Part shown: piece by piece, positions 1-64,000 of the stretch
Layout of the letters: each line of letters begins with the position of its first letter
Position numbering within the stretch: the first letter of the stretch is position 1
NCBI GenBank assembly: GCA_017410585.1
Contig: JAFQQM010000016.1
Span: 1-64,000, forward strand
Reading direction: 5' to 3'
Origin: Clostridia bacterium
Lineage (GTDB): Bacteria > Bacillota > Clostridia > Oscillospirales > Acutalibacteraceae
Length of the DNA stretch: 64,000 nucleotides
Made by a program: the position numbers and the translations under genes
The notes under the pieces: generated by a model
Databases searched by the model: none
What the model was told of the DNA's origin: nothing
Seen by the model: only the letters and a program-made list of their open reading frames with translations

Positions 1-159
1 AAAAAACTGCTTTGCACCGCCGGTTTTATGGGTTTTGGGATGATTTTCGTGTTTTCGACTGCCGATAGGCTGGCGCCTTTCAAAGGAGAAAACGGGAAAA
101 GCGCCCAAAAGACGTTCCGGCGGCGGTGCGGGGTTCGGTTCTCTTATGGTATACCATAA
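1..159 (+). CDS. Possible 3' end of an upstream gene (partial, uncertain)
   Basis: Frame 1 is open from the window edge to a TAA at 157-159, giving 52 residues. A hydrophobic stretch near the start (LLCTAGFMGFGMIFVF) is followed by a basic tail, as at the C-terminus of a membrane protein. It is short, cut by the window edge and matches no family I recognise, so it may be a chance frame. The rest of the 337 bases before valS holds a palindrome, a promoter and leader hairpins. Confidence 0.25.
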   Translation, partial: KKLLCTAGFMGFGMIFVFSTADRLAPFKGENGKSAQKTFRRRCGVRFSYGIP

Positions 160-160
160 G
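143..160. promoter_or_regulatory. Perfect 18-bp palindrome
   Basis: CTTATGGTATACCATAAG reads identically on both strands. Its symmetry and length fit a dimeric repressor operator. It lies about 70 bases upstream of the valS -35 box and overlaps the end of the possible upstream frame. No U-run follows, so it is not an intrinsic terminator. Its target is unknown. Confidence 0.4.
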
Positions 161-229
161 AAAACGCAAAAGAAAACCCCATTTACCCGAAAAAATAGAA
201 AAAATATGCGGAAAATCCATTAAAAAGAG

Positions 230-258
230 TTGAAAAAAAAGTCCGCCTGCGATATACT
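230..258 (+). promoter_or_regulatory. valS promoter
   Basis: TTGAAA at 230-235, a 17-base spacer and TATACT at 253-258 form a good sigma-A promoter. The leader of about 75 bases carries an imperfect hairpin (282-305). It is too short for a T-box riboswitch and has no T-box motif. Confidence 0.75.
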
Positions 259-322
259 GTATATATCTATGTACCGATTTCGTCAGACGGCGATCGCCGC
301 CTGACCGACTATACTAACAGAC

Positions 323-335
323 AGGAGCGTCTCCT
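323..335 (+). promoter_or_regulatory. valS Shine-Dalgarno inside a mini-hairpin
   Basis: AGGAG at 323-327 is complementary to CTCCT at 331-335 across a 3-base loop, so the ribosome binding site of valS can pair with the bases just before its ATG. This could lower or regulate initiation; five pairs are only marginally stable. Confidence 0.4.
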
Positions 336-337
336 CT

Positions 338-3025
338 ATGAAAGAACTGGCAAAAACCTACGAGCCCCGCGAGGTGGAAGACCGCATCTATGCTTTTTGG
401 CAGGATAACGGGTATTTCCATACGGCGGTGGATCATTCCAAGAAACCGTATACCATTGTGATGCCGCCCCCCAACGTGACCGGTCAGTTGCATATGGGTC
501 ACGCGATGGATAACACCATGCAGGATATCCTCATCCGTTTTAAGCGGATGCAGGGTTATGCGGCGCTGTGGGTACCGGGTACCGACCACGCTTCCATCGC
601 CACCGAGGCGAAGGTGGTCGCCGCTATGAAAGAAGAAGGCCTCACCAAGGATATGCTCGGTCGTGACGGCTTCTTGGAGCGGGCGTGGGCGTGGAAAGAA
701 ACGTATGGCAACCGCATCGTCAGCCAGTTGAAAAAGATCGGCTCCAGTTGCGACTGGGAGCGTGAGCGCTTCACGATGGATGACGGTTGCTCCGACGCGG
801 TGAAGGAAGTCTTCGTCCGCCTGTACGAGCAAAAACTCATCTACCGCGGCAACCGTATGGTCAACTGGTGTCCGGTCTGCAAGACCTCTATCTCGGATGC
901 CGAGGTGGAATACGAGGAACAAAACGGCAATTTCTGGCATCTGCTGTATCCCGTGGAGGAGACCGGCGAGATGCTGGAACTGGCCACCACCCGTCCCGAG
1001 ACGATGCTGGGCGATACCGCCGTGGCGGTCCACCCCGAAGACGAGCGTTATGCTCACCTCAAGGGTTGCCACGTCCGCTTGCCGCTTTTGAATAAATTGA
1101 TCCCGATCGTTGAAGACAACTACGTTGAAACGGATTTCGGTACCGGCGTTGTGAAGATCACGCCGGCGCACGACCCCAACGACTTTGAGGTCGGCGCCCG
1201 CCATGACCTGCCGATCGTTCGTTGCTTCACTTACGATGGGCATATGACCGGCGCGGCCGATAAGGCGGCGGCGGAGGAACTGTTTGCTTCCGGTCGTGCG
1301 GCCGAAAACGAGCCGGAAGTGCTCGATTGCGGCAAATACGCCGGTATGACTACCGCCGAGGCGCGCAAGGCCATCGTGGCCGATCTGGAAGCGGGCGGTT
1401 ATCTCAAGGCGGTGGAGCCGCTGGCGCATAACGTCGGCACCTGCTACCGTTGCCATTCCACCATCGAGCCGATGATCTCCAAACAGTGGTTTGTCCGTAT
1501 GGTGCCGCTGGCCGGTCCGGCGATCGAAAGCGTGGAAAAGGGCGAGATCAAGTTTGTGCCCGAGCGCTTTACCAAGAACTACCTCAACTGGATGAACAAT
1601 ACCCGTGATTGGTGCATCAGCCGCCAACTGTGGTGGGGCCACCAGATTCCGGCGTGGTACTGCGAGGATTGCGGCGAAACGGTGGTGGCGAAGTCCGCTC
1701 CGTCGGTCTGCCCGAAGTGCGGTCAGTCCCATCTGACGCAGGATCCCGACACGCTGGATACCTGGTTCTCCAGCGCACTGTGGCCGTTCTCCACCCTCGG
1801 CTGGCCGAATATGGACAGTGAGGACCTCAATTTCTTCTATCCCACCAACACGCTGGTCACCGGCTACGATATCATCGGCTTCTGGGTAAGCCGTATGATC
1901 TTCTCCGGCTTGGCGTATACCGGCAAAGCGCCGTTTGACACCGTCTGCGTCCACGGTATCGTCCGCGACAGCCTCGGCCGCAAGATGTCCAAATCGCTCG
2001 GCAACGGTATCGATCCGTTGGAGGTCATTGCCGAGTACGGTGCGGATGCCCTGCGCTTTATGCTGGTGGACGGCTCTACGCCGGGTAACGATATGCGCTA
2101 CAGTGAGGAAAAGGTCAAGGCGGCACGTAACTTCGCCAACAAACTGTGGAACGCGTCTCGCTTTATTCTGATGAATCTCGGGGATGCCGAGGTGGCGCTG
2201 ACTCTGCCGGAAACGCTGGCGACCGAGGACAAGTGGATCTTGTCCAAGTGCAACACGCTGGCCAAGGAAGTCACCGATATGCTCGACAAGTTCGAGATGG
2301 GCATTGCCGTGCAGAAGGTGTACGACTTTATTTGGGATAACTTCTGCGATTGGTATATCGAACTGACCAAATCCCGCCTGCAGGGCGAGGATGCGGATAA
2401 CGCCCGCCGTGTGCTGGTGTACGTGATGACCAATATGCTCAAACTTCTGCATCCGTTTATGCCGTTTATCACCGAGGAGATCTGGCAGTCGCTGCCGCAT
2501 GAGGGCGATTCGCTGATGATGACCGCGTGGCCGGTGTACGACGAGGCGCTGAACTTCCCCGCCGAGGAGAAGGAGATGGAGCGTTTGATGGAGGCCATCC
2601 GTGCCATCCGCAACCGCCGTGCTGAAATGAACGTCCCGCCGTCCCGCAAGGCGGAGATGTATATCGAGACCGCTTTTGAAAAGACCTTTACCGACGGCGC
2701 CGCTTTTATGTTGCGTCTGGCTTCTGCTTCGGACGTCAAGGTCGGCAAAGCGTTTGATCTGGAGGGAACGGTCAATATCGTCACGCCGGATGCCACCATC
2801 AAGATCCCGCTGGCAGAATTGGTGGATAAGGAAGCCGAATTGGCCCGCCTCACCCGTGAAGCCGCCAACGTGCAAAAACAACTCGATGGCGTGATGGCTC
2901 GCCTCAATAACCCGTCCTTTGCGGACAAAGCCCCCGAGGCGGTGGTGCAAGGCGCCCGTGAACAGGCCGCCCGCCTTGAAGAAAAACTCGCCCTGCTCGA
3001 GCAGAGTATGGCGGCGTTCCGTTGA
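338..3025 (+). CDS. valS: Valyl-tRNA synthetase
   Basis: Class I aminoacyl-tRNA synthetase that charges tRNA-Val in the cytoplasm. The 895 residues match the family length. The HIGH-type signature is PPPNVTGQLHMGH (HMGH at 52-55) and the KMSKS loop is at 549-553. Zinc-type cysteine pairs (CPVC, CEDC, CPKC), an editing domain and an anticodon-binding domain with WISKC/DWYIE-type sequence follow in the usual order. The C-terminal 65 or so residues form the coiled-coil arm typical of ValRS (ELARLTREAANVQKQLDG). The start is the ATG after AGGAG. The stop lies just before a small lipoprotein gene that may be cotranscribed. A 911-codon antisense frame across the gene is a codon-bias shadow. Confidence 0.98.
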   Translation: MKELAKTYEPREVEDRIYAFWQDNGYFHTAVDHSKKPYTIVMPPPNVTGQLHMGHAMDNTMQDILIRFKRMQGYAALWVPGTDHASIATEAKVVAAMKEEGLTKDMLGRDGFLERAWAWKETYGNRIVSQLKKIGSSCDWERERFTMDDGCSDAVKEVFVRLYEQKLIYRGNRMVNWCPVCKTSISDAEVEYEEQNGNFWHLLYPVEETGEMLELATTRPETMLGDTAVAVHPEDERYAHLKGCHVRLPLLNKLIPIVEDNYVETDFGTGVVKITPAHDPNDFEVGARHDLPIVRCFTYDGHMTGAADKAAAEELFASGRAAENEPEVLDCGKYAGMTTAEARKAIVADLEAGGYLKAVEPLAHNVGTCYRCHSTIEPMISKQWFVRMVPLAGPAIESVEKGEIKFVPERFTKNYLNWMNNTRDWCISRQLWWGHQIPAWYCEDCGETVVAKSAPSVCPKCGQSHLTQDPDTLDTWFSSALWPFSTLGWPNMDSEDLNFFYPTNTLVTGYDIIGFWVSRMIFSGLAYTGKAPFDTVCVHGIVRDSLGRKMSKSLGNGIDPLEVIAEYGADALRFMLVDGSTPGNDMRYSEEKVKAARNFANKLWNASRFILMNLGDAEVALTLPETLATEDKWILSKCNTLAKEVTDMLDKFEMGIAVQKVYDFIWDNFCDWYIELTKSRLQGEDADNARRVLVYVMTNMLKLLHPFMPFITEEIWQSLPHEGDSLMMTAWPVYDEALNFPAEEKEMERLMEAIRAIRNRRAEMNVPPSRKAEMYIETAFEKTFTDGAAFMLRLASASDVKVGKAFDLEGTVNIVTPDATIKIPLAELVDKEAELARLTREAANVQKQLDGVMARLNNPSFADKAPEAVVQGAREQAARLEEKLALLEQSMAAFR

Positions 3026-3036
3026 GGACTCCGCGT

Positions 3037-3468
3037 ATGAGAACGACAAAAAAGTGCGTCAGCCTTTTGCTTGCCCTTTCCTTGTTTTTGTGTTTTTCTT
3101 CCTGCAGATCGGAAACCAAGACGATCACCTGCGATCAGGTGATCGCCGCCTACGAACAGGCCGGCTATACGGTATTTCATAAGGAATATGCCGATACAGA
3201 TACCGACGCCGGCAAACGCAAAGGCGTGTGTTCTGTTTGTGTAGAGGTTTCCGATGATGCAGACCGGAATGTGTATTTTGAGTTTTTCGAAACACCGGCA
3301 GACGCAAAAGCCTATGCCGAAGATCGCGAGTGGAACGTTGTCTTGTGGTTTTATTCGCTGGTAAATATGGATCCGAGTTGGGTGTATACCAAAACCTACG
3401 ACGTCATCGAGTATGAGTATACCGACCAGACGGTGATCCAACCGTTTGAAGAACTGATTTCCCAATAA
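3037..3468 (+). CDS. Small lipoprotein of unknown function
   Basis: Predicted 143-residue exported lipoprotein. It has a basic N-terminus (MRTTKK), a hydrophobic segment and a lipobox-like FSSC with lipidation at Cys23. The mature part is polar with alternating hydrophobic residues. It includes VIAAYEQAGYTVFHKEY near the N-terminus and a segment on protein stress or environment that I cannot place in a family. The start chosen is the ATG 12 bases after the valS stop; a TTG at 3022 in the same frame is less likely because it overlaps valS and adds residues before the signal peptide. A GC-rich hairpin follows the stop, then tRNA-Leu. I do not recognise the family; anchoring on the outer face of the membrane is inferred from the lipobox. 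Confidence 0.75.
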   Translation: MRTTKKCVSLLLALSLFLCFSSCRSETKTITCDQVIAAYEQAGYTVFHKEYADTDTDAGKRKGVCSVCVEVSDDADRNVYFEFFETPADAKAYAEDREWNVVLWFYSLVNMDPSWVYTKTYDVIEYEYTDQTVIQPFEELISQ

Positions 3469-3474
3469 CCCTAT

Positions 3475-3498
3475 AATCGCCGGCATTGGCCGGCGATT
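3475..3498 (+). terminator. Hairpin after the lipoprotein gene
   Basis: AATCGCCGGC (3475-3484) pairs with GCCGGCGATT (3489-3498) around a 4-base loop. The stem is strong, but only a few T residues follow, so termination may be partial and some transcripts may continue into the tRNA. Confidence 0.45.
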
Positions 3499-3504
3499 TG
3501 ATCT

Positions 3505-3589
3505 GCTCTCGTGGCGGAATTGGCAGACGCGCCGGATTTAGGATCCGGTTCTTAACAGAGTAGGGGTTCGACCCCCCTCGAGAGCACCA
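3505..3589 (+). tRNA. tRNA-Leu (anticodon UAG)
   Basis: The acceptor stem GCTCTCG pairs with CGAGAGC and is followed by an encoded ACCA end. The anticodon stem CCGGA/TCCGG holds the loop TTTAGGA, giving anticodon TAG for CUN leucine codons. A long class II variable arm and the T arm (GGGTTCGACCCC) are present. A terminator follows immediately, forming the left end of a composite repeat. Confidence 0.95.
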
Positions 3590-3591
3590 TG

Positions 3592-3625
3592 AAAAAAGGC
3601 CTTGTCGAAGGACAAGGCCTTTTTT
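3592..3625 (+). terminator. Rho-independent terminator of tRNA-Leu
   Basis: AAGGCCTTGTC pairs with GACAAGGCCTT around the loop GAAG and is followed by a T-run. The same GACAA...GGCCTTTTTT design recurs at 4394-4434, so this terminator appears to be part of the repeat as well as the tRNA terminator. Confidence 0.9.
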
Positions 3626-3795
3626 CAATGATGTTTGCCTACGGCAAATGATGTCGCTACGCTAATGATGCCGCTTACGCTAATGATGTCGGCTTCGCCT
3701 AATGATATAAGGCAAACATCGCATCATTGCGAGTAAAACGAGCAACATCATTTTGAGCGCAGCGAAAAGCATCATATCGCGTCAGCGATATATCA

Positions 3796-3824
3796 TTGAA
3801 AAGTGCGTTAATTTGTGATACAAT
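3796..3824 (+). promoter_or_regulatory. Promoter at the right end of repeat copy 1
   Basis: TTGAAA at 3796-3801, a 17-base spacer and TACAAT at 3819-3824 lie just upstream of the 3846 gene. The box layout and much of the spacer match copy 2, so the promoter is part of the repeat. Confidence 0.75.
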
Positions 3825-3845
3825 TAACATAAAGAGGTGATTTCG

Positions 3846-4331
3846 ATGGTAAATAGCAACTTCAAACATATTGACCCAGATGAATTTCATGATAAAGAAC
3901 TTATTTTGCACGATTGCGTAGCGGATCGTGTTTCATGCGTAGATGGTATACTCCGCTTCCATTTTCCGGACGGTTTTTGGGTTACTCCTAACCATAAAGA
4001 AAGTCACTGCGATAAAGTAGTACGGACAAATGCATCAGTTGTTGATTTTTCTCTCAAAAACATTGATGATGCCTATGTTCGTGTGTTCAATCGGAATATT
4101 TTCAAGAAAACATATACAGATATTTGGGAAATAAATAAGCTTGTTTCCAAAATAAACAACGGAGAATGTTCGATAGAGTTTATTTATCAGTACAGAACCT
4201 ATTTTGAGCAGATGTGGCATTGTGTAATTCATTCCAAGAAAAAGCCGTATTATAGGGAATGCCAACTGCACTTGCCGGAAACAGAAGCAACTTTCTTTTG
4301 GAATGATCTTCGTCCGGATCGTGAATGGTAG
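3846..4331 (+). CDS. AT-rich cassette-like gene, unknown function
   Basis: A 161-residue cytoplasmic protein with no signal peptide or membrane segment. The start is the ATG six bases after GAGGTG; a GTG at 3837 overlaps that site and is rejected. Visible landmarks are HDC near residue 23, a FHFPDGFWVTP segment, and an aromatic end (ECQLHLPE...FFWNDLRPDREW). Base composition is clearly lower in GC than every neighbour, with many AAA, ATT and TTT codons, which suggests recent acquisition. It lies between two copies of a composite repeat, transcribed from the first copy's promoter and closed by two terminators. I know similar short proteins only as uncharacterised; an immunity-type role is possible but unsupported. 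Confidence 0.7.
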   Translation: MVNSNFKHIDPDEFHDKELILHDCVADRVSCVDGILRFHFPDGFWVTPNHKESHCDKVVRTNASVVDFSLKNIDDAYVRVFNRNIFKKTYTDIWEINKLVSKINNGECSIEFIYQYRTYFEQMWHCVIHSKKKPYYRECQLHLPETEATFFWNDLRPDREW

Positions 4332-4355
4332 CCTGCACTACTTGTAGGCTTTTTT
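4330..4355 (+). terminator. Terminator of the AT-rich gene
   Basis: AGCCTGCA and TTGTAGGCT pair, with one G-U, around a short loop and are followed by TTTTT. The hairpin overlaps the stop codon. Confidence 0.75.
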
Positions 4356-4393
4356 ACCTCTATTCCTGCTCCGTTTAGGTAGTCTTTCGCAAC

Positions 4394-4607
4394 AAAAAAA
4401 GGCCCTTTTGTCAGTAGACAAAAGGGCCTTTTTTCAATGATATCCGTTCCTGTCGGAACGGGTGATATATCTTCGATATGATATCGCTCTTCGAGCGATG
4501 ATATATGCCTTCGGCATATGAAGGAACGAATTTCATCTCGCTTTCGTGTGCATCCTCAAACTATTTGTAAATAAATCATTGAAAAGGCGGTAAGTTCGTG
4601 GTATAAT
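4394..4607 (+). repeat. Composite repeat, copy 2: terminator, hairpin array, promoter
   Basis: The left end is a terminator (4395-4434: AAGGCCCTTTTGTC, loop AGTA, complementary arm, T-run). Then come mini-hairpins: CCGTTCC/GGAACGG (4444-4461), ATCGCTC/GAGCGAT (4483-4499) and ATATGCC/GGCATAT (4503-4519). The last two have TTC loops and GAT-type separators. The right end is ATCATTGAAAAGGCGG plus a TATAAT box. The plan is that of copy 1, but the stem sequences differ. Structure rather than sequence seems conserved. Confidence 0.75.
4579..4607 (+). promoter_or_regulatory. Promoter at the right end of repeat copy 2
   Basis: TTGAAA at 4579-4584, a 17-base spacer and TATAAT at 4602-4607. The expected start near 4614 gives a leader of about 29 bases before the symporter ATG, so the repeat supplies this gene's promoter. 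Confidence 0.8.
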
Positions 4608-4642
4608 AATCCCACTATGCCTTGAAATGGAGCGAACTACAC

Positions 4643-5995
4643 ATGACAGAAAACAGAGGCAGTTTTACCGGAAAACTCGGGTTTGTGCTGGCGGCCGCCG
4701 GTTCGGCGGTCGGCTTGGGCAATATCTGGCGCTTTCCGTATCTGGCCGCTCAGTATGGCGGCGGTATCTTTCTGCTGGTCTACCTCATTTTGGCGGTGAC
4801 CCTTGGCTTTACGCTGATGACCGCCGAGATCGCCATCGGTCGCAAGACCGGCTTAAGCGCCATCGGCGCCTACCGGAAACTGGATAAACGCTTCGGTTTT
4901 ATCGGTTGGCTGGGGTCGATCGTCCCGATGATCATCCTGCCGTACTACTCGGTCATCGGTGGCTGGGTCTCCAAATACCTTTATACCTTCGTCACCGGCG
5001 GTATGTCCGAGGCGGCGGGGAAGGGGTACTTTGACCGATTTATTGCCGATCCCATCCAACCCATCGGTTGGTTTTTGCTGTTCATCGCTGTTACCGCCGT
5101 CGTCGTACTGTTCGGCGTCGAAAAGGGCGTGGAGAAGGTCAGCAAGGTGATGATGCCGGTGCTGGTGGTGTTGACGGTCGCGGTGGCGGTGTATTCGCTG
5201 ACTACCGACGGCGCCGCCGAGGGTCTGAAATACTACCTAATCCCGAACTTTGAAAACTTCTCGGTCACCACCATTCTGGCGGCGATGGGACAGTTGTTCT
5301 ACTCGATGTCGCTGGCAATGGGCATTATGATCACCTACGGCTCGTATATGAAGAAGGAAGTCAGCCTTTCTTCTTCGGTCTCGCAGATCGAACTGTTTGA
5401 TACCGGTATCGCGTTCTTTGCCGGCTTGATGGTCATTCCGGCGGTGTTTTCCTTCTCCGGTCCGGAAGGACTCGGCAAAGGCCCCGGTCTGATGTTCGAT
5501 ACCCTGCCGAAGGTGTTTAACAGTATGGGCTTTGCCGGCCATTTCGTCGGTGCCACTTTCTTCCTGCTGGTGCTGTTTGCGGCGTTGACCTCCTCCATTT
5601 CGCTGATGGAAACGGTGGTCTCCATCATCCGCGACAAACTCGGCTGGAGCCGTCGCGTTACCTGCTTGGTGGTACTGCTCGGCAGTCTCTTGCTCGGTAT
5701 CCCGTCCTCGCTCGGCAACGGCATCTGGAAGGACTTCACCATCCTCGGGATGGATTTCCTTACCTTCTGTGATTTCATCACCAACAGTGTGCTGATGCCG
5801 ATCGTGGCGTTGCTTACTTGTCTGTTCGTCGGTTTTGTGCTGAAACCGCAGACGCTGGTCGATGAGGTCGAACTGACCGGCCCGTTTAAACGCCGTCGGC
5901 TGTTCTCGGTCATCATCAAATGGATCGCCCCGATCTGTATCCTGCTGATCCTCATCTTCTCGGTACTGGAAGGCTTCGGCGTCATTACCGTATAA
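4643..5995 (+). CDS. Sodium-dependent transporter, NSS (SNF) family
   Basis: Predicted integral membrane symporter of 450 residues, probably importing an amino acid or related amine with sodium. The N-terminus carries the family signature: a GSAVGLGNIWRFPYL segment, whose unwound TM1 binds sodium and substrate in LeuT-type proteins, then a glycine-rich TM2. About 11-12 hydrophobic segments are visible, which is usual for bacterial members. The start is the ATG at 4643; a TTG at 4622 would add seven residues unlike the family's N-terminus. GGAG stands 10 bases upstream. Transcription should start from the promoter in repeat copy 2, and a terminator follows directly. Substrate cannot be read from the sequence. 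Confidence 0.93.
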   Translation: MTENRGSFTGKLGFVLAAAGSAVGLGNIWRFPYLAAQYGGGIFLLVYLILAVTLGFTLMTAEIAIGRKTGLSAIGAYRKLDKRFGFIGWLGSIVPMIILPYYSVIGGWVSKYLYTFVTGGMSEAAGKGYFDRFIADPIQPIGWFLLFIAVTAVVVLFGVEKGVEKVSKVMMPVLVVLTVAVAVYSLTTDGAAEGLKYYLIPNFENFSVTTILAAMGQLFYSMSLAMGIMITYGSYMKKEVSLSSSVSQIELFDTGIAFFAGLMVIPAVFSFSGPEGLGKGPGLMFDTLPKVFNSMGFAGHFVGATFFLLVLFAALTSSISLMETVVSIIRDKLGWSRRVTCLVVLLGSLLLGIPSSLGNGIWKDFTILGMDFLTFCDFITNSVLMPIVALLTCLFVGFVLKPQTLVDEVELTGPFKRRRLFSVIIKWIAPICILLILIFSVLEGFGVITV

Positions 5996-6002
5996 CGTAT
6001 CC

Positions 6003-6035
6003 GACCGACCGTCATCCGACGGTCGGTCTTGCTTT
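6003..6035 (+). terminator. Terminator of the transporter gene
   Basis: GACCGACCGTC and GACGGTCGGTC form an 11-bp stem around ATCC, followed by TTGCTTT. The T-rich tail overlaps the -35 box of the next promoter. Confidence 0.85.
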
Positions 6036-6057
6036 ATCACGCCGATTGTGCTAAAAT
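6029..6057 (+). promoter_or_regulatory. Promoter of the hydrolase-SDR operon
   Basis: TTGCTT at 6029-6034, a 17-base spacer and TAAAAT at 6052-6057, ending 25 bases before the hydrolase ATG. Confidence 0.6.
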
Positions 6058-6082
6058 GAGAAAAACGAAAGGGGAGAGACCG

Positions 6083-7009
6083 ATGATCCAAAAGGAGACC
6101 TTTACCTTTACCTCACCTGCCGACGGTACGAAACTGTACGCCGTGCGTTATCGGCCGGAGACGCCGGTGGCGATCTTGCAGATCGCGCACGGCATGTGCG
6201 AATATATCGAACGGTACGAGGATTTTGCGCGTTATCTGGCGGCAAACGGTTACCTCGTCGTTGGCAACGACCACCGCGGCCACGGCAACTCCGCACAGCC
6301 GGAAAACTACGGCTATTTTGCCGAAAAGGATGGCAACGACGCGTTGCTGGCTGATCTGCACGAACTCAACCGTCTCACCCGTGAGCAGTATCCCGACCTG
6401 CCGGTCTTTCTGCTGGGGCACAGTATGGGGTCGTTTTATGCCCGCCAGTACCTCTATACCTACCGCGAACCGCTGGCCGGTGCTATCGTAATGGGAACCG
6501 GTCACCAGCCGCGTGCGTTGGTGCGTGCCGGCAAACTGCTGACCAAACTCGGCAAGGCGATCTTCGGCGATCACTATCGCTGGAAACTGGTCAACAATAT
6601 GGCGTTTGGCAGTTATAACAAAGCGTTCGCCCCCGGACGCACCCCGTACGATTGGCTGACCAAGGACGAGGCGATCGTGGATGCGTATATGGCCGAGCCG
6701 CGCTGTACGTTTATGTTCACCTTAAACGGTTACTACAATATGTTCACCGGCATCGACCGCCTGCACGACAAAGCGCGTCTGGCACAGATGCCTAAAGACC
6801 TGCCGGTGCTGTTTGTTGCCGGTGACCGCGATCCGGTCGGTGATTTCGGCAAGGGTGTGCAGGCCGCGGCGGAGAGTTTCCGCCAAGCGGGGATAAGCGA
6901 GGTGACGGTCAAGTTGTACGAAGACGACCGCCATGAGATCCTAAACGAGACCGACCGCGAGATCGTTTATGCGGATATTCTAAACTGGTTGGAGGCACAC
7001 CGTCCATGA
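6083..7009 (+). CDS. Alpha/beta hydrolase, monoacylglycerol lipase-like
   Basis: Predicted cytoplasmic serine hydrolase of 308 residues of the Hydrolase_4/lysophospholipase type, which usually cleaves monoacylglycerol or lysophospholipid esters. The nucleophile elbow is GHSMGS with Ser114. The oxyanion region IAHGMCEY and the downstream NDHRGHG are typical. The acid is probably in GDRDPVGD and the catalytic His in DDRHEIL near the C-terminus. The start is the ATG five bases after GGGGAGA; an upstream in-frame codon has no such site. The stop overlaps the next gene's start by four bases (ATGA), so the two are translationally coupled. Substrate is unknown. Confidence 0.9.
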   Translation: MIQKETFTFTSPADGTKLYAVRYRPETPVAILQIAHGMCEYIERYEDFARYLAANGYLVVGNDHRGHGNSAQPENYGYFAEKDGNDALLADLHELNRLTREQYPDLPVFLLGHSMGSFYARQYLYTYREPLAGAIVMGTGHQPRALVRAGKLLTKLGKAIFGDHYRWKLVNNMAFGSYNKAFAPGRTPYDWLTKDEAIVDAYMAEPRCTFMFTLNGYYNMFTGIDRLHDKARLAQMPKDLPVLFVAGDRDPVGDFGKGVQAAAESFRQAGISEVTVKLYEDDRHEILNETDREIVYADILNWLEAHRP

Positions 7010-7806
7010 AACTGGAAAACGCCTTTGTGGTGCTGACCGGTGCCTCCGGCGGTATCGGTTTTTGCTTGGCGCAACAACTGATCACGCGGTATCATTGCCG
7101 CGTTATGGGCGTCGCGCGCGGTGCCGAAAAACTGCAACGCGCCGCCGAGCAACTGGGGGAGAACTTTACCCCGTTCGTCGGGGACGTCGGCCGAAAAGAG
7201 ACGTGGGAGTCGCTCTTTGCCGCGTTGCAAGGTCAACGGGTGGATCTGCTGATCCACTGCGCCGGTGTAATGCCGCCGTTTCAGCGTGCAGACACCCAGC
7301 CGTCAGTCTTGACCGAATCGGTGTTGCAGACCAATTTCCTTTCCGGCGTCTACGCTATTGAGACGCTGTTGCCGTTGCTGTCAGAGGGCGGCGGCATCGT
7401 CGAGATCGCCAGCGCCGCGGCGGTCACGCATCTGGCCGGTACCTCTGCTTATGCGGCATCCAAGGCGGCGTCGCTCGCGTATTTTAACGCCCTGCGGGAG
7501 GAAAGCCGCGGTAAACGGCAGGTGACGGTCATCTGTCCCGGTTTTGTCAAGACCGATCTGTTCCGCGATCACCACGGTCTGGATGCCAGCCGGCGTCTGC
7601 TGGATCTTATCGCCGCCTCGCCCGAAAAGACCGCCAAGCGCATTTTGCGCAAGGTGCGGCAGGGGAGAGGTTTTGCGGTGATGGGGTTCGACGGTCACTT
7701 GATGAGTCTGCTGTCCCGCCTTTGCCCGACCGCGGCACTGCGGCTGTGCCGCCGTGTGATGCAGGTGTCGCGTTTGCCGTTGTTTGCGGATATTTTCGCA
7801 GAATAG
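7006..7806 (+). CDS. Short-chain dehydrogenase/reductase
   Basis: NAD(P)-dependent oxidoreductase of 266 residues. The Rossmann nucleotide-binding motif TGASGGIG is at residues 11-18, the NAG-like strand appears as HCAGVM, and the active-site YAASK places Tyr149 and Lys153. The C-terminal 60 or so residues include a hydrophobic, Arg-rich segment as in SDRs that act on lipids or associate with membranes. The overlap with the lipase-like gene suggests shared lipid metabolism, for example handling of acyl or keto products. That is inference; substrate specificity is not visible. Confidence 0.9.
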   Translation: MKLENAFVVLTGASGGIGFCLAQQLITRYHCRVMGVARGAEKLQRAAEQLGENFTPFVGDVGRKETWESLFAALQGQRVDLLIHCAGVMPPFQRADTQPSVLTESVLQTNFLSGVYAIETLLPLLSEGGGIVEIASAAAVTHLAGTSAYAASKAASLAYFNALREESRGKRQVTVICPGFVKTDLFRDHHGLDASRRLLDLIAASPEKTAKRILRKVRQGRGFAVMGFDGHLMSLLSRLCPTAALRLCRRVMQVSRLPLFADIFAE

Positions 7807-7835
7807 GGCATACTTTACCATAAGGAGTGAATGCG

Positions 7836-8537
7836 ATGTTTTTTGATTGGACTTACGTTGTTTTGGTGTTGCCGGCGGTCATTTTGGCTATGTGGGCCAG
7901 CGCCCGTGTCAATTCCACCTACCGCCGCTACCGTACGCAACTGTCTGCACGCGGTATTACCGGCGCGCAAGCGGCGCGAATGGTGCTGGATGATAACGGC
8001 TTGCATCAGGTGCAGATCGAGCGGATCTCCGGCAATCTGACCGATCATTTTGATCCGACGGCGAACGTCGTGCGCCTTTCTGCCGACGTTTACGACAACA
8101 CGTCCAGTGCCGCCATCGGCATCGCTTGTCACGAAGTGGGGCACGCGATCCAACACGCGGTCGGTTATTTTCCCGTTAAGTTGCGTACCGCCATCGTCCC
8201 CATCACCAATTTCGGTTCCAAACTGGCGATGCCGCTGCTACTGCTTGGTCTGGTGCTCGCCGGCGTGGCGGAATATCTCATTGTCATCGCGTATATCGGC
8301 ATCTTGTGTTTTGCGCTGTCGACTGTGTTTCAACTGGTCACCCTTCCGACCGAATTCAACGCCAGCGCCCGTGCGATGGATTCCATCCGCCGTTGCAACC
8401 TGTTGTCGGAAGAGGAACTGCGCGGCACCCGCAAGGTGCTGACCGCCGCTGCGCTGACCTACGTGGCGGCGTTGGCGGTCTCGCTGACCCAGTTGCTGCG
8501 GTTACTGATCATTGTTGGTCGTCGCCGTCAACGTTAA
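7836..8537 (+). CDS. Zinc metallopeptidase, YugP family (membrane)
   Basis: Membrane-embedded zinc peptidase of the Zn_peptidase_2 (YugP) family; 233 residues is the usual length. An N-terminal membrane helix precedes a domain with HEVGH, giving zinc ligands His99 and His103 and catalytic Glu100. Two or three further hydrophobic segments follow, including a C-terminal one. The family motif around TEFNASARA is present and carries the likely third ligand Glu. The start is the ATG eight bases after AAGGAG; a GTG at 7827 overlaps that site. Physiological substrates of the family are largely unknown. It follows the SDR gene by 29 bases and may be cotranscribed. Confidence 0.92.
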   Translation: MFFDWTYVVLVLPAVILAMWASARVNSTYRRYRTQLSARGITGAQAARMVLDDNGLHQVQIERISGNLTDHFDPTANVVRLSADVYDNTSSAAIGIACHEVGHAIQHAVGYFPVKLRTAIVPITNFGSKLAMPLLLLGLVLAGVAEYLIVIAYIGILCFALSTVFQLVTLPTEFNASARAMDSIRRCNLLSEEELRGTRKVLTAAALTYVAALAVSLTQLLRLLIIVGRRRQR

Positions 8538-8672
8538 AATAAAGTCATACCTACTTTGTGCTATTGTCCCTTAAAACGGTAAAAAAGTCCATCTTCCTAA
8601 AAAATCACTACTTTTGCGGTCAAAATGTTAAAAAAACACTAAAAAATTTTTCTTAAAAAGTTTAAAAAAAGG

Positions 8673-8714
8673 CAAGCAATTTTGCTTGACATTTATTACA
8701 ATATTTACTAGGAA
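8673..8714 (+). promoter_or_regulatory. Candidate promoter and operator of cohesin gene 1
   Basis: The 233-base gap before the cohesin gene is very AT-rich. TTGACA at 8686-8691 with a 17-base spacer leads to a weak -10, TAGGAA, at 8709. An inverted repeat CAAGCAA/TTGCTTG (8673-8688, 2-base centre) overlaps the -35 box and could be an operator. I see no other feature in the gap. Confidence 0.5.
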
Positions 8715-8770
8715 TAGCCTATATCGAATTCCGGAAATTCATTGCTGTAAAGCAAGGGAGGAACCCTCGT

Positions 8771-9820
8771 ATGAAAAAGTTGATTTCGATTGCAGTTGTT
8801 GCCTTGTTGTTGATTGGTCTGCTGGCGATGCCCGTCAGCGCCGAGGGCGTTACTGTTGAAAACAAAAACAACGTTCAAGGGGAAGTGGGCGAGTCTATCG
8901 AAGTGAAGTTCTACGTCAACGACGCGGCTGACGTTGTCGGTGCGGTCGAAGGCACCATCACTTACGATGCCACGGTGCTGGATTATGTCGGCATTGCGCT
9001 GGCGGCGGATTTTGCCGCGCTGGGTAATCCGGTGGATGAACTGATCTACGTAGACGAGACCAAAGGCGAGATCCGCGTCTTGGGCATCTCCTCCGTTTTG
9101 GAAGGTGAAGTCGCTCCGGCCGCGGAGTGGTTTACGCTGACCTTCAACGTCATCGGCGGCGATGCCGGCGAGGATGTCGCTATCACGCTGTCTGACCTCA
9201 TCGCGTCGGACAAGACCGGCGAAAACGAAGTTGTGGCCACCGCTGTCAGCAGTTCGGTCAAGATCATCAAGCCGGAAGTTAACTACTACTCCACGATGGA
9301 CGGCGCGATCATCAAGACCGACGTCAACGTGCAGGGTCTGCGTTTCCAGACCTCCATCACCGATCTGTTCCCGACGGATGCGACCGAAATGGGTGTCATC
9401 ATGTTGCCGGCGGCGCTGGTCGAGGATGAACTGACGCTGGATACCCCGAATATCGCGGTGGCAAAACTTACCTCCGCGGATGCCGACTGGGCGTCTCTCG
9501 CGGCCGGTGAGGTCGTGTATGCCCGCCTGAGCGGTTCCACTATCAACGGCCGCGCGAACATCAAGATCGCCGCCCGTGCTTACGTCAAGGTTGGCGATAC
9601 GGTCATCTACAGCCATAACGATAACGATGCTACCTCCATTCTGGATGGCTCGGCGGTCAAGTCGGTCGCCGGCGTGGCGCAGTCCATTGCCACCGCCATC
9701 ATCGCCACCGGCGTGGACGGCGCGGCTGTTGCTGATCTGCTGGCTTTGGATAAACTTACCGATGCGCAGGTCAATACCTTGCTGACCTTCTGCACTGACA
9801 ACTGGGCGGCATTGGCGTAA
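8771..9820 (+). CDS. Secreted cohesin-domain protein 1
   Basis: Predicted secreted protein of 349 residues. A Sec signal peptide ends near AMPVSAEG. Residues 25-165 look like a cohesin module, with the strand pattern VGAVEGTITYDATVLDYVG and a later AEWFTLTFNV. Cohesins bind dockerins to assemble enzyme complexes outside the cell. Residues 170-349 form a second domain beginning GAIIKTD...GLRFQT, also found in the cohesin protein at 42222. No wall anchor or transmembrane tail is visible, so retention must be noncovalent or through partners. The start follows AAGGGAGG. A separate transcription unit for a small peptide follows 111 bases after the stop. The cohesin call rests on pattern similarity. 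Confidence 0.75.
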   Translation: MKKLISIAVVALLLIGLLAMPVSAEGVTVENKNNVQGEVGESIEVKFYVNDAADVVGAVEGTITYDATVLDYVGIALAADFAALGNPVDELIYVDETKGEIRVLGISSVLEGEVAPAAEWFTLTFNVIGGDAGEDVAITLSDLIASDKTGENEVVATAVSSSVKIIKPEVNYYSTMDGAIIKTDVNVQGLRFQTSITDLFPTDATEMGVIMLPAALVEDELTLDTPNIAVAKLTSADADWASLAAGEVVYARLSGSTINGRANIKIAARAYVKVGDTVIYSHNDNDATSILDGSAVKSVAGVAQSIATAIIATGVDGAAVADLLALDKLTDAQVNTLLTFCTDNWAALA

Positions 9821-9845
9821 TTGATAAAAAAAACACAAATAGTAG

Positions 9846-9874
9846 TTGACAAACGCAAAATAGTACAGTATAAT
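9846..9874 (+). promoter_or_regulatory. Perfect consensus promoter for small peptide 1
   Basis: TTGACA at 9846-9851, exactly 17 bases, then TATAAT at 9869-9874: both hexamers and the spacing match the sigma-A ideal. It sits between the cohesin stop and the peptide gene, so it serves only the peptide. The leader is about 50 bases. Confidence 0.9.
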
Positions 9875-9931
9875 GTGTAATGTATTAATTTGTATGATGC
9901 CAATGTCTGTTGGTGAGAGGAGATTGGAATT

Positions 9932-10057
9932 ATGAAAAAGGCTTATGAGATCCCGGAGATCGAACTTCACACCATTCCGGCTCTGCACACGATCGAGATC
10001 GGTGCCAGCTGGCCGTGGGGCGATATGGATCCGGACGAGACCGAGATCATCGGCTAA
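9932..10057 (+). CDS. Small acidic peptide 1 (Y-x-x-P-E family)
   Basis: A 41-residue peptide beginning MKKAYEIPEIEL, with A-L-H-T-I at 17-21 and an acidic, tryptophan-containing C-terminal half (SWPWGDMDPDE). AGGAG lies nine bases before the ATG. It has its own ideal promoter and terminator, strong evidence that it is a real, highly transcribed gene. It is paralogous to peptides at 43324 and 62052: all have Tyr, P-E-[ILV], Ala17 and Thr20. No signal peptide or membrane helix is visible. The Y-x-x-P-x-[ILV] pattern resembles the leader motif that lasso-peptide maturases recognise, but no maturation gene is in this window. Function unknown; a RiPP precursor, or an accessory to the adjacent secreted protein, are the main options. 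Confidence 0.75.
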   Translation: MKKAYEIPEIELHTIPALHTIEIGASWPWGDMDPDETEIIG

Positions 10058-10067
10058 TATGGGAATT

Positions 10068-10103
10068 AAAAGCGCTTTTGCTTTGGCAAAAGCGCTTTTT
10101 TTC
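10068..10103 (+). terminator. Terminator of small peptide 1
   Basis: AAAAGCGCTTTTGC pairs with GCAAAAGCGCTTTT around TTTG and is followed by more T residues. It closes a monocistronic unit of about 220 bases. Confidence 0.9.
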
Positions 10104-10120
10104 TTTTCTGCGGAAATCTC

Positions 10121-10149
10121 TTGCATTCGGCTGTCTACTGTGATAAAAT
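10121..10149 (+). promoter_or_regulatory. Promoter of the 10188 gene
   Basis: TTGCAT at 10121-10126, a 17-base spacer and TAAAAT at 10144-10149. Confidence 0.6.
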
Positions 10150-10187
10150 ATTAATAGAACGTATCGTTTGGATAAGGGGGGGCAACA

Positions 10188-10943
10188 ATGAGTAAAAGAA
10201 CTTTGATCGGGCAAAGTGTTGTTACCGCTGTTTTGGCGGTGTATCCGCTCTTTTTCATCGTTGGTGGCATTCGCTATCTGTCTGAAGGCTATTTGCCGGA
10301 ATGGCCGTTGTTGCTGATGCATTTTATTCTCCCACCGCTGTTGTACGGGCTGGCGGTATGGTTGATATGGACCCGTTGGCACCCGATGATCAAACTGCTG
10401 TTGGGGATTGCGTGGCTGGGATTGGTGTGGTTAGTGACGGTTTTTTCCTTTCTGCTTTTGCCGGCAGTCCGTTGGGAGCAAACCACCGGCGAAACGGCGT
10501 GGAAACGCTACGAGTCGATTCCCTGCGACGCCTTGTCTGCCCGTGCCGAAATGGGAGAACCACTGACGGTCGATCATTACCGCTACGTTTGCGAAGAAGC
10601 AATTTTCACCACCGAGAGCGACATTCTTTTTTGCCGCTATGACGAGGAACAATACGACGAACAATGCCGGCGTTTATCCGCTTTGCCGTATTATACTGAA
10701 CCGTTTTCTGTTGAGACGGAGTCAGAGCATATTAGCGTCTCTCCGGAAGCGTCTGTCAACGGTTACAGGTTCCGTGTCGTAGAGGACGAATCGCTCTATT
10801 TCCCCAAGTGTGTGCTTTTGATTGGCACCAACGACTCCACCGGCGTTATTCTTTATATCTACACCTGTGATTTGGATCTCGACTATATCAAGTCTCTGGA
10901 AGATCATATTGGCACCAGCGGTTTTTCCCGCCTTCCATCGTGA
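10188..10943 (+). CDS. Membrane protein of unknown function
   Basis: A 251-residue protein with three hydrophobic segments in the first 95 residues (roughly 8-30, 40-62, 68-92), then a soluble domain of about 155 residues. The soluble part is rich in acidic and aromatic residues, contains cysteines (CDALSAR, YVCEEA, FCRYDE) and ends with a strand-rich segment (VILYIYTCDLDLDYIKSLEDHI). I recognise no family. The start ATG follows AAGGGGGG. It has its own promoter and terminator and is flanked by the small-peptide unit and another small membrane protein. The orientation of the soluble domain cannot be read with confidence. Confidence 0.7.
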   Translation: MSKRTLIGQSVVTAVLAVYPLFFIVGGIRYLSEGYLPEWPLLLMHFILPPLLYGLAVWLIWTRWHPMIKLLLGIAWLGLVWLVTVFSFLLLPAVRWEQTTGETAWKRYESIPCDALSARAEMGEPLTVDHYRYVCEEAIFTTESDILFCRYDEEQYDEQCRRLSALPYYTEPFSVETESEHISVSPEASVNGYRFRVVEDESLYFPKCVLLIGTNDSTGVILYIYTCDLDLDYIKSLEDHIGTSGFSRLPS

Positions 10944-10949
10944 TAAACG

Positions 10950-10986
10950 AAGCCATCGCAAAGCCGATTTTGCGATGGCTTTTCTT
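10950..10986 (+). terminator. Terminator of the 10188 gene
   Basis: AAGCCATCGCAAA and TTTTGCGATGGCTT form a long stem followed by TTCTTTT. Confidence 0.85.
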
Positions 10987-11026
10987 TTCCCTTGTTCCGC
11001 AAATGTTGTCGGATGGGCGGTATCAC

Positions 11027-11056
11027 TTGACGGAGTGGGGGAAGGTGTGGTAGGAT
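11027..11056 (+). promoter_or_regulatory. Promoter of the 11080-12811 operon
   Basis: TTGACG at 11027-11032, an 18-base spacer and TAGGAT at 11051-11056, about 24 bases before the GTG start. Confidence 0.55.
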
Positions 11057-11079
11057 GAAAACGGAAGGGGGAAAGACTC

Positions 11080-11463
11080 GTGAAGCGTTTTTTAACAAAA
11101 GAAAATCTCATCGCCGCCGGTGTTGCCTGCGGTGTGACACTGTTGTTTTGTGTAGCGGCGATCTGGCATCTGCGCCACTTGACCGGCCTGATTGAAATGG
11201 ACGAGACCTTTACGGCCATTTTCTCCCAACTGGAGAATGCCCGTGTTCTGCCGCCGTGGTTGTTGTTGCTGACCTTGTCGGCGGCATCCGCCTTTGGTCT
11301 CAAATCCCTTTTCCGCCGCCATCAGACGGCCGCTGCTTTGTTGGGACTTTTTGTTCTTTTATTGCTGTTGGCGCTTGCCTTCCTGCTGTCGACGGTCAAC
11401 GGGATATTGGTTGCCGACGTGCTGTTTTCACTGGTGAACGTGCTGTTGAAGGGAGGCTTTTGA
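11080..11463 (+). CDS. Small membrane protein of unknown function
   Basis: A 127-residue protein starting at GTG behind a GGAAGGGGGAAAG site. Three hydrophobic segments are visible, near residues 10-28, 58-72 and 84-108, with a basic stretch (KSLFRRHQ) between the second and third that suggests a cytoplasmic loop. The short amphipathic C-terminus ends in a glycine-phenylalanine. I recognise no family. It ends one base before the ceramidase-like gene, whose ribosome binding site lies within it, so the two are translationally linked. Confidence 0.6.
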   Translation: MKRFLTKENLIAAGVACGVTLLFCVAAIWHLRHLTGLIEMDETFTAIFSQLENARVLPPWLLLLTLSAASAFGLKSLFRRHQTAAALLGLFVLLLLLALAFLLSTVNGILVADVLFSLVNVLLKGGF

Positions 11464-11464
11464 T

Positions 11465-12811
11465 ATGAAAAAGAGCCTTCGTTTGATCGCCGTTTTGAGC
11501 GCTTTTTGTTTACTGCTTTGCGGTTGCCGACCGGCAACCAAGCCGGAGCCGGACGACTTTTACACGGTTGGTTTCGGTTCGGTGGCACTCGCAGTTCCTG
11601 CTGACAGTGACCAACCGCTGTATATCGCCGGTTACCACGCCGGTCGGGAAATCACCGGTGTGTTGGATGAACAGCGTGCTTCCGCCGTGTGGTTGGAAAA
11701 CGGCGCCGCTTCGGTGCTGTTGATCTCGGTGGATTGTGTCGGTCTGGGGAGCGACACGGTCGCAACCATCCGCAAACGCATCGCCGCTGTTCCGGAACTC
11801 TCCCGCTGTGATAGTGTCAACGTGATCGCCACCCACACCCACGCCGGTATCGATACGCTGGGATTATGGGGGCCGATCGGCGTTGACGGCAAGAACGACG
11901 ATTTCACCCAAACGCTGATCGACGGTGTCGTTCAGGCGGCCAAAACAGCGTACGCCGACCGTACGGCGGGAACGCTTACCTACTCGGAGACCGAGACTGC
12001 CTTTTTGCAGGAGGATTCCCGCTATCCGAAACAGTATGATAAGAATATCTACCAACTGCGCTTTACGCCGTTTGACGGCGAACATAACGGGATCCGTATC
12101 TGGTCGTTTGCCGCCCACGCGGAAGCACTCCGCAGTGAAAACACGCAGGTATCTCGTGACTATCCCGGCGCTGTTTGCGACCTCATTACACAGCAGACGG
12201 GGGAGGACACGCTGTATCTGCCGGGTGCGATCGGCGGTCTGGTGATGACCCCCGTGCTGGTCGACCCATTCGATGCCGAAGCCAACCTGCAACGCACCGG
12301 CGAGCGCATTGCCACCGTAGCGATGCTCAAACCCGACCGCAGTCGTGAACTGGCGCCGTCGGTCAAGGTCTCTCGCGTCATCTTTGATACCCAACTGGAA
12401 AATACGCTGTTCCAATACTATCGCTTTCTGGGGATCTTGCAAAACGACGTCCGCTATACGCTGTTTGACGGCTATCGCCTGCAGACCGAACTGACCGTGT
12501 TGCAACTCGGTGACGTGACGTTGGCGCTTCTGCCGGGTGAAGTCTTCCCTGAACTGGTCAGCGGAACGGGGGAAGACCCCGCTTTGGCAGAACTCGCCGC
12601 GGCTGCCGGTATCGAGGACTTAGTGGTGATCGGTCTGGCCAACGACGAACTCGGCTATATTTTGCCGCCGAGCGTCTTTGTGACCGATCCCGCGTTGCCG
12701 TACGTTCACGAAGCGGAAGGCGACCACTATGAAGAGACCAATTCGGTCGGCCCGAAGGTGGCCGTCGATCTGGCCGAGGCATTTGAAAAAGCACTCAAAG
12801 CGATCGCATAA
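11465..12811 (+). CDS. Lipoprotein, neutral/alkaline ceramidase-like
   Basis: Predicted surface lipoprotein of 448 residues. The signal peptide ends in a LCGC lipobox with Cys21. The mature protein carries hallmarks of the neutral/alkaline non-lysosomal ceramidase superfamily: an N-terminal beta strand with GYHAGRE, the metal-binding ATHTHAGID segment, and a later FAAHAEALR. True ceramidases hydrolyse the amide of ceramide, but many bacterial homologues of this length have unproven substrates. Such lipoproteins in gut bacteria are sometimes annotated simply as neutral/alkaline non-lysosomal ceramidase N-terminal. The second, Ig-like domain of full ceramidases seems absent. It is coupled to the preceding small membrane protein and closed by a bidirectional terminator. 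Function at the lipid or glycan level remains uncertain. Confidence 0.8.
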   Translation: MKKSLRLIAVLSAFCLLLCGCRPATKPEPDDFYTVGFGSVALAVPADSDQPLYIAGYHAGREITGVLDEQRASAVWLENGAASVLLISVDCVGLGSDTVATIRKRIAAVPELSRCDSVNVIATHTHAGIDTLGLWGPIGVDGKNDDFTQTLIDGVVQAAKTAYADRTAGTLTYSETETAFLQEDSRYPKQYDKNIYQLRFTPFDGEHNGIRIWSFAAHAEALRSENTQVSRDYPGAVCDLITQQTGEDTLYLPGAIGGLVMTPVLVDPFDAEANLQRTGERIATVAMLKPDRSRELAPSVKVSRVIFDTQLENTLFQYYRFLGILQNDVRYTLFDGYRLQTELTVLQLGDVTLALLPGEVFPELVSGTGEDPALAELAAAAGIEDLVVIGLANDELGYILPPSVFVTDPALPYVHEAEGDHYEETNSVGPKVAVDLAEAFEKALKAIA

Positions 12812-12845
12812 AAAAATCCTTCGGGTCGCACCCGAAGGATTTTTG
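12811..12845. terminator. Bidirectional terminator
   Basis: AAAATCCTTCGGGT and ACCCGAAGGATTTT form a 14-bp stem around CGC between two convergent genes; A and T runs flank both sides. Confidence 0.9.
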
Positions 12846-12848
12846 GCG

Positions 12849-13040
12849 TTAGACAAACAGCGGACAACCTTGATTTTTAAACTGCTCGATCTTTTTGTCG
12901 ATGATCGCCGGCTCCACCTTCAGCCGCTCGGCTAAACAGTCGCGGCATAACAAAATGCGGCCATCCCGCCCCATCAAACGAAGCGAGATACCGATCTCGT
13001 TGGTGGTTAAGTTGTTATCGCATTGCTGACAGCGGCTCAC
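12849..13040 (-). CDS. Small zinc-ribbon-like protein
   Basis: A 63-residue soluble protein with two cysteine pairs, CQQC at residues 4-7 and CRDC at 32-35, an arrangement that can bind one zinc ion. A short helical tail (IIDKKIEQFKNQGCPLF) follows. Similar proteins of about 60 residues, with the pattern CxxC...ExGxxxK/R...CxxCLAxxL and a Cys-x-x-Phe end, are common in Clostridia and uncharacterised. The start is the GTG behind AAAGGGTGATTGCC on the minus strand; an extended frame reaching 13307 has no support and would overlap the GH27 gene. Its promoter is at 13063-13091. A DNA-, RNA- or protein-binding role is likely but unproven. Confidence 0.75.
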   Translation of the reverse strand: MSRCQQCDNNLTTNEIGISLRLMGRDGRILLCRDCLAERLKVEPAIIDKKIEQFKNQGCPLFV

Positions 13041-13062
13041 GGCAATCACCCTTTCTGTTGGC

Positions 13063-13091
13063 AGTATACCATATTTTTCGGCAAACTGCAA
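13063..13091 (-). promoter_or_regulatory. Promoter of the zinc-ribbon gene
   Basis: On the minus strand TTGCAG (13086-13091), a 17-base spacer and TATACT (13063-13068) lie 22 bases upstream of the GTG start. Confidence 0.7.
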
Positions 13092-13114
13092 CGGCGGCGT
13101 TCTGTATTTTTGAA

Positions 13115-13166
13115 AAAACAACAATTTTGTATAAGAAAACAACAAAAGTGAAATTTGTGCAACAAA
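13115..13166 (+). promoter_or_regulatory. CAACAA direct repeats, possible AraC-type sites
   Basis: CAACAA occurs at 13119, 13140 and 13160, the first two inside identical AAAACAACAA decamers exactly 21 bases apart and the third 20 bases further on. Spacing of about two helical turns is typical of direct-repeat half-sites bound by AraC-family dimers. They end just upstream of the GH27 -35 box, an activator position. The AraC regulator at 16543 is a candidate binder. Confidence 0.45.
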
Positions 13167-13172
13167 GCCCCA

Positions 13173-13201
13173 TTGCACAGCCCGTTTGATTTCGCTATAA
13201 T
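13173..13201 (+). promoter_or_regulatory. Promoter of the alpha-galactosidase gene
   Basis: TTGCAC at 13173-13178, a 17-base spacer and TATAAT at 13196-13201. Confidence 0.7.
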
Positions 13202-13245
13202 AATATTGATATACTGCATCCGTATGCAAAAAAAGGAGAACCGTT

Positions 13246-14391
13246 ATGTTGCAACATACCCCCCCGATGGGCTGGAATACTTGGAATACCTTTGGTCTTT
13301 CGATCAATGAGCAGTTGATTTTGGAATCGGCAAAGACGATGATCGAGACCGGCCTATGTGAAGCCGGTTATAACTACATCGTTATCGACGATGGCTGGCA
13401 ACTCCCGCAACGCGATGAAAACGGTCGCCTTGTTGCCGATCCGGAAAAGTTCCCGCGCGGTATCCGTGCGTTGGCGGATGATCTCCACGCGATGGGATTG
13501 AAACTTGGTATCTACTCCTGTGCCGGTCATCTGACCTGCGGCGGCTATCCGGGCAGCAATTCGTATGAGTTTGAGGATGCCGAGACCTTTGCCGATTGGC
13601 ACATCGATTTCTTGAAATACGATTACTGCTACAAACCGCAACGTGAGCCGGGCGATCAATTGTATCTCCGTATGGCAACGGCGCTGGCCAACTGTGGCCG
13701 CGATATCCTGCTGTCGGCTTGTTCTTGGGGCGCGGACGATACCGCTTTGTGGATCAAGTCTACCGGCGCGCATTGCTGGCGCTCGACGGTGGATATCAAC
13801 GACTCGTGGGAGTCGATCTGCCGCTTGGCTAAGGAGCAGAAGGAACTGCAAAAATACAACGGTCTCGGTTGCTTCAACGATATGGATATGTTGGTAGTCG
13901 GTATGAACGGCCAAGGCAACGTCGGTCTCGGCGGATGCAGTTACATCCAGTACCGCACCCACTTCTCGCTGTGGGCGTTTCTCGGTTCTCCGCTCATGAT
14001 CGGTTGCGATATCCGTTCGATGACGCCGGAGACCGCCGCGATCCTCAAAAACCGTGAGTTGATCGCCATCAATCAAGATCCGGCTTATCGCCAGCCGTTC
14101 TCTATCGGCGGCAGTTTCAACTTTGAATGCGGCGATAACGCCGAAAGTTTCGTCTGGGCGAAACTGTTGGAAAACGGCGATTTCGCCATCGGTTGCTTCA
14201 ACTTCAGCGACAGCCCGCGTAATATGTATTTCACCCTCTCCGACCTGTCGCTGGCGCGCTTCTGCGGTCGCAAACTGGTGATGACCGATCTGTGGACCGG
14301 TGAGACCTGCGAGACGGTGGATGCCCGCTTTATGACCAAAGTGGACGCCTGCGATTGCCGCGTGTACCGCGCCAAGATCGTTAAGGAATGA
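13246..14391 (+). CDS. Alpha-galactosidase-like glycosidase, GH27
   Basis: Retaining GH27 enzyme of 381 residues that removes alpha-linked terminal galactose (some members act on beta-L-arabinopyranose). The N-terminus PPMGWNTWNTF is the family hallmark. The nucleophile is Asp126 in FLKYDYC. The acid/base is Asp183 in RSTVDINDSW, by alignment with the human enzyme's RNFADIDDSW. The TIM barrel is followed by a C-terminal beta domain of about 90 residues. There is no signal peptide, so it works in the cytoplasm on imported oligosaccharides. The start ATG follows AAAAGGAG. It sits next to a GH78-like gene and the AraC regulator, which places it in the glycan locus. It has its own promoter, possible activator sites and a terminator. 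Confidence 0.93.
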   Translation: MLQHTPPMGWNTWNTFGLSINEQLILESAKTMIETGLCEAGYNYIVIDDGWQLPQRDENGRLVADPEKFPRGIRALADDLHAMGLKLGIYSCAGHLTCGGYPGSNSYEFEDAETFADWHIDFLKYDYCYKPQREPGDQLYLRMATALANCGRDILLSACSWGADDTALWIKSTGAHCWRSTVDINDSWESICRLAKEQKELQKYNGLGCFNDMDMLVVGMNGQGNVGLGGCSYIQYRTHFSLWAFLGSPLMIGCDIRSMTPETAAILKNRELIAINQDPAYRQPFSIGGSFNFECGDNAESFVWAKLLENGDFAIGCFNFSDSPRNMYFTLSDLSLARFCGRKLVMTDLWTGETCETVDARFMTKVDACDCRVYRAKIVKE

Positions 14392-14402
14392 TCGGTAAAA
14401 TA

Positions 14403-14435
14403 AAATCCCTCGGACGTTTTGTCCGAGGGATTTTT
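14403..14435. terminator. Bidirectional terminator between GH27 and GH78-like genes
   Basis: AAATCCCTCGGAC and GTCCGAGGGATTT form a 13-bp stem followed by TT on the plus strand and by A/T-rich sequence on the minus side. It lies between convergent genes. Confidence 0.85.
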
Positions 14436-14436
14436 C

Positions 14437-16509
14437 TTATTTCAGTTGATCCAGCCAGCAAAGGACGTAACTGGCAAAACCGTGGTTGCAACTGGCGACC
14501 GTACTGATGTTTTCCCATAACGTACCGGTCGTGTTGGCCATATATCCGAAATAGCCTTCGATGTTTTTCTTGACCGTTTCGCGGTAACCGAGCCCCAGTA
14601 GCATATCCAACCGGAGATAGTTGCCGATAAAGGCGTTGGCGGGATAAATGTCCGGCCACTTGCCTTCCTCCGTGCGGTTGGGGCCGAACTCCTCCACCAG
14701 AATGCGGAGCAGTTCGGGATGCGTTTCCGGCGTGGCCGCTCCGAAGAAGAAGGCGTAATACTGGCAGACTTCCGTGCGCATGCCCGACAACGTGAGCACG
14801 CCGTCGGTCCGTACGGCGTTGTCCACAAAGAACTGCCCGTCAAACGACTGGTTACGCACCGTCTGCAACACCGCTTCTGCCTTTTCCCGCAACGCATCGT
14901 CATCGTACAGATCGGCGGTTGCCTTCAGCGTAGCGGCATACAACATATTGGTGGGGTAGTTGACGTCCTTCGTCAAGTGGTTGGCCATCGACCATTCGAC
15001 GAAGTTCCAACCATCCAGTTTCTCCAATAACCCATCTTCGTTTTCAAAAGAGGAGAGATATCCCAGCAATTTGCGGACACGCGGTTGGAAGCGACGGATG
15101 AGTTCGCGGTCACCGCCGCGCAGGCGGTAATCGTTGAGTTCCACCACCAGCCACATCGCCCATTGCGGGATGAAGACTTCGTCCATGTGGTCGGCGGGAT
15201 AGCACATCGGGAACATACCGTTGGGCAACGCCGCATACCGTTCTTCATGCAGGAAATTTTCAAGGAAATTGGTCTCGATGAGATTCTCGCCGGTCAGCAA
15301 CTTTTCCACGCGGGCGGTAAAGAAACTGTCGCACAGCCAACCGGCACGCTCGCGGGACGGACAATCCATAAAGATATCCACCGCATTCTGGCGGAAGGTC
15401 TCCACCGCGGCGTCGGCGATCTTCTTGAGTGCCTCGGAGTCGGTCGGAACGGTGTAGGGGACCGGCGGGTGCTTGTGTTCGATTACCTCCGGCTGTTCAA
15501 TGATACAGCCGCCGCCGAGCGATACCATCTGCAAATAACCCAGCGTGTATATGGCGAAGGTCTGTAATTCGTGTGTGCCGGCACAGAGGTCATAGCGAAT
15601 GGCGTTGGCGCAGTCCATTCGGAGGAAATCCACCGCGCCGTCGGACATGATCTCGTCAAACTGTACGTACAGGGTGATCGGTCGTTCGCAGGTGACCCGC
15701 CAACGGATCATACCGGTGGTAATATGTGCTAACCGATAGACGGTATAACTGTTTTCTTCCAACTTGCCGCCCCGCATAAGATCATCGGGCGTATACCGCA
15801 ACCGCTGGCATTCCGCCGGCGGGAAGATATCCAACTCATCGATCGGAAAACCGGTCAGTCTTTCGTCGCTGACATTTTCCCACGCGCGGTCAGAGCGGTA
15901 TTCCGCCGGCTCGCAGGGGGAAACGGTGCCGGAAAACAACGGCGTGGCCGGCTGGATCTCATACAGCGGATAGGCAACGCGACGCGGAAGGATCGTTTTC
16001 GGCTCGGTGGGGGCCAACGGTTCTTCGCCGACGGCGTCATCGGTCAGGAAGGTGTCCGGATGATCGATGTGATACCCCTCGGTAAACGGGCGCTGGAAAC
16101 TGTAACGCGGCGTTTTGCGATAGCGGAAGGGATGGACACGGGCGGTAAACCCGTTGCCGGTAGCGGCAACCACCTGCCCGTCGCAGACCACCTCTGCCTG
16201 TAGGAAGGACGGCTGTTTTTGCACCTCAAAACTGTAGGCATTATAACCGCAGACCTCGATGACCACGGTTGTTTCGGGGCGGTCAAGCAGAGCGGCAATA
16301 TCGATCTCATCCATACGGAAAGAGCCCTTGCCGGCGCGAGCGGGGCCGTAGGCAACGAAACGTCCGCCCACCGTCAGGTGATAGATACCGGAGGTGGCGA
16401 TCCGTACCACCGCCTTGTCGGCGGCCGGTGCCGTTGCCTTAAACTGCAGGGTCAGATTGGGCTCAGTCTCCCGCCCCTTACTCCAGACGGGAATGGCTTT
16501 GGTAAACAT
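14437..16509 (-). CDS. Alpha-L-rhamnosidase-like glycosidase, GH78 type
   Basis: Cytoplasmic protein of 690 residues with no signal peptide. N-terminal beta-sandwich regions include the ATSGIYHLTVGGRFVAYGPARAG segment typical of rhamnosidase N-domains. A six-hairpin (alpha/alpha)6 barrel spans roughly residues 340-690. The active-site segment DCPSRERAGWLCD keeps Asp382, Glu387 and Asp394, matching the Asp567/Glu572/Asp579 spacing reported for Bacillus GH78 RhaB. It ends without an obvious C-terminal beta domain, so it is shorter than many GH78 enzymes. It should release L-rhamnose from imported glycan fragments, although sugar specificity in this fold varies. It lies 33 bases downstream of the AraC gene in the same direction, with AAAGGAG before its ATG, and is probably cotranscribed. 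Confidence 0.85.
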   Translation of the reverse strand: MFTKAIPVWSKGRETEPNLTLQFKATAPAADKAVVRIATSGIYHLTVGGRFVAYGPARAGKGSFRMDEIDIAALLDRPETTVVIEVCGYNAYSFEVQKQPSFLQAEVVCDGQVVAATGNGFTARVHPFRYRKTPRYSFQRPFTEGYHIDHPDTFLTDDAVGEEPLAPTEPKTILPRRVAYPLYEIQPATPLFSGTVSPCEPAEYRSDRAWENVSDERLTGFPIDELDIFPPAECQRLRYTPDDLMRGGKLEENSYTVYRLAHITTGMIRWRVTCERPITLYVQFDEIMSDGAVDFLRMDCANAIRYDLCAGTHELQTFAIYTLGYLQMVSLGGGCIIEQPEVIEHKHPPVPYTVPTDSEALKKIADAAVETFRQNAVDIFMDCPSRERAGWLCDSFFTARVEKLLTGENLIETNFLENFLHEERYAALPNGMFPMCYPADHMDEVFIPQWAMWLVVELNDYRLRGGDRELIRRFQPRVRKLLGYLSSFENEDGLLEKLDGWNFVEWSMANHLTKDVNYPTNMLYAATLKATADLYDDDALREKAEAVLQTVRNQSFDGQFFVDNAVRTDGVLTLSGMRTEVCQYYAFFFGAATPETHPELLRILVEEFGPNRTEEGKWPDIYPANAFIGNYLRLDMLLGLGYRETVKKNIEGYFGYMANTTGTLWENISTVASCNHGFASYVLCWLDQLK

Positions 16510-16542
16510 GCGAAAAACTCCTTTATGTTGACGTGATGGATA

Positions 16543-17409
16543 TCAGTGTGATCCGAGGCACAGCGTATCGCTGTCCTCGGTGAGGAAGGTCTGCCGGTAT
16601 TGGCTGGGGGATTGGCAATACTGCGCTGTAAACAGACGCGAAAAACTGGAGAATGATTGGAAACCGACGCTTTCGGCGATCTGTCCGATGGGGAAATCCG
16701 TTTCGGTCAGCAGATACCGCGCTTTATCCAGACGTAGTCGGGTGAGATATTCTTTCGGCGAGATCCCCACTTCGCTCTTGAATAGGCGGTAGAAATAACT
16801 GCGCTCCAACGCCACCAACTTGGCCATATCCAGCACGGTGATGGGATCGGCATAATGGAAATCCAGATAGTCGATGACTTTTTGAACGTCGGCCCGCAAC
16901 GGACGTCCTTTTCGCTCGTTTTCGCCTTGGTAATGATCCGCAAAGATAAGCAACATCTTCAGCAGTTGCGAAATGGCGTACATATCCGCATTGGCAGGGG
17001 AGGAGGATAAAACCTGCGTCGTTTCGCTCACCAGATCGTATAAGGTGTCGTCATCGATGTGGGTGACGTAACTGCTGCCAAATGCCGTTCGGTTGATATA
17101 CTGTTCGGCGGCTGAGCCGTTAAACGCGAAGAAACAATATCCCCAAGGGTCTTTCTTATCAGCGGAATAGACCACCGTTTCCCCCGGACGGATAAGGAAG
17201 GCGTCGCCGACACCCAACTGATGCTGTTTGTTGCCGACCGTGTAGATCCCGCGCCCGCTGGTGACGTAATGGATCAGGAAAAACGATTTAACGACCGGAC
17301 CGTTGGAAGTGCCCGGTGCGCAGGCATCGGTACCGCTGTGGCACAGATTGAGATACTCGTTTTGGAAATCCAAGGAAATAAAACTGAAAGAAGTCGGTGC
17401 TGTTAACAT
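16543..17409 (-). CDS. AraC-family transcriptional regulator
   Basis: A 288-residue regulator. Residues 1-150 form a cupin-type sugar-sensing domain (LIHYVTSGRGIYTVGNKQ, then GDAFLIRPGETVVY). Residues 185-280 hold two helix-turn-helix motifs of the AraC type, with the family ending IGQIAESVGFQSFSSFSRLFT...SPSQYR. The start is the ATG behind GGAGG at 17409; longer readings run into the divergent control region. It is divergent from the 17636 operon and leads the GH78-like gene, so it is the likely local regulator, probably an activator responding to a sugar. CAACAA-type repeats before GH27 and in the divergent region are candidate sites. Confidence 0.95.
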   Translation of the reverse strand: MLTAPTSFSFISLDFQNEYLNLCHSGTDACAPGTSNGPVVKSFFLIHYVTSGRGIYTVGNKQHQLGVGDAFLIRPGETVVYSADKKDPWGYCFFAFNGSAAEQYINRTAFGSSYVTHIDDDTLYDLVSETTQVLSSSPANADMYAISQLLKMLLIFADHYQGENERKGRPLRADVQKVIDYLDFHYADPITVLDMAKLVALERSYFYRLFKSEVGISPKEYLTRLRLDKARYLLTETDFPIGQIAESVGFQSFSSFSRLFTAQYCQSPSQYRQTFLTEDSDTLCLGSH

Positions 17410-17514
17410 AAAAACCTCCGAAAAGTCACATTTGCGGATAAAGCAACATCTTACGGCAATTGCGGAAAAATTGATGACAATGTAAAATAAAGATATGAAA
17501 AGTGCCTCGATTTG

Positions 17515-17542
17515 TTGATTTTGTTCAAATTCTGCGTATAGT
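17515..17542 (+). promoter_or_regulatory. Candidate promoter of the large glycan operon
   Basis: TTGATT at 17515-17520, a 16-base spacer and TATAGT at 17537-17542 in the divergent region between araC and the 17636 gene. A TTGTTG core at 17512, CAACAA on the minus strand, overlaps the -35 and may be a regulator site. I found no clear araC promoter. Confidence 0.5.
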
Positions 17543-17635
17543 ATATCGCGGTGATTCGGGTTTGTCAAGTGTGAAATCAAATGGTTGAAGGCACATTTTT
17601 GGTAATTGCTGGGCAAAAGAAAGGGGACGATCGGT

Positions 17636-20600
17636 GTGAAACGCATCTTAGCGATGGTTTTGGCTGTAGTTATGATAGTGGCATTATTGCCTGCGTGTAA
17701 CGATACGAAGAAGGAAGGGGCAACGATGGAACTGGGAATGCAAAATGCGATGGCCTCCTTCGGCAATTCTCCGATCGCCGGTGTCAAAACGGCCGAGCCG
17801 AAGGATCTGAGCATCAAGGGCGATTCGTCGGTTCAGACCGTTTCGGTGTTGGTCGGTGATAACGACAGCGAGTATACCGCCCGCGTGCTTCGCGGCCACG
17901 GTAGCGAGATGTCTTTCTCCATTGACGGTGTCACACCGAACAAGCCGACCATGATCGAGATCGAGGAGATCCACCTTCGCCGTGACGACGCGATCGCGTA
18001 TACCGTCTACGTTAACGATACCGAGGTGTACGGCCGCACCTACGCGCCAATCGCTGATGGCCCCAACCACGTGTTCTTTGATATTCCGGCTGACCTCGTA
18101 AAAAAAGACAGCCTGAAGATCCGTATCGTCAACAAGACCGATTCGCTGGTGCGTATCCGCCGCGTGTGGGCGATCAGCGATCCGGCTGTGCTGGCGAAGG
18201 ATCAGGGTCTCGAAAAGAAAATGGACGTTGTGCTGATGCTCAACGAATTGCCCAACAATCTCAATTACGATTACTTAAAGCAACTGGTCAACAGTTACAA
18301 GTGCAGTGATATGTATAACGTCGGCCTCTGCTGGGAGATCAACTACCTGCAGTGGGGTAAGATCCGCACCGAAGCGTGGCTGGATAACGTGATCAACGCT
18401 TCCATCCAGACCGGTGCGCCGCTGTACCTCGGTATTAACTCTTGGTGGGCGGGTACGCCTTCGGGTATGGACGGTCAGGGCGGTGCTTGGCAGGATGCGC
18501 AGTACCAGCAGATCACCTACGATCCCAACAATGCAGACGGCCGCGGCAACTGGCAGTTGTCCTCGCCAAATGAGTTTTCGGATACGCCGTGGCTCTCGAT
18601 GAATAACGACTATTACAATGAGACCCGCAAACAGCGTATCAAGGAGACGGTCTCCTACCTGCAACAGCGTACCGCCGAACTGGCTTTGGCGGGTCAGTCG
18701 TTGCCGCCCATCCACCTCTATACCGAAAACGAGCCGTACTACTGGCCGATCAACTGGACGCAGTACGATTTCGAGAAGAACCCCAACGGTGTCGGTGATT
18801 TCTCGCAATGGGTGATCGAAGATGCCGCAAAAGACGGCATCACCCTCGATCCGACCGACGGCTTGAGCAAGGAAGAAGCCTTCTGGATGTACCGCAATCT
18901 CCACACCTACATTTCGGATGTCGGTAACGCGATGGCAGACGGCCTCGGCTATAATTACATTATTGTTGAAGATGGCGAGGTCACCTACCCGAGCGAACAG
19001 ATCGTCAGCGATTCCTATTCTCACACCCCGATCCACCCGATCTATCCCAACTGGGACGAATGCCAGCGCGCTTGGGAAAACCACGTGCTGGATTCCATCC
19101 ACTTCGGCGGTGAATGGTCGGTCTATCTGGATGCCGATTCCAGCCGTTCGCTGGATTACCTGCTGGCTTACGGTTCCTACGCCAACATCAACGCCGAACG
19201 TGCCGGCTTCCCCGGTGGCTTCGATAGCACCGACTTCCGCGTGCTGTCCCAGTGCTATGCGTACGGTCTGGAAGGCGTGGTCATTTATAACGTGCTGGCG
19301 GATACCGACCAGAAAAACGTCATTGACGAATCCACCGTCAGCGATACCAAGATGGAGGTCCGCTACTACGAGACCGATGCCATCTATGAAAGCGACTTCT
19401 CCAAGAAGACCGCTTACAGCATCAACAGCACGCTGACCGGCATCTCCAATTTCCGCTGGGACGGTGTCTCCATCGTGCCGAGCAACGCGGAAGGCGGCAC
19501 GCTGACCTACAAGATCAAAAACGCTAAAGAATACGCCACCGGCCTGCGCGTGTCGGTTGCCGGTGCTTTTGCCGAGGATGGCGGCCGTCTGGAGATTCTG
19601 GCCGGTTCGTCGGTTGACTCGCTGAAATCGGTCGGCGTGTTCGACGGCGCCACCCAAAACGTTGAAATTGCCCCGTCCTTCTACGAAGGCGGCGACACGG
19701 CCTATGTCCGCGTTCGTGTGTACGGTGAGAATTTCACCACGGCGCAGATGGCGGGGCTGTCGATCGCCAAGGTCGGTATCTATCGTACCGGCAGTGGCAA
19801 CGGTTGCACCGACGGCAGTATCTACACCTACGCGGAAAACCGTGTCCGTAGCCAGATCGTCGCCGGTCGTGCCGACGTGGAAAACCTCTTTGCCAAGTAT
19901 ATGAAGCGTGTCGGCGGCGAACTGACCACCGACCGCCAGAAAGAACTGTACAAGGCGGCCTACGAACTGTATCAGAAGCACGCCTACGGCGAAGCCTTTG
20001 ATGCCATCTCGCAGGCGATCAGCCAGTTGCTCCCCGCCACCTTCGTGGTTTCGGGTCACGGTCAACTGGGTGAATATCCGGTGGAGATCGCGGTGGATTC
20101 CTCTGCGAAGGTCACCGTCTGCCTGAAGGAAGTGTCGGATGAAGCGGTCCGCTTTACGCTGTCTGCCAGTTCGGATACCGGTGCGACCGTCTCCCTGCTG
20201 ACCGACAGCGGCAAATGGTCGCTTACGCAGGCGGATAACGGCGATTACGTTATCGCCAAGGGCGACACCGCCGCCGCCGATGGCAAGGTCAGTTTTCAGG
20301 TGGAACTGGACGAGCGTATTGCCAAGGAGATCCCCTCCGAATTTGAGGCGCGCTTTCTTGCTGGTAACAGCACCAACGTGACCTTGATGTCGCAGGATAC
20401 GCGTGTCCACGATTGGTGCTACAGCACCGAGATCCTGATGAGCAGTGACGCCGTGGTCTATCGCGGTAAGGACGGCACCGCCAAAGAAAAGATGACCGCT
20501 TGTACGGTCGCCGAACTGAAGGAAGGCGACTACCTGCAGGTCAAACTCAATGAATACGGTCGTATCGTCGAACTGTATGCGTGGTACGGTCAGATGACCG

Positions 20601-20860
20601 GCACGGTGGTCAAGGTAGAGGAGATGTCCCTCCACGGTACGGTGTCCAACCCGTTTGTGACGGTCAAAGCCGCCGACGGTACCACCAAACGCTTCGAGAT
20701 CGGTTATGAATGCCTGCTTCATTTCGCCGGCGCTACCGGCGAGATGGGTAAAATTGCGTTGGTTGAATCGGTCGGCTTGAAGGAAGGACAGCAGATCACC
20801 GTGACCTACTGTCCGTATGAGGTGAACGAGCGTATCCGTGCGATGGAGATCACCGATTAA
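17636..20860 (+). CDS. Lipoprotein with glycosidase-like core of unrecognised family
   Basis: Predicted surface lipoprotein of 1074 residues with a LPAC lipobox (Cys21). Residues 60-190 form a beta-sandwich. Residues 195-540 look like a TIM-barrel hydrolase with LCWEINYLQWG, LYLGINSWW, the motif LYTENEPYYWP (Glu366) and IHFGGEW (Glu493). Asn-Glu-Pro followed about 127 residues later by a second conserved Glu is the pattern of clan GH-A acid/base and nucleophile residues. The same core recurs at 43481 with Glu1422 and Glu1552, 130 apart. A helical stretch and beta domains follow, including GQLGEYPVE. The GTG start is set by AAAGGGGAC and by the position of the signal peptide. It opens the main operon. 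I cannot assign a CAZy family; hydrolase activity is inferred. Confidence 0.75.
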   Translation: MKRILAMVLAVVMIVALLPACNDTKKEGATMELGMQNAMASFGNSPIAGVKTAEPKDLSIKGDSSVQTVSVLVGDNDSEYTARVLRGHGSEMSFSIDGVTPNKPTMIEIEEIHLRRDDAIAYTVYVNDTEVYGRTYAPIADGPNHVFFDIPADLVKKDSLKIRIVNKTDSLVRIRRVWAISDPAVLAKDQGLEKKMDVVLMLNELPNNLNYDYLKQLVNSYKCSDMYNVGLCWEINYLQWGKIRTEAWLDNVINASIQTGAPLYLGINSWWAGTPSGMDGQGGAWQDAQYQQITYDPNNADGRGNWQLSSPNEFSDTPWLSMNNDYYNETRKQRIKETVSYLQQRTAELALAGQSLPPIHLYTENEPYYWPINWTQYDFEKNPNGVGDFSQWVIEDAAKDGITLDPTDGLSKEEAFWMYRNLHTYISDVGNAMADGLGYNYIIVEDGEVTYPSEQIVSDSYSHTPIHPIYPNWDECQRAWENHVLDSIHFGGEWSVYLDADSSRSLDYLLAYGSYANINAERAGFPGGFDSTDFRVLSQCYAYGLEGVVIYNVLADTDQKNVIDESTVSDTKMEVRYYETDAIYESDFSKKTAYSINSTLTGISNFRWDGVSIVPSNAEGGTLTYKIKNAKEYATGLRVSVAGAFAEDGGRLEILAGSSVDSLKSVGVFDGATQNVEIAPSFYEGGDTAYVRVRVYGENFTTAQMAGLSIAKVGIYRTGSGNGCTDGSIYTYAENRVRSQIVAGRADVENLFAKYMKRVGGELTTDRQKELYKAAYELYQKHAYGEAFDAISQAISQLLPATFVVSGHGQLGEYPVEIAVDSSAKVTVCLKEVSDEAVRFTLSASSDTGATVSLLTDSGKWSLTQADNGDYVIAKGDTAAADGKVSFQVELDERIAKEIPSEFEARFLAGNSTNVTLMSQDTRVHDWCYSTEILMSSDAVVYRGKDGTAKEKMTACTVAELKEGDYLQVKLNEYGRIVELYAWYGQMTGTVVKVEEMSLHGTVSNPFVTVKAADGTTKRFEIGYECLLHFAGATGEMGKIALVESVGLKEGQQITVTYCPYEVNERIRAMEITD

Positions 20861-20878
20861 ACAAGGGTATCCTTGTTT

Positions 20879-20940
20879 GGGTGGGATGGATGATCCCACC
20901 CTATCCTCATTGTTGTCTTTAACGGCGAAGAGCCGTAAAG
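20879..20940 (+). other. Intercistronic hairpins
   Basis: GGGTGGGAT pairs with ATCCCACCC (20879-20901); a weaker bulged stem, CTTTAACGGC with GCCGTAAAG, follows at 20917-20940. Neither has a clean U-run. They lie between the lipoprotein and the first beta-repeat protein and may cause partial termination or RNA processing. Confidence 0.5.
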
Positions 20941-20983
20941 AATAAATAGGTATTCCTAAATATTTATAAAAGGAGAGGTACTT

Positions 20984-23371
20984 ATGAAAAAAGCAAAAAT
21001 CTTTTTATCCCTGTTGCTTTGCGTTGCCGTGATGGCTTCGCTCGTTTCGGCGCTCGGCCTGACCGGCTCGGCGGCGGAGAGCGTGTCCGTTACCGTTGAC
21101 CTGAGCAATCTGGAAGCCAACGGCGAAAAAGACGTTGCCGCCGAGGCTATCAAGAATGCCGGTGCTTATGAGGTGAACAACCTGAAGTTGGAAAACACCT
21201 ATGCCGGTACGGCTCATCCGGGCGGCTACGCCGGTGAAGGTTATCTGGTTGCCAAACTGGAAGCCGGTGCGGGTAAGGTGTTCGCTTCCGACGTGGTTGC
21301 GGACCTGACCTACTGGCTGGCCGATGTGGTGAACTCCGAAGTCGGCGTTCACGGCTGGATTAAGTTGGAAGTCTCCACCGATAACGTGACCTACACCGAG
21401 ATCGCGAAAGACGCGCAGGGCAGCGGTACCGAGTATTCGGATACCTCCCGCCACAACGTGCAACTTCCGCTGACCGGCACCAAAGGCGCGTCCGTTGCTT
21501 ACGTGAAGGTCACTATGCAGCATTGGGGCAGCCCGTACTGCGGCGGTATCCAGAAGCTCATTGTCTCCGGCGAAGCCGAGGCTGACCCGAACGCGGGCGG
21601 CAACGACGACGATCAGCAGGGCGGCGAAGCCACCGGCTCCGCTTCTCTGACCGTTGACCTGAGCGGTATGTCTGCTAACGAAGACAAAGACGCTTCTGCC
21701 ACCGCGATCAAGAACGCCGGTGCGATGGAAGTCAACAACCTGCAGTTGGAAAACAGTTACTTCGGTTTCGCTCATCCGAGCGGGTATGCCGGTGCCGGTT
21801 ATATCATCGTCAAGTTGGAAGCCGGTGAAGGCAAGGTGTTTGCCTCCGCACCGGTGGTCGACCTGACCTACTGGCTGGCGGTCAACGACCCGCAGGGTTA
21901 TCTGACCGTGGAAGGCTCGCTGGATAACGAGACCTACTATGAGTTCTACAAGGATTCGACCGGCGCGGGCGGGCAGTATCAGCTCAGCGCCCAGATCAAC
22001 AAGCAGATCACGCTGACCGGTGCCGAAGGCGCGGCGGTCGCGTATGCCAAGATCACGGTCGAGCACTGGGGTGCTCCGCACTGCGGTGGTATCCAGAAGA
22101 TCGTGTTCAACGGTGCGACGATGGCTGACCCGAACGCGGGCGGCAATGATGACGATGAGGATGACGACCAGCAGGGCGGCGAGGATACGCCGGTCGAGAC
22201 GGTCGACATCACCAACGAACTGGACTTCACCACGCTGACCAAGGCCTCCGATGCGACCGATGCCATCCTCGGCTTGGGCGCGATTGCCGCCAACGGTCTG
22301 TGCATTGAAGACTGCTATTATCCGTTTGCTGCCCCGCAGGGCGGCTATGCCCCTGCTTATTACATCCAGACGCTGTCTGCCGGTACCGATAAGGTGTTTG
22401 CGGAAGCGCCGGTGTTTACCATCAACTACCGTATGTCCACCACCGACCCGTTGAGCAAGATCAAGATCGAGGCTTCGATCGACGGTGAGACTTACTATGA
22501 GTTTGCCACCATCAGCGAGGGTCTGGGCGATTCCTACACGCTGGATTGCTTGGGTACCAAGACCATCGTGCTGGAAGGTGCCGAGGGTGCTTCGGTCGTC
22601 TACGTCAAGGTGACTGCGGAACGCTTCGGTGGCCACGATGCGGCCGGTATCGATTCCTCGGTGATCGACGCGAAAGTTCCGGCGGACGTTGCCGGCGACG
22701 ACGATGAGGATGAAGATCAGGGTGAAGACATCCCGACCACCTTTATCACCGAAACGCTCGATTTCAGCAAGTTGGGCAAGAACCTCGGTGACGCTTCCGC
22801 TTCGGTCATCGCAGCCGGTGCGGTGGATGCCAAGGGTGTCTGCGTTGAGGATTGCTACTCCAAGTTCCTCGCTCCGAAGGACGGTTTTGCGCCTGCCTAT
22901 TACATCCAGAAACTGTCGGCCGGCGAAGGCAAGACCTTCGTTTCCGCCCCGACCTTCACCATCAACTACCGTATGGCCGGTTCTTCGCCGCTGAGCACCA
23001 TCAAGATCGAGGCTTCGATCGACGGTGAGACCTACTACGAGTTTGCCACCATCAGCGAGGATCTGGGTGCTTCCTTCACGCTGGATTGCAAGGGTAGCAA
23101 GATCATCACGCTGGACGGCGCCGAGGGTGCTTCCGAAGTGTACGTCAAGGTGACCATGGAGCGCTTTGGCTCGTACGACAGCGCCGGTGTGGAATCCTCC
23201 ACCATCCGTGCGGAGATTCCGGGCGAACCGGACGATGATAAGCAGGACGAGGATGACAAGAGCCCGTCCACCGGCGAGTCGGCCCTGCCGATCGCATTCG
23301 CCGCTGTGGCCCTGCTGTCTGCGATGGCCCTGCTGTTCGTTTCCACCCGCAAGACCGCTCTTAACAAGTAA
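20984..23371 (+). CDS. Wall-anchored protein with four beta modules
   Basis: A 795-residue surface protein. The signal peptide ends near SALGLTGSAA. Four repeats of about 150-180 residues follow, each with the pattern VDLS/LDFT, a DAxxxxGAxxxxNL segment, a central LTYW or INYR strand, and a closing YVKVTxExxG strand. Acidic linkers such as GGNDDDEDDDQQGG separate them. The C-terminus is SPSTGE (760-765), a hydrophobic helix and a basic tail, consistent with a sortase signal of the variant type seen in Ruminococcaceae. The module is also in the proteins at 23444 and 43481. Its size and fold pattern suggest a carbohydrate-binding beta-sandwich, but I recognise no named family. AAAAGGAGAGG precedes the ATG. 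Confidence 0.75.
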   Translation: MKKAKIFLSLLLCVAVMASLVSALGLTGSAAESVSVTVDLSNLEANGEKDVAAEAIKNAGAYEVNNLKLENTYAGTAHPGGYAGEGYLVAKLEAGAGKVFASDVVADLTYWLADVVNSEVGVHGWIKLEVSTDNVTYTEIAKDAQGSGTEYSDTSRHNVQLPLTGTKGASVAYVKVTMQHWGSPYCGGIQKLIVSGEAEADPNAGGNDDDQQGGEATGSASLTVDLSGMSANEDKDASATAIKNAGAMEVNNLQLENSYFGFAHPSGYAGAGYIIVKLEAGEGKVFASAPVVDLTYWLAVNDPQGYLTVEGSLDNETYYEFYKDSTGAGGQYQLSAQINKQITLTGAEGAAVAYAKITVEHWGAPHCGGIQKIVFNGATMADPNAGGNDDDEDDDQQGGEDTPVETVDITNELDFTTLTKASDATDAILGLGAIAANGLCIEDCYYPFAAPQGGYAPAYYIQTLSAGTDKVFAEAPVFTINYRMSTTDPLSKIKIEASIDGETYYEFATISEGLGDSYTLDCLGTKTIVLEGAEGASVVYVKVTAERFGGHDAAGIDSSVIDAKVPADVAGDDDEDEDQGEDIPTTFITETLDFSKLGKNLGDASASVIAAGAVDAKGVCVEDCYSKFLAPKDGFAPAYYIQKLSAGEGKTFVSAPTFTINYRMAGSSPLSTIKIEASIDGETYYEFATISEDLGASFTLDCKGSKIITLDGAEGASEVYVKVTMERFGSYDSAGVESSTIRAEIPGEPDDDKQDEDDKSPSTGESALPIAFAAVALLSAMALLFVSTRKTALNK

Positions 23372-23389
23372 TTACCTTTTATGAACCGC

Positions 23390-23417
23390 CCCGCCGAGCC
23401 CATAGGGGGTCGGCGGG
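23390..23417 (+). other. Intercistronic hairpin
   Basis: CCCGCCGA (23390-23397) pairs with TCGGCGGG (23410-23417), in the 72 bases between two surface-protein genes. The tail is only moderately T-rich, so partial termination or mRNA stabilisation is likely. Confidence 0.5.
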
Positions 23418-23443
23418 ACGTTTCTTCCCAAGGAGGAAAATCT

Positions 23444-25411
23444 ATGCTACAGTTTGCAAAACGCGCCGGAAGTCTGGCGCTGGCTGTATTGCTTCTTTTG
23501 ATGCTGTTGCCGACCTTTGCTGTGGGCGCGGCCAAGAGCGAGGCCGGCACGCTGGTCGAGACGACCTTCGATTTCTCCGCGATGGAGTCGATCGAAGAGG
23601 GGCGCAACGACGAGGAAAAGGCCGCTTCCAAGGCGAAGGTCAAGGAAAAACTGGAAGCCGCCGGTCTGGTCGAGGTCGAAAATCTGTTCCTGCGCGGTAA
23701 CTGGGGCCCGATCGTTAATCCGGGCGGCTTCAACGGTCAGGGCTGGTATATCCAAAAGGGTGTCCCCGCATCCGGCGAGACCATTAAAAATGCCACCTTG
23801 AGCCTGACCTACTGGGTCGCTACCGGTGACCCGCAGGGTTACATTGAGGTGTGGGCTTCTGCCGATAGCAAGAAGTACGAGAAAGTGTTCGAGCAGAAGG
23901 AAGGCAACGGTGACCCGTATGACACCAACACTCGTCAGGACCGTTCGATCAGCCTGCCGGTCAAATCCGGTCAGAAAGAGATCTACGTCAAGGTCGTGAT
24001 GGAACACTTTACCACCTATGAGGGTGCGGCGGTGGCTGTCAGCACGCTGGCGATCAACCGTGATCCCAAGTTGTATGAGCCGGTCAAGACCGACAAATCC
24101 CCCGAAGAACTGACGATGGTCAGTGATATGCATTCCTTCAACGCCCTCAAACCGGGCGAAGTCACCGCCGAAGATCTCGGTGCGGTGGAAGAGTTGAATA
24201 TGTTCTTCGGTATTGACGGTGTGCCGCTTTTGTCCCCGCGTAACGGCTACGAGATCGCTTCGGCGACTTGGAAACTGTCGGCGGCGGAAGGGGAACCGCT
24301 CAATGACTGTGTGCTGACGATGGTCGGCCGTACTTGGTGGATCAGCGAAAGCGTGAAAAATGACAACTACCTGAAGGTCTATGCCTCTACCGACGGTAAG
24401 ACCTATACGCTGGTCAAAGAACTTCGTTCCAATGACAATATGGATGATACCCAAAAGACCATCGTGGACGTCACCGACGTGGTCAAAGGCTACGCGCAGG
24501 CATACGTCAAGTTGGAATGGTTGGTCTTTGACAGCCCGCATATCTTCGGTATGCGTTCGGTCACTTTGACCGGTAACACAGCCGGTGTGGACAACTCGGC
24601 CGGTGTGCCGAGCAAGATGCCGGTCAGCAATTCCCAGTGCTTCACTTCGCTGCCGGTCGGCGCTGTTGACAAAGCGGCGGTGGAAGCGGAAAAATCCGGC
24701 AACCTGTATTTCGGCTACAATAAGACCCCGCTGTTGACCGCAACCGAGGCGGGGGAGGATGCCTACGGCATCTGGAAGGTCACCGCGATGGAGGGAGAGA
24801 CCTTCGACGATTGCTGGCTGACGCTGGTGGGCCGTTTCGGCTACGTCGATGAGAGCCTGAAAGATACGTCTTCCATCAAGATCTCGCTGTCGACCGATAA
24901 GGAAAAGTACAACGAGGTCAAGGTCATCACCCCGACCGACGACCAGTCTGACACCCAGAAGATCGCAATCGACCTGTCCAGCCAGACCTACGGCTTGACC
25001 GAGGTCTACGTCAAGGTCTACTGGTCGTCTAAGGACGATCCCTCGGCAATGGGTCTGCGTTCGCTGACGCTGGTCGCCAATGCCGGCGCAGACTACGATG
25101 CCTATACGCCGGAACTGGAAGATCGCGTGATCGGTGACGATGAGATGCCTCCTGTTGAGGATGCGCCGACCGATACTCCGTCGGATGAGCCCGACAATAA
25201 CGACGGTCAGCAGACCGATTCGGATGTCGATGCACCGAAGGATGAGGATCAGCCGAAAAACGGTTGGTTGATTTGGGTCATTATTGCGGCGGCTGTCGTG
25301 GTGGTAGCCGGCGGTGGTTTCTGTGTATGGTGGTTCCTGCTTCGCAAAAAGGCAGCCCCCGCCGAGGAGACGGAAGAAGCACCGACCGAGACTGACGGCG
25401 AAGCCGAATAA
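23444..25411 (+). CDS. Membrane-anchored protein with three beta modules
   Basis: A 655-residue exported protein. The signal peptide (LALAVLLLLMLLPTFAVGAA) is followed by three modules of about 150 residues related to those in the 20984 protein: a FDFSAM or FNALK opening, a central LSLTYWV or LTMVGR strand, and a closing YVKVVMEH or YVKLEW strand. An acidic, proline-rich linker leads to one C-terminal transmembrane helix (WLIWVIIAAAVVVVAGG) and a charged cytoplasmic tail rich in Glu and Pro. Unlike its neighbour it is held by the membrane helix, not by a sortase motif. The start is the ATG behind AAGGAGG; an ATG at 23381 would put a hydrophilic stretch before the signal. A glycan-binding role is inferred. 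Confidence 0.75.
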   Translation: MLQFAKRAGSLALAVLLLLMLLPTFAVGAAKSEAGTLVETTFDFSAMESIEEGRNDEEKAASKAKVKEKLEAAGLVEVENLFLRGNWGPIVNPGGFNGQGWYIQKGVPASGETIKNATLSLTYWVATGDPQGYIEVWASADSKKYEKVFEQKEGNGDPYDTNTRQDRSISLPVKSGQKEIYVKVVMEHFTTYEGAAVAVSTLAINRDPKLYEPVKTDKSPEELTMVSDMHSFNALKPGEVTAEDLGAVEELNMFFGIDGVPLLSPRNGYEIASATWKLSAAEGEPLNDCVLTMVGRTWWISESVKNDNYLKVYASTDGKTYTLVKELRSNDNMDDTQKTIVDVTDVVKGYAQAYVKLEWLVFDSPHIFGMRSVTLTGNTAGVDNSAGVPSKMPVSNSQCFTSLPVGAVDKAAVEAEKSGNLYFGYNKTPLLTATEAGEDAYGIWKVTAMEGETFDDCWLTLVGRFGYVDESLKDTSSIKISLSTDKEKYNEVKVITPTDDQSDTQKIAIDLSSQTYGLTEVYVKVYWSSKDDPSAMGLRSLTLVANAGADYDAYTPELEDRVIGDDEMPPVEDAPTDTPSDEPDNNDGQQTDSDVDAPKDEDQPKNGWLIWVIIAAAVVVVAGGGFCVWWFLLRKKAAPAEETEEAPTETDGEAE

Positions 25412-25425
25412 GAAAGGAGATTGCT

Positions 25426-26829
25426 ATGAAAAATTGGAAACGCGTAATCGCCCTGCTGATGGCGCTGGTGCTGGTGTTTGGCCTGACCGCTTGCGCCGGT
25501 GGCGGCAACGACGATCCGGCCGGCAACGATAAGCCCGGCGGAAACAGTTCCGGCGGTAACAACGCCAAGGTGGACTTCGGCGGTAAGACGCTCAAGGTCG
25601 CCGTGTGGTACGAGCCGGAAAAGCCGACGCTTGGTAACAGCGACAGTGAGGATGCTTGGTACTACTCGCTGAAAAATGCTGCCGAGGAGTACAACTGCGA
25701 GATCGAATGGATCATCGATTCTCAGGAAAATCACTTCAGCAAGTTCGTGCAGAAGAGCCTCTCCAACGAGGTGTATGCCGATATTATGATGTGCCACTCC
25801 TGGAACTACGTCAGCCTGATCGATCAGGGTCTGATCCTGCCGGTGACCGACTACGTCAGCGGCGCGGAGGATGCGGATCGCTGGAACCAGACGACCTATG
25901 TCTTGAACGGCGAAAACTGGGGTATCAACCCGAAATGGACCAACTACACCCCGACTTACTACCTGCTTATCAATACCAAACTGCTCAATCAGTTGAAATT
26001 GGAAAACCCGCAGAAACTCGCCCGTGAGGGTAAGTGGAATTGGGAGACCTTCCGTCAGTATTGCGCGGCGGCGACCGATCCGAGCAAGGAGCAGTTCGGT
26101 GTTGGTTGCTTTATGCTTTCCACCTTGCTCAAGACCGCCAATGACTTCGACTTTGCGGTTCCGGATGAAAACGGTGTGTATCGTAACGCCTTTACCTATC
26201 CGGCCACCAAGCAGAAGGGTATGGAAATTCTGGAACTGATCCAGAAAATGGCGCTGGAAGACAAATCCATCTACGGCGATTGGGTCGACGGTCAGGAAGC
26301 GATGGATTCTACTCTGAATGCGTTTAAGGACGGTAAACTGCTGTTTGCTTACTATCCGAATCCGGACAGCCTGAAGAAGTCCGGCTTTACCGATTACTCG
26401 GTCGTTACCGTCCCGATGGGCCCGTCCGGTACGGTTCTCAACGATACCGTCGGTGCTTTCTCGTTCTGGTGCCTGCCGAGCCGCTCGGAATTCTCCGCGG
26501 CGGACCGTGCGGCCTTCTGGATGGAAGCCAAACGGACCTGGGATCCGGCGGATGAAGAGGGTTACTTCGAGGAAAGCCGTGAGGATCGCGCAGATGAATT
26601 GCTCGATAAGCAGTACATCAATCGTGAGGACGTCGAGTTCTTGCTGGATATGGGCGCAGAGATGGCCTTCCTGCCGGCCGTTTCGCTCAATGTCGGTTCG
26701 TTGATCGCTGACGATATCTTCGGCGAAGTGATCCGTGGTAACAGCACGCCTTCGGCGGTCATCAGTACCACCGACGGTGAATTGCAGTCGATTATTGACG
26801 CGACTTATAATAGTAAGAAAGAAGAATAA
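25426..26829 (+). CDS. ABC sugar transporter solute-binding lipoprotein
   Basis: Extracellular solute-binding protein, family 1 type, 467 residues. It is a lipoprotein with lipobox LTAC (Cys23) followed by a Gly/Asn/Asp-rich linker. The mature domain has the two-lobe pattern with VAVWYEPEKP at the start, LYLLINTKLLNQ-like core strands and typical WETFRQY and GAFSFWCLPS segments. It would capture an oligosaccharide outside the membrane and deliver it to one of the two permease pairs downstream. The start ATG follows AAGAAAGGAG and the gene is 14 bases after the previous stop. A strong hairpin follows the stop and probably reduces expression of the permeases relative to this protein. The ligand is unknown. 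Confidence 0.92.
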   Translation: MKNWKRVIALLMALVLVFGLTACAGGGNDDPAGNDKPGGNSSGGNNAKVDFGGKTLKVAVWYEPEKPTLGNSDSEDAWYYSLKNAAEEYNCEIEWIIDSQENHFSKFVQKSLSNEVYADIMMCHSWNYVSLIDQGLILPVTDYVSGAEDADRWNQTTYVLNGENWGINPKWTNYTPTYYLLINTKLLNQLKLENPQKLAREGKWNWETFRQYCAAATDPSKEQFGVGCFMLSTLLKTANDFDFAVPDENGVYRNAFTYPATKQKGMEILELIQKMALEDKSIYGDWVDGQEAMDSTLNAFKDGKLLFAYYPNPDSLKKSGFTDYSVVTVPMGPSGTVLNDTVGAFSFWCLPSRSEFSAADRAAFWMEAKRTWDPADEEGYFEESREDRADELLDKQYINREDVEFLLDMGAEMAFLPAVSLNVGSLIADDIFGEVIRGNSTPSAVISTTDGELQSIIDATYNSKKEE

Positions 26830-26834
26830 GGAGA

Positions 26835-26876
26835 AGACCGTCCCACCGGAGTTCTCCGGTGGGACGGTCTGTTTTC
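26835..26876 (+). terminator. Strong intra-operon hairpin after the binding-protein gene
   Basis: A perfect 16-bp stem (26835-26850 with 26855-26870, loop GTTC) is followed by GTTTTCC. It could be a leaky terminator or an mRNA-stabilising stem. Such hairpins behind binding-protein genes are a known way to make more binder than permease. Confidence 0.75.
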
Positions 26877-26902
26877 CCCCGCAACAGTAATGGAGTGGTG
26901 AT

Positions 26903-29800
26903 ATGTTGAAACGCATACAAATTTGGATAACGGCAGCCGCCTTGCTGGCGATGTGTCTGCTGTCACATACGGCGTCATTTGCCGCCTTGGCTGCGCCGTC
27001 TGCTGAAGAGCAGCCGGTCCCGCCGACAACGGTGACGATGCCTTCTGCGGAATATGAGCAGTACCTGACCGATAAGACCTCTGCGCCTGCTGACGCAGTG
27101 ATCGAGGTGGCGGGCACGGCTTTTTCGTCATACGCGGAATTCCAACCGGAAATTACCGAGATCGAGGGCGTTTCGGCTGCTACTACCGACGTATGGGGAA
27201 GTATCACCTATACCTTCACGGTCGAAAAGAGCGGTCTGTACGATCTGGACATCACCTATTATCCGTTGGACGGTTACGGTGATACCATCGAACGTGTACT
27301 CTATTTAGACGGCGAGATTCCTTACAGCGAGGCGCGTAGCCTGCTGTTCCAACGCCGTTTTGAGGATGAGGGCGATAAGCGCTATTCCACCTCCGGCAAC
27401 GAATACCGCCGTGATCAGGCGGAGATCTTTGCGTGGTACACCACGCCGGCGCACAGCGGCTACGGCTTTGTGGATTCGCCGCTTAAGTTTTATTTGACCG
27501 AGGGTACCCATACCCTCACGCTGGAAAGCGTTGCCGAGCCGATGGCGATCGGTTCGCTTCGTTTCTTTGTTCGTGATACGTTGCCGACTTATGCCGAGGT
27601 CGTCAAGCAGTATCAGGCCGCCGGACTGAAAAAGGGAAGCGGCCAATCGGTATATGAGGCAGAGGATGCCTCCGGCAAATCGGCGCAGACGCTGTATGCG
27701 GTCGAGGACCGCAGTTCCTGCGTCACTACCCCGTATGAACCGACCCTTATTTTGCTCAATTGTATCGGTTCGAACAACTGGAAATACCGTGGCCAGTGGA
27801 TCGAATGGACGGTCACTGTGCCGGAAGAAGGGCTGTATACGCTGTCCTTCCGTACCAAACAGGACTTTGTGTCCGGTGCCAGCGCCTCCCGTCGCCTAAC
27901 GGTCAATGGCGAGGTACCGTTTAAGGAAGCGGAGACGCTGCGCGTTCCGTTTGACCTGTCCTGGCAGATGTTCACCCCGGGGAACGCAGACGGGGCATAT
28001 CTGTTCCACCTCAATGCCGGCGATAATACCATCCGGCTGGAGGTCGTGACCGGCGAATTGGCGCCGGTACTGACGCAGGTGAGCAATACGGTGGAAGATC
28101 TGACCGCTTTGTATCGCCGTATGACGGCGATCATCGGTAGTTTCCCCGACCCACTGCGTGACTATCACTTAGAAGATTCCATTCCGGATATGGTGTCCAT
28201 TATGGAGACCGCGCATTCGGAATTGACAGCCGCCAACAAACTGCTGGAAAAACTCAGCGGTACCAAGGGCGAGCAATCCGCATATATCGACCAGATGCTG
28301 GTGTTGTTGGAGACGATGCTTAAGAAAAAAGACGTCATTCCGGAACAACTGGGTACATTCAGCGACCGTATCAACGCGCTGTCTTCGTGGGCGGCCTCCG
28401 CATCGGAGGTGCCGTTGCTCATCGACAAGGTGATCGTTTCGGACGGCGAGTCGAAACTGCCCCGCACCGAGGGCAATTTCTTCCAGAAGATCTGGTTTGC
28501 TATCGTCAACTTCTTCGCCTCCTTCACCGTTGACTACTATACGGTGGAGAGTATGGTGGAGGTCGAGACCGACCGCGAGATCACGCTGTGGCTGGCGGGC
28601 AACTCCGGTCGTGATCAGGCCAGTATCCTGCGCGATCTGGTGGATAAGGAATTTACCGCCAACACCGGCATCCGCCTCAACATCCGTCTGGTGAATATGG
28701 GCGTGTTGTGGCAGGCGGTCGCCAGCGACGTCGGCCCCGACGTGGCGATTTTCCAAGGTCAGGCTGCGCCGCTTAACTACGGCGTCCGCGGTGCGCTTTA
28801 CGATCTCAGTCAGTTTGAAAACTGCGACGAGGTGCTGTCCCGCTTTGCGGAAAGTGCGGTCACCCCGTTCCGGCTGGGGGATAGCGTCTATGCGCTTCCT
28901 GAACAGCAGGTCTTTATGATGATGTTCACCCGCACCGATATTTTGGGAGAACTGAATCTCACTACGCCTCAAACGTGGGATGATATGTATGCGCTCATCC
29001 CCACGTTGCAAGAGCAGGGTATGGAGATCGGCTTGCCGTTGCCGACCACCGTGCAGTCCGGTAGTGACTCCACGGCATTAAATCCGATGTATACCAGTCT
29101 GCTGTTGCAAAACGGCGCATCGGTCTACGATGAGGATAACCGCTTGTGCGTACTGGATGACCTTAAGGCGGTCAACTGCTTTGTGGAATGGTCGGAGTAT
29201 TACACCAAATACAACTTCACCAAGAGTTACAGCCCCATCAACCGCTTCCGCACCGGTACCATGCCGATCGTGCTGAGCGATTATACCTTCTACAATCAAC
29301 TGGTGCTGGCGGCACCGGAAATTGACGGTGCGTGGGAGATGACGCCCATCCCCGGTATCCTGCAGGAGGACGGCAGTATTTGCCGCAACACCTCCTCTTC
29401 CGGTTCGGCGGCGATGATCTTCGCCAACACCGACGACCCCGATGCGTCGTGGGAGTTCCTTAAATGGTGGACCGAGGCGGACACGCAGGTGCAGTACGGT
29501 CGCGAGTTGGAGACGATCCAAGGTGCTTCCGCCCGTTGGCCCACCGCCAACTTAGAGGCGATGGAACAACTTGGTTGGACTCGCACCGCCGCGGCGGCGC
29601 TGAAAGAGCAATGGCAGTACGTGTACGGTATTCCGGAAGTGCCGGGTGGCTACTACGTCGGCCGTACCGTCTCCAACGCGATCAAATCGACCATCAATAT
29701 GGGCGAGAATCCCCGTGAATCCATTCTGGATGCGGTGGAGGATATCAATGAAGAGATCTTGAGTAAACGAGAGGAATTCGGTCTGGAGGGAAGCGAATGA
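26903..29800 (+). CDS. Chimeric solute-binding protein with N-terminal sugar-binding-like domains
   Basis: A 965-residue exported protein. After the signal peptide, two beta-sandwich regions (about 60-225 and 245-415) resemble CBM6/35-type carbohydrate modules: EVAGTAFSSYAEF...GLYDLDITYYP, then VYEAEDASG...WIEWTVTVPEEGLYTLSFRTK. A helical connector of about 150 residues follows. The C-terminal 410 residues form a family 1 ABC solute-binding domain (REITLWLAGNSGRDQ, MMMFTRTDILGELNL, FRTGTMPIVLSDYTFYN). No lipobox is clear, so the N-terminus may remain as an uncleaved anchor. The stop overlaps the permease start by four bases, tying it to that pair. I infer that it grips polymer at the surface and passes released oligosaccharide to the transporter. 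Confidence 0.85.
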   Translation: MLKRIQIWITAAALLAMCLLSHTASFAALAAPSAEEQPVPPTTVTMPSAEYEQYLTDKTSAPADAVIEVAGTAFSSYAEFQPEITEIEGVSAATTDVWGSITYTFTVEKSGLYDLDITYYPLDGYGDTIERVLYLDGEIPYSEARSLLFQRRFEDEGDKRYSTSGNEYRRDQAEIFAWYTTPAHSGYGFVDSPLKFYLTEGTHTLTLESVAEPMAIGSLRFFVRDTLPTYAEVVKQYQAAGLKKGSGQSVYEAEDASGKSAQTLYAVEDRSSCVTTPYEPTLILLNCIGSNNWKYRGQWIEWTVTVPEEGLYTLSFRTKQDFVSGASASRRLTVNGEVPFKEAETLRVPFDLSWQMFTPGNADGAYLFHLNAGDNTIRLEVVTGELAPVLTQVSNTVEDLTALYRRMTAIIGSFPDPLRDYHLEDSIPDMVSIMETAHSELTAANKLLEKLSGTKGEQSAYIDQMLVLLETMLKKKDVIPEQLGTFSDRINALSSWAASASEVPLLIDKVIVSDGESKLPRTEGNFFQKIWFAIVNFFASFTVDYYTVESMVEVETDREITLWLAGNSGRDQASILRDLVDKEFTANTGIRLNIRLVNMGVLWQAVASDVGPDVAIFQGQAAPLNYGVRGALYDLSQFENCDEVLSRFAESAVTPFRLGDSVYALPEQQVFMMMFTRTDILGELNLTTPQTWDDMYALIPTLQEQGMEIGLPLPTTVQSGSDSTALNPMYTSLLLQNGASVYDEDNRLCVLDDLKAVNCFVEWSEYYTKYNFTKSYSPINRFRTGTMPIVLSDYTFYNQLVLAAPEIDGAWEMTPIPGILQEDGSICRNTSSSGSAAMIFANTDDPDASWEFLKWWTEADTQVQYGRELETIQGASARWPTANLEAMEQLGWTRTAAAALKEQWQYVYGIPEVPGGYYVGRTVSNAIKSTINMGENPRESILDAVEDINEEILSKREEFGLEGSE

Positions 29801-30717
29801 ACAATAAGACCTTCAAAGAACGGTTTCGCTATCAGTGCCGTTTAGCGTGGAATAACCGCTCCGGCTACGTGTTGATGGCGCCGTTTATGATCATTTTCTT
29901 CGCATTCACGGTGATTCCGGTGCTGATGACCATCGCACTGAGTTTTACCGAATACAACATTCTGCAAGCACCGGTGTTTGTCGGCTGGAAGAACTACCGC
30001 GATCTGTTCGTTAACGATGCGGAGTTCCTCATCGCTCTTCGTAACACCGTGGTGTTTGCGCTGATCACCGGTCCCGTCGGCTATTTTCTGTCCTTCTTTG
30101 CGGCGTGGATCATCAACGAATTCCGCCCTATCATCCGCGGTATTCTTACCTTTATCTTTTATGTCCCGACCATCTCGGGTACGGTGTATACCATCTGGTC
30201 GATCATCTTCTCCAGCGATATGTACGGCTATGCCAACAGTTTTCTGATGCGCTTGGGGATCATTGATAACCCGATCGAATGGTTTAGTACCGATGTCTAT
30301 ATCCTGCCGCTGATCATCATCGTGCAGTTGTGGATGAGTATGGGTTCCGGCTTCCTTGTTATGCGCGCCGGTACGGCTTCGGTCGATCAGCAGTATTACG
30401 AGGCGGCGGCCATCGACGGTGTCCGCAACCGCTTCCAAGAGGTCATCTACATTACTGTGCCGATGATGGCACCCCACCTGATCACGGCGGCGGTGTTGCA
30501 GATCACCGGTATGTTCTCTAACGTCGGCGCTTCCATTGCGCTGGCCGGTTTCCCGTCTACCAACTATGCCGGTCACTTGATCATGACCCACTTGATGGAC
30601 TACAACGCCTACCGTGTCGAACGCGGCTATGCGTCCGCCATTTCGGTGGTGCTGTTCATTTTGATGGTGACCATCAACGCCATTTCGGTGCGCGGCTTGC
30701 GAAAGGTGGGGAAGTAA
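29797..30717 (+). CDS. ABC sugar permease, MalF/UgpA type (pair 1)
   Basis: Integral membrane permease of 306 residues with six hydrophobic segments. The EAA loop that docks on the ATPase is EAAAIDGVRNRFQEVIYITVPM. The N-terminal FIIFFAFTVIPVLMTIALSFTEYN is typical of MalF/UgpA-class sugar permeases (CUT1). Its start overlaps the chimeric binding protein's stop and it ends one base before the second permease. No ATP-binding subunit is in the window, so it should use a shared MsmX-like ATPase. Confidence 0.95.
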   Translation: MNNKTFKERFRYQCRLAWNNRSGYVLMAPFMIIFFAFTVIPVLMTIALSFTEYNILQAPVFVGWKNYRDLFVNDAEFLIALRNTVVFALITGPVGYFLSFFAAWIINEFRPIIRGILTFIFYVPTISGTVYTIWSIIFSSDMYGYANSFLMRLGIIDNPIEWFSTDVYILPLIIIVQLWMSMGSGFLVMRAGTASVDQQYYEAAAIDGVRNRFQEVIYITVPMMAPHLITAAVLQITGMFSNVGASIALAGFPSTNYAGHLIMTHLMDYNAYRVERGYASAISVVLFILMVTINAISVRGLRKVGK

Positions 30718-30718
30718 G

Positions 30719-31651
30719 ATGTCTGTAAAACAATTGGCTGCTCGCTTCCGCCTTCCGCGTAAAGAGAAAAAGCAACGGGTCCACCGCCGTGTCGACCTCA
30801 TCGGCACCGGCTCTCGCCGAAACCGAAAGGCATACGGCGACGTGATGATGCTGGTCTTGATCGGCATTATGGCGGCATTCAGCTTTTTCCCGCTGTTGAT
30901 GGCGGTCAATATGTCCTTAAAACCGATCCACGAGTTGTTCTATTACCCGCCGAAGATCTTTGCGGAAAATCCGACGCTGGATAACTTCCGGATGCTGTTT
31001 TCGCTGATGCAGAACACTCGCGTGTCCTTCTTCCGCTACGCTTTTAATACCCTCTTTATCTCGATCGGTGCCACCCTCGGTCACGTCTTTTTGGCGTCGA
31101 TGGCGGCGTATCCGCTGGCCAAGATGAAGATTCCGGGTATCAAAACGCTCAACCAGATGGTGATGCTGTCGCTGATGTTTGTGCCGGCGGTCACCGACGT
31201 TGCCAACTACCTGACCGTTTCGTGGCTTGGGTGGCTGGATACGTATTGGGCGTGCATCGTGCCGGCGATGGGTGCATCGCTCGGTCTGTTCATTATGCGA
31301 AATTATATGACCACCATTCCGGACACCTTGTTGGAAGCGGCCACCATCGACGGTTGCTCCAACTACGGAATCTACTGGAAGATCATTATGCCGATGGCGC
31401 GTCCCGCTTGGCTGACCGTCACCATTTTGATGTTCCAGCAGGTATGGAATATGGATAACACCAACTACGTCTATTCCGAGGCTCTCAAAACGCTGCCGTA
31501 TGCACTCAGCCAGATCACCAGCGGTGCGCTGGTGCGTATGGGTGCGGCTCAGGCGGTCGGCGTGCTGATGATGATCGTACCGGCCGTGGTGTTCCTCGTC
31601 AACCAGACGAAGATCATCGATACGATGGCTTCGTCCGGCATTAAGGAATAA
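30719..31651 (+). CDS. ABC sugar permease, MalG/UgpE type (pair 1)
   Basis: Partner permease of 310 residues. A basic cytoplasmic N-terminus of about 40 residues precedes six membrane segments. The EAA loop is EAATIDGCSNYGIYWKIIMPMA, standard for CUT1 permeases. It forms a heterodimer channel with the 29797 product. The ATG comes one base after the previous stop, with GGTGGGGAAG just upstream as its ribosome site. Confidence 0.95.
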   Translation: MSVKQLAARFRLPRKEKKQRVHRRVDLIGTGSRRNRKAYGDVMMLVLIGIMAAFSFFPLLMAVNMSLKPIHELFYYPPKIFAENPTLDNFRMLFSLMQNTRVSFFRYAFNTLFISIGATLGHVFLASMAAYPLAKMKIPGIKTLNQMVMLSLMFVPAVTDVANYLTVSWLGWLDTYWACIVPAMGASLGLFIMRNYMTTIPDTLLEAATIDGCSNYGIYWKIIMPMARPAWLTVTILMFQQVWNMDNTNYVYSEALKTLPYALSQITSGALVRMGAAQAVGVLMMIVPAVVFLVNQTKIIDTMASSGIKE

Positions 31652-31664
31652 GGGGGGGACGACT

Positions 31665-33131
31665 GTGAAAAAGTGTTTGATCTTGCTGATGGCGCTTTTG
31701 CTGTTCGCCTGCGCCCCGCTGACGGTTACCGCTTCTGAGCCGTACCGTGGCTATACCTATTCCTCTACCGACGAAGGCACGTTGGACGTGGCGGCACCGC
31801 AGGCTTATCTGCCCTCTGCCGTCTACGGGAGCAAGGAACTGGGCGTGACCCTGACCTCGCCGGAGGACCTGCAGTTTGATAAGAACGGCAACTTGTATGT
31901 TTGCGATGCCGGTCAAAACGCCATCTACGTGTTTTCGCCGGACCTGCAACTGATCCGCACGGTGACCGGATTTGATAACAACGGTACGCCGGATACCTTC
32001 TCGCAACCGTACGGCATTTTTGTGACCGACGGGGGAGAACTGTACGTGGCGGATTTCGGCCATGAGCGCGTGGTGGCGTTAAACGCCGACGGTTCGCTCT
32101 TGCGGATCGTTACCAAGCCGGATTCCGACCTGCTAAACGAGTCCTTCGTGTTCCAGCCGCAAAAGGTGTTGGTGGATACCGCCAACCGCCTGTTCGTGCT
32201 TTCCAAAAACGTCAACGAAGGTATTTTGCAGTTTACCGAGCAGGGAAAATTTCTCGGTTTCTACGGCAGTAACACGGTTACCGCCAACCCCATCGATATC
32301 ATCTGGAAAGAGATTATGACCGAGGAGCAGACCGGTAAACTGACGCAGTTTGTGCCGGTGGAATACAAAAACTTCTCGCTGGATCACAAGGGCTTTATCT
32401 ACGCGGTTACCGCTGTTTCGGACGTCGGCGATCCCATTCGCCGTATCAATCTGTCCGGTGGTGACGTGCTGGTGCGTGCCCCGATCGACGGCTCCGAAAA
32501 GGTGATGGGTGACGTCTCCTATCCGTACGGCGGCGTTACCGGCATCGTCGGTCCTTCCAGTTTTGTGGATATCACTTCGGATAATCTCGGTAATTACTAC
32601 GTCCTTGATGACAAACGCGGTCGCGTCTTTACCTACGATGAAGAAGGCAACCTACTGTTTGTGTTCGGAGCGCTCAACTCCGGTCAGGTCGGTTCTTTCT
32701 CATCCCCTTCGGCCATTGCCTATCACGAACATCGCGTATACGCGCTGGATCGTGCCAACGCCGAAATGATCGTGTTTGAACCCACCGAGTACGCCCGTAT
32801 TATGGAAGAGGCGATGAACTCCTACCTGTTGCAGGAATATGAGGAAAGTCTGGAACTGTGGGAAGAGATCATCAAGCGCAACAACAACTGCGACCTCGCC
32901 TACTACAAGGCGGGTTATTGCCTCTACCGTATGATGGAGTATCCCAAGGCAATGGAATACTTCAAACTGGTCAACGCGAAGGAATCCTATTCCGATGCGA
33001 TGGTCAAATATAACCAGATCGTTATGGACGCTAACTTCGAGACCTACGCTACCGTTGCCGCTGTGGTCGTGGCGGCGGGCTTGATCGCGTGGGTGGTCGT
33101 CCGCATTATCCGCAAGCGGAAATCCGTATGA
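31665..33131 (+). CDS. Exported NHL-repeat and TPR protein with C-terminal anchor
   Basis: A 488-residue exported protein. It has a signal peptide (cleavage near LTVTASEPY), then a beta-propeller of NHL repeats (SPEDLQFDKNGNLYVCD, QPYGIFVTDGGELYVAD, FVDITSDNLGNYYVLD, SPSAIAYHEHRVYALD). About 90 residues of TPR-like helices follow (YESLELWEEIIKRNNNCDLAYYKAGYCLYR), then a C-terminal transmembrane helix and a basic tail. NHL propellers bind proteins, carbohydrates or nucleic acids. The family regularly accompanies YIP1 and DUF5696 proteins with sugar permeases in Firmicutes, as here. It begins at GTG behind AGGGGGGGAC. I infer a role in assembling or gating the transporter at the outer face; this is not established. 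Confidence 0.85.
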   Translation: MKKCLILLMALLLFACAPLTVTASEPYRGYTYSSTDEGTLDVAAPQAYLPSAVYGSKELGVTLTSPEDLQFDKNGNLYVCDAGQNAIYVFSPDLQLIRTVTGFDNNGTPDTFSQPYGIFVTDGGELYVADFGHERVVALNADGSLLRIVTKPDSDLLNESFVFQPQKVLVDTANRLFVLSKNVNEGILQFTEQGKFLGFYGSNTVTANPIDIIWKEIMTEEQTGKLTQFVPVEYKNFSLDHKGFIYAVTAVSDVGDPIRRINLSGGDVLVRAPIDGSEKVMGDVSYPYGGVTGIVGPSSFVDITSDNLGNYYVLDDKRGRVFTYDEEGNLLFVFGALNSGQVGSFSSPSAIAYHEHRVYALDRANAEMIVFEPTEYARIMEEAMNSYLLQEYEESLELWEEIIKRNNNCDLAYYKAGYCLYRMMEYPKAMEYFKLVNAKESYSDAMVKYNQIVMDANFETYATVAAVVVAAGLIAWVVVRIIRKRKSV

Positions 33132-33146
33132 GAGGGGTGGAGTAAA

Positions 33147-33752
33147 ATGAAACAAGCACTCAATATTTTGCGCCACCCGATCGACGGCGTGTGGGATATG
33201 AAGCGTGAGCAGACCGGTCGCTACCGTGACGGTTTTATTCTCATTCTGCTGACCATTCTGGCGGTCATCTTTAATCGCCAGATGCGCGCGTTCGTGTTCA
33301 ATAACCAGTACAACGTCCCGCTGGAGATCATTAAGGAAGTAGCGATCGTGGTTTTGCCGGTCTTTCTGTTTGTGCTGGCTAACTACGCGGTCACTACGTT
33401 GCTGGACGGCAAGGGAACCTTTAAGGAGATCTTTTTGGTCACCTGCCATTCGCTGATGCCGCTCATCATTTTCTTTGTGGTGACGCCGATCTTGTCGCAT
33501 CTGCTGTCGCTCAATGAACTGGTCTACCTGACCATCATTGATGCTTTCGGCTATGCGTGGATGTTGCTGATGCTGTATCTCGGTATCAAAGAGATTCACG
33601 AATACTCCGCTTCCAAAATGGTCTCCACGCTGGTGTTGACCGTGATCGGTGCGGCGATCATCGTGTTTATCGTACTGCTGTTCTTCAGTCTGTTGCAAGA
33701 ATTGGGCAGTTTCGTTTATAGTTTGTACCGCGAATTCTCAATGCGCCTCTGA
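33147..33752 (+). CDS. YIP1-family membrane protein
   Basis: A 201-residue integral membrane protein with about five hydrophobic segments and the Yip1-domain look: an amphipathic N-terminus (LNILRHPIDGVWDMKRE), then VIVVLPVFLFVLANYAVTTLLDGKGTFKEIFLVT and a glycine-proline-poor helix bundle. Bacterial YIP1-domain proteins have no proven function; many sit beside carbohydrate transporters. It lies 15 bases after the NHL-TPR gene and 25 before the DUF5696 gene. Its ATG follows GAGAGGGGTGGAG. Confidence 0.85.
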   Translation: MKQALNILRHPIDGVWDMKREQTGRYRDGFILILLTILAVIFNRQMRAFVFNNQYNVPLEIIKEVAIVVLPVFLFVLANYAVTTLLDGKGTFKEIFLVTCHSLMPLIIFFVVTPILSHLLSLNELVYLTIIDAFGYAWMLLMLYLGIKEIHEYSASKMVSTLVLTVIGAAIIVFIVLLFFSLLQELGSFVYSLYREFSMRL

Positions 33753-33777
33753 TCACGTGTGAAAGGATGATAAGGCA

Positions 33778-36282
33778 ATGAAAACAATCAAATGGCAACG
33801 CCTCATCGTACCTGCGGTGGTCGTGGCGCTGATCGTTGGCGCCGTTCTGCTGGTGGTGTTCAAGGGCTCTGCCAAAGAGGAACTGCGGGATAAATTCAGC
33901 ACCGCACCGGCGCTGACCAACGAAGTCAAGGCCTCCGCTGAGACCCCGCTTTTGCAGAAAAACGGGATGTCTTTGTACCTTGGCGAGAATATGACCGTTT
34001 CGGTGACCGATGCTACCGGTGCGGTATGGACGACCAACGGCCGCGCCCACGATGGGGCGGAGACCGTCGGTCAGTTCAAGGCATCCTACTACACTTCCAA
34101 TGCGGCGTTCTCCTATATGGAAAGCCAGTACGACAGCGTTGACAAGCAACAGGCACAGGCCTTTTTGCAGGATGATACGCTGTACGTGCAGTATCGCCTC
34201 GGTGAATACGGAAGAACGGTAGACGCCGTTCCGCAGTATATGACCAACGAGCGTTTTACCGAACTGTTTTTGGAAAAACTGTCTTCGGAAGACGCCGAAA
34301 CGATGGAGAGTTACTATAAGTACTACAAGGAAGACGATGCATGGCGTATTCGTGCCAAGGGTCGTAACAACTTCGAACAGATCTTGATCTTTATGGATGA
34401 GATCGGCTATACGGAGGAAGACTTGGCGGCGGATAACGCGGATGGCGGTATCACCACCGACATCAGTTCCAAACCGTGGTTTACGGTCGTGCTGGCGTAC
34501 ACGCTGACCGAAAACGGTCTGTCGGTGTCCATCCCGCATGAGTACATCGAATTCAACGCCGATTTCCCGCTGTATGAGGTGGAACTGCTACCGCATTTCG
34601 GCAAGTTGGAACAGAGCGCGGAAGGTTACGCGCTTATTCCTGACGGCAGTGGCGCGTTGATGCGCTACCGCACCGACTATACCTCCCGCAGTGAATATAC
34701 CTTGCCGATCTATGGCTTGGATTGGTCGGTCGCCAGTGATACGTTGACCAGCGGTCAGTATCAATATGAGTCGGTCAGCCTTCCGCTGTTCGGTGTGAAG
34801 GACGGATCGGCGGCCTATCTCGCTGTGATCGAAGGCGGAGCCTCCAAGGCGACGTTGCATTTTCATCCGGCGGGCGAGCATTTCGAACGTAATGCCGTGT
34901 ATCCCACCTTCCGTATGATCAACAAGGATAGTGTCTATCTGTCCGGTAGCGACAACAGTTCCAAGGTCATTGTGTTCGAGTCGTCGCTGGCGGAGGAGAC
35001 CTGCTCGGTCAATTATCAGTTCCTGCCGGAAAACAGCGACTATGCCGATATGGCGGCGACCTACCGTGAACGGTTGGAAGCCGACGGCTTGTTGGAAGAT
35101 CTGGCGGCGGATGCACCGGTGTCGTTGCTGATGGAGACCATCGGCGGTGTGCAGAGCGATAAGAACCTGCTGGGCATCTCGTATGAAGGTCTGGAGGCCG
35201 CCACCACCTATGAGCAAGATCGCTTGTTGGCGGAGGATCTGCTGGATAACGGCGTTCAAGCGCTGGATATGCGGTTGATCGGTTGGTTTAACGACGCCGC
35301 GTATCACAATTACGCCGGCAATTTGAAATTGGCCGGTGTGCTGGGCGGTAAGTCGGATTGGAAAGACTTGATCGCCTACGCCAAGGAAGCGGGCGTCAAT
35401 TTGTATCCCGACGTGGATTTCCAGCGTATTCCGAAGTCGGCGTGGGGTTTCTTCCCTGCCACCGATGCGGCGTTCCGTCTGGATTCGATGGAAGCGAAAT
35501 TCTCCACCTTGTCCCGTGCGTTGTTGCTGGAGAAGGTGGACATCGGCCTGACCCCCTCCAATTTCTATCTGCTGTCGCCGGAGAAACTGGATCGGTCCGT
35601 TTCGTCCTTCCTTAAGAAATACGCATCGGTCAGCACCGGCGGTCTGTCACTGCGCAGTACGTATCTGTATTCCGATTTCAATTCCGAAGGGATGATCTCC
35701 CGCCCCGAGTCGCAGGATCTGCTGACCGAGGCTCTCGGCAAACTGTCTGCCGATACCGATCTGCTGATCGAAAACGGTGCACAGTTTACTTACGCCTACG
35801 CTGACAAACTATCCGGTGTGGCGGCGGATTCCAGCCATTTCCGCATTGCCGATGAGACGGTGCCGTTTTTGCAGATGGTGTTGCACGGTTCCAAGCAACT
35901 GTACACCTCGCCGATCAACCTCACTTCCAATGCGGAGACGGCGGTCTTGAAGGCGATCGAGTACGGTATGCTGCTTAACTATCAGGTCACTTACGAAGAT
36001 TCCAGCGTGCTGAAGAATTCGGAGTACAGCGATAACTTTGCCTCCGGCTACGACCGCTGGCGTGAGGATATCCTGCAGTCCTACAGCAAAGTACAACAGG
36101 CGCTGGACGGCTTGGTCGGTTGCGAACTGGTCGACCATGAGCAACTGGCACCGCAGGTGTTTGTGACCCGCTACGACAACGGTGCCGCCGTGTACGTCAA
36201 CTACGGCGAGACCGACGCGGCGGTAGACGGTAAGACCGTCCCCGCCCGTGGCTATATCCGCGAAGGAGGTGCGAAGCAATGA
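33778..36282 (+). CDS. DUF5696-type membrane-anchored protein
   Basis: An 834-residue protein with one N-terminal transmembrane helix (residues 10-27), no lipobox and a large extracellular part. The first 300 residues contain beta-rich segments including TVSVTDATGAVWTTNGR. The later half contains a barrel-like domain with EHYEADGLLEDLAADAPVSLLMETIG-type sequence, LYPDVDFQRIPKSAWG and a conserved region ending PARGYIREGG. The overall form matches proteins annotated DUF5696 in Paenibacillus and Clostridia, found next to YIP1 genes and sugar permeases. Some residues suggest a glycosidase-like barrel, but I cannot point to a catalytic pair. The stop overlaps the next permease by four bases. Confidence 0.8.
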   Translation: MKTIKWQRLIVPAVVVALIVGAVLLVVFKGSAKEELRDKFSTAPALTNEVKASAETPLLQKNGMSLYLGENMTVSVTDATGAVWTTNGRAHDGAETVGQFKASYYTSNAAFSYMESQYDSVDKQQAQAFLQDDTLYVQYRLGEYGRTVDAVPQYMTNERFTELFLEKLSSEDAETMESYYKYYKEDDAWRIRAKGRNNFEQILIFMDEIGYTEEDLAADNADGGITTDISSKPWFTVVLAYTLTENGLSVSIPHEYIEFNADFPLYEVELLPHFGKLEQSAEGYALIPDGSGALMRYRTDYTSRSEYTLPIYGLDWSVASDTLTSGQYQYESVSLPLFGVKDGSAAYLAVIEGGASKATLHFHPAGEHFERNAVYPTFRMINKDSVYLSGSDNSSKVIVFESSLAEETCSVNYQFLPENSDYADMAATYRERLEADGLLEDLAADAPVSLLMETIGGVQSDKNLLGISYEGLEAATTYEQDRLLAEDLLDNGVQALDMRLIGWFNDAAYHNYAGNLKLAGVLGGKSDWKDLIAYAKEAGVNLYPDVDFQRIPKSAWGFFPATDAAFRLDSMEAKFSTLSRALLLEKVDIGLTPSNFYLLSPEKLDRSVSSFLKKYASVSTGGLSLRSTYLYSDFNSEGMISRPESQDLLTEALGKLSADTDLLIENGAQFTYAYADKLSGVAADSSHFRIADETVPFLQMVLHGSKQLYTSPINLTSNAETAVLKAIEYGMLLNYQVTYEDSSVLKNSEYSDNFASGYDRWREDILQSYSKVQQALDGLVGCELVDHEQLAPQVFVTRYDNGAAVYVNYGETDAAVDGKTVPARGYIREGGAKQ

Positions 36283-37184
36283 AGCGAAAGGGTCTGACGC
36301 TGCAGCGAAAGCGTTCGATGTGGGCGTATATCTTCCTGTCGCCGTGGCTGCTTGGCGTGATCGCCGTGTTTGCCTTCCCGATGATCCTGTCCATCTCCTT
36401 CGCGTTCTCTAACGTCACGGTGGATAACGGTTACAGCCTGTCCTTTGTCGGCTTTGAAAATTTCCGTACCGCGCTGTTCGTGGATCAAAACTTCCTGCAG
36501 CATTTTGCCGCTACGATGGGGGATATGCTGTATAACGTCCCGATCATTCTGGTCTACAGTTTCTTGGTCGCGGTGTTGCTTAAGGAAAATTTCAAGGGCG
36601 TTACCGTTTTCAAGTTCATCTTTTTCCTGCCGGTCATTTTGTCTTCCGATCTGTTTACGAGCCTGCTCAACAACTTCGGCAGTACCTCGTCGAGCAGTTT
36701 GGACGCGGTGATGTCCGGTGCCGGCTCCACCGGTATGCTGGAGAGTTTGAACCTCTCCAAATATCTGACCGATCTGGGGCTTGGCAAGGAACTGGTCGAA
36801 TTGCTGACCGGTCCGGTCGATAAGGTGTACGAGATCGTCACCTGCTCGGGTATCCAGATCTTCATTTTCCTTGCCGGTATCAACTCGGTCCCGCCGACGT
36901 TGTACGAGGCCGCCCACGTCGAGGGCGCAAACGGCTGGGAAAAATTCTGGAAGATCACCTTCCCGATGGTGATGCCGATGATTCTGGTCAACGTGGTCTA
37001 TTCCATTGTGGACACCTTTATGTCCAAGACCAATCTGGTGATGGAATACGTCTACGAACTGTCCTTTAAGAATTTCAACTTCGGTCTGTCGAGTGCCATC
37101 TGCTGGATCTACTTCGTGGTGATCGCCGTGATACTCGCTATCGTGTTCGGCATCATCTCCAAACGCACCTTCTACTATACTTGA
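36279..37184 (+). CDS. ABC sugar permease, MalF/UgpA type (pair 2)
   Basis: A 301-residue membrane permease. The N-terminal SMWAYIFLSPWLLGVIAVF is typical of LplB/UgpA proteins. The EAA loop is EAAHVEGANGWEKFWKITFPM. It carries an extended loop of about 70 residues (STSSSSLDAVMSGAGSTG...) between membrane segments, longer than in pair 1. Its start overlaps the DUF5696 stop and its stop overlaps the next frame, giving tight coupling. It has no dedicated binding-protein gene immediately beside it. Confidence 0.93.
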   Translation: MKRKGLTLQRKRSMWAYIFLSPWLLGVIAVFAFPMILSISFAFSNVTVDNGYSLSFVGFENFRTALFVDQNFLQHFAATMGDMLYNVPIILVYSFLVAVLLKENFKGVTVFKFIFFLPVILSSDLFTSLLNNFGSTSSSSLDAVMSGAGSTGMLESLNLSKYLTDLGLGKELVELLTGPVDKVYEIVTCSGIQIFIFLAGINSVPPTLYEAAHVEGANGWEKFWKITFPMVMPMILVNVVYSIVDTFMSKTNLVMEYVYELSFKNFNFGLSSAICWIYFVVIAVILAIVFGIISKRTFYYT

Positions 37185-37204
37185 TGAAAGGAAGAGCGCT
37201 TACT

Positions 37205-38182
37205 ATGAATCCCATTCGATCCCGCAAAAACAAGCAAGAAATGCTGATGCGTCTGGGTACGGTCATTCTGCGCACCGTGCTGTTGGTCGGCTTTTCCTAC
37301 ATCATTTTGTATCCGGTCATCCTGATGTTCTCCAAGGCGTTTATGGCGCAGAAGGACGTCTTCGATAACAGCGTGTTGTGGATTCCCCGCCACTTTACGT
37401 TGGACAACATCAAGGTGGCCGCCACCACGATGAAATACGGCGAATCGCTGATGAATTCCGTTGGTTATGCGTTGCTCGGTACGGTGTTGCAGATGATTCC
37501 CTGCCTGATGGCCGGTTATGCGTTTGCCCGCTACGATTTCAAGGGCAAGGGCTTGCTGTTTGCGGTGGTGGTGCTCACCATCATCGTTCCGCCGCAGCAG
37601 TTTATGACCCCGCTGTATCTCCACCTGTCGCAGTTTGACATCTTCGGTATCATCAAAGCGGTCAACGGCGGCAAGGCGCTGAACCTCACGGCCACCCAAT
37701 TTCCGTATTTCCTGCTGTCGCTGACCGGCTTCGGTCTGCGCAACGGCCTGTTTATCTTCCTGTTCCGCCAGTCCTTCCGCGGTGTCCCGCGTGAAACGGA
37801 GGAGGCGGCCATGGTAGACGGCGCCAACTCGTTCCGCATCTTCTGGCAGATCATGCTTCCCGGCACGATCACCGTGCTGGTGACGGTTATGCTGTTTTCC
37901 TTCGTGTGGCAGTATAACGATACCTATTATTCCTCGCTGTTGCTCAACAACGTTCGTACCCTGCCGCAGGCATACGAACTGTTCGATTCCGCTATTACCG
38001 GTTGGAAGGGAGACCTTTCGGTCAGCAATATGCTGTCTCAATATGTGTTGGACGACCCGAAGGTGCTGTCGCTGTTGCGCAATTCGGCTATGATCCTCAT
38101 TATGGCGCCCTTACTTGGTGTTTACGCTGTCGCTCAGCGCTACTTTATCCAGAGCATCGAGCGTAGCGGTATTGTTGGCTAA
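37205..38182 (+). CDS. ABC sugar permease, MalG/UgpE type (pair 2)
   Basis: A 325-residue permease with six membrane segments and the EAA loop EAAMVDGANSFRIFWQIMLPG. The start at 37205 (MNPIRSRKNK) follows AAAGGAAGAG at good spacing; an ATG at 37184 overlapping the previous stop is possible and would add seven residues. It completes a second CUT1 channel whose substrate may be delivered by the 25426 or 26903 binding proteins. Confidence 0.93.
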   Translation: MNPIRSRKNKQEMLMRLGTVILRTVLLVGFSYIILYPVILMFSKAFMAQKDVFDNSVLWIPRHFTLDNIKVAATTMKYGESLMNSVGYALLGTVLQMIPCLMAGYAFARYDFKGKGLLFAVVVLTIIVPPQQFMTPLYLHLSQFDIFGIIKAVNGGKALNLTATQFPYFLLSLTGFGLRNGLFIFLFRQSFRGVPRETEEAAMVDGANSFRIFWQIMLPGTITVLVTVMLFSFVWQYNDTYYSSLLLNNVRTLPQAYELFDSAITGWKGDLSVSNMLSQYVLDDPKVLSLLRNSAMILIMAPLLGVYAVAQRYFIQSIERSGIVG

Positions 38183-38193
38183 GGAGGCATACT

Positions 38194-39981
38194 ATGCGTT
38201 ATCGACTTTTTCGCATAGCAGTCATCGCTTTGGCTATGTCGTTGCTTGTCGCTTGCACCGCACAGCCGACCGATTCGGAGAAAGGAAGTACCAATATGAC
38301 GACGACAACCGGCTCTTCTGCCGGCGGTAACGCCGGCACGACCGGCAGTACCGGTCAATCCAGCACCACCAAACCGTCTTCGACTTCGCAGACGACCGGT
38401 ACGACCGGTACGACCGGGACGGTCACCAAACCGACCGTCCCGCCGGCAAAATATGCCGTAAAACCGTTTGCTTATCCCGATGCGGCGGTCAAAACGCTGG
38501 AACAGCGTTCTCTGTCGCTCGGTGCTTTCTGTGCCCGTGCGGCCGGCGATAGCAACTACGTCGGTAACCGCCACTATACCGGTACGCATATCGTGGTCTC
38601 GCCCTATTTTACCGCTTCGGTGGACGGCTTGACCCTGCCGGTGTACGCTACGCCGGTGTACGTGGCGACCGGTAATCAAGGCGTTTTGCATTCCTACGCC
38701 TCGGTGGACATTGCTTTCGGCAATCACGATGCCGTGTTATTGCAGTTGAATGCGTCGGTAGACGTCGATTCGGTGGACGTGTTTTCGGCCAGTGACGCAA
38801 CGGCGTCGCATAGCGGCCGCAACATCCGTCTGTCGGTCAGCAAACACGGCGTGTATACGTTGGTGCTGAACGGTGACCAGCAACACGCCGTCACGGTGTT
38901 TGTCCGCGAATACGAGGACGAGGCGGCGGCCATCGCCGCTTACCGTGCCGCCTACGGCAAGGAAAACGTCATCGTTTACGAGCCGGGTCTGCATGATATC
39001 GATCACGTTACCCTGCCAAACAGCCGTATGGTGCTGTATTTAAAGGCAGGCGCCATTTTGTTGCCCCGTCACACGATAGATATTCTAAACGACGAGACGG
39101 CGGCGAACGCCGCAGAGCCTTTTGCCAAGGAGAGTAACGGTATCGGTCTAAACCGATTCCCTGTTATTAACGGTTTTGGCTGTTCCGATCTGACCATCGC
39201 CGGTCGCGGTACGGTGGATATGACCCAATTGGATTGGCACGAACGCCGCGGCGTGGTGTTTACGATGTGTGACCGCGTTCGTATGGACGGTGTCATTTTG
39301 GTCAACCCCTGTGAATGGGCGTTTATTACCTACCGTTGCAGTAACGTGACCGTCACCCAAAGTGCGGTGTTCGGTTACCGCACCAACAGCGATGCCTTTG
39401 CCATCTGCAATTCGACCGACGTGCAGGTAAGCGATTGCTTTGCCCGCACCGGTGACGATATGTTTGAGGTCAAAACTCTCGGTGGTGTCGAAGGTGCGGT
39501 CAGCCGCGATATCACCTTCAGCCGCTGTCAGGCGTGGGGCAGTAAAGCCCGCTGTTACGGCATTATCGGTGAAATGGAGAAGGATATCAGCCGTGTTACC
39601 TTTGAGGACAGTTGGGTCATCTTCCGTGACGCGGTGTGGGATAACAACCGCATCGGTTCGCTGGTGGTCCTGCGTGAGACCGGCAACGGCAAGGTAAGCG
39701 ATATCACCTTCCGCAATATTCAGATCTATTACGATCGCGGCCGTGCGATCAACTGCGGCAACTATTCCGCCGATCTGCAAAACAGCCGGATCACCGGCAT
39801 CACCTTTGAGAATATCCGCTACAAGAGCGGGATGAATTCGCAACTGCGCCTCAATAACGGTGCCGGCAACAGCCTGCAGATCCTGCTGAAAAACGTGTAT
39901 GCCGACGGCACCCGCTTAAACAGATCGAATTTTAACAGTTATTTCTATTGTGACAGAGACGGTCTGGCAACGGTCCAATGA
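38194..39981 (+). CDS. Lipoprotein with GH28-like right-handed beta-helix
   Basis: Predicted surface lipoprotein of 595 residues with lipobox LVAC (Cys21) and a Thr/Gly/Ser-rich linker (about 30-85). An N-terminal beta domain leads to a parallel beta-helix (from about 270) with polygalacturonase-like turns: NSDAFAICNSTDV and TGDDMFEVK. GH28 enzymes use an Asn-x-Asp, an Asp-Asp, a Gly-His-Gly and an Arg-Ile-Lys. Here the first two are present. The third position reads SKARCYGIIGE and I find no RIK. It may be a divergent GH28, a related helix glycosidase, or an inactive binder. It lies 11 bases after the second permease pair and its stop overlaps the next gene's upstream ATG. Confidence 0.75.
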   Translation: MRYRLFRIAVIALAMSLLVACTAQPTDSEKGSTNMTTTTGSSAGGNAGTTGSTGQSSTTKPSSTSQTTGTTGTTGTVTKPTVPPAKYAVKPFAYPDAAVKTLEQRSLSLGAFCARAAGDSNYVGNRHYTGTHIVVSPYFTASVDGLTLPVYATPVYVATGNQGVLHSYASVDIAFGNHDAVLLQLNASVDVDSVDVFSASDATASHSGRNIRLSVSKHGVYTLVLNGDQQHAVTVFVREYEDEAAAIAAYRAAYGKENVIVYEPGLHDIDHVTLPNSRMVLYLKAGAILLPRHTIDILNDETAANAAEPFAKESNGIGLNRFPVINGFGCSDLTIAGRGTVDMTQLDWHERRGVVFTMCDRVRMDGVILVNPCEWAFITYRCSNVTVTQSAVFGYRTNSDAFAICNSTDVQVSDCFARTGDDMFEVKTLGGVEGAVSRDITFSRCQAWGSKARCYGIIGEMEKDISRVTFEDSWVIFRDAVWDNNRIGSLVVLRETGNGKVSDITFRNIQIYYDRGRAINCGNYSADLQNSRITGITFENIRYKSGMNSQLRLNNGAGNSLQILLKNVYADGTRLNRSNFNSYFYCDRDGLATVQ

Positions 39982-39998
39982 CCGAAGGGAGAGAGCCT

Positions 39999-41912
39999 AT
40001 GCTTTCAAAACAACTTTGGCGTGTGTCGGGAAATTCGCTGGTGTGGCGGCCGGAAGGGGCCCACAGCGACGATATCGAAATGAGCGGTCTGTACGTCGAC
40101 GTGATCGTCGATTATGGCGTGGACGAAGCTGGCGCTTTGCGCTTGCAACGCCACGCCTACTTTCCTACCCTTCGTACCATCCCAAACGACACCCACGCCA
40201 CCTATTCGGTCACCTTGCCGCAAGAGTCCGCACCGCGGTTGCTTTGTGACGGCTCGCCGGTGACCGAATATCCGCAGACCTTTACGTTAGACGGTCTGCT
40301 GACCGTCTGCAGTCGGACGAATGCCGGTGTGCAGGTGACCCGTTGTTTGTTTCCCGCTTCGGCGGCCCGTTGTGCACTGGAGCAGGTGACCGTCACCGCC
40401 TCACAAACGGTGACACTGTCGGTATCGTTGCCAGCCGAAACGGTGGTCGATCGCCGCTTCGGCACCAAAGGCGTGTACGTAGCCAAGTTGCGTCATACCG
40501 CTCCGCCGTCGTTTACGTTGCAGGCGGGGGAGAGCCTGACCTATACGGTCGCGCTGTCCGCCGATCCCGCCAATTCGCCGGCACCATTGCCGGATGCCGA
40601 AACGGAGCGGGAATCTCGCCTGCGGCGGATCGCCGCTTTGTGCGATCGCTCGCTGGTGCTGGATACCGGCATCCCCGAACTGGACGTGATGATCCGCTTT
40701 GCCAAACTACGGGCAGGGGAGAGCATCTTTGAAACGCTGTCCGGCAAATTTCACAGCCCCGGCGGCCGCGCTTACTACGCCGCCATCTGGTGTAACGACC
40801 AGATCGAATACGCCGGCCCGCATTTTGCCATGACCGGCGATCCCGTTGCTATTGAAGCGTCTTTAAACGCTTACCGCGCGTATATTCCGTTTATGTCGGA
40901 TGACTATCATCCGTTGCCTTGCTCCATCATTGCGGAAGGCTTGGATATCTGGAACGGCGCCGGTGACCGCGGCGATGCGGCTATGTATCTCTACGGTGCT
41001 TCGCTGTTCTGCCTATATCTGGGGGATCGCGCGGTAGCGGAAGAACTCTATCCCGCTATCCGGTGGTGCGCCGAATACTGCGACCGCCGCCGCTTGCCGG
41101 AGGGGGTCATCGGCTCGGATACCGATGAATTGGAAGGGCGTTTCCCCACCGACCGCATCGCCAATCTGTCCACTTCGGCGCTGTGCTACGGCGGTCTGCT
41201 GACCGCCGCCAAACTGGCGGAGTCGTTGGAGGATCCCGCCACAGCCGCCCTTTATCGCCAACGCGCCGCCGCGCTGGAACAGGCGATCGAGACCTATTTC
41301 GGCGCAAACCTGCACGGGTTTGACACCTACCGTTATTCGCGGGGGATCGAGACGTTGCGTGCGTGGATCTGTCTGCCGCTTTGCGTCGGTATCACCACCC
41401 GCCTTCAAGGGACGATGAATGCGATGCTGTCACCGTATTTGTGGACCGAAGAGGGGATGCTCACTTGTGAGTTGTCGGAGGAAAACCGCAACGACACCAT
41501 CTGGGATCGTTCGACGCTGTACGGCTTCAAATGTGCGTTTATGAACGGGCAGGGTGACCGCGTGATACAACCGCTGTTGCGCTATTGCCGTAAACGCCTG
41601 CTGTGCGACCGCGTCCCGTATGCGGTGGAGGCGTATCCGGAAGGCGGAAAACGCCATCTCTCCGGTGAAAGCGCCCTGCTTGTCCGTGTCATTACCGAGG
41701 GTCTGCTCGGCATCCGTCCGGTCGGTTTAAACGCCTTTTCCTTTGTGCCGCAACTGCCCGCCGGCCTGCCGCATATCCGCTTGTCTTATCTGTATATGGC
41801 GGGTCATTGCTGGGATATCTGCGTTGAGTCGGAAGGCTGGACGGTCACCGTCGACGGTAAGACGGTCGCTACCGGTAAGACCGATGGAGACCGCGTGACC
41901 GTTTCCGTATAA
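39999..41912 (+). CDS. Cytoplasmic (alpha/alpha)6-type glycosidase, family uncertain
   Basis: A 637-residue soluble protein with no signal peptide. The first 210 residues are a beta-sandwich; the rest looks like a six-hairpin barrel, with AYYAAIWCNDQIEYAGPHF, FMSDDYHPLPCSIIAEGLDIWNGAGDRGD and YSRGIETLRAWICLPLC as helix-pair landmarks. Asp and Glu pairs in the NDQIEY and GAGDRGDAAM regions are possible catalytic residues. The fold occurs in GH15, GH63, GH78, GH94 and others; I cannot choose one. The start at 39999 follows AAGGGAGAGAG. It ends the large operon, probably acting on imported oligosaccharides, and a terminator follows. Confidence 0.65.
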   Translation: MLSKQLWRVSGNSLVWRPEGAHSDDIEMSGLYVDVIVDYGVDEAGALRLQRHAYFPTLRTIPNDTHATYSVTLPQESAPRLLCDGSPVTEYPQTFTLDGLLTVCSRTNAGVQVTRCLFPASAARCALEQVTVTASQTVTLSVSLPAETVVDRRFGTKGVYVAKLRHTAPPSFTLQAGESLTYTVALSADPANSPAPLPDAETERESRLRRIAALCDRSLVLDTGIPELDVMIRFAKLRAGESIFETLSGKFHSPGGRAYYAAIWCNDQIEYAGPHFAMTGDPVAIEASLNAYRAYIPFMSDDYHPLPCSIIAEGLDIWNGAGDRGDAAMYLYGASLFCLYLGDRAVAEELYPAIRWCAEYCDRRRLPEGVIGSDTDELEGRFPTDRIANLSTSALCYGGLLTAAKLAESLEDPATAALYRQRAAALEQAIETYFGANLHGFDTYRYSRGIETLRAWICLPLCVGITTRLQGTMNAMLSPYLWTEEGMLTCELSEENRNDTIWDRSTLYGFKCAFMNGQGDRVIQPLLRYCRKRLLCDRVPYAVEAYPEGGKRHLSGESALLVRVITEGLLGIRPVGLNAFSFVPQLPAGLPHIRLSYLYMAGHCWDICVESEGWTVTVDGKTVATGKTDGDRVTVSV

Positions 41913-41950
41913 AATACAACATTTCTCAATGTTTGCAATTTGTTGCATCC

Positions 41951-41997
41951 AACGGCTGGCTTTTCTGCAAAACGCGGAAAAACCAGCCGTTTTTTTA
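41951..41997 (+). terminator. Terminator of the large glycan operon
   Basis: AACGGCTGG (41951-41959) pairs with CCAGCCGTT (41983-41991) across a longer loop that itself contains an inner TTTT/AAAA pairing, followed by a T-run. Confidence 0.8.
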
Positions 41998-42042
41998 TAT
42001 AACCCGTCTGTTTTTTTATACTTTACGGCAAAATTCAAAAAA

Positions 42043-42153
42043 CAACAAATTCGGATATCGATGCATCATTTTAAAAAAACAGGCTACAAATGCGGAACAT
42101 CATACAACAAAATGCAATGGTCAAGAGAATGCTTATAATGGTAAAATTATAAT
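42043..42153 (+). promoter_or_regulatory. Control region of the cohesin-2 operon
   Basis: Two TATAAT boxes, 42134-42139 and 42148-42153, lie upstream of the cohesin-2 gene, but I find no convincing -35 at 16-18 bases from either. CAACAA motifs at 42043 and 42105 are 62 bases apart, close to six helical turns, and match the motif before GH27. Activator-dependent transcription would fit a missing -35. Confidence 0.4.
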
Positions 42154-42221
42154 GTATTATACGGTGGAATGGAAACGTGTTCCCTGTATGGCAATTTGTA
42201 AGAAAGAGAAGGGTGGTAATT

Positions 42222-43310
42222 ATGAAGAAGTTGATAGCCGTTTTGCTGACACTGGCGTTGCTTGTCGGTGTGTCGATGCTGCCGGCTTCGGCCGCTGTAG
42301 CACCGCAGGTGTACGTGGATGCACCCGCGCAGGCGCAACCCGGCGAGATCATCGCCGTGTCGCTGTATGTCAACAACGGCAATGAGGTCGTTGGTGGCGT
42401 GGAGGGCACGGTCACCTACGATTCGTCCATGCTGACCTACGTTGGCGTGACGTTGCGTGAGGACGTGGTCCTGATCGGCAACGTGGAGGACGTCACCGTC
42501 CGTCAGACGGAGGATGCCGTTCGTTTTGTCACCGTCTCCAACGTGACCGGCGGCAACCCTGCCGCGGATGCGTGGCTGACGCTCAATTTCCGTGTGGAAG
42601 CCGCTACCGGTTCAGCCGCGGCGGTCGCGGTCGAGGAGATGAAGGTCTCCGATTGGATGGGTGAGGGTTGCCTCGAACTGGGCGCCGGCTATTCGCAGCC
42701 GGAGGATGCCGGTATCGTGCGGATCATCACCGTCGGTACCGACGACCCGATCGACGTACTGGGGGCAACCATTCGCACCGATGGTGCGGGTATCCGCTAT
42801 CAGGCAACCGTCGACTCCGCTTTCCATGATACGCTGACGCTCAAAGAGGCCGGCATCGTGATGCTGCCTACCGTCTTGCTGTATGAGGATCAGGACCTCA
42901 CCAAAGAGACGGTCGGCCGCCGTGGTGCCAAGCCGGCGATCGCGTATACGACCGATGCGGAAAAACTGTCCCGCATTGCCTCGGGTGAATCGCTGTTCGG
43001 TACGCTGACCAACGGTGTCTCCGGCAACCGTGCCAACGTGCAGATCTCGGCGCGCTCCTATCTGACTTTCAGCGATGGCACCACCGTTTACTACAGCCAT
43101 AACGAAGGCAGTAATATCGTTGCCGGCGAGGCTGTCCGCTCGGTCGTTAAGGTGGCGCAGACCATCGCCAACAACGAGATCGCGGCGGCGAACGGTGCGC
43201 TGAATAACCACGGCCTCGGTACCATTCTGACGGCGGAAACGCTGACCGAGTCCGAGGTGCAGACGCTGATCGATTTCTGTTGCGATAACATCGCCTACCT
43301 GCAAAAGTAA
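42222..43310 (+). CDS. Secreted cohesin-domain protein 2
   Basis: A 362-residue secreted protein paralogous to the 8771 product. The signal peptide ends near LPASAAVAPQ. Residues 25-170 are a cohesin-like module (VVGGVEGTVTYDSSMLTYVG, then DAWLTLNFRV). Residues 180-362 are the same second domain, here opening GATIRTDGAGIRYQAT. No anchor is visible. It leads an operon with small peptide 2 and a protein bearing an internal dockerin, so the cohesin and dockerin may be partners. The start is the ATG behind AAGGGTGG. The next gene's ribosome site overlaps this gene's stop. Confidence 0.75.
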   Translation: MKKLIAVLLTLALLVGVSMLPASAAVAPQVYVDAPAQAQPGEIIAVSLYVNNGNEVVGGVEGTVTYDSSMLTYVGVTLREDVVLIGNVEDVTVRQTEDAVRFVTVSNVTGGNPAADAWLTLNFRVEAATGSAAAVAVEEMKVSDWMGEGCLELGAGYSQPEDAGIVRIITVGTDDPIDVLGATIRTDGAGIRYQATVDSAFHDTLTLKEAGIVMLPTVLLYEDQDLTKETVGRRGAKPAIAYTTDAEKLSRIASGESLFGTLTNGVSGNRANVQISARSYLTFSDGTTVYYSHNEGSNIVAGEAVRSVVKVAQTIANNEIAAANGALNNHGLGTILTAETLTESEVQTLIDFCCDNIAYLQK

Positions 43311-43323
43311 GGAGGCATCGTCA

Positions 43324-43467
43324 ATGAGAAAGTACAATACGCCCGAGTTGGAACTGTTCCGGCTCACAGCCGCCATCTATACCGTTTCGGAAGAAGCGGA
43401 ATACGATGACAATTGGGACGACTACATGGAAGAGGATGCTAACGGCACCTCGGACGATGCCAAGTGA
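43324..43467 (+). CDS. Small acidic peptide 2 (Y-x-x-P-E family)
   Basis: A 47-residue peptide starting MRKYNTPELEL, with A-I-Y-T-V at 17-21 and a very acidic second half containing tryptophan (DDNWDDYMEED). It is one of three paralogues (9932, 62052) sharing Tyr, P-E-[ILV], Ala17 and Thr20. AAGGAGG overlaps the cohesin-2 stop, and the peptide's own TGA is within the AAGGAG of the giant protein behind it, so it lies in a tightly coupled three-gene operon. No export signal. The function is unknown; RiPP precursor-like or accessory roles are possible. Confidence 0.75.
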   Translation: MRKYNTPELELFRLTAAIYTVSEEAEYDDNWDDYMEEDANGTSDDAK

Positions 43468-43480
43468 AGGAGTGAATGAT

Positions 43481-46400
43481 ATGAAAAAGCATATAAAGAT
43501 CGCGCTTTCGCTGATACTGACGCTGGCAATGCTGATCTCGCTGGTTTCGGTCGTGTCGTTGCCGACCGCCGCCGCCAATGAGGTCACCATCCCCACCGCT
43601 AACGAAGGCGGCTCGGTCACCACTTCGGTCGATTTTTCCGGTCTCACCGCGTCCGGCGCGAACGTGCAGGCGGATGAAACGGTCGATGCGGTTACCGGCA
43701 TTTACGATTCCTTTAACGTCGAACTGCAAAGCCACGACTGGGGTACCGTGCTGACCAGCCCTGGTGCCCAGTGGGGTTACGTGACCATTGCGGTCAGCGC
43801 ACCGGCCGGTGAGGTCATCTCGTCCATCACCGACGTGCAGGTCGACTACATCTGCAACGATTCCTCCTCCAGCTCGATCATCTTCGAGTTCTCGGTGGAC
43901 GGTGTCAACTATACGGCGATCGGCTCTGCTTCCTCGCAGGACGGCGCCGGCTACGTCAAGCGCAATTTCTCGCTGGCCAATCTCGGCATCAGCGAATATC
44001 CGGTAGGTAACACGGGTGAAGCGGCCCGCGTGACCACCGTGTATATCCGCGCCAAGGTCAACCGTAACGGCGGTCCGTGGGCGGCTTCCATCTATGCGAT
44101 GGGCGTTTCGGTCGCCACCCGTCCGGTCGATTTCACCACGCTGGAATCGATGGTGGACTTCACCACCTTGACCGCGACCAACTACTCGGGCGATACCTTT
44201 GATGATGCGACCATCAAGGACGCCGGCGCACAAGACGTGTACAAACTGCAGTTGCACAACGGCCCTGTTCACAACCGAACGGTGGCGATGGGCTACGGCG
44301 GCAACAATCAGGCGCAGATCACCCTGCGCATTGCGGCGCCGGAAGGTATGATCATCGACCGCGTGGACGTCAACGTGGCTTATTGGCTCAACGATACCAA
44401 CGGTTATATCGATATCCAGTACAGTGTCGACGGTAGCAACTGGGCGTCTCTTACCAAGTTGAGTGCGGACACGTCGCAGAGTGCGGTGGCGGTGTACAGC
44501 AATAATAACATCGACATGGCGGCTCTGGGTCTTTCCGAACTGTACCTCAAGGTGATGCCCTACCGCGTCGGCGGTCCCATGACCGGCTCGCTGGAAACCG
44601 TTTCGCTGAAGGGTACGGCCGTCCACAATACCGACGTGGATGCTTCGTTGCTGGATTTCAACAAGATGTCCGGTGCGGATAACGCGTCCACCGACTCTGC
44701 CACCATTCTGGCGGATACCGATGCGGTTTCGGTCAACAACCTCCGCCTCGGCGGTTACTACGGCACCTGCGCCAGTCCGAGCGGCTATTCGGGTGAAGGC
44801 AGTTTCGTGCAGAAGTTTGACTTAAACGGCAAACTCTATCCCAATCTGACTTATTATCTGGAATACTGGTTCGACGGTACGGTTGCGGAGGGCAACGTAT
44901 CCACGATGTACGTGGATATCTCCACCGACAATGCCAACTGGACCACCATCTACACCCCCACGGCGAAGACCGATCGGTTGCAGAGCGTGAGTTTCTCGCT
45001 GTCCGCCTACAACTCGGCTTCGACGGTGTATATCCGCGTCCGTATGCTCAACTACGGCGGCTACCACGTAGCGGCGGTCGCTCGTTCGCACGTCTACGGT
45101 AGCGGTCTGATCATCGCGCCCGATCTGGAGAACACGGTCGACTTCACCACCGGCCCGTCTTACGGTGCTAACGACGTGGACAACTCGACCAAACTGATGG
45201 CCGATCACGCCAATATCCATACTGCCGCCGGTCTGACCACCGACTCGGTCAACGGCAACGTTTCCGCTACCGCCAAGGGCGGTTATACCGGCCTGAATTG
45301 CTACTACGTGCAGAAACTGGCCACCGGCAACGAGGATAAGGTCTTTGCCGCCGATCCGATCTTGGAACTGCAATACGGTATGGAAAACGGTATGATCACC
45401 GTGCAGGTCTCGGTGGATGGGGGCAAGGCCTACCTGCAGGTCGCGCAGTTGACCGCGGCCACCGCCAAGACCACCACCGAGATCCCGCTGACCGGTTATG
45501 CCGGCTATTCCGAGATCTACGTGAAGATCATCATCACGCGTTATGCTGGTCCCTCCGGTGCGTACGTGCTGTCTTCGACGCTGAGTGCCGACGTGGAGGA
45601 GAAGGTGGCCTTCCCGTTTAGCCACACCATCGATTTCACCCAGATCACCACCGCAACGGAAGATCGCGCCACAGCGGCTCAGTTGATGATGGAGCAGGGT
45701 GCTTACGCGGTGGATAACCTCATTACTTGGTCTAACTACCGTATGATTGCCGCTTCGCAGGGAAATGGCGGTGCCGGTTACTACATCCACCGTTACGATG
45801 CCGGTGACGGTTTCGTGTTCGAGACCGATCCGGTGTTTACGCTGGATTACCGTTTGGCGGCGTCCACCCCGCAGGGCTATATTAAGGTAGAGGCCTCTTT
45901 TGACGGCGATCCGTACGTGTTGCTTACCACCTTGACCGAGGCGACCAGCAACGATGCCTACGACGGCAAGTACAAGACGGTCGAAATTCCGCTGACCGGT
46001 GCGACCAACTATCAGGTCGTTGATATCAAGGTGACGATGGAGCATTGGGGCGCGCCCTCCTGCGCGGCTGTGGAGAAATCCACCGTGGCCGGTGCGGCCA
46101 AGCGTTACACGGCCGGTAGTTTCCAGTCGGAACTTGATTTCTCGGCAATGAACCGCGATGAGACCGCCTCTTCGGCTGTCAGCACCATCCTCTCCGAGGG
46201 TGCGTTTGATGCCTCCAATGTCTACCTCGGCGGTAACAACGGCATCGTTGCCACGCCGGGCGGTAACATGGGCGAGGGTTACGTGACCCTCAAACTCGCC
46301 GCGGCGACCAACGCAGGACTCAGCGACGTGGCTCTGTCGATGGATTACTGGGCGTATAAGCAGGCCGCTACCGCCGGCACCATCAAGGTGTACGTCTCGC

Positions 46401-49400
46401 TGGATAACAACACCTATACCGAGGTCTGGTCGACCACCGGCAGTGCGTCTGCCTCGTCGGTCCAGTCTCTGAATCTGCCGCTGGAAAGTGTCAGCGGTGC
46501 GTCGGCGGCATACGTTAAGATCACGATGCAGCATTACGGCACCTACGAGGAAGCCGCGCTTTCCAAGGTGGCGTTGACCGCCCAGTCCACCCTGCTCAAG
46601 GGTGACCTCAACAAGGACGACTTCCTGTCCCAGTTGGATAGCGATTGGATGCGTAACGTCCTGCTCGGCGCGAAGGGCGTAAGCGTGGTCAAGCAGGACG
46701 TCAACAGCGATACCTCCGTTGACGTGGCCGACCTCGTTTGGTTGCTCCGCAATATGAACAACAAGGAAGAATCCGAGCCGAAATATATGCTCAACTTCGG
46801 CAATCCGGTGTTGAACGAAACCACCTCTTCGCCGGCTTCTACCAGTGGCAGTGTCTACACCTCCACCATCTCCGGTGACGGTGCCGGCGACTACGCTGAC
46901 GAAACCTACGGCTTTATCGTTTTGGACGGCCAGAATGCGTCGATGGAATTCACGATGAACGTCCCCACCGGCGGCAAGGTGCTGTTGGACCTCGAAGAGA
47001 TCCATATGCGTACCGATTCGTCCTTCTCCTATCGTGTTTACGTCAATAACGCGCTGATCTATACCCGTTCCTACGACCCGAACTCCACCGGCCCGAACCA
47101 CTGCTTCTTCGACGTGCTGGCTTCGGCGTTGACCGGTGATACGATCACCGTCCGCATTGTCAACACTTCCGCGCAGGGTGTCCGCTTCCGCCGCGTTTGG
47201 GCGTTGCCGGACGTTGACCTGCTGTCGCAGGCGCAAAACGTGCTGACCCCGATGAAGGTGGCCATGATGGTCACCGACGTCCCGACCGGAGCGGATATCA
47301 GTTCCATTTCGTCCTACGTCGAGGCCTACCGCCGCGACGGTATCTACGATATCGCGCTGTGCTGGGAGATCCAGTATATGCAGTGGGGCGATGAAGGCAC
47401 CAGAGGCCAGATCGACCGTCTGTTTGAGATCGCCCAACAACTGGATACCCCGCTGTATCTCGGTCTGAACTCGTGGTGGGGCGGTTCTCCGCGTGACGGT
47501 TTGGACGGTAACGGCGGTTCGTGGGCTGACCTGCAGTATTCGCAGGTGACCTACGACGGCTCGTATGCGCTGACCACCCCCAACGATTACAGCAACACCA
47601 CTTGGTATACGATGAACAACGATGCGTACAATGCCAACCGCATTGCGCGCATCAAGGAGACCATCGCTTACATTCAGCGTCGCTCGGCGGAACTGGCAAT
47701 CGAAAACGTCGATATGCCGGCGATCCACCTCTACACCGAAAACGAGCCGTACTATTGGCCGCTCAACTGGGAGACGGGTACGGATACCGGCGAATACGGC
47801 GACTTCAATCCGGCGACCGTAGCGGATGCGGCGGCTGACGGCGTTACCTTGAATCCGGCCGACGGTCTGTCGGAGGCCGAGTGGAACTGGCTGTATGAAA
47901 ACCTGCACACCTATATGGCGGAACTCGGCAACGCCTATCTGGAAGGTGCCGGCACCAACTACATCACCATCCAGAACGGCACCGTGTCCTACCCGACCGA
48001 ACTGCTCACCGAGAATTCCTACACCCATTCGATGTTGCAGGCGAGTATGTATTCGTACGGCAACGGCAGTAACTGGTACACCGACCGCCGTGCTTGGGAG
48101 AATCACATTCTCGATACCATCCACTTCGGCGGCGAGTTCAACCGCTTGCTGGATGCGACCAACGACGGTAAGTCCGGCGACGGCGACCTGCGCGCACTGG
48201 ATTACATCATCGCCTACGGTTCGCACGCCAACATCAACTGCGAAGCGGTCGGTATGAACGACAATATGGCGATCCTGCCGCAGTATTACGCTCACGGTCT
48301 GGACGGTATGGCCATCTACAACTTCTTCAACGTGAACGTTCAAGACGGCTACACCTGTGCGGAATACGATCATAGCCAGATCGTCAATTACGCCGGTACG
48401 GCCGACAACACCTCGTCCTACCGCGGCGATTACACCAACCGCCAGTTGCGTGCCCGCTATCAGATGATCGCGGCCCGCGCGGATGCGGAGCGTCTGTTCG
48501 CCCGTTACACCAATACGGATGACCAGACCTATGCCCGTGCGATGGCGCTGTACAACGAAGCCCGCTACGGCGAGGCGATCAAGGTGCTGTCTGCCGGTCT
48601 CGCCAAGACCTCTGCGACCCCCGACTTTATGGTCAGCGGCTACGGTCAACTTGGCGAATACCCGCTGTACGTCAGCAACACCGACGGCAACGCGGCCATC
48701 CGCCTGCTGGAGGTCACCGATACCACCGTCAAGTTCGAGTTCCTTGATTCGGCGGCCACCGCCTTTGATCTGACCATCGACGGCGCCGAGGGCAACTATT
48801 CGATGACCGGTGTGGATAACGTGTTCACCATCACCAAGAACGCCGGCGGCGACCATACCGCTTCGAACGGAAACGTCACCTTCCGAGTCGACTACTATCA
48901 TCCGCTCAAGCGTGCCCGTACGGTCACCGGTATGGTTCGTACGTATGGCGACACCTACCTGTCGGTGTATAACGAGGATGCCGAATTCGGACCCTCGCAC
49001 TTCTACACCTTCGGCTTTGCCGGCTATGACATCAACAACGGCGGTTGCACCGTCACCCGTGATGTGTTTGCTGCCGGTACTACCACCTCGGTGGCGCTGA
49101 ATAGCCTGCAGGTGGGCGATTACGTCACCCTGACCCTCAACGAGAATGGGGAGATCACCAATGTGGCGGCACAGTATTATACGGTTTCCGGCACAGCCAG
49201 CGTCACGGCGGCGACGATCAACCTGAACACCATCTCCAACCCGACCGTCAGCATTGCCGGTTATAACGTTATCATCGGCGGTGAGACCGATCTGATCTAT
49301 CGTCGCTCCTCCAGTATGATCTATACCGGACGTCTGCGCGATCAGAGTGGTGTGACTTCTGCCTCCACTATTTATCTTGGCAATACAAGCGGTATATGGA

Positions 49401-49498
49401 CCCGTCGCGCTCTTAACGGCACTTCCGTTACGGCGACCCTTTCGGTGTACCATTATATTCGATATGGTACCTTCCGTGCGTTGTCCATTACCAACTAA
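43481..49498 (+). CDS. Giant secreted protein: six beta modules, dockerin, glycosidase-like core
   Basis: A 2005-residue secreted protein. The signal peptide ends near SLPTAAANE. Six beta modules of about 150-165 residues (roughly 45-1035) match those at 20984 and 23444. Residues 1040-1098 are a type I dockerin: two calcium-loop helices, DLNKDDFLSQLD (from Asp1042) and DVNSDTSVDVAD. A beta-sandwich then leads to the same barrel core as the 17636 lipoprotein, with LCWEIQYMQWG, LYTENEPYYWP (Glu1422) and IHFGGEF (Glu1552). Further beta domains (GQLGEYPLY onward) complete the C-terminus. A dockerin in the middle of a chain is unusual; most are terminal. The start is the ATG behind AAGGAG overlapping the peptide stop. 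Glycosidase activity is inferred. Confidence 0.8.
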   Translation: MKKHIKIALSLILTLAMLISLVSVVSLPTAAANEVTIPTANEGGSVTTSVDFSGLTASGANVQADETVDAVTGIYDSFNVELQSHDWGTVLTSPGAQWGYVTIAVSAPAGEVISSITDVQVDYICNDSSSSSIIFEFSVDGVNYTAIGSASSQDGAGYVKRNFSLANLGISEYPVGNTGEAARVTTVYIRAKVNRNGGPWAASIYAMGVSVATRPVDFTTLESMVDFTTLTATNYSGDTFDDATIKDAGAQDVYKLQLHNGPVHNRTVAMGYGGNNQAQITLRIAAPEGMIIDRVDVNVAYWLNDTNGYIDIQYSVDGSNWASLTKLSADTSQSAVAVYSNNNIDMAALGLSELYLKVMPYRVGGPMTGSLETVSLKGTAVHNTDVDASLLDFNKMSGADNASTDSATILADTDAVSVNNLRLGGYYGTCASPSGYSGEGSFVQKFDLNGKLYPNLTYYLEYWFDGTVAEGNVSTMYVDISTDNANWTTIYTPTAKTDRLQSVSFSLSAYNSASTVYIRVRMLNYGGYHVAAVARSHVYGSGLIIAPDLENTVDFTTGPSYGANDVDNSTKLMADHANIHTAAGLTTDSVNGNVSATAKGGYTGLNCYYVQKLATGNEDKVFAADPILELQYGMENGMITVQVSVDGGKAYLQVAQLTAATAKTTTEIPLTGYAGYSEIYVKIIITRYAGPSGAYVLSSTLSADVEEKVAFPFSHTIDFTQITTATEDRATAAQLMMEQGAYAVDNLITWSNYRMIAASQGNGGAGYYIHRYDAGDGFVFETDPVFTLDYRLAASTPQGYIKVEASFDGDPYVLLTTLTEATSNDAYDGKYKTVEIPLTGATNYQVVDIKVTMEHWGAPSCAAVEKSTVAGAAKRYTAGSFQSELDFSAMNRDETASSAVSTILSEGAFDASNVYLGGNNGIVATPGGNMGEGYVTLKLAAATNAGLSDVALSMDYWAYKQAATAGTIKVYVSLDNNTYTEVWSTTGSASASSVQSLNLPLESVSGASAAYVKITMQHYGTYEEAALSKVALTAQSTLLKGDLNKDDFLSQLDSDWMRNVLLGAKGVSVVKQDVNSDTSVDVADLVWLLRNMNNKEESEPKYMLNFGNPVLNETTSSPASTSGSVYTSTISGDGAGDYADETYGFIVLDGQNASMEFTMNVPTGGKVLLDLEEIHMRTDSSFSYRVYVNNALIYTRSYDPNSTGPNHCFFDVLASALTGDTITVRIVNTSAQGVRFRRVWALPDVDLLSQAQNVLTPMKVAMMVTDVPTGADISSISSYVEAYRRDGIYDIALCWEIQYMQWGDEGTRGQIDRLFEIAQQLDTPLYLGLNSWWGGSPRDGLDGNGGSWADLQYSQVTYDGSYALTTPNDYSNTTWYTMNNDAYNANRIARIKETIAYIQRRSAELAIENVDMPAIHLYTENEPYYWPLNWETGTDTGEYGDFNPATVADAAADGVTLNPADGLSEAEWNWLYENLHTYMAELGNAYLEGAGTNYITIQNGTVSYPTELLTENSYTHSMLQASMYSYGNGSNWYTDRRAWENHILDTIHFGGEFNRLLDATNDGKSGDGDLRALDYIIAYGSHANINCEAVGMNDNMAILPQYYAHGLDGMAIYNFFNVNVQDGYTCAEYDHSQIVNYAGTADNTSSYRGDYTNRQLRARYQMIAARADAERLFARYTNTDDQTYARAMALYNEARYGEAIKVLSAGLAKTSATPDFMVSGYGQLGEYPLYVSNTDGNAAIRLLEVTDTTVKFEFLDSAATAFDLTIDGAEGNYSMTGVDNVFTITKNAGGDHTASNGNVTFRVDYYHPLKRARTVTGMVRTYGDTYLSVYNEDAEFGPSHFYTFGFAGYDINNGGCTVTRDVFAAGTTTSVALNSLQVGDYVTLTLNENGEITNVAAQYYTVSGTASVTAATINLNTISNPTVSIAGYNVIIGGETDLIYRRSSSMIYTGRLRDQSGVTSASTIYLGNTSGIWTRRALNGTSVTATLSVYHYIRYGTFRALSITN

Positions 49499-49536
49499 AA
49501 ACGCTTGACTGATGTGAGAGTCTGTCACGCATAAAG

Positions 49537-49578
49537 AAAACGGCTGTTTGCCCGCAAGGGCAAACAGCCGTTTTTCTG
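49537..49578. terminator. Terminator after the giant protein gene
   Basis: A 17-bp stem (49537-49553 with 49558-49574, loop GCAA) followed by TTC; it works for the plus-strand operon and, read the other way, has an A/T-rich tail. Confidence 0.9.
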
Positions 49579-49586
49579 TTTACGCA

Positions 49587-49620
49587 AAAGGACAGAAAGC
49601 GATTCGCTCTCTGTCCTTTT
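49587..49620. terminator. Terminator of glnN
   Basis: AAAAGGACAGA and TCTGTCCTTTT pair, with an inner AGCGA/TCGCT extension, just beyond the glnN stop. It is symmetric and can serve both strands. Confidence 0.85.
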
Positions 49621-49623
49621 GCT

Positions 49624-51717
49624 TTACACGTAAAACAGCATATCGCTGTAGGTCGGATACGGCCAGTAACTTTTGGCGGTAGACGCCTCCAGTTCATCCG
49701 CATCCGCGCGAAGCGCGTTCATTACCGGAATGACCACGTCGCAGAAATAACGGGATTTCGCTTCGGCACCGCTCGCCTCATCGACCTGCGCCAGCACCGC
49801 TTTCAATTCCTCGATATGTGCGTAGAGACTGGCGGTCAGCGCTGACAGTTTTTCCACCATCGCCGTCTCGGCAACGCCGGCGGCGGGGGAGATCGCCTTG
49901 GCGGCAACCGCCGTCGCACTCAATTGCCCGACGTAGGCCGAAGCGGCCGGCAGAATTTCCTTCTGTGCCATATCCAGCATCGTGCGCGCTTCGATCAGCA
50001 ACACTTTGCAGTAATTCTCTTGCATGATCTCGCAACGGGAGAACATCTCGGCCGAAGTAAATACTTTGTGCCGTGCAAACAGTTCCAGATTCTTCGGATG
50101 GGTAAATAGCGGCAACGCGTCCGGCGTGTGTTTGAGATTGAGCAACCCACGGCGGGCGGCTTCCTCCATCCACGCATCGTCGTAGCCGTTTCCGTTGAAG
50201 ATGATGCGTTTGTGGGCGTGGAATTCCCGCTTGATGAGCGCGTGTAACGCCGCATTGAGGTCTTCAGCACCCTCCAACTCATCCGCAAACTGCATCAGCA
50301 CGTCGGCCACGCCGGTGTTGAGCATCGTGTTGGGAGCAGAGATCGACGCCGCCGAGCCGAGCATACGCAGTTCGAACTTGTTGCCGGTAAAGGCCAGTGG
50401 GCTGGTCCGGTTGCGGTCGCTGTTATCCTTGGGGAAGCGGGGGAGAACGTGGACGCCCACCTTCATCTGAATGGCTTCCTTGCTCTCGTACGGCGTGTCG
50501 CTTTCCAGCGATTCGAGGATCTCGGTCAACTCGTTGCCGAGGAAGATGGATACCACCGCCGGCGGTGCTTCGGCCGCTCCCAGACGGTGATCGTTGCCGG
50601 CGCTGGCCACCGAAATACGGAGCAGATCCTGATGCTCATCCACCGCCTTGATGACGGCGACGAGGAACAGCAAAAACTGCGCGTTCTCACGCGGAGAAGA
50701 ACCGGGATTGAGCAGGTTGACGCCGCTGTCGGTGGAAAGCGACCAGTTGTTGTGCTTACCCGAACCGTTGACGCCTTCAAACGGCTTTTCGTGCAACAAG
50801 CAAGCGAGTCCGTGTTTTTCCGCCACCTTTTTCATCAGTTCCATCGTCAACTGGTTGCCGTCGGTGGCGAGGTTGGTGGAGGTAAAGACCGGCGCCATTT
50901 CATGCTGTGCGGGGGCGGCTTCGTTGTGACGGGTCTTGGCGTAGATGCCGTGTTTCCACAGTTCTTCGTCCAGTTCCTTCATAAACGCGATGACGCGGGG
51001 GCGGATACTGCCGAAGTAATGGTCATCCATCTCCTGCCCGCGCGGCGGTTTGGCACCGAACAGCGTCCGGCCGGTGAGGATGAGGTCTTCGCGGCGGTTG
51101 TACAGATTTTTGTCAATGAGGAAATACTCCTGCTCCGGCCCGACGTTGGTGTGGACGAAACGGGTCTCATTGTCGCCAAACAACCGCAACACGCGTAGCG
51201 CCTGCCGGTTGATGGCTTCCATCGACCGCAACAGCGGCGTTTTCTGGTCGAGTGCTTCGCCACCGTAAGAGTAAAAGGCGGTAGGGATGCACAGCGTCTC
51301 GTTCTTGATAAACGCATACGAGGTGGGATCCCACGCGGTGTAACCGCGTGCTTCAAAGGTAGCGCGCAGGCCGCCGGAGGGGAAAGAGGACGCATCCGGC
51401 TCACCTTTGACCAACGCTTTGCCGGAGAATTCCATCAGTACGGAATCTTTGCCGTCCGGCTCTATAAAACTGTCGTGCTTTTCGGCGGTGACGCCGGTCA
51501 TCGGCTGAAACCAATGCGAGTAATGCGTACAGCCGTTCTCGATCGCCCAATCCTTCATCGCTTCAGCGACGATATCGGCCAGATCGGGAGCCAGTTTTTT
51601 GCCCAGTTGCATCGTGTTTTTCAGCGCCGCATAGGCATCCTGCGGCAGGCGTTCACGCATCACTTTATCGTTGAACACCAGACAGCCGAACAGTTCCGGA
51701 ATATGCACTTCGGACAT
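49624..51717 (-). CDS. glnN: Glutamine synthetase type III
   Basis: Makes glutamine from glutamate, ammonia and ATP in the cytoplasm; large GSIII enzymes of about 700 residues form dodecamers. The 697 residues match this class. The N-terminus carries [16 protein letters not shown]. Later come [27 protein letters not shown] and the [14 protein letters not shown] segment, with [10 protein letters not shown] for ATP and metal binding. The C-terminal helical region is typical of GSIII and absent in types I and II. The ATG at 51717 stands 10 bases after AGGAG; a GTG at 51726 overlaps the site. It is divergent from carA, which uses glutamine. A perfect promoter is at 51795-51823. Confidence 0.97.
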
Positions 51718-51794
51718 AATGGACACTCTCCTTTACTACAGGGGAAATCTCCACCAACCGGCAACGGTTGCCGATTTGTGAAAATACATAATAA

Positions 51795-51823
51795 ATTATA
51801 TACCGATTTTGCATTCTTGTCAA
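51795..51823 (-). promoter_or_regulatory. glnN promoter
   Basis: On the minus strand TTGACA (51818-51823), a 17-base spacer and TATAAT (51795-51800), an ideal sigma-A promoter. The leader of about 75 bases shows no riboswitch motif I recognise. Confidence 0.9.
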
Positions 51824-51857
51824 TAAAAAAGAAAAAGATAAAAATACGAAAAAAACC

Positions 51858-51887
51858 TTGAAATTGGGGGGCTTCCCGTGCTATACT
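51858..51887 (+). promoter_or_regulatory. carAB promoter
   Basis: TTGAAA at 51858-51863, an 18-base G-rich spacer and TATACT at 51882-51887, followed by a leader of about 60 bases. No PyrR attenuator hairpin is evident to me. Confidence 0.7.
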
Positions 51888-51950
51888 ATATTGAAATGTG
51901 CAGCCGGCAAAATGCTTTTTGTCGGTTACGGGAAAGGAAGGCTAAAGAAG

Positions 51951-53021
51951 ATGGAAAACAAGCGGTATCTCCTTCTGGAAGACGGCACGGTTATGCAGGG
52001 TGTCGGTTTCGGCGCCACCGGCGACGTGGTGGGTGAACTGGTGTTTAACACGTCTATGGTCGGTTATATGGAGACGCTGACCGATCCGTCCTATTTCGGA
52101 CAGATCGTTGTGCAGACGTTTCCGGCGATCGGCAATTACGGCGTTATGCTCTCGGATACGGAGAGCGAAGTCCCTGCTTTACATGGGTATATTGTTCGTG
52201 AATGGTGTCAGGAACCGTCCAACTTCCGTTGTGAGGGTGTTCTTGACACTTTTTTAAAGGAAAAAAACGTGGTGGGTATCAGCGGTATCGATACCCGCGC
52301 CCTTACCCGCAAACTGCGGGATAACGGTTCGATGAACGCGATGATCACCGATGATCCCACCGTGACCGACGCCCGCTTGCAGGCGCTTCGCGATTATCGG
52401 ATCACCGGCGCGGTGTCGGCGGTCTCTCCGAAGACGCAGACCCACCTGACCGCACCGAATGCGGATAAGACGGTGGTGCTGTGGAACTTCGGCGCCCGTG
52501 CGCAGATCGCCCGCAACCTGTTGCAGTACGGTTACAACGTGACGGTGGTGCCGGCGGATACCACAGCCGAGGAGATCCTCGCTCTGAAACCGGACGGTAT
52601 CCTGCTGTCGGACGGTCCGGGCGATCCGGCGGAGAATACCGCCATCATTGCCGAGATTCAAAAACTGCTGGATAAACAGATTCCGATGCTCGGCATCTGC
52701 CTCGGTCACCAACTGTTGGCGCTTGCTTACGGCGCCGAGACGGCCAAACTGCCGTACGGCCACCGCGGAAGCAACCAACCGGCGGTATACACCGAGACCG
52801 GCCACGCCTACATTACCGCGCAAAACCACGGTTATACCGTGGTGGGGGATACGTTGCCGGCCGGTTGTAAGATCAGTTTTGTCAACGCCAACGACGGCAC
52901 CTGCGAGGGAATCGACTACCCCGGCGGGAAGATCCGCTCGGTGCAGTTTTTACCGGATGCCTTCGGTAGCAAACTGACCACCTCGTTTGTGTACGAACAG
53001 TTTCTCGATCTGCTGAAGTAA
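51951..53021 (+). CDS. carA: Carbamoyl-phosphate synthase small subunit
   Basis: Glutamine amidotransferase subunit (356 residues) that supplies ammonia to the large subunit for pyrimidine and arginine synthesis. The N-terminal domain reads YLLLEDGTVMQGVGFG. The class I glutaminase domain has the nucleophile Cys250 in GICLGHQ, with the GDPAENT and HGYTV segments typical of CarA. The start is the ATG behind GGAAAGGAAGG; longer readings reach into the promoter region. It lies 14 bases before the carB-dapF fusion gene. The frame is full-length and all motifs are present. Confidence 0.97.
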   Translation: MENKRYLLLEDGTVMQGVGFGATGDVVGELVFNTSMVGYMETLTDPSYFGQIVVQTFPAIGNYGVMLSDTESEVPALHGYIVREWCQEPSNFRCEGVLDTFLKEKNVVGISGIDTRALTRKLRDNGSMNAMITDDPTVTDARLQALRDYRITGAVSAVSPKTQTHLTAPNADKTVVLWNFGARAQIARNLLQYGYNVTVVPADTTAEEILALKPDGILLSDGPGDPAENTAIIAEIQKLLDKQIPMLGICLGHQLLALAYGAETAKLPYGHRGSNQPAVYTETGHAYITAQNHGYTVVGDTLPAGCKISFVNANDGTCEGIDYPGGKIRSVQFLPDAFGSKLTTSFVYEQFLDLLK

Positions 53022-53035
53022 GGAGGATTTGTGTT

Positions 53036-56000
53036 ATGCCGTTGAATCCTACGATCCATAAAGTATTGGTGATCGGTTCCGGTCCCATCGTCATCGGTCA
53101 GGCGGCGGAGTTTGACTATGCCGGCTCGCAGGCTTGCCGTGCTTTGCGCGAAGAAGGTCTGGAAGTGGTGTTGGTCAACTCCAACCCCGCCACCATTATG
53201 ACCGACAACGCGATGGCGGATAAGATCTATCTCGAACCGCTGAACGAAGAGACCATCAAACGGATCATCATCAAAGAAAAGCCGGATAGCCTTCTGTCGA
53301 CGCTGGGCGGCCAGACCGGTCTGACCCTTTCGATGCAACTGGCGAAGGAAGGTTTCCTTGCGGAACACCACGTGCAGTTGCTGGGCGCCGATCCCGAGAC
53401 CATCGACAAAGCGGAAGACCGCCAGATGTTCAAGGATACCATGCTGTCTATCAACCAGCCCTGCATTCCGTCGGACGTTGTGACCGACATTGATGCGGCG
53501 ATGAAACTGGCGGAGGAGATCGGTTATCCGGTCATCGTCCGTCCCGCCTTTACGCTGGGCGGTTCCGGCGGCGGTATTGCCGAAACGCCGGAAGAGATGC
53601 ATGAGATCGCCACCAACGGTCTGCGCTTGTCGCCCATCCACCAGATCTTGGTGGAGAAATGCATCTCCGGTTGGAAGGAAATTGAATTTGAAGTGATGCG
53701 CGACTCGGCCGGCAACGTCATCACCATCTGCTCGATGGAGAACTTCGATCCGGTCGGTGTCCACACCGGTGACTCGGTGGTTATCGCTCCGGCGGTCACG
53801 CTGTCTCCGAAAGAGTATCAAATGCTTCGCGCCGCGGCGATGGATATCGTGGAGGCTCTGAAGGTGGAAGGCGGCTGTAACTGTCAGTTCGCCCTCAAAC
53901 CCGACAGTTTCGAGTACGCGGTCATCGAGGTCAACCCCCGTGTGTCCCGTTCCTCCGCGTTGGCGTCCAAGGCGACCGGTTACCCGATCGCTAAAGTGGC
54001 GGCCAAGGTGGCTATCGGCTACACGTTGGATGAGATCCGCAATGCGGTGACCAAGACGACCTATGCCTGCTTTGAACCGACCATCGACTACACGGTGGTG
54101 AAACTGCCGAAGTGGCCGTTTGATAAATTCGTTTATGCCAAGCGCACCCTCGGTACGCAGATGAAAGCGACCGGCGAGGTGATGGCGATCGGTCAATCCT
54201 TTGAAGAAGCGATCATGAAGGCGGTACGCGGTGCGGCGATCTCGCACGATACGCTCAATACGCCGACGCTGAAGGATAAGACCGACGAGGAGATCCACGA
54301 GCATCTGTACCAGTGCGATGACGAGCGCCTGTTCTATGTGTATGAGGCACTCTGCCGCGGTATTACGCCGGAGGAGATCAATCGTATCACCAAGATCGAC
54401 CCGTGGTTCCTCAACAAACTGCTCAATCTCGTCCGTATGGACAACCGTTTGGCGGAGGGCAACCTCACCGACGAACTGTACCTGCAGGCGAAAAAGATGG
54501 GGTATCTCGATTCGGTCATCGCCAAGATGTCCGGCTGTGAGATCGCTAACCCCCGCCATTGCGGCTACAAGATGGTGGATACCTGCGCGGCAGAATTTGC
54601 GGCGCAGACGCCGTATTTCTATTCGTCCTACGACGAGGAAAACGAGGCGGAACAGTTTATCGAGAAAAACGGTACCGACAAGCCGACCGTCATCGTGTTC
54701 GGCTCCGGCCCGATCCGTATCGGTCAGGGTATCGAATTTGACTATTCCTCGGTCCACTGCGTGTGGGCACTGCGCGAAGCCGGCTACGAGGTGGTCATCG
54801 TCAACAACAACCCCGAGACCGTCTCTACCGACTTTGACACCGCCGACCGCCTGTACTTTGAGCCGCTGACCGATGAGGATGTGATGAACATCATCCACAC
54901 CGAGAAGCCGTACGGCGTGGTGGTTGCGTTTGGCGGGCAGACCGCGATCAAACTGACCAAATGCCTGGATCGCAACGGTGTCCGCATTCTCGGCACACCG
55001 GCAGACAGCATTGACGCCGCCGAAGACCGTGAGCGCTTCGATGAGATGCTGGAAAAACTGAACATTAAACGCGCCGCCGGCTTCACGGTGATGACCACCG
55101 AGGAAGCCTTGGAAGTGGCGGAGAAGATCGGCTATCCCGTGATGTTGCGCCCGTCCTACGTGTTGGGCGGTCAGAATATGATCATTGCCTTTAACGAAGC
55201 GGACGTCCGCGAGTATATGGCGATCATTCTGGCGCAGAACATCGAAAACCCGATCCTCATTGATAAATACCTGATGGGAATCGAGTTGGAGATCGACGCC
55301 ATCTGCGACGGTGAGGATATCCTCATTCCGGGTATTATGGAACACGTTGAGCGTACCGGTATCCACTCCGGCGACTCTATCGCGGTCTATCCGGCGTGGA
55401 AACTGGATGACCAAATGACCGACCGCATCATCGATTGTTCCCGTCGCTTGGCTGTGGAACTGAAAACGCAGGGTCTGGTCAATATCCAGTACCTCATTTA
55501 CGAGGGCGATCTCTACGTTATCGAAGTCAACCCGCGTTCGTCCCGTACCGTCCCGTATATCAGCAAGGTCACCGGCGTGCCGATGGTGGATCTCGCCACC
55601 CGCACTATGCTGGGAGAAAAACTGATCGACCTTGGCTACGGTACCGGTCTGTATCCGCGTTCGCCGTACGTGGCGGTCAAGGTGCCGGTGTTCTCTTTTG
55701 AGAAACTGACCAACGTGGATACCCACCTCGGTCCGGAAATGAAATCCACCGGTGAGGTGCTGGGTCTGGCCAGCAGTATGAATGAGGCGCTGTACAAGGG
55801 TCTGATCGCCGCCGGTTACAGCCTTAAAAAGGAAGGCGGCGTGTTCATCACCGTCCGTGACGTGGACAAGCCGGAGATCGTGGACGTTGCCAAGAAGTTT
55901 GATAACCTCGGCTTTACGCTGTACGCCACCAAGGGTACCGCCGATCTGCTGATCGCCGCCGGTATGCAGGTGGAACTGGTGCATAAGATTCACGAATCTT

Positions 56001-57082
56001 CCGAAAACCCGATCGCGCTGTTGGAAAGCGGCAAGGTGGACTATATCATCTCCACCTCGTCGAAGGGCCGTATCCCGACGCAGGCATCGGTGCAGATCCG
56101 CCGTAAGGCGGTGGAGCGCAGTATTCCCTGCCTGACCTCCATCGACACGGCGCACGCCATCGCGGACAGCCTGCACAGCAAGTATAACGTGTGGAATACC
56201 GAACTGGTGGATATCAACAATATGCGCAAGTTCAAGGAAAAGCGCCATTTTGTTAAGATGCACGGTTGCGGTAACGACTATATTTATTTCGATTGCCTCA
56301 ACTCGCAGATCGATAATCCCGAGGGTCTCAGCCTCTCGCTGTCCGACCGTCGCCTCGGTATCGGCGGTGACGGTTGCATCCTGATCTGCCCGTCCCGTGT
56401 GGCGGATGCGAAGATGCGTATCTTCAATCTGGACGGCAGTGAAGGCAAGATGTGCGGTAACGGTATCCGTTGCGTCGGTAAATACCTCTACGATTGGGGT
56501 ATCGTCAAGAAACGCCACCTGACCATCGAGACCTTGAGCGGTATCCGCAAACTGACCTTGCATCTGTACGACGGCAAGGCGGAACGCGTAACGGTGGATA
56601 TGGGCAAGGCAGAACTTCGTCCGCGTATGATCCCCGTCCTGCTCGACGGCGATAAGGCGATCGACCGTAAGGTGACGATCGACGGAGTCGAATATGGCAT
56701 TACCTGTGTGTCAATGGGCAATCCGCACTGCGTGGTGTTTGTAAATACCAGTCCGGATACCATTCCGTTGGATAAGATCGGCCCCAAGTTTGAGCATAAC
56801 GAACTGTTCCCTGAGCGGGTCAACACCGAGTTTATCGAAGTGGTGGATTCGCAGACGCTGAATATGCGTGTATGGGAACGTGGCAGCGGCGAAACGTGGG
56901 CCTGCGGCACCGGCGCCTGCGCGGCGGCGGTGGCGGCGGTGGAGAACGGCTTCTGCACGCGTGGCACCGATATTACCGTCCGTTTGAAGGGCGGCGACCT
57001 GATCATTCGCTACGAAGAAAACGGCACCGTTCGTATGACCGGTGATGCTCAAGTTGCTTTTGAGGGCGACGTGATCCTGTAA
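53036..57082 (+). CDS. Fused carbamoyl-phosphate synthase large subunit and diaminopimelate epimerase
   Basis: A single 1348-codon frame. Residues 1-1062 are a complete CarB: the first ATP-grasp half begins GSGPIVIGQAAEFDYAG, the second begins GSGPIRIGQGIEFDYSS, and an allosteric MGS-like domain ends near WNTELVDINN. Residues 1063-1348 are a full DapF, with FVKMHGCGNDYIYFD and both catalytic cysteines, Cys1140 in MCGNGIRC and Cys1290 in WACGTGACA. CarB makes carbamoyl phosphate; DapF turns LL- into meso-diaminopimelate for lysine and peptidoglycan. No stop or frameshift separates them. An ATG at 56222 could allow internal initiation, but only a weak GGTGGA precedes it. Whether the product is one polypeptide or two is unknown. 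I would name the parts carB and dapF. Confidence 0.95.
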   Translation: MPLNPTIHKVLVIGSGPIVIGQAAEFDYAGSQACRALREEGLEVVLVNSNPATIMTDNAMADKIYLEPLNEETIKRIIIKEKPDSLLSTLGGQTGLTLSMQLAKEGFLAEHHVQLLGADPETIDKAEDRQMFKDTMLSINQPCIPSDVVTDIDAAMKLAEEIGYPVIVRPAFTLGGSGGGIAETPEEMHEIATNGLRLSPIHQILVEKCISGWKEIEFEVMRDSAGNVITICSMENFDPVGVHTGDSVVIAPAVTLSPKEYQMLRAAAMDIVEALKVEGGCNCQFALKPDSFEYAVIEVNPRVSRSSALASKATGYPIAKVAAKVAIGYTLDEIRNAVTKTTYACFEPTIDYTVVKLPKWPFDKFVYAKRTLGTQMKATGEVMAIGQSFEEAIMKAVRGAAISHDTLNTPTLKDKTDEEIHEHLYQCDDERLFYVYEALCRGITPEEINRITKIDPWFLNKLLNLVRMDNRLAEGNLTDELYLQAKKMGYLDSVIAKMSGCEIANPRHCGYKMVDTCAAEFAAQTPYFYSSYDEENEAEQFIEKNGTDKPTVIVFGSGPIRIGQGIEFDYSSVHCVWALREAGYEVVIVNNNPETVSTDFDTADRLYFEPLTDEDVMNIIHTEKPYGVVVAFGGQTAIKLTKCLDRNGVRILGTPADSIDAAEDRERFDEMLEKLNIKRAAGFTVMTTEEALEVAEKIGYPVMLRPSYVLGGQNMIIAFNEADVREYMAIILAQNIENPILIDKYLMGIELEIDAICDGEDILIPGIMEHVERTGIHSGDSIAVYPAWKLDDQMTDRIIDCSRRLAVELKTQGLVNIQYLIYEGDLYVIEVNPRSSRTVPYISKVTGVPMVDLATRTMLGEKLIDLGYGTGLYPRSPYVAVKVPVFSFEKLTNVDTHLGPEMKSTGEVLGLASSMNEALYKGLIAAGYSLKKEGGVFITVRDVDKPEIVDVAKKFDNLGFTLYATKGTADLLIAAGMQVELVHKIHESSENPIALLESGKVDYIISTSSKGRIPTQASVQIRRKAVERSIPCLTSIDTAHAIADSLHSKYNVWNTELVDINNMRKFKEKRHFVKMHGCGNDYIYFDCLNSQIDNPEGLSLSLSDRRLGIGGDGCILICPSRVADAKMRIFNLDGSEGKMCGNGIRCVGKYLYDWGIVKKRHLTIETLSGIRKLTLHLYDGKAERVTVDMGKAELRPRMIPVLLDGDKAIDRKVTIDGVEYGITCVSMGNPHCVVFVNTSPDTIPLDKIGPKFEHNELFPERVNTEFIEVVDSQTLNMRVWERGSGETWACGTGACAAAVAAVENGFCTRGTDITVRLKGGDLIIRYEENGTVRMTGDAQVAFEGDVIL

Positions 57083-57091
57083 CCGAATCAT

Positions 57092-57126
57092 CCAAGGCGG
57101 GGGAACTCCCCGCCTTGGCTATTTTC
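57092..57126 (+). terminator. Terminator of the carAB-dapF operon
   Basis: CCAAGGCGGGG (57092-57102) pairs with CCCCGCCTTGG (57108-57118), followed by CTATTTTC. The U-run is imperfect, so read-through into the NUDIX gene is possible; that gene shows no promoter of its own. Confidence 0.75.
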
Positions 57127-57140
57127 TGAAAGGAACGCTT

Positions 57141-57611
57141 ATGTTTTCTACCACCTTATGCTACGTCGAAAAAGACGGCTGTTACCTGATGCTTCACCGC
57201 GTCAAGAAACAGGGGGATCTCAACAAGGATAAATGGATCGGTCTGGGCGGCAAACTGGAGGAGGGGGAGAGCCCCGAAGACTGCGTTTGCCGCGAGGTAT
57301 GGGAGGAAAGCGGTCTGACGCTGACCGATTATCGCTACCGTGGGCTGGTCACCTTCGTTTCGGACGAATGGGGCACCGAATGGATGCATCTGTTTACCGC
57401 CACCGGCTTCACCGGCGAACTAACCGCCTGCAGTGAAGGGGACTTGGAATGGGTACCGATCGACAAGGTAAACACCTTGCATCTGTGGGAAGGGGACAAG
57501 ATCTTCCTGCAACTTTTACAACAAAATACCCCCTTTTTCTCCTTAAAGTTGGTGTATCAAGGGGACAACTTAAAGAAAGCGGTGCTGGATGGCAAACCGC
57601 TGATCGGCTGA
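57141..57611 (+). CDS. NUDIX hydrolase, MutT/8-oxo-dGTP type
   Basis: A 156-residue NUDIX-fold pyrophosphatase. The Nudix box GKLEEGESPEDCVCREVWEE runs into SGL and has all conserved Gly, Glu and Arg positions. The N-terminus (TTLCYVEKDGCYLMLHRVKK...DKWIGLGG) matches the oxidised nucleotide-hydrolysing MutT/NUDT1-like group common in Firmicutes, which cleanses 8-oxo-dGTP. The start is the ATG behind AAAGGAACG. It sits between the carB-dapF terminator and the iscS promoter, 58 bases after the fusion gene's stop. After the stop, a 181-base gap carries only the iscS promoter region. Substrate assignment is by family resemblance. Confidence 0.9.
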   Translation: MFSTTLCYVEKDGCYLMLHRVKKQGDLNKDKWIGLGGKLEEGESPEDCVCREVWEESGLTLTDYRYRGLVTFVSDEWGTEWMHLFTATGFTGELTACSEGDLEWVPIDKVNTLHLWEGDKIFLQLLQQNTPFFSLKLVYQGDNLKKAVLDGKPLIG

Positions 57612-57710
57612 CGGAGGGCTGCCTGACGCCCCCGCCTGTAAAGGGAATTGCATTTACGGCATCGAACGCTTAAAAAAGTCTCTTTTTGTCTATAATTTTA
57701 TTAAAATCCA

Positions 57711-57769
57711 TTGACATAAGAGCCTAGTCGTGTTATGATGTCGACGGAAACCTATTTTTTTAGTAGGTT
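57711..57769 (+). promoter_or_regulatory. Promoter of the iscS-iscU-mnmA operon, with a leader inverted repeat
   Basis: TTGACA at 57711-57716, a 17-base spacer and TATGAT at 57734-57739. An inverted repeat AACCTA/TAGGTT (57749-57769) follows at about the transcription start, placed as a repressor site would be. An Rrf2/IscR-like regulator is one idea; none is encoded here. Confidence 0.7.
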
Positions 57770-57792
57770 GAAAGAAAGAAGGCGTTTTTAAA

Positions 57793-58983
57793 ATGAACAT
57801 TTATGTGGATAACGCGGCAACCACGCGGATGAGCGATGCGGCGGTTGCGGCGATGATGCCGTATATGCAATCGGTATACGGCAATCCCTCCAGCCTGCAT
57901 ACGGCGGGGCAGGAGGCGGCGGAGGCGTTGGTCACCGCGCGCGAGGAAATGGCGGCGTTACTCGGTTGTGAGCCGCGCGAGATCATCTTCACGTCCGGCG
58001 GTAGCGAAGCGGACAACCAAGCGATCGTTTCGGCGGCCCGCATCGGTCAGCGCAAGGGCAAAAAGCACATTATCTCATCGGCGTTTGAGCATCACGCGGT
58101 GTTGCATACCCTCAAGAAACTGGAAAAAGAAGGTTTCGAGGTCACGCTGTTGGAGGTCGGCTCGGTCGGTACGGTGACGGCGGCGCAGGTGGCGGAGGCC
58201 ATCCGCGAAGATACCTGCCTCGTCACGATCATGTATGCCAATAACGAGATCGGTTCGGTGATGCCGATTGCCGAGATCGGTGCGGTCTGCCGCGAAAAAG
58301 GCGTGCTGTTTCATACCGACGCGGTGCAGGCGGCGGGACATTTGGCTATCGACGTCAAAGCGCAGAATATCGATATGCTGTCGCTGTCGGCGCACAAGTT
58401 CCACGGCCCCAAAGGCGTGGGTGCGCTGTATGTTCGCAAGGGTATCCTGTTGACCAACCTCATCGAGGGCGGCGCTCAGGAACGCGGCAAGCGCGCCGGT
58501 ACCGAAAACGTGCCGGCCATCGTCGGTATGGCGGCGGCCTTTAAGGAAGCCTGCGGCTTGCGCGAGCAGAATGCGGCTTATCTGACCGCTTTGCGTGATA
58601 AACTCATTGCCGGTCTGTCGGCCATCCCGCACAGCGTGCTGAACGGCGATCCGGAAAACCGCTTACCCGGCAACGTGCATTTCTGCTTTGAGGGCATCGA
58701 GGGGGAATCCCTTTTGCTGTTGCTGGATGCCAAGGGCATCTGTGCCTCTTCCGGCTCGGCTTGTACGTCCGGTTCGCTGGAACCGTCCCACGTGTTGCTG
58801 GCCATCGGCCGTCCGCATGAGATCGCGCACGGTTCGCTTCGCCTGTCTCTTTGCCCCGAAAACACCGAAGAACAGGTCGATTATATGCTGAAAGCCATCC
58901 CCGAGGTCGTTGCTTATCTGCGCGGTATGTCGCCGGTCTGGCGCGATATGGTCGAGGGACGCAAAGAATTTATTATTAAGTGA
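57793..58983 (+). CDS. iscS: Cysteine desulfurase, IscS/NifS class
   Basis: PLP enzyme (396 residues) that takes sulfur from cysteine for iron-sulfur clusters and tRNA thiolation. YVDNAATTRM at the start, TSGGSEADNQA, and Lys202 in SAHKFHGPKG (PLP Schiff base) are visible. The persulfide Cys324 sits in the SSGSACTSG loop, typical of the NifS-like group I. The C-terminal tail is about 20 residues longer than the core. It is followed 10 bases later by iscU and then mnmA, an arrangement well known in Clostridia. The ATG lies behind AAGAAAGAAGG. Confidence 0.97.
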   Translation: MNIYVDNAATTRMSDAAVAAMMPYMQSVYGNPSSLHTAGQEAAEALVTAREEMAALLGCEPREIIFTSGGSEADNQAIVSAARIGQRKGKKHIISSAFEHHAVLHTLKKLEKEGFEVTLLEVGSVGTVTAAQVAEAIREDTCLVTIMYANNEIGSVMPIAEIGAVCREKGVLFHTDAVQAAGHLAIDVKAQNIDMLSLSAHKFHGPKGVGALYVRKGILLTNLIEGGAQERGKRAGTENVPAIVGMAAAFKEACGLREQNAAYLTALRDKLIAGLSAIPHSVLNGDPENRLPGNVHFCFEGIEGESLLLLLDAKGICASSGSACTSGSLEPSHVLLAIGRPHEIAHGSLRLSLCPENTEEQVDYMLKAIPEVVAYLRGMSPVWRDMVEGRKEFIIK

Positions 58984-58993
58984 GGAAACGACA

Positions 58994-59425
58994 ATGGCAT
59001 TATACAGCGAAAAGGTCATGGACCATTTCCAAAATCCGCGTAACGTCGGCGTGATCGAGAATGCTGACGGTATCGGTGAGGTAGGCAACGCCCGTTGCGG
59101 CGATATTATGAAGATCTATCTCAAGATCGATGCGGACGTGATCACCGACGTCAAGTTTGAGACCTTCGGTTGCGGCAGCGCGATCGCGTCCAGTTCGATG
59201 GCGACCGAAATGATTAAGGGAAAGCCGCTTGCCGAGGCTCTGCAACTCACCAACAAAGCGGTCGCAGAGGCGCTTGACGGTCTGCCACCCCATAAGATGC
59301 ACTGCTCGGTGTTGGCGGAGGAAGCGATCAAGAAGGCGGTCCAAAACTACTATGATAACAACGGTATCGCCTACGATCCGGCGGAATTCCCCAACTGCCA
59401 CGACTGTGAGCATTGCGGGATGTAA
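58994..59425 (+). CDS. iscU: Iron-sulfur cluster scaffold, NifU/IscU-like
   Basis: A 143-residue scaffold on which clusters are built from IscS sulfur. It begins YSEKVMDHFQNPRNVGVIENADG and carries the three ligands in GNARCGD, TFGCGSA and MHCSVLAEE. A C-terminal extension ends with CHDCEHC, a cysteine cluster like that in other clostridial members of the family. The start at 58994 follows GAGGAAACG, which overlaps the iscS stop. The stop is two bases before the mnmA ATG. Confidence 0.95.
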   Translation: MALYSEKVMDHFQNPRNVGVIENADGIGEVGNARCGDIMKIYLKIDADVITDVKFETFGCGSAIASSSMATEMIKGKPLAEALQLTNKAVAEALDGLPPHKMHCSVLAEEAIKKAVQNYYDNNGIAYDPAEFPNCHDCEHCGM

Positions 59426-59427
59426 CG

Positions 59428-60480
59428 ATGGAAAAAGTATTGGTGGCAATGAGCGGCGGCGTTGACTCCAGCGTGACCGCCTACCTGCTGCAGCAGGCGG
59501 GCTGTGAATTGGTCGGTGCGACCATGCGGCTGTATGCCGGCGATGAGTCGGGGGACAGCACCTGCTGCTCGCTGGCTGACGTCGAGGATGCCCGCAGTGT
59601 GGCAGTGCGCCTTGGTATTCCGTTTTACGTTTTTAATTTCACCGACGATTTCAAGGCCGCGGTGATGGATCGCTTTGCCGCTTCGTACGAACGCGGTGAG
59701 ACCCCCAACCCCTGCATCGAATGCAATCGGTATATGAAATTTGAGCGCCTCTTGCGCCGTGCGCGCGAGATCGGTTGCGATGCTATCGCCACCGGTCACT
59801 ATGCCCGCATTGAGCAGGAGGGTGACCGTTGGTTGCTTAAGAAGGCGGCCGATCTGTCGAAAGATCAAAGTTACGTGCTGTATTCTTTGACGCAGGATCA
59901 ACTGGCGCACACCCGTTTTCCGCTGGGAGAATTTTCCAAGAGCGAAGCACGGGAGATCGCCGAGCAACAAGGTTTTCTCAACGCCCGCAAAAAGGATAGC
60001 CAAGACATCTGCTTTGTGCCGGACGGCGACTATGCGGCGGTCATCCGCCGCCTGACCGGTCGGGAATATCCCGCCGGTGCGTTTGTGGATATGGCCGGTA
60101 ATCGCCTCGGTACCCATAAAGGATTGATTCACTATACGATCGGTCAGCGGAAGGGTTTGGGGTTATCTTTGCCGGCGCCGCTGTACGTCTGCGAAAAGCG
60201 GGTGGAGGATAACACGGTGGTGCTCGGTCCCAACGAATCGCTCTTTACAACCGAACTGACCGCACGGGATTGCAACTGGATCCGCTGGGAGACTCCGCCG
60301 GACTCCTTCCGTTGCTGTGCCCGTATCCGCTACCAGCACGCCGAGCAACCGGCGACCGTCTATGCGGAAGGCGATACGATGCGGGTGGTCTTTGACCGGC
60401 CTCAACGTGCCGTGGCCAAGGGTCAGGCCGTCGTGTTGTACGACGGTGATACGGTTTTAGGCGGCGGCACCATCAACTGA
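59428..60480 (+). CDS. mnmA: tRNA-specific 2-thiouridylase MnmA
   Basis: A 350-residue enzyme that thiolates U34 of tRNA-Lys, -Glu and -Gln using sulfur passed from IscS. The PP-loop ATP-binding motif SGGVDSS is near the N-terminus. The catalytic cysteines are Cys96 in TPNPCIECN and Cys195 in SQDICFVPDG. C-terminal beta domains complete the protein, including HYTIGQRKGLG. The ATG follows the iscU stop by two bases; the site is weak, so translation probably relies on coupling. The frame is full-length. Confidence 0.97.
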   Translation: MEKVLVAMSGGVDSSVTAYLLQQAGCELVGATMRLYAGDESGDSTCCSLADVEDARSVAVRLGIPFYVFNFTDDFKAAVMDRFAASYERGETPNPCIECNRYMKFERLLRRAREIGCDAIATGHYARIEQEGDRWLLKKAADLSKDQSYVLYSLTQDQLAHTRFPLGEFSKSEAREIAEQQGFLNARKKDSQDICFVPDGDYAAVIRRLTGREYPAGAFVDMAGNRLGTHKGLIHYTIGQRKGLGLSLPAPLYVCEKRVEDNTVVLGPNESLFTTELTARDCNWIRWETPPDSFRCCARIRYQHAEQPATVYAEGDTMRVVFDRPQRAVAKGQAVVLYDGDTVLGGGTIN

Positions 60481-60497
60481 ACAGAGGAGAGAATGGA

Positions 60498-61502
60498 ATG
60501 AATAAACTGCGTACCTTTTTCCGTCGCGTCGCGTCGGGCAGTTTCAAACGGTTTTTCCGTAATCTGCAGACCGTACACGAGGAATCCGGCAAAAACCGCA
60601 TCGTGCTGTTTTGCGATATGGTGTGGTGCATGTTGGCGTACGGTATCGGTTATCTGGATTATATGACCTTCGGTTTTGCGTATATCAAAAAGGATAAACG
60701 CCGGACCTTTATGACCATGGACGACAATATCGCGTTGGTCCGCCGTTTAAACCAGCGGGAAGCCTACGATGTGTTTGATAATAAATTGCTCTTTGACCGC
60801 ACCTTTGCGGCGTACTTAAAACGCGATTTTGTGGATTTAAACGACGGCTATGAGGCGTTCGCCGCCTTCTGCGAGGGTAAATCCTGCTTTTTCGGTAAAT
60901 GCCCCGATTCCTTCGGTGGATTAGGCGTGGAGAAGATCGCGTTGGAAGGCAAAGACCTGCCGACGCTGTACGCCGAACTGATGGAAAAGAAGATGTTTCT
61001 TGCCGAAGAAGCCATCGTACAACACCCAACCATGAACAAACTGTGCGAGCGCTCGGTCAATACCATCCGTATCGTCACCATTTTGAGCGACAGCGGCAAG
61101 GCGCATTTTATCTATGCGCTGGTGCGTATCGGCAGTGGCAAAAACGACGTGGACAACGTAACCAGTGGCGGTATGTACACGTTGCTGTCGAATGACGGTG
61201 TGATCACCCATCCGGTCTTCTGCGATAAAACGGTGTCGTATTACACCGAGCATCCGCACAACGGCCAGCCGCTTATCGGTTTTGAGATCCCGTATTTCCG
61301 CGAAGCGGTCGAACTGTGTCTGGAAGCCGCCAAAGTAGAACCCCGTATGCGTTACGTCGGTTGGGACGTCGGCATCACGCCGGACGGTCCGGTGTTTGTG
61401 GAGGGCAACAACCTTCCCGGCTACGATATGCCGCAAAACCACCGGTTCCACGATGACGGTTGTGGCTTGAAAGCGGTCTTTGAGGCCGCGATCAACGATT
61501 GA
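60498..61502 (+). CDS. ATP-grasp protein, sugar-transfer-associated type
   Basis: A 334-residue protein with the look of the ATPgrasp_ST family: an N-terminal region with a hydrophobic stretch (VWCMLAYGIGYLDYMTFGFAY), then MKKMFLAEEAIVQHPTMNKLCERSVNTIRIVTI and C-terminal RMRYVGWDVGITPDGPVFVEGNN, the metal and nucleotide-binding part. ATP-grasp enzymes join a carboxylate to an amine or thiol; this group occurs in exopolysaccharide and capsule loci, but here no such genes adjoin. It is 17 bases downstream of mnmA with AGAGGAGAG before its ATG, so it is probably in the same operon. Substrate unknown. Confidence 0.88.
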   Translation: MNKLRTFFRRVASGSFKRFFRNLQTVHEESGKNRIVLFCDMVWCMLAYGIGYLDYMTFGFAYIKKDKRRTFMTMDDNIALVRRLNQREAYDVFDNKLLFDRTFAAYLKRDFVDLNDGYEAFAAFCEGKSCFFGKCPDSFGGLGVEKIALEGKDLPTLYAELMEKKMFLAEEAIVQHPTMNKLCERSVNTIRIVTILSDSGKAHFIYALVRIGSGKNDVDNVTSGGMYTLLSNDGVITHPVFCDKTVSYYTEHPHNGQPLIGFEIPYFREAVELCLEAAKVEPRMRYVGWDVGITPDGPVFVEGNNLPGYDMPQNHRFHDDGCGLKAVFEAAIND

Positions 61503-61512
61503 GGATCTTTCG

Positions 61513-61998
61513 ATGAAACGATGCCTATGTTTGCTGGCGGTACTGTGTCTGCTGTTGGCTGCCGGTTGTCAATCGCCTGCCGCCCCGCCGGCGGAGGACG
61601 GTTCAACAACCGTCACCACGTCCTCTTCCTTGACCAAAAAGCCGACGACGACTACCGCCCGTAATCCCGATTCCGGCTTTCAGGAGGGCGGGGGCAACCG
61701 CGCCTCCGACCTGCCGGCAAAGATGTACGGACTGGTGACGGATGACCCGATGTACTGCGCGACCGTTCAGTTAGCACCGTATAATAACCGCTTTACGATC
61801 ACGTTGCCGCAACAGCAATCGTGGCAACCGTACGGCACCTACCGTGTCGTCGGTGACCGGCTGATGCTGACAGTTGATGACAGCGGCGGTGTGGTGTATA
61901 CCTTCCGTATGACCGAAGGGACTCTCGTTTTTCTGCAATCGGAGTCCTCTCCGTTTCCGGTCATTAACCGTATCACCGACGGTGCGGTGTTTTTTTGA
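61513..61998 (+). CDS. Small lipoprotein of unknown function
   Basis: A 161-residue lipoprotein with lipobox LAAGC (Cys19) and a Pro/Ser/Thr-rich linker. The second half is a small beta-rich domain (NRFTITLPQQQSWQPYGTYRVVGDRLMLTV...GVVYTFRMTEGTLVFLQSES). That region resembles short proteins with a DUF-type beta barrel, but I assign no family. It begins 10 bases after the ATP-grasp stop and probably ends that operon. The start ATG is at 61513; longer readings overlap the ATP-grasp gene. Confidence 0.75.
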   Translation: MKRCLCLLAVLCLLLAAGCQSPAAPPAEDGSTTVTTSSSLTKKPTTTTARNPDSGFQEGGGNRASDLPAKMYGLVTDDPMYCATVQLAPYNNRFTITLPQQQSWQPYGTYRVVGDRLMLTVDDSGGVVYTFRMTEGTLVFLQSESSPFPVINRITDGAVFF

Positions 61999-62010
61999 GA
62001 CGCATAAAGA

Positions 62011-62050
62011 AATCTCCCGATGGGTAATTCCCATCGGGAGATTGTTTTTT
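62011..62050. terminator. Bidirectional terminator
   Basis: AATCTCCCGATGGG and CCCATCGGGAGATT form a 14-bp stem around TAATT, followed by GTTTTTT on the plus strand. It lies between the 61513 lipoprotein and the minus-strand peptide gene and can serve both. Confidence 0.9.
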
Positions 62051-62051
62051 G

Positions 62052-62186
62052 TCAGAGAAGTTCCGTCTCGTCGTCTTCCGGCACTTCCTCGTCGTACCAG
62101 TCATCCTTGTCGGAACTGATTTGTATCGTGCGTACCGCCGCCAAGCGGATCAAGGTCACTTCGGGGGAAACGTATTCGTATTTCAT
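62052..62186 (-). CDS. Small acidic peptide 3 (Y-x-x-P-E family)
   Basis: A 44-residue peptide starting MKYEYVSPEVTL, with A-V-R-T-I at 17-21, then a tryptophan and a strongly acidic tail (DDWYDEEVPEDDE). It matches peptides at 9932 and 43324 in Tyr, P-E-[ILV], Ala17 and Thr20. The start at 62186 stands eight bases after AAAGGAG; an upstream ATG at 62192 is too close to that site. The site overlaps the stop of the large surface-protein gene before it, so they are translationally coupled. A terminator follows. Function unknown. Confidence 0.75.
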   Translation of the reverse strand: MKYEYVSPEVTLIRLAAVRTIQISSDKDDWYDEEVPEDDETELL

Positions 62187-62199
62187 AGACATCTCTCCT

Positions 62200-64000
62200 T
62201 TAAAGCCGACTGCTTTCTTGGTGATAGAGCGCCAGTGCTTTCATCAGATTCTTAAAGTCAGTGCGGTAACTTTCACCGTTTACAACCTGCCTTGCTAAAG
62301 ACAAGGCGCTGACTTCGTAAGTGATGCCGTTTAGCGTGACGCGCATTGTGGTAGCGATATCGTCCGCGCCGATGCCGGAAAACTCATAATAGTACAGATC
62401 GCGTGCTTCGTTGTACAGCAAGGCTCCGTCCAGATTTTCCGAGAAATACATACGGATACCCAGTTTGTTCTTGAGCAACAGACTGGTGCCGACGTAGGCG
62501 GCCGGTGTCGATTCGCAATCGGCGTGTACACCGCTGATCGTTCCCAACGACGCGGCATCCAGTTCGGCTTGGGTGTAAGCATAACCGGTGTTGGCGAGAT
62601 TCTCGACCTTATGGTCGAAGTACAACTGCGCCATCGCACCGTAATTGAGCATGGCCTTAGCCGCTGATTTATCTGCCTCTTGGTAACTTCCGTTGATGAT
62701 CGCCTCGCTGTATTCGCGGATACTGTAAGACTTGGCGGTATAGACGGTGTTGCCGTCAGCAGAGACCAAACGGGCCACCAACTCGGCAGTCATATCCTTG
62801 GCCGGCACTTCGGCGGTGACAAGGTAATAACCCGTGCCATCCTGCACGGACGGCGTGACAGAAGGTAACTCCGCGCCATCCAACGTAAAGGTGACTTTCA
62901 TCCCGTCTTCTTTGACGGATTCGGGGATATCCACGGCAAAGTTCATATCCAGATCGTCGCCCAACGTTACGCTCGCACCCTTGAAGGCGGCACGATCCGG
63001 CGTCGGTACGGGGATCGGTGCGCCGGCATTTAATGCCGCGATCTCGTCAGCGGTCAATGCGATATTGTAGATTCGAGCCTCATCCAACAGACCGAGGAAG
63101 GGAGAAGCGTTTTCTTTTTGACCGAAATTAAGGGATGCTTCACCGTTGGCGATCGCGCCGGCGGTGACCGTACCGGTCGCCGTAACGGCACCGTCAATGT
63201 ACATCGTCAGCGTTGAACCGCTCATCGTCAGTGCCAGATGATGCCATGCACCGTCATGAATGGTTCGTGTGCTTTGCAACGTGTTCGCGTCGGAGGTGTT
63301 GCCGGTCAGCGTTAATCCGGGGGCATAGAAGCGCACTTTGCCGCTATGGAAGTACCATTGCCAATCGGTGGCGGCCAGCGCCCCTTTGGACATAAACACC
63401 TTCCAGTTCTGCGTGTTGCCGGAGGGAATTTGAATAAACAGCGAAAGGCTGAAATCGCCGTCGTAGGCGGTGGCGGTCTGTCCGATAGCGTAGGAAGTTT
63501 TGTCCTGAATACCGCTGAAGGCGGTGCCGAAGCCATCCTTGCTGTTGGTAATGGAACTGCCGGCGCCGATGGTAAGATCGGTGTGGTTGCCGGTGGTGTC
63601 CTTCGTTTCGCTACCGCTTTCGAATTGCCAATAACCGACCAGACCGTAGGCGATAAACTTGGTCGCCGGAATCACGGCATAACCGTGCACGTCGGTGACG
63701 TGACTGACGGTGACCGTGTAATCGGTACGGGTCGCACCGCTCAGTTTCAGAGTGACCGCGGTGCCTTCTGCCTGCAACGTAGCACTCTCTACGGTCGCAC
63801 CGCCGCTGACAGCGTAATTGGCCGTCGTCTCGGCCGAAGTCTCGTTTAACGGCTCACTGAAGGTCATGACCACGGTGTCCGGTGTCGGCATGGTGGCAGA
63901 CAGTAGCGTCGGTTGGGTGATATCCGAGGTGGTAGCCGCTTGAACGGTCGCTGTCTCGGAGGCATTCCCACCTTTGTTGACCGCACAGATCGTGTAAGTG
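62200..64000 (-). CDS. Large FN3/LamG surface protein (partial, runs off the right edge)
   Basis: The frame stays open to the edge, so at least 600 residues are present and the N-terminus is missing. In order: the end of an FN3-type domain (TYTICAVNKGGNASET at the edge), a bacterial Ig-like domain (PTPDTVVMTFSEPLNETS), a LamG/concanavalin-type domain of about 190 residues (GLVGYWQFESG...DEARIYNIALTADEI), and a C-terminal domain of about 270 residues (GASVTLGDDLDMNFAVDIP...AKAMLNYGAMAQLYFD). I know the last only as an uncharacterised domain of surface proteins in gut Clostridia. LamG domains bind glycans or protein. No C-terminal anchor is present. It precedes small peptide 3 in an operon. Confidence 0.8.
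   Translation of the reverse strand, partial: TYTICAVNKGGNASETATVQAATTSDITQPTLLSATMPTPDTVVMTFSEPLNETSAETTANYAVSGGATVESATLQAEGTAVTLKLSGATRTDYTVTVSHVTDVHGYAVIPATKFIAYGLVGYWQFESGSETKDTTGNHTDLTIGAGSSITNSKDGFGTAFSGIQDKTSYAIGQTATAYDGDFSLSLFIQIPSGNTQNWKVFMSKGALAATDWQWYFHSGKVRFYAPGLTLTGNTSDANTLQSTRTIHDGAWHHLALTMSGSTLTMYIDGAVTATGTVTAGAIANGEASLNFGQKENASPFLGLLDEARIYNIALTADEIAALNAGAPIPVPTPDRAAFKGASVTLGDDLDMNFAVDIPESVKEDGMKVTFTLDGAELPSVTPSVQDGTGYYLVTAEVPAKDMTAELVARLVSADGNTVYTAKSYSIREYSEAIINGSYQEADKSAAKAMLNYGAMAQLYFDHKVENLANTGYAYTQAELDAASLGTISGVHADCESTPAAYVGTSLLLKNKLGIRMYFSENLDGALLYNEARDLYYYEFSGIGADDIATTMRVTLNGITYEVSALSLARQVVNGESYRTDFKNLMKALALYHQESSRL

Follow-up and report, generated by a model that had tools for sequence, protein, structure and literature searches.

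A putative glycoside hydrolase family with a predicted clan GH-A-type barrel, encoded twice at one locus of a Clostridia bacterium

Gene content of the locus

The window analysed here is the whole stretch of 64,000 nucleotides at positions 1 to 64,000 (forward strand) of contig JAFQQM010000016.1, from a Clostridia bacterium of the Acutalibacteraceae. It encodes two proteins with a common core, P0001 (the 17636 protein, member 1) and P0002 (the 43406 protein, also numbered 43481, member 2). These two genes and their neighbours are:

13246..14391, + strand: GH27-like alpha-galactosidase, also beside a family gene in L017 and L008
14437..16509, - strand: alpha-L-rhamnosidase-like (GH78-like) protein (Pfam Bac_rhamnosid6H, E 6e-17)
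16543..17409, - strand: divergently oriented AraC-type regulator, probably 288 aa like its L017 counterpart (ORF 16543-17817 of the list is too long)
17636..20860, + strand: family member 1 (P0001), lipoprotein, 1074 aa (ORF call, model)
20984..25411, + strand: two surface proteins with F5/8C-like repeats; the one at 20984-23371 ends in PSTGE and a membrane helix
25426..38182, + strand: sugar ABC importers, NHL, Yip1 and DUF5696 proteins, syntenic in relatives
38194..41912, + strand: GH28-like (pectin) protein and MGH1-like GH protein
42222..43310, + strand: cohesin-domain protein adjoining the P0002 gene, just upstream (Pfam Cohesin, E 7e-8; likely start ATG 42222)
43406..49498, + strand: family member 2 (P0002), 2030 aa (ORF and alignment to member 1)

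Much of this gene order is found again in L017, L019 and L021, around both the window's clade and the sister clade described below. The neighbours (GH27, GH78-like and GH28-like genes and ABC sugar importers) suggest that the substrate may be a pectin-type plant polysaccharide; GH28 together with rhamnosidase would indicate pectin, perhaps rhamnogalacturonan.

Two separate genes of the window (31665-33752), one NHL-repeat and one Yip1, correspond to a single fused 699-aa ORF in L021 (15986-18085), where the fusion lies beside DUF5696 and ABC permease genes in a conserved import neighbourhood; no mention of DUF5696 was found in the literature searched. The solute-binding domain of the 965-aa protein at 26903-29800 is confined to its C-terminal half, and the first ca. 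570 residues have no Pfam match; the protein is conserved in L017 (81%) and L021 (50%). One 1348-aa ORF (53036-57082) runs from the large-chain domains of carbamoyl-phosphate synthase into a diaminopimelate epimerase domain, and a valyl-tRNA synthetase-like ORF (338-3025) has a rubredoxin-like motif match at residues 440-464.

Two related proteins, one a lipoprotein and one with a dockerin

The P0001 ORF has a GTG start with an AAAGGGG-type ribosome site upstream, and the signal peptide of its product ends in LLPAC. This is followed by a jelly-roll, a barrel, a beta domain, a helical hairpin and C-terminal beta domains. P0002 begins with repeated F5/8C-like domains and a dockerin-like segment and continues with the jelly-roll, barrel and C-terminal domains as in P0001, without the extra beta domain that P0001 has at ca. 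residues 577-728.

The two proteins align over 568 columns at 41% identity (E 1e-141) and over a second stretch of 294 columns at 29% identity (E 1e-26). The motif LYTENEPYYWP starts at residue 361 in P0001 and 1442 in P0002, and IHFGGE at 488 and 1572, so that the glutamates of the two motifs are 127 and 130 residues apart. The beta-sandwich that precedes the core is also common to both, as is a motif that follows it:

20060..20080, + strand: GQLGEYP motif, past the helical hairpin, in both proteins (pairwise alignment, relatives)

Because of the two alignments and the near-equal spacing of both motifs, P0001 and P0002 are, judged by their sequences, products of common ancestry and not of chance. 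The first-pass annotation had described a barrel-like region with both motifs in two proteins, the same flanking domains from the beta-sandwich through GQLGEYP, and one lipoprotein and one dockerin copy; the alignments and spacings agree with the first two points, and the LLPAC signal peptide and the following segment of P0002 with the third.

46604..46756, + strand: dockerin type I-like segment of P0002, residues 1067-1117 (two D-x-N-x-D repeats)

Two calcium-binding-type D-x-N-x-D...D repeats, as in the dockerins of cellulosomal enzymes, occur at residues 1067 and 1098 of P0002 and at 443 and 474 of L034, a protein from a sister genome with the same order of CBM repeat, dockerin and core. 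The Pfam Dockerin_1 match of P0002 (E 0.085) is under the cut-off. The cohesin gene and the dockerin-bearing gene stand side by side and may form a small pair of the cellulosome type in this 2.1 Mb genome.

Distribution of the family

Beyond the window, 45 further relatives were found (47 members in all), in gut Clostridia, Armatimonadota and three actinobacteria. Single-sequence scans of genome contigs and viral contigs with P0001 gave no match; alignments of two and four sequences retrieved relatives where the single sequence had not, the four-sequence search reaching Clostridia from roe deer and sheep guts, an Armatimonadetes MAG and Actinopolymorpha. Among genomes close to the host the family is uncommon: of 200 in the same taxonomic family, the window's own is the single one with a member, and of 394 in the host's order two more have it. 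Members occur in 30 of the 291 Armatimonadota genomes searched, including all 12 of the 12 genomes of one Armatimonadota family, and in three genomes of an actinobacterial order.

Two sets of matches were not counted as relatives. L011-L016 and L036 were weak early matches, mainly to the lipoprotein signal region, and L059-L067 have only the N-terminal jelly-roll in common with the family. The latter are actinobacterial proteins of 1200-1400 aa in which this jelly-roll is joined to a different remainder.

Sequence comparison with known families

Sequence searches of Pfam, NCBIfam, PHROGs and the PDB with P0001 and P0002 gave no matching family, and the N-terminal part of P0002 had no match in a sequence search of the PDB. 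When the 47 aligned members were compared with Pfam (2025) and NCBIfam (2026) at E 0.1, only single chance-level rows were returned; Pfam GH35 (PF01301) was matched by none of the 47 at this threshold, and GH42 (PF02449) by no member. The 47-sequence profile found no chain under E 0.2 in the PDB (2026). GH164 was not retrieved by sequence in the PDB search, and GH14 gave neither a Pfam nor a PDB sequence match, its likeness being one of fold only. The first-pass annotation had recognised no family, which is borne out for sequence searches of Pfam, NCBIfam and the PDB.

Profile-profile alignment (hhalign, local mode) gave non-significant scores against GH42 (E 0.11) and GH35 (E 0.16), while the positive control, GH42 against GH35, gave E 2e-9. 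In these non-significant alignments Glu366 (P0001 numbering) was aligned to the GH35 NE motif, and Glu521 fell beside the GH42 MEST-type motif.

These searches of Pfam, NCBIfam and the PDB set the proteins apart as what is likely a new CAZy family. Several GH families have no Pfam model, and the family might already stand in CAZy with neither a Pfam or NCBIfam model nor a solved structure. This alternative concerns novelty and is compatible with the mechanism favoured below; we think it rather unlikely, given that the 2025 release of Pfam and the 2026 releases of NCBIfam and the PDB give no sequence match. A similar GH-A family, GH148 (EngU), likewise had no family match when it was found, but its motifs are INNEN and VTEYN and it carries a CBM4 as an insert (PMC5725463), as against NEPxYW, GxE and NxE here. 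Sequence comparison thus puts the family outside GH35, GH42 and GH14, and motif comparison outside GH148.

Predicted structure

An AlphaFold model of the jelly-roll and barrel, built from the 47-sequence alignment, has a pLDDT of 85.3 and a pTM of 0.87; an earlier model from 11 sequences was moderate. It comprises two domains:

17810..18178, + strand: N-terminal jelly-roll, ca. residues 59-181, CBM35/CBM51-like (model strands, Foldseek rows)
18221..19291, + strand: (beta/alpha)8 barrel, ca. residues 196-552 (AlphaFold model, GH14/GH35 structural matches)

The barrel strands 1 to 4 are residues 196-201, 227-235, 263-267 and 359-362, and strands 5 to 8 are residues ca. 460-465, 489-493, 515-521 and 547-551. 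VIA-align matched the model to GH14 (Z 22.2, 318 residues, 3.5 A) and GH35 (Z 21.1, 293 residues, 3.2 A), a near tie with GH14 ahead by about 1. A full-length model adds structural matches to GH42, GH164 and GH5, with Z about 17 for GH42 and GH164. In all the families matched in this way, GH5 included, the catalytic carboxylates sit on strands 4 and 7. GH66 proteins, the top Foldseek rows of the first model, were set aside at whole-chain TM-scores of 0.12-0.17. With eight alternating strands and structural matches at Z ca. 20 or more, the model supports a clan GH-A-type barrel. Since neither GH42 nor GH35 scores significantly in profile-profile alignment, the case for clan membership is built on the predicted fold and on residue positions.

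The GH35 proteins compared (beta-galactosidases, a beta-1,2-glucosyltransferase and an exo-glucosaminidase) superimpose on the barrel with Z 19-21 and rmsd 3.2-4.2 A over 290-315 residues. Like the family, they have an NE motif after beta4, a glutamate on beta7 and a carboxylate between the two (Asp326 in Bxy_22780); they are only 9-15% identical to it, the profile comparison is non-significant (E 0.16), and the family has no Pfam GH35 match. GH42 and GH164 also have a GH-A barrel with the acid/base on beta4 and the nucleophile on beta7; the profile comparison with GH42 gave E 0.11. GH14 beta-amylase, highest in Z, resembles the family in its glutamates after beta4 and on beta7 and differs in its 7-11% identity, in having no NEP motif and in acting on alpha-glucan by inversion.

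Conserved glutamates and a proposed mechanism

The family's signature consists of three short motifs, [DE]NEPxYW, GxE and NxE. Each carries a glutamate, and all three glutamates are present in both window proteins:

18716..18748, + strand: LYTENEPYYWP; Glu366 at 18731-18733, predicted acid/base, after beta4 (conservation; strand 4 ends at residue 362)
19097..19114, + strand: IHFGGE; Glu493 at 19112-19114, on beta6, predicted third active-site carboxylate (conservation, strand 6)
19184..19198, + strand: NINAE; Glu521 at 19196-19198, on beta7, predicted nucleophile (conservation, strand 7)
47744..48244, + strand: P0002 equivalents, Glu1447 (47744-47746), Glu1577 (48134-48136) and Glu1613 (48242-48244)

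In the 47-row alignment (P0001 numbering) Glu366 is present in 40 rows and Glu493 in 45, and position 521 is Glu in 45 and Asp in one of the 46 rows with a letter there. Asp388, Gln292, Pro311 and Asn312 are kept in 47 of 47, Tyr369, Trp271 and Asn552 in 46, and Asp279 is also among the positions kept in 45-47 of the 47 rows.

The model places Glu366 past strand 4, Glu493 at the end of strand 6 and Glu521 as the last residue of strand 7. GH164 was placed in clan GH-A by an acid/base on strand 4 and a nucleophile on strand 7 (PMC7105311). Asn365-Glu366 corresponds to the clan's beta4 acid/base, a Glu usually preceded by Asn, and Glu521 would be its beta7 nucleophile by position alone. Because the acid/base and nucleophile of clan GH-A sit on beta4 and beta7, the catalytic pair in this model is likely Glu366 and Glu521, not Glu366 and Glu493. 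The first-pass annotation had assigned a clan GH-A pair and looked to structure prediction for it; the model supports the barrel and puts Glu366 after beta4, whereas Glu493, taken there for the nucleophile, ends beta6.

A pair of Glu366 and Glu493, with Glu521 auxiliary, would instead resemble the beta4/beta6 barrels, e.g. those of clan GH-D. Glu493 does equal Glu521 in conservation, and GH66 and GH31 barrels stand high among the Foldseek rows, albeit with low TM-scores and with the jelly-roll included. Almost all VIA-align rows are GH14, GH35 and other beta4/beta7 families, and the N-E-P surroundings of Glu366 are those usual in GH-A, while the beta4 nucleophile of clan GH-D is an Asp. We regard this pairing as improbable.

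Glu493 is probably a third active-site carboxylate next to the Glu366/Glu521 pair. The GH35 enzyme Bxy_22780 has such a residue, Asp326, between its acid/base Glu190 and nucleophile Glu350, where it may affect their pKa (PMC11739564); it lies 24 residues ahead of the nucleophile, against 28 for Glu493 and Glu521.

The near tie of GH14 and GH35 in Z also bears on stereochemistry. GH14 beta-amylase is an inverting enzyme, and the family could be one of this kind, with Glu366 as acid and Glu521 as base some 10 A apart. This too has a small probability in our judgement, as the N-E-P motif is a signature of retaining GH-A enzymes and the neighbouring genes target pectin-type glycans rather than starch. 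By analogy, the NEP context makes retention of configuration most likely, and an inverting GH14 fits the fold equally well.

Taken together, we consider it probable that P0001 and P0002 act as secreted glycosidases, that their uncharacterised family has a clan GH-A-type barrel, and that they are retaining enzymes with Glu366 and Glu521 as the catalytic pair. Homology, conservation, the predicted fold and the strand positions are what the analysis shows; from these we infer the activity, the pair, the stereochemistry and the substrate. In a double displacement, Glu521 (NxE, end of beta7) would act as nucleophile and Glu366 (NEPxYW, after beta4) as acid/base, and Glu493 (GxE, end of beta6), lying between them, would have a tuning or orienting role. 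The jelly-roll and other beta domains probably bind glycans. The lipoprotein copy would act at the cell surface, and P0002, in which a dockerin and glycan-binding repeats are attached to the core, could dock onto the adjoining cohesin protein.

The family has no name in general annotation libraries; it occurs in gut Clostridia and in about one-tenth of the Armatimonadota genomes searched. Its probable substrates are the cell-wall glycans of plants in the guts of herbivores, and it would close a gap in the account of how pectin-type polysaccharides are degraded.

A clade without Glu366

Six sequences from gut Clostridia (clade B) have MEW, MEH, LEH or MDH in place of NEP, and thus have no Glu at position 366. 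They also have no Trp370. They form a single branch, which has the window's clade as its sister (support 100/100 in the tree), and retain Glu493, Glu521 and an acidic residue (E/D) two positions ahead of 366. Glu366 was lost independently in L046, from the Armatimonadota. In the four-sequence alignment NEP had seemed to have no counterpart outside the window's clade; the 47 sequences overturned this: NEP is the general state, and a single clade is marked by not having it.

The missing Glu366 in these seven sequences counts against the retaining mechanism proposed above. A pseudo-enzyme that binds glycan without catalysis, in clade B if not more widely, would account for the joint loss of Glu366 and Trp370 along one well-supported branch. 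We hold this to be very unlikely, because all three glutamates are kept in the window proteins, and clade B itself retains two of them and the nearby acidic residue. In clade B the acid/base would have been lost or moved with the sugar-import neighbourhood kept, and therefore an altered mechanism or a glycan receptor may be expected there.

As a tentative and somewhat doubtful whole, the data may describe a new clan GH-A family with three near-invariant glutamates in its active site (beta4, beta6 and beta7) and a gut Clostridia clade in which the acid/base was lost or moved and the import neighbourhood retained. Clade B, which lacks the predicted acid/base glutamate, lends itself to a natural test of the role of the third conserved glutamate. 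L022 encodes a tandem pair of members (6668-9976 and 9980-13309) that are 39% identical, both in the clade without Glu366.
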